Shown here: one piece after another, positions 1 through 64,000 of the stretch
Numbering within the stretch: the first letter of the stretch is position 1
Layout: each line of letters begins with the position of its first letter
Source of the DNA: Branchiostoma lanceolatum
Lineage: Eukaryota > Chordata > Leptocardii > Amphioxiformes > Branchiostomatidae
NCBI RefSeq assembly: GCF_035083965.1
Contig: NC_089725.1
Coordinates: 25,057,925 to 25,121,924 of the forward strand
DNA: 64,000 nucleotides
Direction: 5' to 3'
Position numbers and translations under genes: made by a program
The notes under the pieces: model-generated
Told to the model about the DNA's origin: nothing
The model's database searches: none
What the model saw: the letters and a program-made list of their open reading frames with translations, nothing else

Positions 1-1363
1 GTTTTATATATCTATATAAAACCTCCTTGGTCAAACGTAAACTTCCGCAAGTCTCGTTCTGTTTACCCGCGGAAGGATTAGATAACTAAATCTAGAACAA
101 GTGACACAAAACAAATTCGTTCCCAAGGTTAATCAAGGTTTTTTCTGTGTCTGACTTCGACCTCTGCTCAAACCTAGGCCATGGTTATCCCTGCCAAGAG
201 TTTTTTAAAACAACGTTTTCGGGTTGATTTGCTGTTTTTCTCACAGAATGCTTGTAACGGAAAATATGAATTGATTTGATGATTTTCTTCCTGTGGGTTG
301 GTTTTTGCTCAAGGAACAAGTGGTTGGATTTTAAAGTATCATTTTCAAGTCAGTAGAATTGTCACAGCAGTTTCCTTTCCAGCTTCAAATTACGAGCATG
401 TAGATTATTCCGCAGAGATGGCCAGTGTTTTTCAGAGACAACGTAGCTTTTCCACAGGGACAGACTTTCAAATTATCCGGTTACTCCCTAAATTTGCGGT
501 GCGATTTTAATCACGAATGCCCTGTGAGATATTCTGTACTGCAGCGATGGGAGAGTGCCAAATCCCCACTAGATACAGATCAATCTCTTTTTCATTTTAC
601 CCTAACAAACTACATGCACTTCGTCAGGAAGCCGGTGCCAGCTGTATATCGGATCTGCAGAATGGGCGGTGGCCCGTAAAGTCCCCTGAATCTGTGTTAT
701 ACGACCTTTTTGGGTCAGTGAAGAGACAGTAACCTCCGTGCGGAGAAATACAAGTCCCCGATGCGTACCCTGATTATTGCGCTGGGGTGACGTATAGCTG
801 GACTACGCTGTCTGGATGCATTAGTGTTATTAGTTAGGCTTCAAACGGATCGATAACATAAAGGCGCTGTCGCGGCGCGGGGTCAGAGATCCAGCCGGTT
901 CAGTGAGCGGCTGACAGATATTTATGACGATATCAATATCGCTCTCTGTAGAGTATCAATATGTTACTTGTGCCGGACAGTGTGATTGATATAGATCTAG
1001 CTGTCACAATTCAGGGGCTGCCTTCTGAATTCGTCGTCACACTGTCACTGACGACCTTTGGGCGAATTTGGTGATCGCCGAATTTCAAAATCACAAAATA
1101 TACGAGCATATGTTTCACCTGAAAATCTACTGTCACTTTGTACTAGGTGACCTGCGAACATTAGCCGATCCTAAAAATCGCCCAGTAAGCGAGAGGACAC
1201 AGGTCGAAATGCTGCCGAAAAAATGACATTAAGAGCTCGCAGGTCGGGCGAGCTATTTTCCTACTGTGTGCTTTTGTATCATGAAGCGTTTTCGCTACCA
1301 TTGACTTCTGCAAAACGTAAATACTAACTAACTAACAAATGCTCCATCGTTCCTCCCCAACAG
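1..1363 (+). other. Intron upstream of the SLC24 last exon
   Basis: No coding exon was recognised here. The first 35 bases contain CTATATAAAACCTCCTTG, which matches one end of the small hairpin element at 34170-34246, so a copy of that MITE probably ends at the left border of the window. The rest is unique-looking sequence up to the acceptor (pyrimidine stretch then CCCAACAG) at 1361-1363. Confidence 0.5.
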
Positions 1364-1583
1364 CGTGGTGTCCATCCAAAGCGGCGGTCTGGTGTACTCA
1401 GCTGTCACGCTGCTGTCCACCGTGCTGGTCCTGCTGTTCACCATGTGGCTGAACCGCTGGCGGCTGGACAGGAAGCTGGGCGTGATCTGCGGCTGTCTGT
1501 ACGCTCTCTTCATCACCCTGGCCACGCTGTACGAACTCAACGTCTTCGGAGACTTCAACCCGCCCACCTGTCCGGGAAGTTAG
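1364..1583 (+). CDS. Last exon of an SLC24-type K+-dependent Na+/Ca2+ exchanger (partial)
   Basis: This is the C-terminal exon of a plasma-membrane or organellar exchanger that swaps Na+ for Ca2+ plus K+. It opens after a CCCCAACAG acceptor, so base 1364 completes a split codon, and runs 72 further codons to TAG. The peptide has two hydrophobic helices joined by LNRWRLDRKLGV, and it ends with LYELNVFGDFNPPTC. In SLC24A2-A4 the matching tail has LNxWKLDKKLG between the last two helices and ends EFNVFTFVNLPMC, so position and motif agree. Earlier exons lie outside the window, so the paralogue cannot be named. An AATAAA at 2635-2640 would give a 3' UTR of about 1 kb. Confidence 0.85.
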
Positions 1584-3126
1584 ACACTGATGATCGAACT
1601 GAGAAAGTGATCGTATGACTATGATTATGGAAAATAGTAAAATCATGTCATTGCCATGGTATCAATGATTTTTGTCGATTCCTGACTCAAAGTGCCTTGT
1701 ATTGTACTGTAAGTGTAAGCAGACGTCAATTTCGGTTGCGTCGATAGGAATAGAACCGAAAAGTTTGTTAGACGATTTCACGGTTTGTGTTGAATGGCAA
1801 TAGGTAACCCTGGAGTGTCGGAAACTTGAAACATGTTTTTGGGTGAAGTTAAAAGAAAAAAAGACGAAAGATGGTAACCTTGAACTCGGCTAGGGCTACT
1901 AGAACAGGGCGTGGCCTCCATGGCAACCCCGGGCCCGGGACCCAGACAGTCGTCACGGGCGGGTGCATTAGCCGATGGGGACAGGACGAAGTGACAGTGA
2001 CAAAATACGTGCTATGACAGGGACAAGGGACATCATAGTCTCTACGCAGACTCCATGGGCTTCCATTGACTGAGTCTGGTAACTCATCAACGTGGTTTCC
2101 GGTAGGCGGACCGGACATACACGAACATGTCGGGCTGTCCGGAATCTCCGGATCGGCTCAGCAGTCTTCATTCGGTTAATCCATGTGTGTACATTGTGTG
2201 TCTGACACTGAATGCATGTATGCCACCGCATTAGTACTAGAAATGAATAGCGGATGCCAGAATTTATATTGCCGTGATTTTTCTTACTTCCAAAGTCCCA
2301 ATGTTGGTGTCCGTTCGTTCGCCATCTTCTCTGAGAAAAAAATCATTTCCGGCAATATCACCTTATTCAAGCCATGGGTTATATCATTTACTGTCGAAGT
2401 TTGTCCAGCTTCAATGTCAACTGAATGAATCCTACACACAGACCGATATCGTTTTCATATGCTGCTGTCATGTCCAACTCCTATATCCGCTTATAATCAC
2501 GTTTGTCAATATCTATATGAAACATACCAAAAGCGTAACCAAACTATTCATATACGACAATGCTAGTATTGTCATACCTATGTAGCTAGATTGAAAATGC
2601 TACAGGTTTGATACTTAGTTATCTGTGTATATAGAATAAAACCTAGAGAAAAATTCACCTGGGCGAAATTCAGGGCCTGCGGAAACTAGCTGAGAGATCA
2701 CCGAAACGTTACCATTCGTTTGGGTCGTGTCACAAGAACGCTATTTCAATCAATCCTGATCAGATAGATAAAAATACGAAAATAGTCTATGGAAATTAAT
2801 TGCATCCTATGGGTCCAGTAGGGATCTTATGCAAATAGTATCGGTGCCACCCTGCCACCCCTGTTGTTCAGTACAGTCCGCATGTATTGTTCCTCACCGT
2901 GTGATTGGTCAGACCGCATGCGTCTGTTGGAGTGCCCAGTTTTAATTAAACGAGAGGACGTCCCGGGGGCGTCTCTCTGCTGACAGCCCATTACGTACTT
3001 AGCAGTGGACGGGCCTTTCTGACAGCACGCCAACCTGGGAAGCCGTGAAGCCGAGGACGGAATACTGTTGGAAGCGCTACATGCCGGAGAAGATTTCCCA
3101 ACACATCAGGACACTCCTTTCCGACA
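1584..3126. other. 3' UTR and intergenic sequence between SLC24 and the PAN gene
   Basis: The first kilobase is probably the SLC24 3' UTR, ending near the AATAAA at 2635-2640. Open frames on both strands around 1849-2231 and 2827-3033 are short, match no family I know and lack splice or start context. The last 250 bases are somewhat GC-rich and presumably hold the promoter and 5' UTR of the PAN gene that starts at 3127. No TATA box was convincing. Confidence 0.4.
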
Positions 3127-6100
3127 ATGGCGCTGGTCTTTGTGCTGGTCGTCTGCAGTGCGGTCGTCTTGGAAACGTGGGGTAAGCTATTTTGATGTTT
3201 TCAGGCGGCGATGTTTCTCCTTTGTACTTTGTATCATTAGCTGATGTTCTACGTACTCAGACACGACCGCAAAAGTGGTGGTTTGGCAGGCCGAGACACC
3301 TGTGTTAACGAAAAATGATGGTGCGAATCATGAAACACGGCATCTTGGCTTTGACTGCATCTTTTGTGTCAGCCCCAACCTGACTGGCCTAGTCACCGAG
3401 ACTCCCCGGGCGGATGTGGGGGCTGTCCGTGGGTTCAGTTCTTGTGAACTTGAACTCCTGATGTGATGGAATGTCAACTATCATGATCCCCTACCAGGGT
3501 TTCTGTCCATTTCTTTGGTACCGATACGCACGCGACCGTCTGCAGTAGCGCACAGATGAAGCGCGCTTTTGTATTTTGGAACAACGAAAGAAAATGGACG
3601 ATCATATCTTTGTCATGCAAAGGATTGTATTAAACCACGACAGGAAAAAGAACCTTTGGCAACTACTGAAATAGGTTTCCTCGCTCTGAATGGGAAGGAA
3701 AGCGTATCCCAGACATTCTGACAGAAAGACACACCCAGGCTTCCAATGTTATTGACAACCGGCTATGTTCAGTAGCTAACATTGGTGACGAACCACAAAA
3801 CTGAACAGATGGCCTGAACTAGCAGGAGAAGCTATTTAATCTCCCTTCGCTTTAGAGGCTTAGCATTTTAACAGCTCCATAACTCAAGGGATTGATGCTA
3901 GACTTCCCAGGTCAACCAGAGTAATGTACAGCACTGTCACGGCGAAATCCATCCTTCTCGGTGGGATACAGCGAACGATCGAAGCACACGGCGTAACAGC
4001 CAAGGTTATCAGGTTCAATTTTGTGGTGTCCAAGCCGCTACTTCAACTTGCATAACTGTTCACTCCTCACTTCTTGCAATCTGCCAAATTCCATCGCGAA
4101 GGGAAGGACAACGGGAGCAAGCGATCGAAAGCTATAGTTATATGATAGATATGTGATAAACAAGGGAGATCTGCAACAGGGCATCGCAGAGGATAAGAAA
4201 ATGAAGCATGATGATAATTTCCCCGGAGTGTTGTGTGCATTCATAATTGTCTCCTGGCAATAAGCCCCGCTTATAAAGGTTCCCGTTTTACTAGATTTCT
4301 CCTGGCCACAAACTGACCACAAACAGGCGGTAAGGATGACGTTATCGGGATCATGAAGCACCACCGGTATCCGCACAGGGCTTATGAGAGGATTGGAGTC
4401 ATGTCGAATCAAGAAAGTCACACAGTGCCAAACGATTTTCACTTAAAGGGAAGAACGGGACGGGAATAGTTCTGGACAAAAATAAATTAAAACGGACGAC
4501 AAAGAAAGGTTAAAAAATACCAGAAATCATAGCCATGTCGCAGGTTCTGGGCAACAAGAATAGCCGAAGAAAACAACAATACGGATATTGGAGGGGCGGC
4601 TTTTGAATAGCGCATTGTCCATTTTGGCCTTTTGCAAAATCCATGACTGACAAAGAGTGTACGTACAATCGTCCTTGGTACAATGTACTGTTTCAAGTGT
4701 AAAAGAAACGATACTATCCATAAAGCTTAACATTTGGGAAAAATTTGATGTATGCCAAGGGAATGAAATCTGGGGGAAAGGTCCTCACCAGGATACGTTT
4801 GTTCAAGGAGGTTAAAATGTGTAGACACACCCTGCAGTTTCAATTAAAATTCACAGTCCCTGTAGTATCGTAATTAGACGGGTAAAAGGGTGTAGGACGA
4901 AGGGGTGTGTCTCCTGGGAGGCTGACGGTAACACCCACTTTAAGAATTGTCAATTAAAGCTTGTGTTATGCAAGAGACAATTTTCTCGGCTTATGTAATC
5001 CAGATCCGCACTAATCTCCAAGCAAATGCTAGGGAGAAAATTGAGAACTTTTCTGACCGGCCTGGTTTGCTGACACCAAGTCATTCAGATAAATGGCCAC
5101 CCTATTCTACCTCGAGTCCTCTCCTCTGACCGATTCCATGAAGAATATGTCAGGCCGGCCAGTCAGAAAACGATTTTTCGTCCTAACATCTGCTTGGAGA
5201 TTTCATCCGTACCACAACTCGCTACAGAGGCTTCGATTAGGGTCTTTCCGATATCTTTCCGACGTTGAGGGGAACAAATTCGTTACATAATAACAAGGAC
5301 CGATCCATCCGCACATTACAACTGACATGGGGCCATGTAACAGGCCAGCACCGATAAGCACTTCGCACAATGCGTCATTAATCTTCAAGTAGATGTGTGG
5401 CTACGGCTGGACACCTCGATGATGTATGGTAAGCAAACAGCTTGAAATACGAATGCACTGGTCCTTGAAAGATGTGCGAGCGAAGCGAAAGCATCTGCTT
5501 GCAGGTCATACGTGAACACTCATGAGTCCGCGCTGGTGTTAAGTCCTGCCTTGGTCTCATACATGTACATGTATATATATACTCGAGTGAATTCTGCCAC
5601 AAATTAAACGGAAAGGCTAGACGTTAACATCAAAACACAATGGTATAAACCGACTTTGGCAACAATTTAACCTACCGAATAGTACTTAGTATGAGAATCA
5701 CATATTTATTTTATCCATGCTTTTCTTTTGTCTTATAGACTCTAATAGACTCCTGATAGACAATGTAATAAACATAAGCCTGGAGATCAAAACACATACA
5801 TGTGTAAGATTCACGAAATTATCTCAACGTCCACTTTGACCGTTGACCCGCGCAGGTGCCCCCATCCCGATCCTGCAGAAATTCGAGTGGACGCCAGGGG
5901 TCATCACGTACGGGAATGACGACCGTACCGTGGAGGACGTGGACACGGCTGACGGCTGCGCGGTCCTCTGTCTGCAGGAGAGCACGTTCATCTGCAAGTC
6001 CTTCGACTTCAGGTGAGACCAAAGTAACATTTACAATTTCAAAATATTGTGGTCATGTGTCTCCCCAAGGACATTATATAGGAGTCCTTGGTCTCCCTTA

Positions 6101-7782
6101 GAAAACTATTGGGCATGTTTCGCGTTTCTAATATCATAACTCATACTATATTAACCGTTTCTCTTCTGTGACTTAATACTGGCTTGTTGTGCAATAGTCG
6201 CACATCTGCCATTCTAGCGTTCCTCTACTGGACTGTCCATCTGCGCAACTTCCCAGATTATAAGGATTATAAGATACAAGTACTGCGGCGCGCACGACTA
6301 ATTCCACTAGGCTGCTTGCCAACGTTAGCCCTAAATTGCCTGCCGGTATCCCTGGAACGGTTCCAAGAAAAACTACATTAAGCTGACATGCCAGACTTTG
6401 GGTCTGGACTCTAAAAGCAGTCTTAAAGGTATAGCTTTGACTTAAGTGTTGTTGTTTCTTCGTCTTTGCAGGTCTAAGGAGAAAGTGTGCATGTTGAGTA
6501 AGGGGAACTCGTACACGGCCGGGGTGGGGCTGCGGCTGGCTGCTGGGGCGGACCTGTACGAAGTACTGCCTGGTAAGACACAGACCAATTACCCTTTAAC
6601 TTTAAGACGTGAAATTGTTTTAAACTCTCAACGCACACAGTGTTGGATGCCTGGAACTGACCCAATGTCGTTGAATTACTGGAGCTAGCGTTCAGCCCCC
6701 ATAAGGCAAACCCGCACCAACACACCAACCACCACCCCGCCAGACGCGTAGTCATATATACAGGAACAAAATATACATAGTGACTCCGTACAATCATCTA
6801 ATTATTCACGTACATTCATTCATTATAAAACCAGGGTTTTCTCCATAGGTAGATCTACCAGAGCCGTGAATGCACTTAGTTTTTCTTTTCATTGTATACA
6901 TACAAAGTTACAAAATGTGTGATGGAATGAGTTGAATGTCTGTCGCCAAACCCCTTTGGATTGCATGTTCCCTGGTCCGCATCTTCTTTACATCTATTCT
7001 ATCACCAATACACAGATTACATCCCGACCGAAGTTCCCACCACAACTGCACGGCCCACCGCCGCTAAGCCCACGGACCCAACCACACCTGAAGGGCAGGG
7101 GAGGGACGACCCTAACGCCGGCGGGATGAAGGACCAGCCAAGCGCCGAGCCCATCTCGAAAAAACGCGGCGCTGACAAGGAGACAGATGACGACGAAGAT
7201 ATGGCCGACGGGAAGGTCACAAAAGCAAGACGGAAGGACCGCGAGGGTAGGAGGAAGAAGAAGAGAGGTCAAGAAAATGGCGAGGAGGGCAACGGCGGGA
7301 AAAACGGGAGACGCGGACGCAAGAGAGGCAGACAGGGTAGGCGCAATGGAGAGAGGAAGAAGAATAGAAGAGGCAAGGGCAGGAATGGGGGCAACGGGAA
7401 AAGAACACCCAAGAAAACGGACAATGAGGTAAACGTCAAGAGCACAAACGACGTCACCAAGATAAGCGTATCGACTCCAAGAACAACCGTTCCTCCAAGG
7501 CAGACGACTCCAGATCCAGAACCCTACCAGACCCCGTCTCCACTGGACAGCGACATTGAAGGTGGCGCCACCGTGGTCGCCATGACAACGCAGATAGTGC
7601 CGTCTGACGGTGACGTGTCAGAGACGCCGAACTCCTTGCAGGATGACGCTGACGACGATGTCCCGAATGTTGGGGAGGGAAACACTGCCACCGCTGACGC
7701 CGGCACAGGAGACGGTCCACAGGTAGACGGTAACAAGACGGAAGAAGAGCCCGTCGGGAAGCCAGAGCAAGGCCTGCCCTGA
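3127..7782 (+). CDS. Secreted PAN/apple-domain protein with polybasic tail
   Basis: Four exons: 3127-3181, 5856-6012, 6472-6572, 7016-7782. All introns are GT-AG and phases match (1, 2, 1), giving 359 residues. Exon 1 encodes a signal peptide (MALVFVLVVCSAVVLETW). Exons 2-3 form one PAN/apple domain: a DGCAVLCLQ segment, then FICKSFDF, then KVCMLSKG, the usual Cys spacing of this fold, which binds proteins or glycans outside the cell. The last exon is low complexity: a Thr/Pro stretch, then about 100 residues extremely rich in Lys, Arg, Gly and Glu, then an acidic Thr/Pro tail with no membrane segment. The function is not known to me; a matrix or heparin-binding role is inference. AATAAA lies at 8145-8150. 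Confidence 0.75.
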
Positions 7783-8144
7783 GTCTGTACCTATAGCCTG
7801 TGCTGGGATACGTGCAACTATACTTTTTCTACATAGACGTTGTGATTATGTAAAACGTTAAACATTTATGTTCATATACCTTCCAGTGGGAAAAATACAA
7901 GACTATCTTTGTGTGTTCCTTTTAAGAGCTTTTGAAATTGTTGAACAAGACTACGAGACTTTTTCTGTATCACTCCTTGGCTACTCTCGAAGACAAAATA
8001 TCCCGCCTTTGCGACTTCATGAAGATCTAGTTGTTGAAGTGAGGAAAGTACCTCAGCAGATAAAACGTTACCAGTAAACGCTACAGAGAATTACTATTAT
8101 GTAGCACATAAATTGTTCATGTCAAAGTTGCTGTTCTACCCTCT

Positions 8145-8150
8145 AATAAA
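8145..8150 (+). terminator. Poly(A) signal of the PAN gene
   Basis: AATAAA lies 363 bases after the TGA of the PAN-domain gene, followed by a GT-rich stretch (GAGTGTGTCTGTTTGG). This is the standard cleavage context. Confidence 0.6.
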
Positions 8151-8396
8151 GAGATGTTTCGGGTCATCTGAGTGTGTCTGTTTGGATGTCGACTTTTAAT
8201 AATCCCTTCTTCTTGTGAAAGTTTTATATACGTACTTCATCATGACAGCATTGCAGATTGTCAGTATCTTTCTTTAAGTGACACCGGTTCTGAAGTGGGG
8301 TTTGAATCTTTACAACCTGTACATGGGACTATTCAATCAATTTATATTTGACAAATATGGAAACAAGGTGACCCAAATCCCTATTTGTCCTTGGGT

Positions 8397-8543
8397 GTAG
8401 CCTCTACCAGGATCCGTGGATGGCTGGAAAAATAGTAGAAATTGGCCATATGCTATATATGATATAGAGTGAATAGTATGCTAAGGGTGTCGGCTATGGA
8501 GAGAGGGTCCAATATGCATAGCACACTCCCTAGTAGAGGCTAC
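8397..8543. repeat. Small inverted-repeat element (MITE-like)
   Basis: GTAGCCTCTACCAGG at 8397-8411 faces CCTAGTAGAGGCTAC at 8529-8543, giving a 147 bp element with 15 bp imperfect terminal inverted repeats. Flanks TTGGGT and TTAGGT are similar but not identical, so the target duplication is uncertain. Confidence 0.4.
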
Positions 8544-9430
8544 TTAGGTGAACTATGTTTCACTTTATCAATACATGGCAACAGGGGGAGCTGTAACGTG
8601 ATGTGACTGGATGGTAGTAGCCGTATAGTTGATCTACTGTTTCCTATTATTTGCTAAGTGGGAGACACAGGCCCAATCCTGGATTAGGACATCTTGGTTA
8701 GGGCTGGACCTGTCTTTCGGATGAGACGTAAAATGCGGTCATGGCCAAGTCTCCAAGCAGACCCAACTGTTGCAAAACCGTATCCAACTGGCAGAAATAA
8801 ATTTTTATCCCACGGTGCCTGACAACTTCCCTGGCTGACTGTAGCTTCTCTGGCAAGCTTGTACGCTTTTAGCACCGTGGAGATCTGCTTGTGGATTAGT
8901 TATGGCTCCCCTGTTCAACAGGATGCTTCGAGCACGTCAAATATTGTCAATTTAGCCTCCTCCAATATCTACTTGGGGACTTTGAAATTGTTGTGCACAC
9001 GTCTTAGCCTGGTTACCATCTCAGTTAGTTTATGCCTGCTCCTACACTCACAATTTCGCAAAGTTGGAAACAGGCAAAAACTAACAAGTGTTTTTTCAGC
9101 AACATACACGCTGGGCAGACAGTTAAAAGGTATAACCAACACGACTTTGCAAAAGTAGACTTTAATACTCAAGTTTCGGCGTCTCATGTCCACAGAAACA
9201 TGGCCCACATATGTATGAAACTATCTTATTTAACATTGTATGAAACTTTATCTAACACTGGCCATCATCACAATGTATAAGTGACTTTTGACTTGATTGT
9301 AGCTGCAACAAAAGTTTTCAATGCAAAAATAGATTTGATCTTAGTCCTGAACATGGCAAAGTATTCAGTTTGAAACATGGCAAGGCACAAGGCTTCAAAT
9401 CAGTCAGAATTAACTTATTCGATCATTGAA
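8544..9430. other. Intergenic sequence with a possible SINE core near 8660-8830
   Basis: No gene was recognised. Around 8711-8736 there is CTTTCGGATGAGACGTAAA, which resembles from memory a conserved central motif seen in several invertebrate SINE families. No clear tRNA-type head or tail could be bounded, so this is only a hint. The rest is AT-rich sequence between the convergent PAN and Lark-like genes. Confidence 0.3.
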
Positions 9431-9759
9431 AAAAATTTTATTTCATTAAACTGTGTGTTTTTTGCCAAGGGAACGTCACAACAGAGCAAGTACACAACAG
9501 TTCTGGTCCAGATGAAGTAAAGGCTACTCAACACTCTCCCTGCTACCAAAACTTGTAACTAACAAGAACTTGATCGAAAACAGGTACCTCAGCACGAAAG
9601 AAGTTTAAGACACATAATTCGGCTCCAAGTTCCATCCAATTTTCTTGTTAGACAATCTTGGAGTCTGTCTTTTCTGACATTGCAACTATCACACCCATAT
9701 TCATTTTTGTCCATTCTTGTCACAGCTTTTAACATACTGGTCACAAGCAAAGATCACAA

Positions 9760-10225
9760 GAGCTTGATTTCACAGTCCTGCTGACTCCTGAAGTTGTGCT
9801 GAGATCAGCTCCCAGTTCCCCTCTCCATCTTGGAGGAAGTCCTGGAACAGTAAAGACATCATACATTCAGCATCATTGTTAACGCGTACCAGAAAAAACA
9901 ATAAAAAACATAGCAAAGAGGCAGAAATTTAGCTTCTTATGGTAGAACAGAACAACTATATATGCATTACACTCGTATTTCAAGGTTAAAACCTAAGTTA
10001 CCTTCATTCTTTTCTTAAGTTATCTCTAACCATAAAAATAAAGACTGTTACAAACATCGTACCTGGGTGATCATTAAGACTCTGTAAACACTCTCCAACG
10101 TTGGAGATTCTTTGGAAAGGTTGTTCTGTCCCACTAGAATTACTGGGCCACCATCCTGTTCTTTAGTCCACGTAGGAAAGAATTCAGTGCTGCTGATGCC
10201 ACTGGCTTTTCATTCCTTGGGTTTG
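9760..10225 (-). other. Possible alternative 3' exons of the Lark-like gene
   Basis: On the minus strand a strong acceptor (pyrimidine run, ACTTGCAG) is followed by an exon ending ATCACCCAG|GTACG near 10064. A second acceptor (TTACTGTTCCAG) opens an exon near 9848. Joined to the phase-2 donor at 12260, the first exon reads PNPRNEKPVASAALNSFL, then KNRMVAQ and a stop. In another frame the two exons together stay open for about 70 codons and end in LQESAGL and a stop. Either could be a real C-terminus, or both may be 3' UTR exons; a donor-like site (ACCTGTGAGA) also lies just after the main stop codon. Transcript data are needed to choose. Confidence 0.35.
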
Positions 10226-10737
10226 GTCTGCAAGTGAAACAAATAACACAAAGATTAGGCAGTGTTGCCTCTGGGACCGGGTGGTCCTGATACTAGATAG
10301 CCTGGCACAAACCGAGTTCAGACAACTATGGGGGGCACGTAGTAGATGCAAGTTTGAATCATCCCCAAAGACAGCAAGAGAAGAGAATACTGTGGTGTTG
10401 AACACTTAGGTTTGTACAGGCTAATTGAACGCTCGAAATCACCCGGTGTGGAGAGAGTTGTGGTTCAGAACTAAGTGCTGTCCTATTTAATGTCACAATT
10501 TGTTTCTTTACAATTTCAGTTTTTTTACAATCTACTGTAATTTCTATTCAATGTGACGACCACCAGTAAAAAAAGTAATATGTCCGCTCCAAGACGCCAT
10601 TGGTTACCACTGTGCTGGTAATTGGTGACTTTCACATTTTAAATTTGTTCAGAATGATAGTAGTCAAAGGAATAGAGGTTGAATTAACTTCCAATGGCAA
10701 CCTGAAAGTGGTTCAATCACAAGACTAAAGAGTTTTT

Positions 10738-10838
10738 AACACTGCCTGCAGTCTGTGCAGAGGTACTGCCACGCGAGGGATAGCTAACCCTGTCCAACAC
10801 GACCGGGACCTGAACCTTTGCACGAGGCTGGCAGTGTT
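10738..10838. repeat. Possible short TIR element
   Basis: AACACTGCC at the left and GGCAGTGTT at the right bound about 100 bases of mixed sequence. The arms are short and no target duplication is evident, so chance is possible. Confidence 0.25.
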
Positions 10839-11647
10839 AGGTCAGAAAGCAGCTCGCAGTGTCGGTGTTAAATATACTGTATAGTAGTAACACGTTCATC
10901 AAGCAAAGAACAACGAACGCGAGGGTCACGGTTCATGGGGTACCTGTTGCCTTGCACGCACACGAGAGTCCTCAGCCACCAGACGAAAATTCCTCGCCAG
11001 CATCCTCGACGAAAATTTGATGGGAGGTCGATTCCCAGAAACCCGCAAGAAGGTTTCGAACGCACTCTTCCTGCAGGTTCTGCTATGATAAACCCTGTTG
11101 AGTTTCAATCTCGGGGAGAGCATTTACAATTCACAGAATGTCAACACGCTGAGCTCTTGGCTCTAGACGACTCTGGGATACTTAGACCTGCGTCGTACAT
11201 GAACGGTTCACACGATTTTCACAACAAAGGTTTCATTTATTTGACTCACTGACTGACTGATTGCCAAGCGCAATCTAGAAATCCCCACTCCTTGGTTTTA
11301 TCGACCGAGAAACCTTGACTTTTACACAAAACAGTAGCGACTATAAAAGTAGCGAACGACAGCTATACGAGTATTAAAAAAATGATACAAGCGGCAGTCA
11401 CATTGACCCTAAGCGTAACAATAAGACAATACACGAGTGTTCCTTGGATTATCCATACTATCACGATTTTGTTTGTTTTTCCCCTCTTGAACTACGCAAA
11501 CGACTAGTACTTCAAACGCATGATATTCACAATGTAAGACTAAGTTAGAGTCCATCCACATGCTGTGAGCATTCACGCTGTGAGCTTCCTCCTTTCCCGT
11601 CGCGGTGGTTCTTACGACGCGGTTCCCGGCGAGGTCTCACAGGTTGC

Positions 11648-14600
11648 TCAGTACGGTCGTGGTCGCGGTGGCATGGCCGGAGGAACTCGCGCTGAACGAC
11701 CCGGAGGACTCAAGCCACGTCCCGGGGGATAGCTGAAAGAAGGGGCGTCGGCCAGGAGGGTAACGATAAGTTAATCCACGGTTCATCATCAAAGTCAAAC
11801 TTCTTGTCATCAGCATTCCAAAAAAAATCAATCATCAAGTTAGACAAGATAGCTCTAAAGTCTCTGCTAATCCAATATGGCTATGTGTTTTACAGGTTGG
11901 AGTTGCATTCCAAGAAATAACCAATCGGTGACAGGTTGATTGCTAGTTGACTTAACATTCTACTCGCCCGTCCACGATACTTTGACACGTTTTTCCAAAC
12001 CGATTTTCACAGAAGCAGCAGAAGCGATATGTGGTAGATTAGCCGCATCAATTCAAGCCACGATTTGTCAATTTGGAAAGCATGTATTAAATCTTGTTAG
12101 TAGTGATATCTTCTTACCCCTTTCAGACCAAGAAATCAGCTCAATGTACTGGAAAATACTGAGACACATTAGACACACATAGCGTGGACAGTTATCCCAG
12201 TCTTTCTAAAATGCTGCTGACACACAACACAATTTTCCCGCAGTATCTACCGCCCTTACCGTCCAGGTGGGATGTCGTAAGGCTCCCTCCGAGGTAGTGG
12301 CAAGCGGTCCTCATAGCCCCTAGAAGTATAACAGTGGCACAGATGTAAATATGGCTTCATGCAAAGATATGCTCAAGATCTTTGTCTCAACAATAACATA
12401 TTTTGGGTCTAATTGCAGAGGGACCTTGCAGGACAAATCTGAATCATAACCAGTAATCCTTCTATGAGGATTTACATTTTTCAATCTCAATGCAAGGGTA
12501 TTTGCAAGTTTTCCTAATTTTCAAGTGCAAAACTGTAAAAAATGTCTTTTTTGAGATTTAGTTACCTTCAATCTAAAAGATGGTATCCAGTGCTATCTAG
12601 GGGTGGATACCGGTTTGGCTTAATAAGGTCCAAGTCCAAGTTTAGGTCCAGAGATTTAGGTTCAGGTCTGAACCTGAACCTGGACCTGATCCTGTCCAGT
12701 TGATGTTTTGTTTTATTAGACCAATATAAAGCATAGAGAATTAACACTGACACGCACGGCTATAAAAGTTTCTTGGCAAGAAAACTTTCAAGATAAACCA
12801 GTGTTTGATATTCAAATGTTTCACTTATTCTAAATGCCTTTTCTGTCAGAGGGGAGACTCAAAACACTTTTTATCAAACAAAATAGAAAAATATATTTGT
12901 ACTTTGTTCAGGTTTTTTTGGACTCAGGTTTTTGTCTTTCAGGTATTTGGACTTGGTTCTTGGATGTTATAAAGGTCCGAATCAGGTCCAGCGAACCGGT
13001 ATCCACCCCTAGTGCTATCCACTATTGTTTTAGTTTGATCAGGTAGAGGTACACTTGAAGTTAAGGTCTGGGCCTGTACCTAAACAATTTTACAGGTACA
13101 GTGTACTGGAACATAAGCCCAGCTTACAGGGTATCATGAGGTGTAGTTTGAGTACTGATATCTACCAGAGGGAGACGTGTGTTTACCTGGGGGGAGGGGT
13201 TCGTCGGCCGTACATGGGAGGTGGCGGCGTCAGTCGGCGACCCAGCGGACTGCGACTGCGCGCCCGGTAACCAGGAGGCGGCAGATCGCGGGGGTCACGT
13301 GGCGGCGGTAGGCGACTGAAAGTCATTGCAAACAGGTCACATGATTAGACTTAGTCACAAATGCCCTCCCAACACAGACCACCACTAAACACCACCAGTC
13401 ACCATTCTCTGCCCTCAAAGCCTTTGCCTTTACGCCAAGAACAAGTAACAATTTTGAAGCTAAATTTTTGTTTTATAAGAACTGATGAACATTTTCATGT
13501 TCCTTGGTTGAGAATACCTTGAGCTAAACCTGTGGCATTCAAAGGATAAAATGACAACAATAGGCTTGACTAAAAGAAACGGATACAACAGAAGCCTATT
13601 GTGCTATGTCCTAACCTGTGTTTGCTTTCGGACAGCCTGCAAGGTGCAGGGTTGACAGGATGTCCCATGTAAGGAGAAACAGGAAGAAGACATGGTTACT
13701 GGTGCTGGTCTGTGAGGGAGGGCACCTTTTGTTTTTTTTACACCTGCATAGAAACCCTTTCAACCGCCTGCTCAATGCTGAGCACCTAGTGTTACCCACT
13801 TCACCTTCAAAGAATTAGATTCAACAATTTTATGGATGTTAAATTGGTTTCAGCAATACGTTTTACTTCCACCACGCCTGGTATCACATTAGGGTTGGTA
13901 TCTAACAAGAGTGTTAATGTCACTGAAAATATCCTGACTACTTCGGCCAGTGGAACCCTAATAACAAAATGGTCACATTTGGGACAGGCTACCGGACAGA
14001 GAGAAACCCACATTGCAGATGGATCTGTAACACCTCTCATTACCCCTTTCAGTTTAGTACAACAGTTTATCATTTTGGCCAGCCGTGCTTTATTTACTGA
14101 GTTAATGCTTCAGCAACGTGGCTGGTGTTCAAGCTAAGATATGCAGCCTTAGCGCGGACAGTGGAAGCAGCAAATAAGCCACACAAGAGAACATCTGTGC
14201 AACACAGAAAGGGTGAAGCAGCAGTAGTGTGCGTGACACTTAGCCTGTTACACATTGCACCAGTGTTTCCGCCAGAGGGGCGTCTTCCCGTCAAATGACG
14301 GCCTTATGTCGCTTTGGACGGCCTGAACTCAGACATAGGCCGTCCTTTAAAAAAAAAAAAAAGACAAACTAAATGCCGAGAAATCGGGAAAAAAATACGA
14401 GAGGTCGGCATAATTTCAAATTGTTTTTCTTTGTTACTGCGGGCGTGGGGACGCTCTATATCGTTGGACATTCACACTCTTTTGTTTGTTGCTATTGTTA
14501 AGCTTGCGAAGAATCGATGTCGGTGCCTTTGGCATACGGTGATCTCATTAAAAACCCGTTTTTCAAGACTCAATCGAAGAAAGTCATCGAAGAAAACAAG

Positions 14601-17600
14601 GAAAAACGTAAACAAACCAAGAATTTCGCCCGTGCATTTCAGCCTCTACGTCGTGATTTGCCGCGATTCGCCGTGATTCGCCATCATTTCTGACCGTATT
14701 CAACACAATATATATTCCTTTGAATGTTTTTCCGTTAAAATTCTCCAAATGTACCGTAGATAAATTGTTTTTTTCGCTATGAATTCACGTAAGTCGAGTC
14801 GCAACCTGCCCCGTCCCGGGCCGTCCGCCATGTTTTTAAGCTCATTGATATGCAAGGTTCTAAGCGCTGATTGGTCCGCGTCATTAAATCTGTGCTCTGA
14901 TTGGTTGACGGCAAGATGTCACGTGACCACAGTGCGGGAAAACCCCTCTACACTTCAGGCGTTTCTGGTCAATATAGATCGCATTTTGTGACGATTGAAG
15001 CAGTATTATAGCGACCTTCGTATCAAATTGATTTTGAAAAATTAACAAAGTTTTTTCTGATCACAACATTCAGTTACTTTTCCTGGTCAATTAATGTTCG
15101 CGGTATGGTCAATTAATTTTCGCGGTACGGTCAATTAATTTTCGCGGTACGGCCCTCCCCAAGTGGACGGCCTCTCAGTCGCGGTCTGGCGGAAACACTG
15201 CATTGCACAATCCCTATTGCCATGAATTCTTTTCCTGACAAAAATATTCATAATCCAATTGGACGTAACATGGTTTTAACGAAGATAAAAACTACAAAAA
15301 TGTTACCACCATTCACCCACACCTCTAAGCACCAGAAGACAAGTCATATAAAAGACTTGGTTTTCACTATTATCTCTTTAACATTGTAGTTTTGGGGCAG
15401 TTTGTTGATATTATCATCAATGATGTTTAATACCAAATTTGTCTTGTGTCGAGTGATGCAGTTTTTGCTCTCAACTACATCAAAGACTTGGTTTTTCATT
15501 AGAAGTATGCAGTTTCCAGCAGTGGAACAGACTACAGACACTGAATAATCAAACATGAGCACAACCCACCTCTCATAGTACCTGCCAAGATGAAAACCAA
15601 AAGAAAAACAAAAGCACAGTTAGTAACAAGGCACTTACATTTCACTGAATGCTCCTGCAGTAGGATTTTAAAAATGATTTTCTTCCTTTCTCTAAAAAAT
15701 TTTTCACTGGGAATCACCCAGTGGAATCACCTTTGTTTAACACCAACACCTCATGAAATTACATGTTGCACATGAACACTATGCTGCTTAGATGAATCCT
15801 GTGCGACTATTACCACCTAAGACATCACAAGTGAAACCCTTACACCAAACCTACAAAGCTAAGATGCAATGTGACTGTCACACATTGGCATACCCATCCA
15901 TAGTTACTTCTTTAAAGTTTGGAGGACAATTCTTTGGATCACCCAGTAAGTCACCTTAAGCCTTATCATTATGTTACACATTATTGTTGTGATCGCTACA
16001 GCCAAGACTCACCTATCCCTGTATCTGTCATATACTGGATCCATGTAGCGCATCCTGTAGTAGTAGTCGGGAGGGGGAGGTGGCAGTCTCCGCTGCATGT
16101 AGTCTCCGTAACGATCACCCCGGTCTCGGTCATAACCATCATCGTAAGCAGGTGGGGGTGGACCACGGCCACCTCCGCCGCCGCCACCACTAGGGGGGAA
16201 ACTAAGTCATATAAGATACAATAGTCTCCCATTTATGTACGTTGATGAAGGTTAGACATCCAGGTAATAAGATAAGCCAAAAATAGTTACTCAAGCAACT
16301 GGATAAAATTTTGAAACAGACGTTTCAGACAGCATTTGCTGTCTTTCGTCAGTGACTAATGGAAAGGACTTTTGAGGGGGGGCAAGTCAAAATCATGATG
16401 CCTTCTAACATCTAAGATGTTTCATTGCAATGTTCCATAGTCACTCCCTCCCTATCTAGTGTACGTATCTATGTACTAAGGAATAGAAAGATCCTCAGTG
16501 TTGAAATATAAGCTGCCTACCCGCCCCTGCCTCTCTTGCCCCCATCTGTAGGACAGTCTCTGGACCAGTGACCCATCTTGCCACATCTGTAGCACTCTCC
16601 CCGGCTGCCCTGGCCTGGTTGTGTGCGCACCTTACTCTTGGACATCTATAGAAGCAACAGAACAATACAACAAGATTACTAATCAATTATGCTAAATCAA
16701 ATGTCACAATTAACATATATTAAAACAGAAACTACATCATACAGGGAAGGTGGATATACCGGTAGCTTAAAAGTCATTACACATCCATGACTTTGAAAAC
16801 TCAGAAAATGGAGGCATGACTATATAACTATTATAAGGCAATAAAATCTTAGTACACATATTACTTATTAGTACCTCAACAGTAATTCTTGTTCCCATCC
16901 ATTCCGTGTTGTTCAACGCCTTGATGGCATCATTCGCATCCTGCTCGTTATCCATATGCTGCAAAAAAAATGACACAGATGAACAAATACTTTCAACTTG
17001 ATTTTCATGTCATCAACTTTCCAGGGAGAGAAGTAACTTTGATCTATGAGTGACCACTCAGTCACAGGAAAAATTAGTATCACTCCTTTGAATCGTTGGC
17101 AATGCAAAGAAAGTAACAATGAAGGAAAACTGCAGCCACAGGCCCTTCTATCACCTTACCATATTGCCTTTGAATCGGCACATATTTGGAATATGGAGTT
17201 TGCAATCAACTTACCACAAAGCCATAGTTCTTGATGATGTCACATTCGTTCACTTTGCCAAACTTTTCAAACAAATCCTGCAAGTCCTTCTTCCGTGCAG
17301 GCTGCGGGACATTTCCCACATACAACTTGGTCATTTCAGCTGTGAAGAAGAAAAAAGAAACATAAATGATAAAACATTGTCTTCGGTGACAACTAATCCT
17401 GCCTGGGGTATCTGAATATTACTATCTAAGTCATGCAAAGGATATATACATTATACATCTGATTATAGACATTATTCAGTCAATTTTTGACGGTCTCAAG
17501 AACTAGTAAATAAGACGGCGTATGCAGGGTTCTCCCCAGACAACGGAACAACGGCGCGCCGCCGGTATACTCCTAGCTCTGCGCCGGTATACTCATTTTC

Positions 17601-19844
17601 AAATCTAGGGTGTTTCTTCCCTATTTTCCTGGATAATCTGGCAAAAATTCATGAAAATACGCAGAATTCTGGGCCGAGCGGCGTCACTTTTTCCGTCGGC
17701 ATTGTCTGTAAAAACTTGTGAATGGATCGGATACTCGAAAAACAATTGACCACTTCGCTACAACGCCGATGACAAAAGAATCTCATTATTGGTTTAGCAT
17801 CCGACTCCCCTAAATCCTATTTCCATGCAAACAATGCTAATTGTCTGTATTTACTTCATGAATCACAGCCAACGGGGTCAGAAAGAAATGAGAAATTTAT
17901 TTGGAGCTAGTAGTAGTAGTACTAGTACACGTTTGAGAAAATCACCTTACCGCCAGTGCGTGCCTCAAAATTCAGTCAAGATCGGCAAGCAGCAGGAAAA
18001 TGCCTGGTTCATTGTAGCACTACTACATTTGAAAACATCGTGTGGGGTTTTGTTTAACATTCGGTGTGTGTTTTTAGTCCCAAAAGCAATGAAAAATGCA
18101 GAACTTTGTTCAGTTTGTTGGGAGCACATGGTCTCCTAGCTGACGAAAATTCTGCCCTTTTTTTAACAAAATCGGAAATCCAGTCGAAAAATGGCTGCTT
18201 CATTTTAGCAACATTAACCATGAAAATACCAAGCATGGTGTTATTTCGCTTTTGGTGTTGGTTGTTAAGTCCCAAACCCGACGAAAATGCAGAAATTTCA
18301 GAAAAACTATGAGGTTCTACCGACCGGCGACCATTTTCTTTTGTTTATAATGAAGCTAGACAGAAAATAGCCTCACATTTTACCGCAGATTACGGGCTTT
18401 AAAATTTGATATCATGGGCACGGAAAAAATATTAATCTTTTAGAAAACTGCATAATAGAAGGCTTTAATATTTATTTGAAAGTTTAAAGGATCATTTTCT
18501 TTATTTTCTTTGGTTCAGATGGGTTTTTTGAACGTCAAATACAATTTGTATCTAGTTTGAATCTGCGGCTACAAATGCAAATCCACTTAAATTCTACAGG
18601 AGGAATGGAACATTCCATTCTCAGACTAAAGGGGCCATTGCAAAGACTTGTAGCTGGAGATTTTACACTTACACTGTTACAGCAAACTTTTGTGTATGTT
18701 GGGATTTTGATGTGTGAAATTCTTCAGGAAAATTCATTACATTCTACAGCCTGTATATCAGAAAATGCACAAGTTTCTGTTGTCTTCTTTTTTTTATAGT
18801 TTTTGATGTGTTATTCATATCAATTTGAAGAAAAATTATTAATATTAATATCAAAATGAGAAGGTTTTGCCCAATGTTCTCCACATCTTTTTCCCATTGT
18901 GATTTGCCTCAAGTTCCAAGTAGAAAATACATGACTAGGAGTTGTGTATACTATTCTTCTTGTTGAACTTGATGGCACCGTTGGCCCCCGGTAAGGGGTC
19001 ATAGCGGGGAACCTATGCCCAATTTTTCCCAAAAATTCAGAATTTTTGTGTCAGTTTGTATCATAGATTGAGGGTTAGCTTGCTTTTTTCTGTTTATGTG
19101 ACAGGGATGAATCGAAGATTAAGCAAAAGCCATCAAGATGATGTCAGAAACATATGTAATAAAGTATATGTGTTTTCAAAATAGTGTTGGCTTGAACTTT
19201 GAAGATTTTTCCTGCCTCTTTTGCTTGTGATTGTTGGGAAGAAGTCAACATGAAGTTGCAGGAAATGGCCTCCATTTGAACTTGAAACAACCCAAATGCT
19301 AAAGCTTCCTCCTCCGGAGGGGGGGAAACCCCCCTCCGGGCCACCCCCCCAGCACGCGCCAAGGCGCGTCGCCTCGGGTGCTTCGCACCCTCCTCCGGTA
19401 TACTCTAAATTTCTGGGGAGAACCCTGGCGTATGCTTGGCTTTATAATCACAAAGTATGCTGTTGTTTGTGTGACTATGAGTGTTGACTTTTTGCACATG
19501 GGACAGTGTTGCATGATGGGAGATCAGGGGATTAGCATGTCCAGTCGAAAACTAAAACGACGCCCTGCAGCGTCTCACTCTGCCTATCTGTTTTGACATA
19601 AATAAACTTTCTTCGTGTCCTAAAACATCATCCATACCAACATTGATGTAATATATTTCATATGCACAGCTCATATACCAGTAGAGGAGCAGAGACGAAA
19701 AGCCACAGCGCGACGGACGGGACGCCATAGAAAACTTGTCTCACAAGCTGACACACAAAGCCCATGCACGCTACCTCTCACTTTCAACGGCTCACCTTTG
19801 CTGCTGTTCCGGCCCGGGAATGGCCTACCACGGTTGAACGACAT
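11648..19844 (-). CDS. RRM and CCHC zinc-knuckle RNA-binding protein, RBM4/Lark type
   Basis: Eight coding exons on the minus strand: 19844-19796, 17339-17215, 16958-16875, 16645-16521, 16189-16013, 13315-13187, 12319-12260, 11732-11648. All junctions are GT-AG, phases close, and the total is 277 residues. Exons 2-3 make one RRM: RNP2 is LYVGNV, and the RNP1 region reads [12 protein letters not shown]. Exon 4 adds a zinc knuckle [14 protein letters not shown] (CX2CX4HX4C). This order matches the second RRM plus knuckle of RBM4, where vertebrates carry two RRMs. Exons 5-8 are rich in Gly, Arg, Pro, Tyr and SR dipeptides and end RPRPY. Expected roles are nuclear splicing or translational control. 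A candidate AATAAA is at 11241-11236. The gene diverges from DNAAF4. Confidence 0.9.
12598..13011. mobile_element. hAT-type non-autonomous DNA transposon (414 bp)
   Basis: Terminal inverted repeats TAGGGGTGGATACCGGT and its complement bound 414 bp in an intron of the Lark-like gene. An exact 8 bp target duplication GTGCTATC lies at 12590-12597 and 13012-13019. The 8 bp duplication and TAGGGGTG ends fit hAT elements. No transposase frame is present. Internally there are degenerate inverted copies of a TTCAGGTCC-like motif. Confidence 0.85.
13400..14252. other. Lark-like intron sequence without recognised content
   Basis: Open frames on both strands near 13618-13818 and 13807-14137 have no recognisable domain, start context or splice partners. 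This is AT-rich intron sequence between coding exons at 13315 and 16013. Confidence 0.4.
14261..15200. mobile_element. hAT-type non-autonomous DNA transposon (940 bp)
   Basis: Ends are CAGTGTTTCCGCCAGA and its exact complement TCTGGCGGAAACACTG. An exact 8 bp target duplication CATTGCAC lies at 14253-14260 and 15201-15208. CAGTG ends plus an 8 bp duplication are diagnostic of the hAT superfamily. Subterminal GACGGCC motifs recur at both ends. Three tandem copies of a unit of about 23 bp containing GGTCAATTAATTTTCGCGG lie at about 15084-15152. No long transposase frame is seen, so the copy is non-autonomous. It sits in an intron of the Lark-like gene. Confidence 0.9.
16239..16375. mobile_element. 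MITE fragment (ACTCAAGCAACTGGATAA family)
   Basis: Starts ACGTTGATGAAGGTTAGAC and contains ACTCAAGCAACTGGATAA, then GACGTTTCAGACAGCAT and CTTTCGTCAGTGACTAA. The same order of motifs occurs at 35782-36444, a short hairpin form at 41866-41990 and a fragment near 63160. It lies in an intron of the Lark-like gene. Confidence 0.65.
17526..19426. mobile_element. TIR DNA transposon, non-autonomous (1.9 kb)
   Basis: AGGGTTCTCCCCAGA at the left faces TCTGGGGAGAACCCT at the right. Flanks carry a 9 bp duplication GGCGTATGC (17517-17525 and 19427-19435). Reading the ends as CAGGG...CCCTG, as in hAT, leaves 7 matching flank bases. It fits hAT or a 9 bp-duplicating family such as Mutator-like. Near both ends is the motif CCGGTATACTC. 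The right end has a very GC-rich palindromic tract (about 19306-19395), which could fold strongly. No transposase frame was recognised. It occupies intron 1 of the Lark-like gene. Confidence 0.8.
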
Positions 19845-20409
19845 CCTACCGTCTGTGGGAGCGCGGAATGATTAAGAATACCAAAATTACCCCTTACACC
19901 GCGGGGAAAACGCGAAAATCTCTGAGCACCAAACCAGTTTTACCCTCGCTAGACTCGGCAAAATGGCGGGACTGCTACACCACGTGACACTGGATTGCAA
20001 TCACAGTGCTTAGCTAAAGGACCTCTGATTGGTCTGATTTTCAAGGGATCTCCGAAACCATTCCTGCTGTCCAATCACGAAGAAGATAACAGAATACGTC
20101 TGGAGGTTATACCATCTACGAAAATTTTTAGGTGTTTATTCTCGTATTGGAAATGTTCATTAGAATGTTTAGATTTGTAAATTAGTTGTTTCTATGCATG
20201 TATGAAAAACACAGCGTAATACAAATATTTCGAAATCCTTTGAATAAGACAACTAAGAATTTTTCTTTTGAGTACACGATATACAATAAAAAGTAAGATT
20301 CCCTATGATGTGAATGTGATATTCTAATATGGCCGTCTGAAAACCATAGTAACCTATGTAACGCGTGCCTGCTGTAGAATCTGTCTCACTCTCCGAATCT
20401 AACGCAGTC
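19845..20409. promoter_or_regulatory. Divergent promoter region, Lark-like gene and DNAAF4
   Basis: The two start codons point away from each other and are 565 bases apart, so both 5' UTRs and promoters must lie here unless upstream non-coding exons exist. No TATA box is clear; the Lark side carries CpGs (ACCGCGGGGAAAACGCG) typical of housekeeping genes. Start sites cannot be fixed from sequence alone. Confidence 0.6.
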
Positions 20410-21702
20410 ATGCCGATCACAGTGAAAGACTACACTTGGGAAGAGACCGAGACTTCGGTTTTCATCACAGTTCCGCTCAAGGGCGTGCAGGCCAAGAAGA
20501 CAGACATATTCTCCACAGACAAGTACATCAAGGTGAACTACCCTCCCTACCTGTTTGAGGTCGACCTGTTTGCACCTGTGGTGGATGATAAAAGTACGGC
20601 TCAGGTGGGAAATGGCACGGTCGTCTTCAAGCTTGTCAAGAAAGACCCCGGTATCTGGACACAGCTTGCAGCGTCGAGTGGTGGTGACAAGAAAGCTATG
20701 ATAGAGAAGAGAGAGAAGGAGATTGAAAAGGCACAACAGAGAGCAGAAGAACAACAGAAGGCTGCTGCAGAACGGAAGAGACAGGAACAGAAGTATGCAC
20801 TTCGCGAGCAGATGAGACTGGAGGAAGAAGAAAGAAGAAGAGTCGAAAATGCAAAGAAAGCTGAGCGTGAGCTGGCAATGTCTGAGCTGGAAACGTGGAA
20901 AAAGCAGCAAGTTCAGACTGAAATTGCTAAAAGGAATGAGGAGAAAAACAAGACTGAAGAAACAGAGCGAAGATTTGAAGTTGCCAAAGAGGAAGAAAAG
21001 AAGCCACAAGTTAGAGCACAAACAACCGAAAAGATTGAACCTCCCAAGAAGAAGTCTGAAGCTGCTAAAAAGAAGTCGTCCATGTTTGAGGATGATGATG
21101 CCAACATGCCAGCCATCAGGTCCAAAGGAAAAATTGAGGTGTCCTTCACACCAAGGGTCTTCCCAACACCCGTGAGGGAGTCCAAGCTTCATGAGGAGGA
21201 GGAGTGGCTGAAGAAACAGACAGAAGCCATGCGGGCTGCAGACATCGACGATCCAAACTTAAGCGAGGAGGAGAAAAATCCACTGTGGCTGAAGGAAAAG
21301 GGAGACGGATTTTACAAGTCTGGAAACGTCCTTGCCGCTGTGAATGCATACTCACAAGCTATCCGCATGGACAGTAAAATGCCTGCTCTCTATTCCAATA
21401 GGGCAGCCTGTCATCTGCAGATCAGGAACTTTCACAAAGCTGCACAGGACAGCTCCCGGGCGTTGGAGCTCTTGACTCCTCCAGTACCTGCTAATGCAGC
21501 AGCCAGGTGTAAGGCCCACGTGAGGAGAGGTACATCCCTCTGTCAGCTGGAGATGTACGTGGAAGGCTTGATGGACTACGAGGCAGCGCTGAAGATAGAT
21601 CCCAAGAATGAAACTCTCACACAAGATGCTGAGAGAATCCGTCAAATCATACAGGGTAGCACTGACAATAATGGCAACGATGCATTGGAGTCATTAGATT
21701 AG
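20410..21702 (+). CDS. DNAAF4: Dynein axonemal assembly factor 4 (DYX1C1), single exon
   Basis: A 430-residue protein (human: about 420). DNAAF4 works in the cytoplasm with HSP90/HSP70 co-chaperones to preassemble axonemal dynein arms for motile cilia. Residues 1-90 form a CS/p23 domain (VKDYTWEETETSVFITVPLK, NYPPYLFEVDL), 100-200 a charged coiled coil, 240-265 the conserved box SFTPRVFPTPVRES, and 290-415 three TPR units (LYSNRAACHLQIRNFHKAAQ, HVRRGTSLCQLEMYVEGL). The start MPITVKDYTW aligns with human MPLQVSDYSW; the frame is open further upstream but has no earlier ATG. The whole gene is uninterrupted here, whereas the human gene has many exons. It diverges from the Lark-like gene. Confidence 0.97.
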   Translation: MPITVKDYTWEETETSVFITVPLKGVQAKKTDIFSTDKYIKVNYPPYLFEVDLFAPVVDDKSTAQVGNGTVVFKLVKKDPGIWTQLAASSGGDKKAMIEKREKEIEKAQQRAEEQQKAAAERKRQEQKYALREQMRLEEEERRRVENAKKAERELAMSELETWKKQQVQTEIAKRNEEKNKTEETERRFEVAKEEEKKPQVRAQTTEKIEPPKKKSEAAKKKSSMFEDDDANMPAIRSKGKIEVSFTPRVFPTPVRESKLHEEEEWLKKQTEAMRAADIDDPNLSEEEKNPLWLKEKGDGFYKSGNVLAAVNAYSQAIRMDSKMPALYSNRAACHLQIRNFHKAAQDSSRALELLTPPVPANAAARCKAHVRRGTSLCQLEMYVEGLMDYEAALKIDPKNETLTQDAERIRQIIQGSTDNNGNDALESLD

Positions 21703-21999
21703 AGCTGAACCATTTTGTTTGCTGCCTCATGTACAGATATGACTAGTGAACCAAAATCTCTGATGTGTTACAATGTACCAGCAAATTAGTTTGGTTGAGT
21801 TATTACTATACTACTAATACTAGTAAATGTTTTTTTTCCTTTGTGACACATTTCAAAATTTCTTTAGACTACATGTATTGTTGAATTGCATATTGATTGC
21901 ATACTGTATATTCAGTTTTCATTAGGATACTAGTAATCTTATAATGTTATACTGTATATCACAGCATTTCAATGCTTGTATGGATTGAGGTCTATAACA

Positions 22000-22005
22000 A
22001 ATAAA
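22000..22005 (+). terminator. Poly(A) signal of DNAAF4
   Basis: AATAAA 297 bases after the DNAAF4 stop, the only canonical signal in the short AT-rich 3' UTR. Confidence 0.65.
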
Positions 22006-22424
22006 GTTGAGAAAGTAGTTCATTGCAAACAGGTTTATCAAAAGAAAAGTTCTTTCAGTCAACAGCTGAAACCTGAGAATTTGTTGTGTGATTTCATATT
22101 ACTATTATCATATTAGCTAGAATTGCAGGACCTGCATTCGTTCACTGATGACTTTATAGATGGCATTGCCTTATGTGAGAAATGGTCTCCCACTCTTGAG
22201 ATGTCTGGATAGGGTTGTCCTAAATATGACAATCAACATGTTACTAGAGAAATGGGTAGAAAAGTATCCAGACTCATATTTTGAGAATACCTTTGTCAAT
22301 TTGTTTAAGTCAGAATCTTGTGGTCTGAAGTAGGTTTGGGGAAAATTGTCTCAACTTCAGAGCGTAGGCAACTTGCTGCTATCCAATGTGTCACACTGAA
22401 ACACAAGAGGTAAGTAGTACAGTC

Positions 22425-22503
22425 TCCTGGCTCCCGGGATTCCAATCCTCGCTGAACCCGGGCTACCAGCTCACAGCGCACCAACCGCTAGGCTAAAAGG
22501 TTT
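22425..22503 (-). repeat. tRNA-derived SINE head or tRNA pseudogene
   Basis: On the minus strand TAGCCTAGCGGTTGGTGCG resembles a pol III A box with D loop. About 35 bases later GGATTGGAATCCC resembles the B box (GGTTCGAATCC). The anticodon arm does not fold well, so this looks like a tRNA-like SINE head rather than a working tRNA. Its 3' limit is unclear. Confidence 0.4.
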
Positions 22504-23570
22504 GGACCAGTTTTAGACAGGTCAGTTAGTGGCGCTAACAATGAAGGAGAAGGAAACGGGTCTCGTGGTTGGTTCTTGTTTGATCAAATGGGGAATTTTA
22601 CCAAATTTACTCTTAAAATGCAGATTTCTGAACCCTGGGACCATTTGTATGTCTAGAAATATGACTCGTAGCTGTGGTGTCTACATGGTATTCTAAAAGC
22701 CAGTTATATAGACAGGAGCTCTGTAGAAGTTGTAAGGTATAACTGCACATGAACTGCCAACCAATGTCTTTACTTATACAAATGTACTACCAAACAGAGC
22801 ATGGTAAGCCAGTGTTGCCATTCATATTCTGGGTTACATATAGCTTCATGTATAGCCATACATCAATTTCTTATCTGACTACATTTCAAAAGTTAATTGA
22901 GAGAGTAACTTGTGTTGGTGGTAAGTATCTTAGCCAGGCCTCCACCTATGTGAACACGACATTCAGTAGCAGACTGACACTGGTAGTTTACGTTAGCCGA
23001 ATTTATTGGGTGATTTTATAGTACAAGCTTCCTCTTCAAGACTTTTATTCTTGCATATGTAAGGTTAATCTTTCACTGAAAACATAAGTGATCAGAAGTT
23101 GTTAATTTTGCCGGAAAAAAAATGTTGAAAAAACTTAGAGAGGGAACAACCATCTTACACAGAGCATGGGAGAGAGGGATCATGCATTTCACGTCAGTGG
23201 GGAGGGGGAGCATCTATTTTATGCAAATTTGTGAGTGGGGAGGGAGAAAGCTTCAATTTTCCTCAAAATCTAATGTGAAATATAAACTACACACCTGGTT
23301 TCAAACTGTTTATTTGATAGCAGTTCTTGACAAAACGGAGGAATGCAAAGTGTACAATGTGTTCAGTGGCTCGTTACTCTCCAAGCAAAAGGTTGGCTCC
23401 AGCTGCCTTTTGACGCGGTTTTAGGCGTCTCTATTGGACTTTCTTTTTTGTCCCGTTTACTTTATGTTGCCAAGCCGAACTTCTGCTTGGAGAATAGTGG
23501 CTCGTGACTCAAGCTAAAAATGCTGAGTTTTGAAAAGAAAAAGGTAAAATTGCCAAATATTAACTAAGTA
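22504..23570. other. Intergenic sequence, no gene recognised
   Basis: AT-rich sequence with short unrelated open frames (for example 22749-23021 and 23122-23424) that match no family I know. Confidence 0.4.
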
Positions 23571-23616
23571 TCTGTCAGATAGTTGTTGATATGTTTGTGT
23601 TAATATGTTGAGTGAG

Positions 23617-23657
23617 TGTGAGTGTGTGTGCGCGCGCGCACATTAGCATGTGAGTGT

Positions 23658-23701
<44 letters not shown>
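23617..23701 (+). repeat. Alternating purine-pyrimidine microsatellite
   Basis: GT-rich run, then GTGCGCGCGCGCAC, then an uninterrupted (GT)n of about 38 bases at 23663-23701. The whole tract alternates purine and pyrimidine, so it could take up Z-DNA. Confidence 0.85.
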
Positions 23702-23736
23702 CCAACATCCGCCTTAGCCTTGAAAAAATGGTATTC

Positions 23737-23861
23737 ATCGCCTTCCTTTCCGGCCCTGTGCCATTGTCTTGGTTCGGGACTCCAAGATATGACAGAAGGA
23801 AAATTATGTCGTGGTTTAGGTTCCCGACAACCCACTGACCACCACATAAACAGAAAGGACA
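23737..23861 (+). repeat. Dispersed repeat, copy 1 of 2
   Basis: About 125 bases starting CGCCTTCCTTTCCGGCCCTG and ending AACAGAAAGGACAGCAG match 24602-24727 with only a few changes. Identity and full length are unknown. Confidence 0.7.
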
Positions 23862-24427
23862 GCAGTTAAGTAGCCAAAATTTCAATAGGACACTTAACCC
23901 TAACTAACAAATAGTAAGCTTAACTAGATACATTTAATGCTAGGGTCACATTTCCCAGCCAGGGCCCGACCATGCTGTTTGAGGAAACAAAGTATGAAAA
24001 TTTTGTATCAAGAATATACGTAATTTATGGTAAGGAGTACTTTTTTACTATTTCTGTGTTTTGCTGTCTTTTATATCATTTGTTCCCGCAAGCTTTGGAA
24101 ATGTGTCCTTAAGCATAACTTAGTATATTTTATACATGATTGCTGTAAAAGTGTACACTTTGCATTCTATAAAAGGTCATTTACAATAACTTCATTTACA
24201 GACTGCTGGGGGCATGACAGGAAGTTAACTTGATTTGTGATTGTCATTTCAGTTCTAGGTCCAACCTAGAAATGTACCATCCCCTACTGTCTACCTGAAG
24301 CATTATCAGCAGAGAGAATCATGATCTCTTGATGGATGGCAAGGTGTTGAGTACATTTTGATGACACCCTGAGTGACATTGCTGGCAGGGGGTAGGACAT
24401 TTCAAGAGCGATGAATACTTCACCACA

Positions 24428-24905
24428 CAGGGCTCCAGCCTATTTCTGCGGTATATAAACCCGATGCATGGCAGATTCAGTTTCTGTAACTATGCCGATA
24501 GCCGGGATTGCTCTCGGAGTGACTGCAAAATTCGGTGTTTCAGAGACCAGAGATTTTCCTGGTTCTGTTGGCTCACAACTACTCAGGCTCTCCGACCACC
24601 TGCCTTCCTTTCCGGCCCTGTGCCATTGTCTAGGTTCGGGACTCCAAGATATGACACAAGGCAAATTATGTCGTGGTCTAGGTTCCCGACGACCCACTGA
24701 CCACCACATAAACAGAAAGGACAACAGATGGTAGAAGAATCCAAGCAGTCATAAGCTAACAGAACCGGGAAAATCCCCGTTCTCAGAAACTGTGAACTTC
24801 GCAATCACTCCGCAAACAATCTCAGCCATCGACACAGCTACAGAAACTGAACCAACCACACACTGGGCCTGTACACCACAGAAACGGGCTGAAGCCCTGC
24901 ATGAA
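24428..24905. repeat. Inverted-repeat element holding repeat copy 2
   Basis: The left arm (about 24440-24600) and right arm (about 24740-24890) are diverged inverted copies. Read outward, both translate in the same frame to similar peptides (SETPNFAVTPRAIPAIG and SETVNFAITPQTISAID, then VTETES / ATETEP, then PQK). Between them sits copy 2 of the 125 bp repeat (24602-24727). The right-hand frame stays open to 25064. Family unknown. Confidence 0.55.
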
Positions 24906-25659
24906 AAAGTAGCCACCACTCACAAACTGCCTCAACCCCCAACCAACAGCATCACTCAGGATGTCAACAAAACACACGTCAAGCACCCTACCACCAACCA
25001 AGAGATTGTGACTAGCCCTGCCGACAACGCCCAGGTACACAGAGGGAATCGTACGTTCAGTTAAAGCTATTGATGCAACATCACAAATCATTAACTTCCC
25101 ATAACACCAATGATAAGTCAGTCCCAACCCAGTTCTGTGGAAACATTTTGAACTTCGAACTGCTTCGAAATGATCCAAACATTTAACAATTCCAGGTCTT
25201 CTGGCAGGGCGTACACGAGCACCGGTCTTTCTCGATGTCACCGTAGAGATGGCGTAGTTGGCGTTGGACGACGACCTCAAAGAAGAATAAGTCCTTAGAG
25301 ATGTCTCCTTCCAAGCTTCTTTGAGCTACATAAAAGTCAAACACATGAAGGAATTAGGACAAAACAGCCACCAAACTAGTTACCACCAAACATCGTCTCA
25401 CTTTGTTCTAATCCAAACACTACGAAGGCACTAGGATGCTTTATGTTCTGCCAAGAGTGGAAATGGTGACCGAAGTCAGGCATAAGTTGAAAGATATCTA
25501 AACTCAGGTCAAACTGTTGGAAATCAGGACTTGACTAGTCAAAATTTCTGGAACTGGCATGGGTAAACTTTAAGTTCAGAGACGCTGCCACTGGCCTGAA
25601 CAAAAAGTTATGTCACGGTCAAGTTGGAGTAAGTTGTATAGATTCTACTCACAGTACCG

Positions 25660-25740
25660 TGTTAATCCAGTCAACAGTCTCCTTCAATCCATTCATCCTC
25701 AGCAGCAGGGCCAGGGTGTACACACAGACATCACCTGCAA
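25660..25740 (-). CDS. Possible exon of an unrecognised minus-strand gene
   Basis: Bounded on the minus strand by acceptor TTTGTTGCAG and donor CT|GTGAGT. It is open only in the frame reading GDVCVYTLALLLRMNGL then KETVDWINTV. I do not recognise the family. A diverged copy of the acceptor side and flank lies near 26100-26200, suggesting an old tandem duplication. No neighbouring exon with matching phase was found (the phase entering is 1, leaving 2), so this is tentative. Confidence 0.3.
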
Positions 25741-26370
25741 CAAACATTAAAGGCTCAACGGCAGTCCAATGGTATTGGGAATGTGACGTACAATTAAAAC
25801 TGGACACCTCTGATAAACAGACAAAATTTGTCATGACCAAAAATTCAAATACAAGATGTATAAACTGTGGACCAATTCACAAACCATGTGTATGCTCAAT
25901 TACAGATCCAATTTCATAATGAATCCTATCACCATCAACTAATGCTGAGCAGAGCCTGCTGTCAAACAATTATACAGCACAGGCAATGCTCACCTTGTCA
26001 AAATGTGGTATGAGGCAGAGCCGATTCCCTTGAAGCCTCCTCGGCTTAGTGATGCCCTGCATGTTGTCGCAAAGACCCTTCAGTGTTGCTGCCCAGGGTC
26101 ATGCACGGTCCAGACATATATGTCAATGGTGCCTCCTCACCATTGCTGCAACAAACACAAAAGACAATGGCAAGTGAGAATGTGACATACAATTATGCTC
26201 TGATAAAAAGATAAAACAAAAAGCGCAATCGTGACCAAAATTTCCAACCGACAAATAAGTCCTGTTGTACTACGGTGCGACAAGAATTTTCTGCGAAGCT
26301 TTGCTCAAATCAAGGACATTATATAGGAAGGACTGAGCACGAATAGATAATAATTTCCTAAGAACAATGA

Positions 26371-26993
26371 CACGGGGTATAACGTACGTCACGGGATGGC
26401 CAGACACATTCGGTGGTCGCAGAGATCTATCAGCCGCAACGCGCAGACACATTCGACGCGCCGCGGAAAAATCAGCCGTCCGCGCGGACCTATCAGCCGC
26501 AACGCGCAGACAAATTCGACGCCGCGCGGACCTATCAGCCCTTCGCGAGGAAAACTCAGCCGTGGGACAGCGCCATCAGGTGTCTCACTACTGCCTTCAG
26601 AGAGCGCTGGAAAGCCCGCGCCAAGGTAGGTCCTCCACAATTTCCTTCTCTAGCGTCATATAGAGACATCGACTGGTAATCTAACTAGGCCTATCAGGTG
26701 CCAGACTATCTTAGGGTCATCCGGAGCCAGAAATAATCGGCAGGTCTTCAAATTAAGTCGAGATATAGGGAGAACAGTTCTCAATCGGTGACACACCACA
26801 TCGAAGTTGTCAAGGTAAACAGTGGCTAATGTCGTATTTTGGGCCATTAGAAGCAAAGACATCGGCGGTTTTGACGTCTTTTAGTGTGATTGGGTGTCCA
26901 GAACAACGTAACATACTCTGGAATTGATACAATATGCCCACAGAGCGAAAATCATGTGGTAGAAGTGATACCGCTATATGTCGCCCCCCTCCC
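26371..26993 (+). repeat. Left TIR of the outer transposon, with subterminal repeats
   Basis: The outer 220 bases are GC-rich and hold two direct copies of ATCAGCCGCAACGCGCAGAC followed by ATTCGACG, plus further TCAGCCGT and ATCAGC motifs between them. The same pattern appears in all four TIRs of the nested pair. Regular subterminal motifs of this kind are often transposase binding sites (inference). The remaining 400 bases are AT-rich and end in a C run at the inner limit. Confidence 0.8.
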
Positions 26994-29916
26994 TATTTTC
27001 CAGTAAAGTTACGGCCAATATCTTATGTAGTAGTATAGTAAGCATTAACAGGCAATAGTGTTTTTGTCGCCTCGATTGATTTTGGCGATATGCGGGGAAT
27101 ACCTTCTATCACTTTAAGGGATTATCCTCATCTAGATGATTCAACGAACATCTCATACGTTTCTCGCAAGATTGTTTACTATATTGTTACTACTATTACC
27201 CAGGTATAATGTGTCACTGCAAGTAATCAACCCTGACATTTTTCAGAAATGACTCGTCGACTCAGGTTGACACTACATCCGCGGAAAAGGTGTAGAAACA
27301 AAACAACGGGCACCTGGAAAGCAAACACGCGAAGTTGACGATGTATGGGTAACAGAAGATAACATTGGCATTGATGACAGCACTGCAGCAAGTCCCAGGC
27401 AGAAAGAGACACAACTCTCCTGGTCAACTCCTACTCGAGCTAGCGTCAACGACACTTTTTCTGGACTGTAGGCTTCTCTCCCTTTATACGAAAGGCACTA
27501 AGCAACGGAAATCATACAATGTACAACTGGAATATTCAAATAACTCCATATTTGCCGTAGAAATCTATATATTCATAGAGATATGTATTGAGTAGATATT
27601 GGATGAAGACTATACTTTGTCAGGTTGTTATATTCACAGATGTAGGTAATGGACCATCTCAGCGTTGCATAATTGTACTGACCATCCGTATTTCCTGAAA
27701 TGTTAATCCAAAAATGACACACAAAATATAGTTATATATAACTAGATTTATTCTGGTTGTTTACAAAATATATATTTGCTGAATTGCAATACCATGTTCT
27801 TGATCTTGTTATACATCACTTGGCAAATGACTATGTTGTAATCATATTGCACTGTAGCTTAATCTATTGCTATAGATTACAAATTAAAGTATTCTGATCG
27901 TTTATAAATATTGACTCTTGAAAAAAGAAGAACAAAGTCAAAACCAATCAAATACCGAGTCTCGGCGCCGTGATTTTCCCAACACTACAGATGAAAATAT
28001 GTCACTGTACAGGTGCACTATACACAAGGTATACCTTCTTGTGAAACAACAAATATAATTATATGAACCAGAATTACTGCATGATTACACACAAGTTCTT
28101 CCTTTTTATGAAACCTGTGTTCACACTTGTAGCACTGACAAACGTCTTTACTCTGGGATTGTCATGGGTTCTGTGATGATGTTTCAGGACTTCATATACT
28201 ATGACTTAAAGGACTTTCCACGTTTGTCACAAAAATCCCAATCTGAGTGCACTATCATGTGCTTCTTCACTTGAACTCTTTCTGACAAACTGGGCACTCC
28301 TTGGATGATTCAACTTAGTGATCCTGAAAGTCTCTAGCATAAATAAAGTATTTATTGCACAACCCACACTAAATTGCTGGTCCTTTATCAGCCCCATGGC
28401 AGCGACGCTTGTGTTCAGCTACTGAACCGCTGTTCGCTTAGCACTTGCAATGTGTACACAGACTGCACTGTAGTCCTGCGTGTGGGGGAGGAGACATCCT
28501 TTTCTACATCTTCAGCTGGCAAAACCACACCAGGTAGGTCATCAGACTCGTTGGACTCTTCCAAAGACACTGAACCCTCACTGGATCCACTGGTGCTGGT
28601 GTTTGAACGGGATCCACTGGTGCTGGTGTTTGAACGGGATCCACTGGTGCTGTTACTTGAAGACCAGGTACCCTGTCCCTCCCCAAGGCATGGCTTGTCA
28701 GGTGGTTCTTCATCTCCCTCCTGAAGGCTGGACTTGTAGGGTAGAACAGGTGGTTTTACATTTGTGGTCACATGCACAAACCTGTCCTACTCATCAAACT
28801 CCATGACTGAAATGCAAATTCCAAAAATGAATGCCTTTGTCTGGATAAACATTGATGACTCTGCATCTTCATTGAAATGACCACAACAGTATCGCTTCTT
28901 ATGGCTTTAATACTGCTATAAGAGCTAACATCGTTCTAGTACTTCTACACATGGTGGTTCGTACTGAAGGATGGGGGAGGGGGGCGTTATATAGCGGTAT
29001 CACTTCTACCACATATTTTCGCTCTGTGGGCATATTATATCAATTCCAGAGTATGTTACGTTGTTCTCACGGGGTATAACGTACGTCACGGGATGGCCTG
29101 ACACATTCGGTGGGCGCAGAGATCTATCAGCCGCAACGCGCAGACACATTCGACGCGCCGCGGAAAAATCAGCCGTCCGCGCGGTCCTATCAGCCGCAAC
29201 GCGCAGACAAATTCGACGCCGCGCGGACCTATCAGCTGCTCGCGCGGAAAAATCAGCCGTGGGACAGCGCCATCAGGTGTCTCACTACTGCCTTCAGAGA
29301 GCGCTGGAAAGGCCGCGCCAAGGTAGGTCCTCCACAATTTCCTTCTCTAGTATCATATAGAGACATCGACTGGTAATCTAAATAGGCCTATCAGGTGCCA
29401 GACTATCTTATGGTCATCCGGAGCCAAAAATAATCGGCAGGTCTTCAAATTAAGTCGAGATATAGGGAGAACAGTTCTAAATCGGTGACACACCACATCG
29501 AAGTTATCAAGGTAAACTGTGGCCAATGCTGTATTTTGGGCCATTAGAAGCAAAGACATCTGCGGTTTTGACGTCTTTTAGTGTGATTGGGTGTCCAGAA
29601 CAACGTAACATACTCTGGAATCGATATAATATGCCCACAGAGCGAAAATATGTGATACCGCTATATAACGCCCCCCTCCCCATTTTCCAGTAAAGTTACG
29701 GCCCATCATATACATGTAGTAGTATAGTAAACATTAACAGGCAATAGTGTCTTTGTCGCGTCGATGGATTTTGGCGATATGCGGGGAATACCTCATCTAG
29801 ATGATTCAACGAACATCTCATACGTTTCTCGCAAGATTGTTTATTATATTGCTAGTATAACTATTACCCAGGTATAATGTGTCACTGCAAATAATCAACC
29901 CTGATATTTTTCAGAA

Positions 29917-30144
29917 ATGCCTCGTCGACTCAGGTTGACACTATATCCGCAGAAAAGGTGTAGAAACAAAGCAACGGGCACCTGGAAAGCAAACACAGAT
30001 TGCGAAGTTGAAGATGTATGGGTAACAGAAGATAACACTGGCATTGATGACAGCACTGCAGCAAGTCCCAGGCAGAAAGAAACACAACTCTCCTGGTCAA
30101 CTCCTACTCAAGCTAGCGTCAATAGCACTTTTTCTGGACTGTAG
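29917..30144 (+). CDS. Short open frame inside the inner transposon (75 aa)
   Basis: The frame starts MPRRLRLTLYPQKRC and ends SVNSTFSGL. A TTTTTCAG acceptor-like site lies just before the ATG. A related frame in the outer copy near 27249 is broken. No domain is recognised; the basic N-terminus and acidic middle are the only visible features. It may be the remains of an element-encoded protein or an exon of one. Confidence 0.3.
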   Translation: MPRRLRLTLYPQKRCRNKATGTWKANTDCEVEDVWVTEDNTGIDDSTAASPRQKETQLSWSTPTQASVNSTFSGL

Positions 30145-31043
30145 GCTTCTCTCCCTTTATACGAAAGGCGCTAAGCAACGGAAATCATACAATGTACAAC
30201 TTGAATATTCAAATAACTCCATATTTGCAGTAGAAATCTATATTCATAGAGATATGTATTGAGTAGATTATTCGTCAATTTTAGTACTATGCAGTAAGTT
30301 TGAAATAGCACATGATATTAGATGAAGACTATACTTTGTCAAGTTGTTATATCTACAGATTTAAGTAATGGACCATCTCAGCGTTGCATCATTGTACTGA
30401 CCATCTGTATTGCACCTGTATTTCCTGAAATGTTAATCCAAAAATGACACACAAAATATAGGTACATTGTATATATAACTAAATTTATTCTGGTTGTTTA
30501 CAACATATATATTTGCTGAATTGCAATACCATGTTCTTGATCTTGTTATACATCACTTGGCAAATGACTATGTTGTAATCATATTGCACTGTTGCTTAAT
30601 TTATTGCTATAGATTACAAATTAAAGTATTCTGATCGTATATTAGTATTGACTCTTGAAAAAAGAAGAACAAAGTCAAAACCAGTCAAATACCGAGTCTC
30701 GACGCCATCATTTTCCCAACACTACAGATTTACTCTGGGATTGTCATGGGTTCTGTGATGATGTTTAGGACTTCTTATATTATGACTTAAAGGAATTTCC
30801 ACATTTGTTACAACAATCCCAATCTGAGTGCACTATCATGTGCTTCTTCACTTGAACTCTTTCTGAGAAACTGGGCACTCCTTGGATGATTCAACTAAGT
30901 GATCCTGAAAGTCTCTAGCATAAATAAAGTCTTTATTGCAGAACCCACACTAAATTGCTGGTCCTTTATCAGCCCCATGGCAGCGACGCTTGTGTTCATC
31001 TAGTGAACCGCTGTTCGCTTAGCACTTGCCATGTGTACACAGA

Positions 31044-31337
31044 CTATACTGTAGTCCTGCGTGTGGGGGAGGAGACATCCTTTTCTACATCTTCAGCTGG
31101 CACAACCACACCAGGTAGGTCATCGGACTCGTTGGACTCTTCCAAAGACACTGAAACCTCACTGGATCCACTGGTGCTGGTGTTTGAACGGGATCCACTG
31201 GTGCTGTTACTTGAAGACCAGGTATCCTGTCCCTCCCCAAGGGATGGCTTGTCAGGTGGTTCTTCATCTCCCTCCTGAAGGCTAGACTTGTAGGGTGGAA
31301 CAGGTGGTTTTACATTTGTGGTCACCGTGATGCACAA
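31044..31337 (-). CDS. Ser-rich frame beside decayed C2H2 zinc fingers (inner transposon)
   Basis: The minus-strand frame holds a SGSRSNTSTSGS repeat; the outer copy (28777-28415) has one more 30-base unit. Further along the minus strand (about 30950-30720, and 28380-28020 in the outer copy) broken frames keep C2H2 signatures such as CGLCNKYFIYARDFQDH and ECPVCQKEF. This suggests the element once carried or captured a zinc-finger gene convergent with the left frame. It is degenerate in both copies. Confidence 0.35.
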   Translation of the reverse strand: MCITVTTNVKPPVPPYKSSLQEGDEEPPDKPSLGEGQDTWSSSNSTSGSRSNTSTSGSSEVSVSLEESNESDDLPGVVVPAEDVEKDVSSPTRRTTV

Positions 31338-32693
31338 ACCCTGTTCTACTCATCCAACTCCATGGCTGAAATGCAAATTCCAAAAATGAATGCCTTTGTC
31401 TGGACAAACATTGATGACTATGTATCTTCATTTAAATGGCCACGACAATATCGCTTCTTATGGCTTTAATACTGCTATAAGATATGTTAACATCGTTCTA
31501 TACGTGGTGGTTCGTGCTGAAGGATGGGGGAGGGGGGCGTTATATAGCGGTATCACTTCTACCACATATTTTCGCTCTGTGGGCATATTATATCGATTCC
31601 AGAGTATGTTACGTTGTTCTGGACACCCAATCACACTAAAAGACGTCAAAACCGCAGATGTCTTTGCTTCCAATGGCCCAAAATATGGCATTGGCCATTG
31701 TTTACCTTGATAACTTCGATGTGGTGTGTCACCGATTTAGAACTGTTCTCCCTATATCTCGACTTAATTTGAAGACCTGCCGATTATTTTTGGCTCCGGA
31801 TGACCATAAGATAGTCTGGCACCTGATAGGCCTAGTTAGATTACCAGTCGATGTCTCTATATGATACTAGAGAAGGAAATTGTGGAGGACCTACCTTGGC
31901 GCGGCCTTTCCAGCGCTCTCTGAAGGCAGTAGTGAGACACCTGATGGCGCTGTCCCACGGCTGATTTTTCCGCGCGAGCAGCTGATAGGTCCGCGCGGCG
32001 TCGAATTTGTCTGCGCGTTGCGGCTGATAGGACCGCGCGGACGGCTGATTTTTCCGCGGCGCGTCGAATGTGTCTGCGCGTTGCGGCTGAAAGATCTCTG
32101 CGACCACCGAATGTGTCAGGCCATCCCGTGACGTACGTTATACCCCGTGGTTCTGGACACCCAATCACACTAAAAGACGTCAAAACCGCCGATGTCTTTG
32201 CTTCTAATGGCCCAAAATACGGCATTAGCCACTGTTTACCTTGACAACTTCGATGTGGTGTGTCACCGATTGAGAACTGTTCTCCCTATATCTCGACTTA
32301 ATTTGAAGACCTGCCGATTATTTCTGGCTCCGGATGACCCTAAGATAGTCTGGCACCTGATAGGCCTAGTTAGATTACCAGTCGATGTCTCTATATGACG
32401 CTAGAGAAGGAAATTGTGGAGGACCTACCTTGGCGCGGGCTTTCCAGCGCTCTCTGAAGGCAGTAGTGAGACACCTGATGGCGCTGTCCCACGGCTGAGT
32501 TTTCCTCGCGAAGGGCTGATAGGTCCGCGCGGCGTCGAATTTGTCTGCGCGTTGCGGCTGATAGGTCCGCGCGGACGGCTGATTTTTCCGCGGCGCGTCG
32601 AATGTGTCTGCGCGTTGCGGCTGATAGATCTCTGCGACCACCGAATGTGTCTGGCCATCCCGTGACGTACGTTATACCCCGTGAATGACTGTT

Positions 32694-32714
32694 CTTCTTC
32701 TTCTTCTTCTTCTA
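32694..32714 (+). repeat. (TTC)n microsatellite
   Basis: Seven TTC units directly right of the outer transposon's target duplication. Confidence 0.7.
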
Positions 32715-32806
32715 GCCACCTTCAGCATGATGAAGATATGGTACTTCAACTTTTACATTTCAAAATGAATTCTACCAACACAGCTTCATTGAGATGCTAA
32801 ACTTAC

Positions 32807-32842
32807 CGTCGGAATGTCGTGGCCGCGTGGAAGACCCGCCAT
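32807..32842 (-). CDS. Possible first coding exon of a minus-strand gene
   Basis: MAGLPRGHDIPT then a consensus donor ACG|GTAAGT, preceded on the minus strand by about 220 bases of fairly CpG-rich sequence with two small upstream frames, as in a 5' UTR. If real, the nested transposon lies in its first intron. No following exon with phase 0 was identified, and the exon-like segment at 25740-25660 needs phase 1. Low confidence. Confidence 0.3.
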
Positions 32843-32849
32843 AATGGCA

Positions 32850-34169
32850 ATCTACAACAATTTGTAGATGTGAGACTGACCCCGTTCATCCATGGCAGTC
32901 AAGCCGCGGCTGGAAGGACCGCGAGCTATGGACGAACCGTTACGGAGAGGAGAGGGGCCAGTCCCGAGGCGGACTTCACTAATAACGCCGGGTGGGCATT
33001 AGCCCGGGTCTCGGGAGAAAGAGACATGGCAGCCTTTCCAAGCTGTAGGTGGCCGCGAATGGAACTGTCAAGGTTGGGTAACATGGATGGCAAACTACTA
33101 GCTTCTGATTGGTTGAATTGTTGGCTTGTTATTGGTTGGAAAAATGCACTTTTGAGTATTTCCCCCTATTGGCTGTCTTTGATGACATCTTTCCCCGGAT
33201 TGGTTACCTGTCTGATGAGATTAATCTAGTCACCCCACATTGGCCATCTGTGCTAATAAGATTAACACCGCTCCGCACGACGCGTCATTGATAGCAGTAC
33301 TGCAGCTCGTCGGCCGAGGTTCCGGTTTACATTTACCAGATGGCTATAACTATATTTCCGAGGTCCCAAAAATACTAGACGCACATGACACGTTTTCTCC
33401 TTAGTTTTGGATCCAGATTTATCAGCTATCGCTATATATATGCAAATATATATAGAAAGGTTTCTTTCACCTTTGTTTAGCCAAACTGCTAGCATCACTG
33501 TTCGCAAAACCAACCATGAGAACCGTTTCCTTCTCCTTTATTGTTATTGTTTATCTGCTTGCATACCCTTAGAAATTCAAAGAACTAAACACATATCAAG
33601 ATCAGTTTACTACGGTAGTATTCCTTCTTTACTTGAAGATTACAATACCATATACTTGGTGTAGTTTGAATGCATTCCGCCAGAGGACGCAGCTGCATGA
33701 CGTGTCTAACAGTTTCTGGGGATATGAATGGGGGGATGATCTGTGAGAGACTGGAACTCACTACCTCAGACGTCACATACATAGCCGATCTCCCAAGGTC
33801 AAGGAGGCTGTGCTCCTGCACCTGAGAGGACAATAAAGCGCAGCGCACTCTCCCCTAGGCGCTTTACCCCAACAAGAGGGGTGTTTCCCAGTACCCGATC
33901 AAGATCTGAGTGTCCTGAGTAGCCTGACGTGATAGACAGGCCAGCTAGACAGGCCAGCTAGACAGCCCAGCTTTACCTCAAACCCATTATTCGTCAACAT
34001 ACTGAACAGTGCAGTCTAGAAATATCACTAGCTACGTAAAAGCTGTAGTCGATGTTGTTACTATCAGTTCAATCAAATAATTTGTATGCTAGGGGACCTA
34101 GGGGACAGAGTCAGCAAATTCAGAGGGTTCCAGCTAATCTTCAAGCAGATGCAGGGAGCAGGATCATAT
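32850..34169. other. Intergenic sequence, no gene recognised
   Basis: Open frames on both strands (32819-33229 plus, 33848-33585 minus) are not recognised. A short tandem of GACAGGCCAGCTA lies near 33938-33968. The final part leads into the UTP25 promoter. Confidence 0.4.
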
Positions 34170-34246
34170 CAAGGAGGTTTTATATAGAAGGAGAGCGGAC
34201 GGGCTAAGTCTCTGTTGTCTCTATTAGTCTATATAAAACCTCCTTG
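34170..34246. mobile_element. Short hairpin MITE (77 bp)
   Basis: CAAGGAGGTTTTATATAGA faces its exact complement TCTATATAAAACCTCCTTG around a 39-base centre. The same end sequence appears at the first bases of the window, so it is a dispersed family. Confidence 0.75.
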
Positions 34247-34679
34247 ATCATGTTATTAAAACATGTTCTAGCTGTTCAAGTTGCCTAATGAAAGAATGGT
34301 TCATAACTTCACAGACTAGGTGTAAGAAATGTTTGTGAAAGGAACTATTTCCGTTTCTCTTCAAAAGTTCCCCCACACCACCCAGAAGATTATATGGGCA
34401 AAACATGTTCCCAACTTTTTAAAACCCAGTAAAATAACACCCCTAATATGATAGTGGTACCGTCTGGCACGATTCATTATATTTAAGGTGAAATATATTT
34501 ATCATGGACTTCTATATTCATTATATTGTTGAGATATGTCTATGTGATAATTATTTTTATATTACTATTTTAAATCTTATTACAACTATTATATTGTTTG
34601 TCTTTATATGAGCTGCAGTCAAATTCAAAGTAGTTTATCGGACCACTTCTCTCCTATCTTCACAATGTGATAGTCCAAG

Positions 34680-37600
34680 ATGGCGCGTGGTCGAGGTAGG
34701 GGAGGTCGCCGACGGGAAGATAGACAGAAAGCGAAACAACGACAGATAAACAGGGCTCTGAAGTTGTCAGAGATAAATTCTAAAGCTAGATATCAACAGG
34801 AAGAATATCTGCGTCGAAGACAACAAGCAGAAAGGTAAACATGGGTAACCACGGATCCTGTTTCATATGGGGGAGGGGGGGCGCCGAAACAACATGCTCG
34901 CGCTTGCACGTGCACGTGTCTCATGCACATGTATACAATAATATTTTTATGAAATTTGTCGAATCATACGAGCGGGCTAAACAGGCCGACGATTCTACTC
35001 TAATCTACTCTTGTCGATAAAACTTAGACATCATAAAGTAAGACTTGAAAAATTATGACAAAAACAGCTACCTTTTATTTTGCTTGTACATTTTTTTTTC
35101 AGAAATGTTGAATGTTAATCTGTTGTTTCTCGGATTATGAATTGTACGCCATAAGATTTGGACAATGTTTCATGTGCAAAACTAAAATGAACCCAACAAT
35201 GTTTGCAGAGAAGCGCTGAGGAAAGCTCAGGGAGAAGGAAGTCAACAACCAAGACCAGATAAGGTTAGCAGATTTCAATACAGTTTGTTACCTACCCTAT
35301 ACAATAGTATAAACTGCTTTGCATTTGCTCTATGTGTCATTATCTGTATCTACCTTGTCCCCCTAACGACCTAGAGGTCAAGGGAGCAGGTACATGTATG
35401 TAGGTAGGTACTAGTACTAGCTTGTAGGTATCTATATAACCAGGCCGGTATAACCGCCCTTCGGTCATGTCGGCATAGCACACCAGCTTCGCAGGCAAGC
35501 AGCCCAGCAGTAGTTGGTTGATGCTAGCTATGTCTTCTCTGTGAGGATGTATTAGGGGTTTGAAGTGTACATAAAACCAGGAGGAAGACTTGGTCTAATA
35601 CCATATAGAAAGAGTCCTAACAAGTCTTGATGATTTAGTAGTGCTACAAAGGAATACACACTATCAGGACTGCCTGCCATTAGATTCAACTAATGAAAAT
35701 ATATGATTCTTCGAGGTCATTGCCATGATGATAGGGACAAAATTGAGACCAGTGTTAGTGTTATAATCATTACTATTTAATACGTTGATGAAGGTTAGAC
35801 ATCCAGGTAATAAGATACGCCAAAAATAATTACTCAAGCAACTGGATAAGATTTTGAAACAGTCAGACGTTTCAGACAGTATCCACTGTCTTTCGTCAGT
35901 GACTAACGATAGGACTGAGAACACCAGCTTTATACCAAAACTCTGAATAGATATGTTAATGAGGTAAAGACAATTTAGGATGTCTTGAAGTAGTCTTCAA
36001 AAAGAAGATTAACTCAAGACAAAGTTATGCCAATAGTTCAATTAGCTACTGTTGTTCTAGTACAGTAACTAAATGTTGCTGCGAGGATGTACAACCCCGC
36101 CCTCAACAGGAAAGGCGGTCTACGCGTTCAACTTTCAGGCACTTGGGATAATGCACTGCCCACCACCCCCCACCCCCGGACAAGCAACATTTAGTTACTG
36201 TACTAGAACAACAGTAGCTAATTGAACTATTGGCATAACTTTGTCTTGAGTTAATCTTCTTTTTGAAGACTACTTCAAGACATCCTAAATTGTCTTTACC
36301 TCATTAACATATCTATTCAGAGTTTTGGTATAAAGCTGGTGTTCTCAGTCCTATCGTTAGTCACTGACGAAAGACAGTGGATACTGTCTGAAAGGTCTGA
36401 CTGTTTCAAAATCTTATCCAGTTGCTTGAGTAATTATTTTTGGCATTACTATTTAATGTTTTGCAGAATGACGAAGCATCATCATCATCCAGTGAAAGTG
36501 AAGATGAGAGGCAGACACCCTATGATCTCCTAGTGACATCACTACAGTCAAACAGAGATCAGAGCTCCTCGGAAGAGATCTCAGAATCAGAGAATGATGA
36601 TGATGATGATGATGATGTGCAAGAGGAGGAAGATGACATTGAAAGTGATGAAGACAGTGAACAGGAAGACATCACTAGAGAGCATGATGGTGAAGATGTC
36701 AGTACTGACAATGAGGAGGAAGAAACTGTTCCTGAGGACATACCATCTGATGAAGAAAGAACAGTGAAAGGAAAGAAGAGGAAAAAAGATGATGTTGGAA
36801 AGGATGGAGCCTTAGAGCAAAAGAAAAAGAAGCTGAAATCAAAGAGGGAGGAGCAAGAGAAGGAAGGACAATGGTCTTCAGATGGAGAGAGTGAGGTAGA
36901 GGATCTTGAAGAGGAAAAGACCACTACTGGGAAGGGTATGTTCCACTATTACTCTGTGGTAGAGTCTTATTGGTACCTCCACACAATGATATGTTGGTTA
37001 CTGGTTGTTGCATACTGACTCATGGTACTGAGTGTATAGTGTATTACATGTTCAACCAGTCGCTTGGGTCTGGGTACAACTGGGAAAGAATCGTATTGTC
37101 CTTTCAGATGGGGACATAAAGCCGGTGGCCCCGTGCATGAGGGAGCTTATGGCGTCAAACCTCTGCACATGAAAATAACCCAACACACTTATCTATAAGA
37201 GTAGTGGTGACCTGGTGTGCTTGGCTGAAAATGCAAGCTGTAGCAAAGCCACAGGTTGACCGCGTTACCTTTTACATTGCAGACCCTTTTTGGCAGCAAG
37301 TAACCACTGAGCTGCAGGAAGACCAGGTGGACAAGCTGGGACAGCAGAGCAACTGGGCAAAGAAGGAGGCAACGGTCTGTGTTTTGATGACTTGCTATTG
37401 TATGATTGCTTTAACTGTATGATTAACTTAGATGTTGTATTTATGTGTCAATATAAAAGTTTTTTTTTTTTTTAAGTTTGTAGATGCCACTTCAACATTT
37501 TCTCTCTCTCAATATCAAAACTTTCTCCCTTACTCACAGCACACTCCCTGCTAGGACCACTTTAGCTGTAGAGATAGGATACCCCTAGTGCTAATCAATA

Positions 37601-40600
37601 CCAAACTTTTGTAAGCACACCCACTTCTCATTCAGTGCTTAATCAGTAGTTCTGTAATATTCATGTGTATGATTGTGATTGTGTCTTTCCTGCAGTGGAA
37701 AGTTCTAGGCAGACTTCAGCATACTTACTGTCCCGATGTTCCCAACAAAAGCATCGCTGTCAACAAGGACAGCATCACCAAAATGAATGTAAGCATCGTT
37801 GACCACAGTTGTACTTTCCTTCCTCTACCTTTAATGTATATTCACTATCTGGCAGGCATTTTCATCAAAATCTCATACTCTAAGTTGGTGTCTAGTAGCT
37901 AGTGGAATTCATCATACACATAAGGTGAGGTGATGTGTGGACCGAAATGAAAATTGGCTCTTTGTGATCATGTTTTTATATTTTTTTTGAATGTCAATAG
38001 AAGGCTGACATAATCTTTTCTCTGCACATGAACAGGTCAGGGGACTTCTCTGTACCAACTGGGTTGATGTGAATGGGACAGGCAGTCAGAAAAATGCAGA
38101 GGAGATAAAAACATCATCTGATGGTGTGTCACATTGTTGCTCATACATCTACTACCATATCATGTGTTACAAAATTATTGTGTTCATTACACGTACATGT
38201 AATATTTGTCATCATCTGCTTTGAGTGCCATAACCTATTCATTTGAATATTCACATACCTTTAACAGAGTGGAGCTTAGGATTAAGATTATAGCACTTGT
38301 CAGTTGATAAAGCTTTCCTTAGATACTGTTTGCTGTTACTTCCATGGAATTTTCCCATGTTGTTGTAATATATCTTATAATGTTTTCCAGGTGAGTTTAC
38401 AGCCAGGCAGAGGGAACTGTTTTCACTGATACATGGATACAAGGTAAGTGGCGTTCTGTAACATTGATGATCTGTTTTGCCTTCAGAGTTCAGAGTTAGC
38501 ATCAATCATTGTTGATTTCATGATGTCGCTGACAATGACAAGTTTGTGGACATTTTTCACCTGTATCTTTCTCACATACAGTCCTCATTTCCATTTGCAG
38601 GACCTGTACTACTCAGAGAGAACACATCAGAATGGAGAGGAGTTGAGGAAGCTGTACTGTCTACATGCCCTAAACCATGTTCTGAAGTATGTAACTTAGT
38701 TTATTGTATGAATATTTTGTCAGTCACATTTTTTAGGAAACAAGGCTATGTTATACTACTTATAGTATGATATTTTTGTACCTCTTGTGCGCCATGTTGT
38801 GAAAAAATTTGTTTCCTTTTCTTCGTTTTTCACAGGACTCGAAGTGTGGTGACAAGACACAATAGCAAACTGAAGCTTGGGGCAGAAGTCAACCCAGACT
38901 CAGAGTGAGTTTTTTATTTTCATAGACGCAGCCAACATTGAACTAGCATGCATTGTAAATTGTGTAATGCAGCAGTCTAGCCACACTTTTTGTGTTGACT
39001 GATATATTTTCTAATTCTCCCTGCTTGCTATAATGAGCACCAGGACCAGAGACTGACTGGGCCAAAGGTTATGCTCGTATCCACAGTTGTTCTGTTTGCT
39101 GATGTACCTGATAATTCTCCCTTCCTGCTGTAGTGAGTTCCAGGACCAGGGGCTGACGAGGCCAAAGGTCCTGCTGGTGGTCCCCTTCAGAGAAGCAGCA
39201 CTTAGGACCGTACAGGTCATCATCCAGCTCATGAGGAGACCGGACGGAAAGGTCTTAATGATGTTTTCCTTTGACCTTAAGTTGAAATACTTGCTTAAAT
39301 CATTTCTCAAATTTAGAAGGAGCTAATTACATGTACTGTATATTGTGACTTTTTTTTACTTATCTGCACTTGTAATATCTTCATCTATTTTACATCTTGT
39401 TTCTGCAGCAAGTGGAAGTGATGAACAAGAAGAGATTCCAGGATGAATATTCTGAGTTGGAACATGCTCCTCCGAAAGTCCCCCTTCCAGGTAGGCATGA
39501 GCAGTGTTAGACTGGTTGGCCGTAGGAATGAGTCTTTTGGCAAGGAAAGTTGATATTGTGTTTCAAATTCTTCTTAGAGCAATGTAATTCTGCTAGCATG
39601 AAAAAAATATCAAAAACTGCAAACCTTAGTGATCATGACAAGGAGCCTTTGATTTTTCCGGTTCCCACTATATCATATTTTTTGCTACCCACAGAGGATT
39701 TCGAAGCCACCTTTGCTGGGAACATTGACGACCACTTTAGGATTGGCCTGTCTGTATCAAGACGTAACATCCGCCTGTATTCCCCATTCTACCTGTCGGA
39801 CATCATCATCGCCTCTCCTCTGGGACTGAGGACAGTCATCGGTGCAGAAGGGTAAAATTCAGGATTCTGTCGCTGTCTTAAGTTCCTTCTTCCTACTTCA
39901 CCTCTTCGAGTTGTGAAGGGCTTGAATGTTTGGTTTGATGAAGCCGTTGTCACTCAGTAGGAAAATAACTTGCCTGATGAGCCTGCAAGCTTTAAAGGAT
40001 ATTTTCGGCAGCAATGCGGCTGACGTCTTGTCAATCATTGCACAATGTTTAGGGATTGGCCAATGTACGCAGGTCACTGAGCCCTGTGCAATGTAATGGT
40101 AGATTTTCAGATGAAACATACACTTGACTCTCTGGCAATGTTGAAAGTCAGAGACCTAAAGCTTTTGGCAATCATCAAATTCTGCCAAAGGTAAGGTCAT
40201 TGACAGTGTGATGCAAGCTTAGCAGTAGAGCTGTTGATGATCACACAGTGCTACCCTTTACCACCCTCTAGGGAAAAAGACAGAGACTATGACTTCCTGT
40301 CCTCCATTGAAGTCCTTATCCTGGACCAGGCTGATACCTACCTCATGCAGAACTGGGAGCACATACAGGTAAACCACACATGTGCCAGGCCTAAGATTGA
40401 ACAGAGATAGCTGGGACATAGTTGGATGTCTGTAGCTTTGGTGCTTTGAGATAATGATCTTCGGATCTTAACCCTTGTCCTGCTGGTGTTTTTTATGCAA
40501 TTTGTTTCACTAATGTGATTTCTTAATCGGAAAATTTTCCCTTGACTTTTTCTGTCCTACTGTGGCATAGTTAGATCCCCATTTGGTGCTGCGGTGTGAT

Positions 40601-43376
40601 GCATTCAGCTGAAAAATACCCCGTACATATACAGGACCCACATACAGGCTCTGTAATGTCCCACAGGATATCTTTAGTGTGAGAACAAGCTATGGCCTTT
40701 TGTTAGTCTATTGTTATTCTTTATGTTACAGCACCTGATGCAGCACATGCACCTGCAACCGAAGGAGACCCATGAGACAGACTTCTCCAGGGTCAGGATG
40801 TGGTACCTGAACGGATGGTGAGCATCATGCAGAAAAACTATGATACATTTCATACATAACTTATGCATTACATACTAAACATATAACACTGATTGTAGAC
40901 TTGTCAATTTTGTGAAGATAAGATTGATTGTGAATCATTGAGTCACATAAGATACTAAGTGTAATAGCAAGCCAAACTCTACTAGTACATTGTAGACTGG
41001 ATATGATCAGTATTCAGACATGAGACAATAGACAATAGATACTCTCAAGATAAACTTGGTATACATTGATCAAATTCTTATCAAATTCTGCTGAAACTAT
41101 GGTAATATAAGGAAATTCAGGTCAAATGAGAGGAAGAAATCTACAGGTGTATGTAACAGAATGTTTATCCATATACGAATGAAAGTATTTTACACCATGT
41201 ATTTCAGGGCCAAGTTCTACAGACAGACCCTGATCTTCAGCAGTATCCCCAGTCCAGAGATCAATGCCATCTTCAACAAACAGTGCCATAATATCCTTAT
41301 TCAACCTTACATCATGCAAGCTAGTTATAACTTCCATTTGCTGCAGAGCAACAAGCACATATCTGTACAGAGAGAATTGCTTGTCACTGTCAGTCCACTG
41401 AAAGCTTTTTATTTCCGGCATGATGAATAGTTATTATGATGCTTAAACTGCTTTGAAATATTCTGACTCTCAAATAGACAAGATTTCATCATTTGGTTGA
41501 AACATTGAACACACTTTGTTCAATATTACTTAATCTGAAACATTTGACTTTGAATCCTTCAACTTACAAGTTGTACAAATTAGATCCTTGACTAGCCAAC
41601 ATTATTCAGGAAAGGTGCAGGTGTCCAACCCTCCGGCCAGGGGAACCATCTGCCAGGTGGCCCTGCAGCTGCCGCAGGTGTTCCAACGCGTGGAGTGTTC
41701 CTCCTTCACACAAGCAGCTGATGCAAGGTTCAACTTCTTTGTCTCCCAGGTAAATCAGTACCTTTTTCCTAATTAATGACAGAGTGCTAGATGTTGTTTG
41801 TAGTGTTACAAATGTTAAGATTGTGGTATACTTTTAGTCTGAAGAAGCTTTAATGGTACAACACAACATAACAGTTACTCAAGCAACTGGATAGATTTTG
41901 AAAACAGACATTTCAGAAAGCATGCACTTCCTATCATGACAGTCTGACTGTTTTCAAAACTTATCCAGTTGCTTGAGTAGCTGTTATCTTATAACCTGGA
42001 CGTTTAGCCTTCGTCGATATTATAATGGTATGAGTTTATCATATTCATAAAGAAGGCTTTTAGTGGGAAATAGGTAAATTTGTCTTCTGCAGTTCTGGTT
42101 TGTGACTGACCCTGAATTTTCCTGTCCACCTCTGTAGATCCTGCCCCAGATGAAGGATGGGAACATGCAGCGCACTCTGTTCTTCATCCCCTCCTACTTT
42201 GACTTTGTGCGGATCAGAAATTACTTCAGACAAGAGGACATCACCTTTGCACAGATCTGCGAGTAAGTTTTAAGATGTTTTTTTGCCCATTGAACCTAAC
42301 GTTACTAAGAGTTAGCTTGTCACAACTCTTCCTGAGGTCAAGACATAAAAAAATCAAAATCAAATAACTACGGAAGTCAGTTGGTGAGGAAGCTAAATAG
42401 ATAGATCCAACTTGTGAGAAAGATTGTTCAATATTACAGCAGGTAATGGCCATACAGTCAAACGTGTACATGTCACCACCTCTGCAAAAGTCTTGACCTG
42501 TGTGACCTCTTTTGTTGGTTCCTAAGATTAGAATTTTTCCTATTGACACAGACATTAAGAATCCTGTCTATAGTGAGCACCTGTCCACATAAACCAGATT
42601 TTTTCTAAGAGTGGTCTTCTTTGGCAGTTTTTACTGTATAATTTTAAAGGCTTGTTCCTGTCCCATATGTTTGACAATGGTACTTTGACAATTTTTGCCA
42701 GGTACACAACGCAAGCCAACATTTCCCGGGCACGGCAGTACTTCCAACGGGGAGACAGACCATTCTTGCTGTTTACTGAAAGATTCCACTTTTTCAGAAG
42801 GCAAGTTATAGAATCAGTTATTCAATCACAAGAATATGCTGGCCTATGCACACGACATATACCCTAGTCTTTATTTCACTGTGCAAAGAAATCTCTTCAG
42901 TTTTAATAGATGCAAATTAATTTCAAGAATTACTTGTTAAGTCACCTCACATGTCATCATTTTTAGAATGAAATCATTAATGACAGCACAGGATTTGAAC
43001 TTCCTTTGTTTGGCACTTTGTCCAACTATACCTGTCATCTCACAAGCATACTTCTTATAATTATTTTGATGGAAGCATCAATAACAGCATGTAATTTGAA
43101 CTCCTTTGTTTGCCACTTATCCCGCACAGGTACAGGATAAAAGGCATTCGCAGCCTGGTGTTCTACGAGCTCCCGCTCTTCCCACACTTCTACAGCGAGC
43201 TGTGCAACATGCTGGAGACGGGGGGCGAGGAGGGGGTGTCGGACAGGACCTGTACGGTCATGTACACCAAGTACGACGCACAGAGACTGGCCGCTGTGGT
43301 GGGCGCCAGCAGGTGTGGGCACATGATCACCTCCAGCAAGAGTGTCCACATGTTTGTGACAGGGGAGCAAGGGTAG
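34680..43376 (+). CDS. UTP25: UTP25 / digestive organ expansion factor, 19 exons
   Basis: Exons: 34680-34834, 35209-35263, 36467-36935, 37283-37374, 37696-37788, 38036-38123, 38391-38443, 38601-38686, 38836-38904, 39134-39251, 39409-39490, 39695-39851, 40272-40368, 40732-40817, 41208-41290, 41601-41749, 42138-42262, 42702-42800, 43130-43376. Phases close to 800 residues (human about 756). The protein is a nucleolar SSU-processome factor needed for 18S rRNA maturation. It has a basic N-terminus, a long acidic Ser/Asp/Glu region (exon 3), then a degenerate DEAD-type helicase core: [29 protein letters not shown] (DQAD at motif II), then [14 protein letters not shown] and [13 protein letters not shown]-like [16 protein letters not shown]. 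The intron after exon 15 is AT-AC and the one after exon 18 is GC-AG; the rest are GT-AG. Confidence 0.97.
35782..36444. mobile_element. Long hairpin element in UTP25 intron 2
   Basis: Arms of about 262 bp (35819-36080 and 36183-36444) are near-perfect inverted copies around a 102-base GC-richer centre. The left side carries 37 extra bases (35782-35818) beginning ACGTTGATGAAGG, as in the copy at 16239. The insertion is bounded by a 13 bp direct repeat ATTACTATTTAAT (35769-35781, 36445-36457). The right arm stops 22 bases before exon 3. Confidence 0.85.
39011..39080 (+). pseudogene. Decayed duplicate of the UTP25 exon 10 acceptor region
   Basis: Starting near CTAATTCTCCCTGC, this stretch repeats the acceptor and first 40 bases of true exon 10 (39134) exactly 100 bases upstream. 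Shared words include CCAGGACCAG and GGCCAAAGGT. The acceptor reads TAA instead of TAG, so it should not splice. Confidence 0.65.
41291..41600 (+). other. U12-type AT-AC intron of UTP25
   Basis: The exon ends TGCCATA and the intron begins ATATCCTTAT, the exact U12 5' splice consensus. It ends with branch site TCCTTGAC (41585-41592), 8 bases before the terminal AC at 41599-41600. The next exon then restores NYSGKVQV, matching human NYRGQVAV at the same place. No GT-AG reading restores this alignment. Confidence 0.92.
41866..41990. mobile_element. Short hairpin MITE in UTP25 intron 16
   Basis: TAACAGTTACTCAAGCAACT faces AGTTGCTTGAGTAGCTGTTA; the arms carry the ACTCAAGCAACTGGATA motif in both directions around a short centre. 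Same family as 35782-36444. Confidence 0.7.
42801..43129 (+). other. GC-AG intron of UTP25
   Basis: Donor AGAAG|GCAAGT matches the strict consensus for GC-AG introns, and the acceptor is CCGCACAG. Joining completes Arg and reads [14 protein letters not shown], as human FHFYKRYTIKGIRN. Confidence 0.9.
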
Positions 43377-44279
43377 AGTATGCTCTCAATGTTAGACATT
43401 TTTTATGATTCACTGATGAACAACAATTGTGCATATTGAAGTTTGAAAAAGACTGGACGAGATTCCATGTGAATCAACCAGAACCAGACAAACCATTGAA
43501 GACAGGGGTTTGGAAGTATTAGAAAACCTCAAAAGTTTCTAGTAGGATGATTTGAAACAGTGTTGTATGCTGCTGTCCCCATAAAGAGAAAAAATACATT
43601 GTAAATTGCTGGGAAATTTTTTAAAAGAGCCATAAACACTTCCTGAGCAGTTTTCAGACTGCACTTAGTTATTTCATGTATAAACCAGTCTGTTAGTCTT
43701 CAACCCTGTTTATTTTGCACCCAAGTGTACACAGATGTACAGGCTTTCAAATGAACATTATAATCTTAAGAAAACTGACAATAACAACATTCCCAGAATA
43801 ACATGTTTCTACTCACTATTGTGTATATTATTAGTGAAAGCTATTTTAAAGCTTTTAAAGCAGTTTAGAAGAATCCATTGATACAATGAGTAGTTTGGTC
43901 CGTTTTAACGTCTTATGACAAGGACAAGTCAGGAATTTTATGTTAGTCAACAATTAAACAGTTACTGAAAAGAGAGAAGTGTATTATGAACTATTTCTAG
44001 CATTAACTATAGTTGCCTTCCCATTGACAGCTATAAGTCATGTGTAACCAGGAATACAGTCGTGTGATTAACAGCAGTATTACTAGTATATTGGGTTAAG
44101 TCTGCTATCACCGAGTCTGCTTCAGGCTATGTACAGAGTCTGCCATGCTTCTACATCAACACTGTCTTTAAACTTGTAATTGGATGTCACAACAATTCTT
44201 TTTCCTGTCCTGCCATATTATGTAATGTCTTTGCGATGCATCCAGGGCCTTTATGTAAGAGCGTAGCAAGTTCCCTCAT
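43377..44279. other. 3' UTRs of the convergent UTP25 and receptor A genes
   Basis: AT-rich; no coding content. A minus-strand AATAAA at 43714-43709 is a candidate signal for receptor A. Sequence next to the receptor A stop (about 44100-44279) is still similar to the 3' flank of receptor B (55650-55800), so it belongs to the duplicated segment. Confidence 0.5.
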
Positions 44280-47200
44280 CTAGTGAGGCTGGAGCCCCTG
44301 GTACTCATGAGCCTTCAGCCCCTGATACTCATGAGGCTTTGGTCCGTGATACTCATTAGCCTTAAGCCCCTGATAATCACGATGCTGGAGCCCCTGATAA
44401 TCATGAGGCTTGGGCTGCTGATAATCATGAGGCTTGGGCTGCTGATAATCATGAGGCTTGGGCTGCTGATAATCATGAGGCTTGGGCTGCTGATAATCAT
44501 GAGGCTTGAGCCCCTGATAATCATGAGCCTTGGGTCTCTGATACTCACTAGGCTTGACATACTCATACACATGGTCTTCCTCCAATTTTTTAGGAGGCAC
44601 GTCGACTGGTGGGGGAGGTAAGGGCCCTAGGTAATAAGAGTCCCCACTAGCTGTGGATGCACCCCCAGTGTTATCATAGATATCATTTCTGTAGGCTCTG
44701 TTCTGATAGCTGTTTTTCGGGTGTGGGGCGGGGGTTTGCCTGATGTTACTTTGCCCTGTCCTGCAGTAACAGCAGCAGCAGCAGCAGATTGCTACCGAAA
44801 TGATGAGGAACATGACAACTCCTGCACCAAGCCCACCATAGAGGGCCCAGGGTATACCAGTAGAACCTTCTGTAAAGCAAAATTAAAAGCATGAGGACAT
44901 ATATTATACTGCATGTATTTCATGTCGCTGAAAAAGGGACATATGATTAGATTTTTTTTAAATCCTTAAAACTCCATTATACATTTGCATTCTAGAGTAA
45001 AAATCTTGCTCTTCAAGTTCAAGAGCTTAAAGGGTCATTGCTAGGTGCTCTCCCTCTCTGTCTAGTACAGACTAGGACATAGCACTGCACACAAAAATAT
45101 AGTTTCAAGTTGAAAAAACAGTTCACACACAGGAATGCAAATCTAGTTCAGCTACCCATAGGATACTGGGTCATACCTGATGAAGGTGTCTTCCCGTGTG
45201 AAGGTGTACCTTGTCCGGGAGGCTTGAAGTCGAAGATGATGTCAGCTGTGTGGTTACCTTGGAAACCAGTGAAGTACTTGACCTTGACTGTGCTGTTGCT
45301 GTCCCGATCGTACAGATGAAGGTTTCCTCCAGATGTGGCCTTCAGCAGGATTTGTATCCTTAGAAATAGAAAATTGAGAATGTACTTCACAGTGGCTAAG
45401 CAATAATTGGTTAAAAGAGAGGAAAGCAACTATAACAAGTTCAGTAGGTCACAATCCCAGACTTTTGAGATGGCTACGAAAGCTTTTAGCCTCCGTTGCA
45501 GGCTTCCCCACGGCAATTTTTCTACTTATCGGGTCAGGTTCTTTGGCTGGAGGGCCGTATCTGCTTGAGGCCCCGTATCTGCTTGGGATGTGTGGATACA
45601 GGATCCCAAGCAGATACGGGGCCTCAAGCAGATACGGCCCCCAGCCAAAGAACCTGACCCGATAAGTTGAAAAATTGCCGTGGGGAAGCCTGCAACGGAG
45701 GCTATCAACCTTCCCCCTACTCCATAACGAATACAACGTGGTCAAGCATTCTTCAGTAGGCAAGGCAATCTCTAGGCTGGTTGAAATGGATTGCCACCAG
45801 ATCTTGGCTTCAACATGCGGTACAGAAGCCAAGTCTGTAGCAAAGTCTGACACCTGGTTAACAGAATGATGGTGAACCGTTAACGCATTGAAGCAGAAAT
45901 GAGCCTTACCCTTGTCCAGGTGTGGCAGTCCAGTCCAGTGAGATGTCCTCCTCACAGGTGAACATGCCCTGCACCGGATTATCCGCTGTTCCTGTACCTA
46001 TGGCTGTGCTGCAGGTTGTCGTCTCAGAAGCAGTTTCTACATTTTCTGTAGGAATAACAGATTTTTTCAATGAATATCAAGCTTAAGTGATGCCGAACTT
46101 GTAGCAGAGGTAACTGATCTATGAGAGCTGATGATAACATTGTCAGAACAAAGTAGGTTCCCACCATTTTGCAATGATACGACAATACTTCCTTCTGTGA
46201 TGCCAAGAGCCATGCTTTTAACATAGACCGGTGCATCAGGAAGGGAGCCGGGCTGGAAGGTCGCAGTCCACCGAACCCTGATCCGTTCTACTCGTGCCAT
46301 GTTGATGTAGGCGGCATCGCCATCCTCACTGGATCTGCTGCAGCTGCCTGGAATCAAACATGGAAACTGAAGGATTAGAGCACTAGCTGTTTATAACATG
46401 TCGACAGAATATCGAGACTACTGGTCATAACAAAACAGTATGTAAGGTAAATATCCCGTATATAGGCTCATACAGTTTTGTCCAAAAGGGAGATCGTATG
46501 CAACAGCTGTTACTCTGATGCAACGTTGGTCAAAGAGGATGGATAGGTTTGGATACCAGGCTATATGTCGTATGTGCATCACGCTCTGGGTACATGCTAA
46601 GGGGGACATGTATACAATCTGATACTAGTATATCGAATTTCTAACAGATCAGAAATGAATCAAGGGGGATCAAAGATGGTGACCGAAATAGACAAAAAAT
46701 AGTGCATTTACCAGTGCCCTTCAAAGAGACGGATATTACCTTGTTCGGTAGCAATCCCATTGACATTTATTCCTGTTAGTTCATAGGAACAGTCATGAAA
46801 AGCTGGGGCCTGATGAACTGGACAAAAGGAAAAGAAAACCAATTTGCCAAACTGTTAAAGTTCATACCCGAGGCTGGCAGGTAGGGCATATTTATTAGTG
46901 TGCCATGTTTGTATGCAAAGTTTCATTTATGCGTATCCATGGCGAAGCTTTGACTATTCTATTATCGTATCGAATGGTCCTGACCCAACTTGGTGGTTCC
47001 CTTTCAAAGATGTTTATAGATATAGCAACCCACCTGTGCGACAGTGCGGACCTCCAAACCCAGGTGCGCATGTGCAGGATTGAACACCTGAGGCACAGGT
47101 CCCCGGGTAACAACTGTTGCTGTCCTCACGCCACGAACAGGCCTCTGGAAAACATGTCCTAACATATTGAAATCTTAAACCTTAAAGTTCTACCAAGGTC

Positions 47201-48579
47201 AGTTGTTAATTCAGTTTCCCAAGTGGAGGTTTGTTAAGTTAGAGCTTTTCGCATCTTCAACACTAGCCTGGGTGCCATCCTCGTTAGCCGCGGCTCACAA
47301 ACTCCCGGCAACTTGCCAACCAGTATCAACATTAAAGCATCCTCAAAGTCATCCGTCGATTCTTTTCGTAAATCTACTGCGATTGTTCTAAAAATGTTTA
47401 ACGTTTCGAGTTGAACAACGAAGTTGATGCGGCTAATAAAACAGTCGCATGCTCACGTCTGCATCTCGTTCCCAGGTTGTCGAAGGCCTGTCCCCTGACC
47501 CCGTAGTCTCCGTCACACCGCTGGCACTGCTGGTTACTGCCGTGACTACAGCTCAGGCTGGCGCAGTGGCTGATGGGACTACACGCTGGAATATGACCAC
47601 GATAGACATGTTTTTCTTTCTTCAATTAGCTGCTTGTAGCCATGAACACATTGAAGACAGTATGAATCGGTTTTAAGGAACCCTCAAGAAGCTGCGATAT
47701 GTGAACCTCCAATGGACTTCACTATTTGGTTAGTGCGGCACCCATAAGGTGTCCGTATGACACTCTGAGGAGCTATACAAAACACCAATGCAGTTTTGCT
47801 ATAATGACGCAAAGGAATATTTCTCACCAAAGACAAATTAGATCGAAAGCTTAAAATGTTGACAATACACTGAGTAAGGGCACCGCTTGTGGAAATAAAG
47901 TGTTTCTGCCATTATCATTTCAAGGGCTATGAAGTAAATCTCAATTTGTCGTTAGTCTGATTTTCATTTTCGATCATTTCTTGACATGTTATTATTGATT
48001 TGTTGTATACTTATTGATTCATTCATGTATTATTGTGTTCCATAATTTGCTTCTATTTAAGTGTACTAGAAATTGGTTATATCTATGGTTTTCTTTATAA
48101 TTGTATTTCATTATTATCATTAGTTAGTTTATAGGAGGAGGGCTTAGAAAAGCCTCCCGGGTTTCCTCCCTCCTATAGTTATATCACGTATATCTATCTG
48201 CCTCTGTTTCTTTTTTTATTTGTGCGAACCAATACACAAACAAACAAAACAAACAAATCAAATCTAGTTAACGGCCTTTCTAACCTGATTGACAGCAAGT
48301 GTTCCAGTAGTCACCTTGACACGCACAATGAGAGGCAAACGGAGTCCCGCCATTAGGACAGCCCCGGTTGCACGGCTCCGTCTGTGAACTCGGCCCCGCG
48401 CAGCCCGCCCCGCCATGCTGAGCGTGTCGAGCAACCCCCCTGGTCCGGGTCCTGGTGCCCGAGTTCCCGCAGGGTGCTGAGCAGCCGCCCCAGCTGCTCC
48501 ACGGGCCCCAGGCACAGTTGACCGGAGTCTGAGCCCGCCTTCTCCGGCGCCGCCGCCATCCCTCGGAAGGTCCCGTCAT
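44280..48579 (-). CDS. Type I TSP1/EGF membrane protein, copy A, with long Tyr-repeat tail
   Basis: Exons (minus): 48579-48285, 47585-47457, 47144-47034, 46817-46740, 46347-46165, 46045-45910, 45358-45177, 44869-44280; 567 residues, all GT-AG. Order: Arg run, TSP1 domain (CAWGPWSSWGGCSAPCG), EGF-like Cys modules (exons 1-3; CTCAPGFGGPHC), an unrecognised ectodomain region with NCS/NHT-type glycosylation sites, a TM helix (IPWALYGGLGAGVVMFLIIS), CCCCCCYC, then a tail with eleven 8-residue units such as HDYQQPKP. In this frame the first ATG gives no signal peptide: the hydrophobic leader seen in copy B exists (48655 onward) but is out of frame because of a 7-base insertion. Alternative upstream exons or an assembly error are possible. 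Ligand unknown. Confidence 0.82.
44281..44570 (-). repeat. 24 bp coding minisatellite in the receptor A tail
   Basis: Eleven tandem 24-base units encode [H/A/P][D/E]YQ[G/Q][L/P][K/Q]P-type octapeptides; four central units are nearly identical and read YQQP. Copy B has only two or three units. Confidence 0.9.
45487..45704. mobile_element. Near-perfect palindromic fold-back element in receptor A intron 6
   Basis: Arms 45487-45589 and 45603-45704 are almost exact inverted copies (starting TAGCCTCCGTTGCAGGCTTC) around a 13-base loop. High arm identity suggests recent insertion or recent gene conversion. Copy B lacks it at the matching place. Confidence 0.85.
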
Positions 48580-49154
48580 GCGTCACCATCAGCAGGAACA
48601 GAATAATGACAAGACGCGTTTGGGTTTTTTTCAGCTGAAAACATCGATCGTACACAAATTGTAACGGAATGGAAAGGATATCGGCACTTGTTTCCTATTT
48701 CTACAGATCTGAAATCTTGTATCTACAAAATGTCAATGATAAACTATTATCATGTTAGCGTGTACATTATCACGTTTACAAGTGGCATGCCCCAGCGTCA
48801 CCGATTCTTTTCCTGCGCCGGATTCGGGGGAGGCTGATTAATTTTCAAAATGTTGCCAATTCTATCGTATCAATGACAGTTGTTATATGTCCTAAGTATT
48901 TCACTTTGAGTAATTGGAACCTGTGCATTTAGTGTCTGACAAAACGACCTCAAGTACAGAAAAAAATGCAAACTAGCATTTTTACTTGTTTCGCTCATAT
49001 CATTTTACCAGTTGCTGTCTTTGGTAGACACAGTGCAATGTCCACTTGTACTTCAGCAAATCAACACTTGTCTATCAAACATATCATTATAGCCTGGCCT
49101 GACTAAATAAATCACTATTTTAGAGGACCATTCAGTCGTTAGGCCCTTGACAGC

Positions 49155-49255
49155 GAGAGTTTGTGTTATACAGTAGAGATAAAATTTGTGTTACACAGAA
49201 GAGTTTGTGTTACACAGAAGAGTTTGTCACACGGAAGAGTTTGTGTTACACAGAC
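49155..49255 (+). repeat. Minisatellite, units of about 15-22 bp
   Basis: Tandem, imperfect copies of GAGTTTGTGTTACACAGAA. Confidence 0.75.
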
Positions 49256-50278
49256 TAGTCATAGACAAGATATGTATAACGTTAGTTTACCACTAGTGCT
49301 GCCATTGAAGGTCCCTTTCGTTCGAAAAAGGAAGAAGCACGTAAATGGATAACTTATGTCAGCAGCACTCAACCAGTACAGTACAACCCTCCTCTAGACT
49401 CGCAGAAGAATGTGAAGGGCGGATGAGTAATGTACCACGGTCACTTCCTCTTTCTATTTCAAAACGGACGCCCCACAAGTACGCAACACAAAAGAGGCTT
49501 AGCTTCGTCTTCTATGAAGCAGATATCCAGTTATCCACTCAAGAAAAACTACTTGTACGAAATGAGAAGAAGTAGAAGTGTCCGTGTGTGTCACCATAAC
49601 ACCAGACAATAAAAACAATGCTGCGGGTTGAATAGATTTGTGTCGTAGGAGTATCTGTTGTGAAGACACGGGTCCTGATTAGATCGGGTCGTTTCTTTTG
49701 TTCGAAACTATGTGCGTTGGCAGAATGGCTACGTTGCAGTACTTTGAACTCAGAGGAGCAACTCTCCTAAACAACGATACGTCTTCTATTGTTGGGGTCG
49801 GGGTCGGGTACTTACCATTTTACCATTTTCAGATCCCTTCCTGTTGCAACCGGAGGGAACGTGTACGGTCTAGCTAGGTGCCAAGTCGTTCTGCAGTATA
49901 TAGCCAGCGCGAAGTTGACGTGTTGCGCCGAAAGGTGGTCATACCGGTATACCAACACAAATACAGATAAGGTCAGGATGTCAAAGTTGAAAGCGGTTTT
50001 CACTGTTGGATAATGCTTCAGGGGGAGAGAAATCATCTCGGGGAAAAGTTAGTCTTTATAGCCTCCATTGGTTCATTCTTGTCTTCACCATGTCGTCATA
50101 GACAGTTAACTTTTGTCAGTAGTCAAATATTTTAGTTTCTGCAATAATCTATAATACTTGGCCTGAGTGGTAAATGATGGGAATAAATGTAACTTGCACA
50201 ATAAGCATTAAAAACAGCTAGCTGTAGCACAATCTCTTTCCTGTTTATTAAAAAAATGTTCCATAGTCATTGAACATG

Positions 50279-50380
50279 TTAGCCTGGGTACCAACCTTCG
50301 TACAAACTCGCTGGTGGTAACAACAAGCGAAAAGAGATCGAGAGCCAGCGGTTACTTCGGAGGATGGTACCCATGCTAGG
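50279..50380. repeat. Small inverted-repeat element
   Basis: TAGCCTGGGTACCAACC at the left faces GGATGGTACCCATGCTAGG at the right, about 100 bp in all, with imperfect arms. A related fragment (AGCCTGGGTGCCATCC) is near 47266. Confidence 0.5.
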
Positions 50381-50448
50381 CCCATGTCGGTAATGATGAT
50401 TATTGTACATTTAAGGTAGAAATTAGGGTGTCACCTGCATAGTTATAG

Positions 50449-50650
50449 AAAGTGATTGTTGCCAGAGGTATGGAACTCTAGTTTATCTTTATTGCGGTCT
50501 GTCTACATGTGAAACATTGTACAAAATACACGATCCCTCCTATTTGGTCCCATCTTTATCACGTTGATGTATGTCCATTTACTCTGTCTCCATATTGACA
50601 AACTACTCTATTGGAGGAATTCCATACATAGCGTGTAACGCAGTGAATCA
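50449..50650 (+). repeat. Dispersed direct repeat, copy 1 (second at 56388-56590)
   Basis: Both copies share GTGATTGTTG, then AAGGTATGGAACT or its variant, a TTTATT-rich stretch, TGGTCCCA, ATCACG/GTCACG, and end with ATACATA then CGTGTAACGCAGTGAA. Clearly related but diverged. Family unknown. Confidence 0.55.
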
Positions 50651-51029
50651 AACGGCACTGAAAAATAACCCCTACGAGGGCAAAGGGTACTAATAGTAAA
50701 ACGTATCAAGGGCATTCGATAAATTGTATAAGTCTATCATCTGTGTCACCACAGATAGACTCTACCAGGCCTTTCCATCTACAAATTTTGTAGAAGTCGG
50801 CCAAAATATGGTTACTTAGTTGGGACTAAACTTGCCTAATATGTGTCAACAAAGACAGCTTAAGATTGGCGAAACTCTTCACTAAGTAGTATGGGTTTCA
50901 AATGCACATACAACACCTGAGTGAGGACGCTATTCTTTTAGCGAACGCTTGTGGAAATGAAACCGACAATTCCGTCTTTTAAGATGAGTCAGGAGTCCTT
51001 GAGCACGGTGAGCTCATCAAAGTAACATG

Positions 51030-51185
51030 TTTATTCATCTTCGCCAAGCATCATTCGTTGCCAAAGGCCGGGGCGTGGAATTCTTTCACCAAAGCACTTG
51101 AATTGAAACCGCCCTTGTGCAGCATGGAATACGACACCTTCTTTTGTGTTTCGAACTTCTGGGGCGTCCCCATGGCCAGTACCTG
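51030..51185 (-). repeat. Inverted partner of sequence at 52270-52420
   Basis: The minus strand shares AAGG(A/G)CGGTTTCA, TGCTTTGGT, GAAAGAA, CACGCCC and GAAGATGAATA with plus-strand 52300-52412. The minus-strand frame here reads SYSMLHKGGFNSSALVKEF. Not recognised; may be a dispersed repeat with an old coding frame. Confidence 0.45.
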
Positions 51186-51775
51186 TTTTAAAATAGAAAG
51201 AGGAAGTGGTAAAATGCTCATCCCCTTCACATCCTTCTGTGAGTATTAGAAGACGGATGTGATGGTAAGTACTTCTGCCGTTAGTTCTCCTATTATGTGT
51301 TTCTTCCATTTTCTGTACCGTTGAAACGGAGATTTGAATGTCAACAGTACTGGTGGTGAAACTATACATGGCATGGCTATAACTAGTCTCTGTTATACAA
51401 ATTCTCACTGATTTATTTAGTCAGACTAGGGCACTAGGCTACAATGTTTGCTAGATAAGTGTTGATTTCTGAATTGCAAGTGTGGCATAGTTTTCAATAT
51501 ATTGAAAGGAAAATACTCAAGATAAGACATATAACATTAACACGATAGATTCGACACGTTTAACTCCAAGTGTATAGCAACATTTTCAAAATCAATAAGC
51601 CCCCCTCCTCAGGACACGTCGCAACGATTGGAATGTAACGTTGGGGCATGACATCCGAAAATTGATAAGTACAGATGTAGATACAAGATTTGAGATCTGT
51701 AAAAACAAGAAACAAGTGATGATTTCCTTTTCGTTCCGTAACATTTTGTGTGCGGTCGATTTTTTTCAGCTCAAA

Positions 51776-54700
51776 ATGACCCCGAGAACCAAAACGCGCC
51801 TTGTCATCATTCTGCTACTGCTGATGGTGACGGGACCTTCTGAAGGGTGGCGGCGGCGTCGGAGAAGGCGAGCTCCGACTCCCGTCAACTGTGCCTGGGG
51901 CTCGTGGGGCAGCTGGGGCGGCTGCTCAGCACCCTGCGGGAACTCGGGCACCAGGACCCGGGCCAGGGGGGTTGCTCGGCACGCTCAGCATGGCGGGGCG
52001 GGCTGTGCGGGACCGAGTTCACAGACAGAGCCGTGCAACCGGTTCTGTCATAATGGCGGGACTCCGTTTGCCTCTCACTGTGCGTGTGAAGGTGACTACT
52101 GGAACACCTGCTGTCAATCAGGTTAGAACCACTATTACCTGGCTTTTGTTAGGTTTTACACTGTATTTGATAGTACTTTTAAAATTTACAATGTATTTGA
52201 TAGAAATGATAATGATATCAAAACGTTGGTCTATCTAAGGAAGAAGTACTCTATGGAGAAAGTAGGGTCAGGGCTAAGGGGAACCACTTTGCACGAAGCA
52301 GTGTTTTATGTAAACAAGGACGGTTTCAGTTCAATTGCTTTGGTCAAAGAAATTCACGCCCAAGGCCCGGTTTGCGAGGAACGATGCTTTGTGAAGATGA
52401 ATAGACATGTCACTCTGATGATCTCATCCTGGTCTCAACAAACGGATGGGGATTCCCAATATACGGAATCATAGTCAGTTTCGTTTCCGCAAACTTATTT
52501 CCTTACACAAGGAGTGTCAACATTTAAACCTATAATTTAAACCTATTTCTACTATTTTAGATATCTTCGCAGAGTCTGACGTAGACACATTCCCGTGATT
52601 TGTACGTTTACTGGTGTATCACTAACCAGATTGTGAAGCGCATTGGGATGTTCAGTTATTTCAGCCTCTTGAAGGTCACTTAAACCGATTGCATTGTCTT
52701 AAATGTGTGATGATGCATGCATGGCTAACTACCTGGGGAACCTTAACATTTCTGTCGATGTCATATTCTAGCATGTACTCCCATCAGCCACTGCGCCAGC
52801 CTGAGCTGTAGTCACGGTAGTAACCAGCAGTGTCAGCGGTGTGACGGAGACTACGGGGTCAGGGGACAGGCCTTCGACAACCTGGGAACGAGATGCAGAC
52901 GTGAGCACGCGACTGTACATGTTTTGATAGCCGCACAAACACCGCTATCAAGTTTGAAATTCTAAACATTTTCAGATCAATCAAAATCAATTGATGTATG
53001 ACTGTGATGATCCACGTATATCTAACGTTATCGTTTAAGATTTCAGAAAAATACACTAAACCGAGAATCCGTCGGTACGCTGCCGTACGCGTGGTATATG
53101 TTTATCTAGGTAGATGGATTGATTGATTGCAGTCAAGATGGAAAAACAACCTATAACTTAACAAAGCTCCAGTAGGGAAACTTAATTAACAATTGACCTT
53201 GGCACAACATCAAAGTTTAAGATTTCAATATTTTATTCATGTTTTCCAGAGGCCTGTTCCTGGCGTGAGGACAGCAACAGTTGTTACCCGGGGACCTGTG
53301 CCTCAGGTGTTCAATCCTGCACATGCGCACCTGGGTTTGGAGGTCCACACTGCCGTACAAGTGAGTTATAAAGCTCTCAGTGGAAGGGACCCGCGGGACT
53401 GGGTCACAAACATTTGATAAATGATGAAATATATTCAAAGCTTCACCAAGAGTAGGTTAAACTTTGAGACATGACATACTTATCAATATACCTGTCTTTC
53501 AGCCTCAAGTTTGGTAAATTGATTTCCTTTTTTCTTTTATCCAGTTCAGCAGGCCCCAGCATTTCATGACTGTACCTATGAACTCATAGGAAACAATGGG
53601 ATTACTACTTTACAAGGTAATATCCGTCTATCTTAAGGGCATTGGTAAAGTCACAAGATAACTATTATTGGTCCATTTCGGTCACCATCTTTGATTTCTC
53701 TATGACTCATTTATGAATTGTTTGTATGATAGCATAAGATGTTATAAGTTTTGTATCACTACTTCTGTCATCAACTGACAAACAAAACCTTGTTCTAATC
53801 TTTTCGTTTCTATCTTGAATTCCAGGCAATTGTAGCCGATCTAGTGAGGATGGTGATTCAGCCTACATCCACATGGCACGAGTGGAACGGATCAGGGTGA
53901 AGTGGACTGCCACCTTCCAGCCCGACTCCCTCCCTGTTGCACCAGTCTATCTTAAAAGCATGGCTCTTGGCATCACAGAAGGAAGTATTGTCGTGTCATT
54001 GCAAAATGGTGAGAACCCCATGGACCATCATATATCATTTACTTCTGCTACAAGTTCGACATCGCTTGTACTAAAATTGATACTCATCACGAAAAAATCT
54101 TTTGTTGTTCTTTTAGAAAATGTCACTACTGCCTCTGAGACGACAACCTGCAGCACAGCCATAGGTACAGGAACAGCGGATAATCCGGTGCAGGGCATGT
54201 TCACCTGTCAGGAGGACATCTCGCTGGACTGGACTGCCTCACCTGGACAAGGGTAATGCTCATTTCTGCTTCACCAGTTCTTCATCATTCTGTTAACCAG
54301 GTGTCAGACTTGTCTTCTGCACTGCGTGTTGAAGCCGATTAGTAGCTATCCATTTCAACCAATTGCAACCAAGAAACTAATTAGAAGCTTTTGTAACCAA
54401 GTCAAGTACCTTACAGACTGATACAGTAAACACAAGTATTGGAATTGTACTGAACTTGATTGTTACCTTTTAACACACCTCGAATTGTCATTATTGGTCT
54501 CATTTGTTTAAAACAGCTATTGCTTAGTCACTGTTAATTACATTCTCAATTAAATTGTCATTTCTATTTCCAAGGATACAAATCCTGCTGAAGGCCACAG
54601 CTGGAGGAAACCTTCAGCTGTACGATCGGGACAGCAACAGTGCAGTCAAGGTCATGTACTTCACTGGTTTCCAAAGTAACCACACAGCTGACATCATCTT

Positions 54701-55649
54701 CAACTTCAAGCCTCCCGAACAAAGTACACCTTCACCAGGTATGACCCAGTATCCTACGACTGAACTCGTTACATGGGGAAAATATTTGCACCCCTGTAGC
54801 TGCGGCACTATAGCCTGAGTGTCATCCAATTTAGTTCTAGGCTCTGCCTTGTTCTGTGAAGGCAGAGCCTGGAACTAAACAGGATGACACTCAGGCTAGC
54901 GGCACTGCACGATGGACATAAGGAGTGCCTGAAATATGGGCTGTCGAAGATCCTGATTTTCACTCCAGAATGCACCTGTCCAACATTATGACTGACATGT
55001 TAACCATACCACCAGCACCAGTATGAGGTGCATATATCCCATTTCCTTGTAAATGGTGCCTGTGCCAAAGGTCCCTTTTACAGTAATCATTGTTAAGGAA
55101 TATTACTTATTTGGTATTCCAAATCAATCGCTAACATTCCTGGACTACGAGCTTAATTTTGCACAAATCAATCTTGATGTCGCAGTGATGAACAATGGAA
55201 TTGAAGGATATATCATTATCTAACTTAAAATAGTTTTCAGCAGCATAAGTAGGAAAAGTGTTATGTTTTAATTTGTTAACTTTGCAGAAGGTCCTACCAG
55301 TATACCCTGGGTCCTCTATGGTGGGCTTGGTGCAGGACTTCTCATCTTCCTCATCATCACTGTAGCCATCTGCTGCTGCTGCTGCTGTTACTGCAGGAAG
55401 GGACAAAGTGATCCCGGGCAAACCCCTGCCCCATGCCCCAAGGACAGCTATCGGAACAGTGCCTACAGCCATGATATCTATGAAAACGTTGGGGGTGGGT
55501 CCATAGCTAGTGGGGATTCTTATTACCTACGGCCTTTGCCTCCCCCACCAACCAATACATCAGAGAAAGACCGCGAGTATGTGGATCTTAAGCCTCATGA
55601 GTATCAAGGGCTTAAACCTCGTGAGTATCAGGGTCTCAAGCGTCACTAG
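51776..55649 (+). CDS. Type I TSP1/EGF membrane protein, copy B
   Basis: Exons: 51776-52121, 52772-52900, 53250-53360, 53545-53616, 53826-54008, 54117-54252, 54575-54738, 55288-55649; 500 residues, all GT-AG with closing phases. Residues 1-24 are a signal peptide (TRLVIILLLLMVTGPSEG), then WRRRRRRR (a basic, possibly processed site), TSP1 (CAWGSWGSWGGCSAPCG), Cys-rich EGF-like modules through exon 3 (CSWREDSNSCYPGTCAS), and an ectodomain region in exons 4-7 found only in copy A here. Exon 8 has TM (WVLYGGLGAGLLIFLIITVA), CCCCCCYC and a short tail with DIYENV, EYVDL and two EYQGLK units. A splice-like TTTTTTTCAG sits just before the ATG, so a 5' UTR exon may exist. Likely a cell-surface adhesion or signalling protein; function inferred only. 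Confidence 0.88.
54811..54898. repeat. Hairpin element in receptor B intron 7
   Basis: TAGCCTGAGTGTCATCC and AGGCTCTGCC face GGCAGAGCCT and GGATGACACTCAGGCTA, a fold-back of 88 bp with a loop of about 12 bases. Confidence 0.75.
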
Positions 55650-57031
55650 ATAAGGGGACTTCCTAATCTGTTCACGTATCGTAATAACATCACATACCGT
55701 GGCAGGAGAGGAAAAGCGAATTGTTGAACAGTTTAGATGTACATGTAGATGCATGGCAGACCCTGTACATAACCAGAAGAAGACTGATTGATAGTATAAA
55801 ACACTGCTGTTCATCAGATTCAGATAACTGTATTCCTAGTTACCTATGACTTACCTTTCGAACTGGCAAAGGGTATACAACTGTATTTATGTTAGAAATG
55901 GTTCCGAATACACTTTTCTCTTTTCAATAAATGTCTAATTGTAAAATATGATTCCTGATCTGCCAAAAGTGTTTAAATGTAACAAACTACTCATTGTATT
56001 AATGGTTTCTTCATAATAGCATATCTTCATAATACATTTCAATAACACAGTATCGAATAGGGAATGTTGTCAGTTCTGTTGAGATGATAATGTTCAATGG
56101 AGTGTTTATACACTTGGGTATAGAATAAATAGTGTTGGAGAATAACAAACTAGTTGCTAAATTTCTAACAAAGACGGCAAAACACTCAATCATTTATAAC
56201 GAAATAACCAAGAGCAATCTGAAAGCTGCTGAGGAAGTGATTATGGCTGTTTTGAAGTTTTCCAAGGGGTGTACTTTTTGTTCTCTTCATGGGGAGGGGC
56301 AGCAGGTGATACATTTCCAATCACCCTACTAGACACACTCCCCTGGCAACCATAATCTCTTTAGGGCGTCATTTGTATCGCTATCAATGAAGTGATTGTT
56401 GGCAAAGGTATGGAACTTTATTTTATTCTTTATTGGTGTGTTTTCTATGTAAAAAAACATTATTATTCCCATCTGGTCCCACCTTTGTCACGGTGTCCAA
56501 TCATTCCGCCTTCAGATTGATGTAGTAGTAGCATACACTGCTTCAGTGGATAAACTTCATACATAACGTGTAACGCAGTGAAATCCGTTTAACCATTAAA
56601 ATATACGTGATACCAGACACAGTTCGTTAGTGTAAGGCTCATTCTCGTAGTTTTACACCTATTCCGTCGGTTGTAAATGGTAAGTCCGCTCGTAAATTAT
56701 CTAGCCTATAGCTATTTGTCCAATTTCTACTATTTTCAACCAACCCATGGGGTCTGGTACAGACCAAGACCCAAGACCCCCACTGATGTGTACATCTTCT
56801 TGGGCAAAATTGTCGTTTCCCCAAGCCCCGAAACTGAGTCATACCATAGACTTAATGAAATGGTACATACTTCTGAAACAGTATCCGACGTCAAACACAC
56901 TCTACTGCCAGTAGACTAGCGCCCTGCTGCAGTGATTACACCTCAGTGTGGCCCAGGGCTACCGAAACGGAGATGGGTTCCTAAACACCAATGGTGTGGG
57001 AGGACTTTAAAACTTTTTTTAACTATCACCT
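55650..57031. other. 3' UTR of receptor B and intergenic sequence
   Basis: AATAAA at 55926-55931 fits the receptor B transcript. Copy 2 of the dispersed repeat (56388-56590) follows; its minus-strand AATAAA motifs near 56417-56432 could serve the SLC51A transcript. A plus frame at 56677-56919 is not recognised. Confidence 0.5.
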
Positions 57032-59525
57032 CTACATCATCATGTAAAATATTAAGTTGTCTGTCAGCGGTTCGATCTCCTCCGTCACCACCGGGAGGGA
57101 CTTGGCGGCCCTCAATCTGCGCGGCTCGGGAGGAACGCACTGCACCGCCTTGTCTTCCGTCACAGGCGGCGGCGGGAAGGGCACATCGGGCCGGCGGTAC
57201 AAGGCGCGGGCCAGGAGACTCAACAGGAACATCTCCACGATCAGAACATAGGCGTACAGTACTGAAAAATAGAAGTACTGTATTACTCCTAGTATTGATT
57301 CGTTCTGCTAGTTCTTTCTAGTGACGCTAAAGAAGAGTGGCGGGTGTCGCTCGAAACGTCCAGAAGTAATCTCTGAATCTTATCCTGTTGTAGAGATTGA
57401 ATTGTTCTTAAAGAAATAGAAGATTTGGAGTCCTGTATTTTGTCACATGGCTCAGGAAGATCTCCACTTCTGAGTCAATAAAACGGAAACAGTTCATCTC
57501 ATACTATTTTGTGAACAAAAGTGGACACTTGGGGCGCATTCTATAGTTTTATGTCAATTTGCAGCATGCAGTTATCACAATAATTTGAAGAATAACTTGA
57601 AAGCGTAGGCTTGTACATTGTAAAAGAACCGTTCTGTTATAGTCATTTATTTCGATTTTGTCTTCAACGGATTGGAAATTAGAAAAAAACGTAGAAAAGA
57701 CCAACATACTTCCACAACATTTATCTCTCTAAAAGTTACTCTATCAAAGAGCTGGAGTATAAACATACAGGGTTAGAAATGACACAAAGCTAGAGCTTAC
57801 TATGATGCTACTACATAAAGCTATTCCGGATAACTAAATCATAACGTTATACGTACTGTTTCCCCGTGACATGGAAGTGAACGGTGCTGTACAGATCGCT
57901 ATCCCGGCGGACGACAGTGCCACGATGATGTTCTTCTGCACAGTGACCAGCACCAGGGGTAGGACGACACACACTAATTTGCCCTTCAGCATAGCCTGGG
58001 ACACAAAAAACATTGCAAGAAAATTCTATATAGGTTTACAAAGGACAAACGTTTGTCAAAAGGAATTGTTTCACTATCGTAATATTGCAGGGGAGACCAG
58101 CAAAGTAAGTACCAGTGGGATCAAGAGGGTCAATATATCTTAAAACTAATTCTAGATGTAAACACTATTATGTTCCAAGACGATACTCCATCAAATGAAA
58201 GGACTGCACAAGCGTGTACAACGATTGTATGAACTACAAAGGAAACATAGTTTAGGTTAAGCTTATCGGCAATATTGGCGCCAAAATCGCCAAAATTCCA
58301 ATACTTTGACTAGTGCCATACCTGTGGCACATAAGGATCCGCTGCCCGTACGAAGAACACCAGACCGTAGAGGGAGCACAGGAAGGACAGGATCAGGACC
58401 ACTGCGCACAGGACAAAGATCGGGGAAGACGCCTGGAGAAGGAGAACATCGTTATGAAAATGTGCATGCGTACGTTCAATACGTTTCGAGGCTGCTTACA
58501 CTAATCGTCAAGCAGATGTTGCAGTATGGTTGGTGTTGAGCGTGCTGTTTGTACGTATTTCCGGAGGTGCGCGCTTTTTACAGGTGCCAGTCGAATATCT
58601 GTAAAAAGCGCGCACACTGTACTTAACATCGCTAACTACGCTCAAAGCAAGCCCCACTGCTTGGAGCTTAGTTAATTTAGCACAGACCTTACTCAGTTAT
58701 AAACGTGGCTATACTGTATATATAGTTGTATGTATGTTTGCATACAGCCGTAACTATACATTCAATCTCAATAAGAATTAGAAAGAATGTCCTACCGTGC
58801 CCGGGGTGTGTCTGTCATCAGTGTACAGGACCGCAGCGATGTACGTGAAGACTGGCCGGACAAAAATGCCCTGCAGGACCAGCAGCTTCATTCTCCTCAG
58901 GAGACGTCTGAATTAAAAAGTCACCAGCAATACGTAATGCGTTCTCGAGAGCTTCTTTGACGAGTAATAAAGTAGTGGTGTTTGTTTATTTCGATGTTAC
59001 ACACTGGTCACCAGAAGACCACTTTAAATATTACAAGCTACACTGAAATAGCATCTCTTCTTCCTGGGACAGAAACATGGCGATTGAGACAAGCTTATAT
59101 CTCGCCGAGAGTAGACGAGGATCAAATGACCCAACAGGAGAAGCAAGAAAGGCTACTCGGGAACATCCCCTGTCCCGTTTCTTAAGGTGGGAAATACGTG
59201 TAAAGTAACTGTCGCAAAGGCACAAAATAGGGGCCCGGCAGTGTTACGAGAAGATGAGAAATACATATAAATTTATATATGCCCAAAGCCAAACCTGACC
59301 GTGTGAGAGTCCTCCTGGGGATACAGACGCAGCAGCAGCATGGCGGCATGTTGAGCGCTACCGGGATGGCTGACAGCGTCTTCACCATCCGCGCAGCGCC
59401 GCCCATGTAGTCTGTGACCAGCAAGGGAAGCTGGTACACACCCACTGCCAGAACACTTCAAAGAAAAGGGTAAAAAATATCCTGTAAGAGGCTGCTACTA
59501 AGAGACAAACAATACACACATACAC

Positions 59526-59574
<49 letters not shown>

Positions 59575-61720
59575 CATACATACATACATACATACATACA
59601 TACATACATACATACATACATACATACATACATAAAAAACATACATACATACATACATACATACAAACACACATACATACATACATACATACATACATAC
59701 ATACATACATACATACATACATACATACATACAAACATACATACATGGTATTCAGGGCTTGAATCATCTGCTTGCTGTTTAATATTTCAAGATACAGAGA
59801 TGACTGTTAAATGAATCATGTAGCTGCGATTTCAAACGAAATGCTTTAAAGCCAGTCTTATCAAGTAATCGTTTGAAAAGCGCTGACAAATTGGCACCGT
59901 CCGCCTGTCGGGGCGTTTAAGGATTTTAAGGACAAGGTAATTCGATTAACAAGCCGCCTTGAACCACTGGGGTTGTCTAGTTGTCCGTGTCATTACAGCT
60001 GCTTAAGTTGCGCGATGTAGTGACTGGGCCGTGGGGGTGGACTCATCCGGACTAATCGTTTAGGCACATTTTGATACTCTCTGGTATTAATGTTGTCTTC
60101 TTTGAGTTCACCAACACATGTTTTACAGATTTGAAAAAAAAAAGCATTTTTAGAGTTGGTTCCCTCAGGGCAAGGCGCAAACATTAAGGGTACACTCCCA
60201 CTCACAGTGGTCACATCGAAGGTACTGTTGCTGCCGAGCACAGTGATACTCGAGCTCATAGTAGACATCTATGCATGACACATACACAGACATCTCTAAT
60301 CCTGCTAATAGTGAGTCCCACTGAACTCACATGTTGAGGGCGAACTCGTTGATAAGGGTTGTCCTGGGAGCTAACAACGTCGTCATACACGTCACAGCTA
60401 TCACCTAGTGAAATGATAGATAGAGCTGTCACTCACTCAGTGCGTGTCATGGTCTTGATTTTATGAGAAGGCATTGCACAGTTTCATCACGCTGCTGTTG
60501 TTACTTTGTTTTACTGTAAAATGGAGGTAAAAATGATTTCCAACATTTCTACTCGTGATTTTTGCGAGTTTCTATTGGCTTACCGGATAGATGAAGAGGA
60601 TGAGCAGAATTTTGGTCCGCCTGGGGGCGCTGCTGTACCGTCGCCAGAAGAAGACGATCTCCTCCAGGAACAAGAGAAGGACGATGAACGTGAAGCCTCC
60701 TGCGGTGCCGTACAACACCAGCTCCACCGTACCCACCTCTGCAATGATAATGAATGAAAACCTTTATTGTATACATATACTAGTACCCTATGGGTTAAGA
60801 ACAGGCCACAAAAGAATAATGTACAAATACATTGTCAGTTACTACAATAATCATAATCTAAATGATTTCGACTTCTCCTCGCTTTTTTATAAGAGCAAAT
60901 AATAAAGGGGTTACTTGCGACGTAGAAAACATTCGGCTAAGCCCTTCAAATTCGACCAAGCGACTGGTGAAATTGATGTCTGAGTTTGCGGCCTGATTAT
61001 GAAGTCAAAACAACAGCTCGTGACTGTTTATAAGTCACTACTGGGTCAGACGTCGATCAGAGCTCGGCGGAGGTCTGTACATGACCTTGCCGTCAGAATC
61101 AGCTGTCTCTGTCGTTCAGGGATGACCCATTTTACTTCTGTGAGGGATACTATTTCAACGACATAAACTCATTGTTGAGCTCACTTTAGATCGTCGAGAA
61201 TATTACCTCATTGCATGCCTTACACATATTCAGACAGACTCCGCCTATCTAAGGTCTTCCCGTGTTAATTACGAATGTACAAAAATGTCCGACTGGCATT
61301 CATGTTGCTGGTAACTGTTACATGAACTGTTACATAAACTGCCGCACGGGGGATGCTGTCCGATCCGATGGATAACTAGGGATTCCCCGTGGGTCATCAA
61401 AACGTTCCCTATGTTCTTTAACACAAGAACATTTTGAAGAGGAGTAATGGCTCAATCCAAGTATAGCAAGCTCCCAAGCGCCCTCATGTTAAATGGTAGC
61501 ATGTGAAATGGTATATGGCCAGTACAACACGACTTTTATATGGTTTGTTATGCCAAGCGGCCCTGACAGGGTACGCCAGCTAGTGCGCGTCGGTCTCATC
61601 ATGCACATGAACACACTGAAAAAGAAATATAAGAATAAGAGGTAACGAGACATTTCAGCCCCACACACCTGCAAGTGCCTCCCGTGAGTACAGCAGTTCT
61701 CCCGTGCAGTTGCTTGCCAT
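57032..61720 (-). CDS. SLC51A: Organic solute transporter subunit alpha, 8 exons
   Basis: Exons (minus): 61720-61669, 60738-60584, 60404-60331, 59455-59300, 58907-58796, 58432-58322, 57995-57857, 57261-57032; 342 residues against 340 in human, all GT-AG, phases close. OST-alpha pairs with SLC51B to move bile acids and steroids by facilitated diffusion across the basolateral membrane; it has seven predicted TM helices. Diagnostic matches to human: a start region with VGTVELVLYGTAGG, the Cys cluster MPPCCCCVCIPRRTLTR (human GPCCCCCPCCPRLLLTR), KLLVLQGIF in the place of LLMLGPFQY, and the last helix VLIVEMFLLSLLARALYRR (human LILETFLMTVLTRMYYRR). The C-terminal tail is Pro and Glu-rich and ends DNLIFYMMM. 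No beta subunit is visible here. Confidence 0.93.
57300..57420. repeat. Fragment of a hairpin-type repeat
   Basis: AAGAAGAGTGGCGGGTGTCG then CGAAACGTCCAGAAGTAATC and TCTTATCCTGTTGTAGAG resemble, in motif order, the GTTTCAGAC and CTTATCCAGTTGCTTGAG elements elsewhere in the window. Limits uncertain. It lies in the last SLC51A intron. Confidence 0.35.
58567..58615. repeat. Perfect 17 bp hairpin in SLC51A intron 5
   Basis: GTGCGCGCTTTTTACAG (58567-58583) and its exact complement CTGTAAAAAGCGCGCAC (58599-58615), loop 15 bases. Confidence 0.85.
59527..59745 (+). repeat. Compound microsatellite (GATA)n(CATA)n
   Basis: Twelve GATA units then about 170 bases of CATA with few interruptions, in SLC51A intron 3. 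Long frames across it (runs of YVCM) are artefacts of the repeat. Confidence 0.95.
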
Positions 61721-64000
61721 GATTGTGCGTAAATCAGCAGCGAGACGTGAAGCTATTGTTGCTCAAGGGTAAAGCGATAGGACCGGTCCCGAACAACCCG
61801 AGGGCAGGGACCGATCGTGTAACAGTTGAGGGTGGGTGTAGCCATTGGCTCCGACAGAATGGGCTGCGTTATTAATGGATGAACCCTTAGCGCATCAATT
61901 GATAGCCTGCATGCATGCAGATGACGAAATGTCTTGGACTTAACAGCCATGAAGTAGAGAGCACCTGATGACGGGAAGTTACAGAACGCCCGGTGTAACC
62001 AATGCTCGCCCTTCCCCGACATCTCCCAGTTTCCAGCTCGGCTTGACTGGGCTGGTTGTCCCGCAGAAGTCGGTCCGACGTCTCGGTGTGGCTGTCTGAG
62101 AATGTCCAGCCGTGATGACAGCAGTGAGACACAGCCGAACAGTTCTGTACAACATTGTGGTTGACAGCTTCATTTGTCAGCGAAACTAGAGACTTCGTTA
62201 TCATCTACTGAGTTGGAAACTAAAGATTTCCAAACGGTCCATACACCAGTATAAGGGGCCATTGCGGTTGGCGACTTTGTACTAGCCCATGTATGCTAGT
62301 TATTATCTTTACACATTTGATTGTAACGTTATATTATGTTTAAGAACAACGCTTCGATTCAATTCGCTGAGGTAACATGGTAATAGATGACAGAAAACCA
62401 TATTAACTTTGACTTTCATTGCTTGTTCCTCTCTTGTCGTTTTTCTTCTTTAAACTTAAAAGAAAATGCATAATCGAACAAACAAAAACACACTACAAGT
62501 TCCCCGGTAGACTGAAACTCAGCCGCCATGGAGAGATTAGTTGCTGAACATGACACCAGTGGAAACAATGGTCCTCTTTACGAGCACAACAATCCTTTGC
62601 ACGATCGCAATCCTGAAACCGAGACGTGTGGCAACCATTAGCGACCGGTCCCCTGTATCGTGTTAAACCTCGGCAGATGCAATGCCTAATTTTGGAGCGC
62701 TCACGCCCCTGGCGCTAACTGGACGCCTTCTTCATATAAATAAGGTGTCTGAGCCGCCATGCAGAGATTTTCCAGATATCGGATGCCATAGCAAGTACAG
62801 GGTTACTGTAAACATTGTATCCACCAACGGCTAGTTGGTGTGTAGCCTCCATACTAGACCATAGCTATATAGGCGCCGCTGACATAAGCGTAGCATTGTC
62901 GGCGCTTTAACATTGCCATTTTGAAAATATGATCACGGTCTATTAAAATAGCTACTCATGTTCCAATGGTCGACATGCTTGAAAACGTAAGACGTTTCAG
63001 ACATCAGTGAGCAGATTGCTTGACATCCATGTGATGAGATGAGTTCGTTCGTTCAAGCCTAGTGGCACATAGCTATAGGACAGCAAAGGTTTCCTTCCTG
63101 TTTCAGTAGTAGGGTATATTTTTACAGGTAGTGGTTTATAACATACACAATACAAAGTCACTCAAGCAACTGGATAAGTTTTGTAAACGGTCAAACGTTT
63201 CAGAAAGCATCCGCTATCCATCGTTAAGATCGCGTCTGTATTGCGCAACAGCGAAACTGAACTGGTGTCACCTTCATAACGAGGTTAAAGGGCACCTGTC
63301 AGGCAAAGCAGAGTGTTTCTACTGCTTCCGGTAGTCACGCCAAGTCACCTGTCATGGAGGGCGACCACATGAAAAATGTTTCCTTGCTGGCAGTCACAAT
63401 GGACATTTAGAGTGTCTACATTATGTTTCATAAACAACATCTAGAAGGTGATCTGTTTGACCCTTGACCTTAATGGCCAGTTTCTCTGCTGCAACAGAAA
63501 GCCACCTGTTTGTGCATTGTTCGGTGTGGCCATGACGTCAGGGTATTCCCCAACTTTTGTCGACGTGGCACAGTTTATATTCGGTCCAAAACTAGATCGC
63601 CTTGTATTGAACACCCAAGGAAGAGCGTTACTTCTTGCAAGGTAAGGGAATTTACTCTGTGTGTTGGTGCTGTAACGATCACCATTCTATTCGTTTTCTC
63701 TTATTTCACTTTTATCGTTTCGTGCAGACAGATATCAAGTAACAGCCAATGCTGCCTAGACTGGCCAAAGACTATTCAAAGCACCAGGAATTGCAGGCGT
63801 TGAGACAGTGACAGATTAGCTACGCAGAGCTAAATGGTAGAAAATTGCAGTCAAAATATATAATATTCAAAATCTACGACTGACGGTCATGTGGGAGTAA
63901 ACTTAAGCAAAATTGTCAGGAATAACCACACACTGATGCCCCTTCCCCGGTCTGTTGCAAGCATATTAAACTCGGCCGGTGGGCGTTCTTGCTTGAAATC
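61721..64000. other. Upstream region of SLC51A; no other gene recognised
   Basis: Contains a MITE fragment with ACTCAAGCAACTGGATAA near 63161-63180 and a related GACGTTTCAGACATC near 62991. Open frames (62204-61887 minus, 63448-63645 plus) have no recognised domain or splice partner. The SLC51A promoter is presumably in the first few hundred bases left of 62200. Confidence 0.45.

Follow-up and report, generated by a model that had tools for sequence, protein, structure and literature searches.

The window analysed here, a stretch of 64,000 nucleotides of Branchiostoma lanceolatum DNA, contains two copies of one DNA element with long terminal inverted arms, and the inner copy lies within the right arm of the outer copy. 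The features of both copies are collected in Table 1.

Table 1. Positions of the two nested elements and of their parts in the window
Feature	Position	Strand	Remarks
Outer element	26371..32683	+	3,226 bp without inner copy and one GTTCT
AATGA target duplication, outer element, left	26366..26370		Flanks read directly
AATGA target duplication, outer element, right	32684..32688		Flanks read directly
Inner element	29068..32149	+	3,082 bp
GTTCT target duplication, inner element, left	29063..29067		Flanks read directly
GTTCT target duplication, inner element, right	32150..32154		Flanks read directly
Outer left arm	26371..26993	+	623 bp, local alignment
Outer right arm, inward piece	28975..29067	-	Ends in first GTTCT
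Outer right arm, terminal piece	32155..32683	-	Local alignment
Inner left arm	29068..29681	+	614 bp; lacks 10-bp stretch present in other arms
Inner right arm	31527..32149	-	623 bp, local alignment
Two 63-bp GC-rich repeats, outer left arm	26427..26551	+	Finer period 21 bp
63-bp GC-rich repeats, inner left arm	29124..29247	+	
63-bp GC-rich repeats, inner right arm	31958..32093	-	73-nt copies in register
63-bp GC-rich repeats, outer right arm	32503..32627	-	
Decayed C2H2 zinc-finger region, outer copy	28010..28480	-	Limits approximate
Decayed C2H2 zinc-finger region, inner copy	30730..31060	-	Limits approximate; 155-bp stretch of outer copy absent
Ser-rich acidic open frame, outer cargo	28415..28786	-	Upstream of finger region, extending into it
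75-aa open frame, inner copy	29917..30144	+	No known relative
Outer-copy counterpart of 75-aa frame	27249..27471	+	Frameshifted

Ends and target duplications

Both copies start with CACGGGG and finish with CCCCGTG, and the target duplications, AATGA around the outer copy and GTTCT around the inner copy, are exactly 5 bp long in each case. GTTCT is present once in each uninterrupted arm. When the inner copy and one GTTCT are removed, the outer right arm (622 bp by local alignment) can be aligned over its whole length with each of the other three, and it is mismatched with its partner at 4 of 619 positions. The initial annotation had described a long-armed transposon inserted into another copy of itself, both with exact 5-bp duplications, and had held that this arrangement fixes the exact ends, the duplication length and the order of events; the flanks and the arm alignment bear out both statements. 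For the outer copy alone there is a one-base ambiguity, as a C follows AATGA on either side and ATGAC with the ends ACGG..CGTGA also fits. Because the inner copy, with a C on one side and a G on the other, is free of this ambiguity, the ends are settled as CAC..GTG. As a rule for the family, the 5-bp duplication is known from only two copies.

Chance similarity of the ends was ruled out: with up to three mismatches allowed, the 25-base terminus has four matches in the window, every one of them exact, and none in 100 shuffles, and the probability that two random 5-mers from the 64-kb window agree is 0.0012. No further copy was found in the window by blastn (word size 7, E up to 1, positions 26366-32688 masked), and the terminus has no exact match in any stretch of viral_contigs or genome_contigs. 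Keyword searches of an open-licence literature collection gave no paper recognisable as a description of this family. The terminal 250 bases, folded as RNA, gave a z of 0.04, and there were no matches in Rfam at gathering scores or in a tRNA scan.

Cargo and the search for a transposase

Each copy carries a decayed C2H2 zinc-finger region, and a three-frame reading shows that the stops in this cargo are partly common to both copies. A patched reading of the fingers, made from the outer copy only, was compared with the PDB, which returned 27 sequences up to E 10; the top six are all C2H2 proteins (the best being ZBTB20, E 1.9e-07), and the seventh is a gamma-crystallin (E 0.0058), which marks the reach of chance. 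None of the Pfam C2H2 matches in the cargo reaches the cut-off, and a single-finger piece of the outer copy has no Pfam match. The single PDB match of the 75-aa inner frame (E 1.2) is meaningless. Instead of being a captured gene, the cargo may encode a protein that belongs to the family itself. It should be mentioned that neither this cargo nor the homogenised arms described below appear in the initial annotation.

That annotation also stated that the transposase of the family could not be seen, which holds as far as Pfam reaches: when the inner copy and the left piece of the outer one (26371-29067) were read through in six frames, no Pfam family attained its cut-off, and in a Pfam search of 10 proteins the five that are pieces of the element had no match. 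TMEM239 (E 0.31) and DUF2256 (E 0.023) appeared in the read-through frames below their own cut-offs and were discarded. A transposase that has no Pfam model would escape this search, but the longest internal stop-to-stop frames are 121-142 aa. With inverted arms of 614-623 bp, 5-bp duplications and no intact transposase, the element has the features of a non-autonomous cut-and-paste transposon of the terminal-inverted-repeat type. Because the decayed cargo has stops partly common to both copies and no transposase was found, we infer that both copies were probably mobilised in trans.

Relationship to known transposons

Galileo, a member of the P superfamily in Drosophila buzzatii, has arms of about 575-610 bp and nested insertions within its copies, and the arms of its copies 1 and 2 are alike within but diverged between the copies (PMC2775673); unlike the present case, its duplications are 7 bp long and its reported nested inserts belong to other families. 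The Pack-MULEs and MULEs of plants with long or multiple arms resemble the present element in their long arms and gene-fragment cargo, and young elements there often have similar arms, whereas their extra internal arms are described as having no recognisable duplications, which the inner copy here possesses (PMC3310237). Mu makes 9-bp duplications, as against 5 bp here. Both the Mutator/foldback elements and the P superfamily with Galileo were set aside, as their duplications of 7 to 10 bp differ from the 5 bp at both copies. Ginger2 TDD-4 and TDD-5 do make 5-bp duplications and have arms of 260 and 297 bp, but the Ginger ends are TGTNR, whereas the ends here are CACGGGG, and Ginger was likewise rejected (PMC2836005).

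Most CMCT lineages have CA..TG ends and duplications of 2 to 5 bp (PMC12730594). In Transib, RAG and RAGL, the duplications are predominantly of 5 bp and the ends start with CAC (PMC7204232); here too the duplication is of 5 bp and all four ends start with CAC. The G at position 7 is also found in the CACTATG of ProtoRAG, in which changes at positions 4-6 had no significant effect (PMC8289069). Other features of this group are missing. The targets of ProtoRAG, Transib and RAG lean towards G+C (PMC8289069), whereas AATGA has one G or C in five and GTTCT two in five, at two sites only. Matches of TR5, of the RSS nonamer and of both heptamers in the element are no better than those in shuffles, and agreement with the protostome RAGL consensus, which has AAA at positions 8-10, is limited to 6 of 17 positions. 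Furthermore, the arms of about 620 bp are alike at both ends, unlike ProtoRAG TR1 and TR5 with their dissimilar spacers of 27 and 31 bp (PMC8289069), and no transposase was found.

The CAC..GTG ends and the 5-bp duplications point towards Transib/RAG-like elements, but GC-rich duplications and inner end motifs are missing, and we do not assign the element to a superfamily. As our tentative first choice, somewhat short of an even chance, the mobilising enzyme would belong to the CMCT clade, with Transib/RAG-like as the best single fit to the 5-bp duplications. A transposase outside CMCT, for example of hAT5 or of an undescribed group, with the CAC start being a coincidence, is a serious possibility that we also place a little below even; the 5-bp duplications of hAT5 (PMC12730594) speak for it, as do the Transib/RAGL features beyond CAC and the 5-bp length that are missing here. 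The ends of hAT elements are of the CAG type, which counts against it. Pfam found no hAT domain in the inner copy or in 26371-29067, and the ends match both the CA..TG pattern of CMCT elements (PMC12730594) and the CAC start of Transib/RAGL (PMC7204232).

Arms that are alike within each copy

When the four arms are compared, all 17 gap-free sites with two arms against two group by element, and the remaining 13 variable gap-free sites are each private to one arm. A single gap column (621), where the arms border the interior, is filled by a C in both right arms and in neither left arm, and it groups by side rather than by element. The 17 sites need either copying between arms or the same change made twice after the lineages had parted. 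Each copy thus homogenises its own arms, and conversion between the arms would be the mechanism. That the arms are alike merely because the copies are young and their arms had a recent common template is improbable: near-identical arms are frequent in young long-arm elements (PMC3310237), but at each of the 17 sites the two arms of one element share a base that differs from the base shared by the two arms of the other.

The two copies align over their full length, with identity at 2,861 of 3,001 sites; their differences, 140 substitutions and 15 indels, speak against one sequence having been pasted twice by the assembler. Two copies as long and as similar as these, with their long arms, can readily recombine or be misassembled, but an origin of the nested order by recombination between two copies or by misassembly is highly improbable in view of the exact GTTCT duplication around the inner copy, of these substitutions and indels, and of the informative arm sites, where 0 of 17 have the exchanged arms seen in Galileo copies 4 and 5 (PMC2775673, Table 2). 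Nesting by transposition, with the outer copy inserted first, is well supported.

The left and right arms differ at 9 of 610 positions in the inner copy and at 4 of 619 in the outer copy (p 0.17). Because the arms of the younger, inner copy are, if anything, the more diverged, arm divergence is no safe clock in this family. The outer arms have one difference in the terminal 534 columns and three in the next 86 (Fisher p 0.009, with the split chosen post hoc), and this step coincides with the position of the inner insertion; the inner arms have no such step (8 of 534 terminal, 1 of 77 inward). On an unlikely reading, the step would come from arm conversion that acted after the nested insertion and was blocked by it. 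It consists of four sites only, each private to a single arm, and differences between the ends of arms may have other causes.

Proposed history and significance

We consider it very probable that the two copies belong to one non-autonomous family of cut-and-paste DNA transposons with a history of nested insertion, mobilisation in trans and arm conversion, whichever clade the enzyme belongs to. A transposase encoded elsewhere would recognise the arms, and the CpG-rich repeats close to the ends, which have a period of 21 bp, may serve in this recognition. The enzyme would cut at CAC..GTG, and the first insertion, at a putative 5-bp staggered cut, left AATGA on both sides. Later, the right arm of this first copy received a sibling by the same kind of insertion, which left GTTCT on both sides. 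Both copies have the same decayed zinc-finger cargo with common stops, and their mobilisation in trans is probable. Conversion between the two arms of a copy probably keeps these arms alike.

The nesting event is real but of an ordinary kind, as nested insertions and arm homogeneity within copies are already known, for example in Galileo. Nevertheless, the nested pair gives the exact ends, the duplication length and the relative age of the copies without outside data. It also puts a common shortcut to the test, and arm divergence should not be taken as the time since insertion in this family. One unlikely but conceivable reading is that the pair represents a branch of Transib/RAG-like elements with long arms and cargo, in which the arms keep converting each other after insertion. 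Should an autonomous partner prove to be Transib/RAG-like, the kinship of the V(D)J recombinase would come to include long-arm, cargo-bearing elements.

Structure and Order of the Nested Elements

The 64-kb stretch contains a long-arm transposon (the outer element) carrying a sibling (the inner element) within its right arm, the arms being terminal inverted repeats of about 620 bp (Table). The initial annotation had read the locus as one copy inserted into the right repeat of another, with exact 5-bp target duplications, and re-measurement of the flanks and coordinates confirmed this reading; the nested transposon is real and was correctly interpreted. Once the inner copy and one GTTCT are removed, the outer element measures 3,226 bp, with arms of 623 and 622 bp; the inner element measures 3,082 bp, with arms of 614 and 623 bp. 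In a full-length alignment, 2,861 of 3,001 aligned sites are identical, with 140 substitutions and 15 indels, the largest of 155 and 48 bp. Since a C comes next on either side, the outer duplication taken alone is ambiguous by one base (AATGA or ATGAC); this ambiguity is absent from the inner copy, which settles the ends as CAC..GTG, so that the pair fixes the exact ends, as had been proposed. The 25-base terminus occurs in the window only at the four expected ends (none in 100 shuffles) and has no exact match in the viral and prokaryote sequence collections.

Features of the nested elements and of the surrounding window
Feature	Position	Flanks or spacing	Description
Outer element	26371-32683	AATGA on both sides	Sequence re-read at 26366-32688
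Inner element	29068-32149	GTTCT on both sides	Within right arm of outer element
27-bp repeat in cargo, outer	28583-28652		2.6 copies
27-bp repeat in cargo, inner	31164-31215		1.9 copies
Outer target without element	26360-26370 + 32689-32696		AAGAACA-ATGAC-TGTTCTT; palindromic, the two 7-bp arms matching perfectly, and shifted by one base relative to the duplication
Direct repeat outside element	23740-23865 + 24602-24727	862 bp apart	126 bp, 95% alike
Inverted-arm unit	35768-36457	Arms 102 bp apart	273-bp arms, 98% complementary; followed directly by what appears to be a splice acceptor and by an acidic open frame
Direct repeats enclosing inverted-arm unit	35768-35781 + 36444-36457		Exact, 14 bp, CATTACTATTTAAT
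Sequences resembling left end of inverted-arm unit	16238; 63138
Diverged gene copies	44257-55672		Inverted orientation, pieces 78-95% alike; at both ends a membrane-like coding stretch with a cysteine run, then Tyr-containing 8-aa repeats in differing numbers

Each uninterrupted arm has a single GTTCT, and two surround the inner copy; the inner element therefore inserted into a pre-existing outer one, which upholds the order of events first suggested. An exchange between copies could also be considered as the origin of the arrangement, and PMC2775673 describes arms swapped in this way for copies 4 and 5 of Galileo, at inversion breakpoints in Drosophila. Such an exchange would swap arms here too, but swaps are seen at 0 of 17 informative sites.

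Palindromes with 7-bp arms, of the make-up seen at the outer target, number five in 63,981 window positions; the inner target is not palindromic, and the palindromic target is one case only. According to Pfam, the window also encodes a CS-plus-TPR protein as well as a thrombospondin-type domain, both compatible with an animal source.

Cargo and Family Assignment

The initial reader could see no transposase, in agreement with Pfam searches of six read-through frames (inner copy and outer left piece), where no family reached its own cut-off, and of five separate element pieces, which gave no match. On its minus strand, the right half of the element encodes a cargo that consists of a Ser-rich acidic stretch (a 123-aa frame in the outer copy) followed by a decayed C2H2 zinc-finger array. 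A patched reading of the outer fingers matched C2H2 proteins in PDB (best hit ZBTB20, E 1.9e-07, a value flattered by the patching), and Pfam finger models gave sub-cut-off matches only (best E 0.031 for the outer and 0.059 for the inner reading). Several stops within the fingers are common to both copies; the cargo was therefore already broken when the copies parted, and the elements were probably mobilised in trans. The cargo may have been captured from a host gene, or it may be a protein that belongs to the family itself. No known relative was found in Pfam or PDB for a plus-strand 75-aa frame that is intact in the inner copy but frameshifted in the outer one.

With regard to the family, the length of the duplications counts against Mutator/foldback and P-type elements, for which 7-10 bp are given, and the end sequence counts against Ginger. 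The CAC..GTG ends and 5-bp duplications fit the CMCT clade as outlined in PMC12730594, where hAT5 is likewise stated to produce 5-bp duplications, and, within that clade, Transib/RAG-like elements (PMC7204232 and PMC8289069). However, unlike those of the latter as portrayed in PMC8289069, the duplications here are not G+C-rich (n = 2). The known end motifs of Transib, RAG and RAG-like (RAGL) elements (TR5, nonamer, heptamers and the RAGL consensus) have no match in the element ends beyond chance. Transib/RAG-like membership is a possible but somewhat doubtful placement, and we do not file the pair there.

Homogeneity of the Arms

The outer left arm begins with 200 bp that are rich in G+C and in CpG (6, 8, 8 and 6 CpG per 50 bp, afterwards 4, 1 and 0). 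This part contains two 63-bp repeats, themselves built on a 21-bp period, which may be an array bound by transposase or by host proteins. RNA folding of the terminal 250 bases is unremarkable (z 0.04).

Of the first 620 alignment columns, the 610 free of gaps were used to compare the four arms. Independent evolution of the arms since the origin of the family should have left sites in the arms proper that are shared by side, but all 17 two-against-two sites join both arms of one element. The other 13 variable sites are each private to a single arm (outer left 4, outer right 0, inner left 5, inner right 4), of which column 594, in the inner left arm, lies next to a 10-bp gap and could be an artefact of the alignment. 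Gap column 621, at the inward edge and outside this count, joins the right arms. The pattern indicates that the arms within each element were made alike after the outer and inner lineages parted, and conversion between arms would be the cause. In Galileo, likewise, PMC2775673 gives arms only 0.0018 apart in copy 1 and 0.0071 in copy 2, and 0.067-0.069 between these copies.

The outer arms show one difference in the terminal 534 columns versus three in the next 86 (Fisher p 0.009, a test picked post hoc on four sites), a step that coincides with the inner insertion point; the inner arms are without it (8/534 versus 1/77). Conversion that took place after the nested insertion, and was limited by it, would be compatible with such a step, although we regard this weaker lead as improbable.

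The nested pair neatly illustrates two known events: a non-autonomous transposon inserted into its own kind, and its arms underwent concerted evolution. Between left and right arm, 4 of 619 sites are different in the outer element and 9 of 610 in the inner one, a non-significant contrast (Fisher p 0.17). Because the older copy does not have the more diverged arms, arm divergence does not corroborate the known order and is an unsafe insertion clock here.
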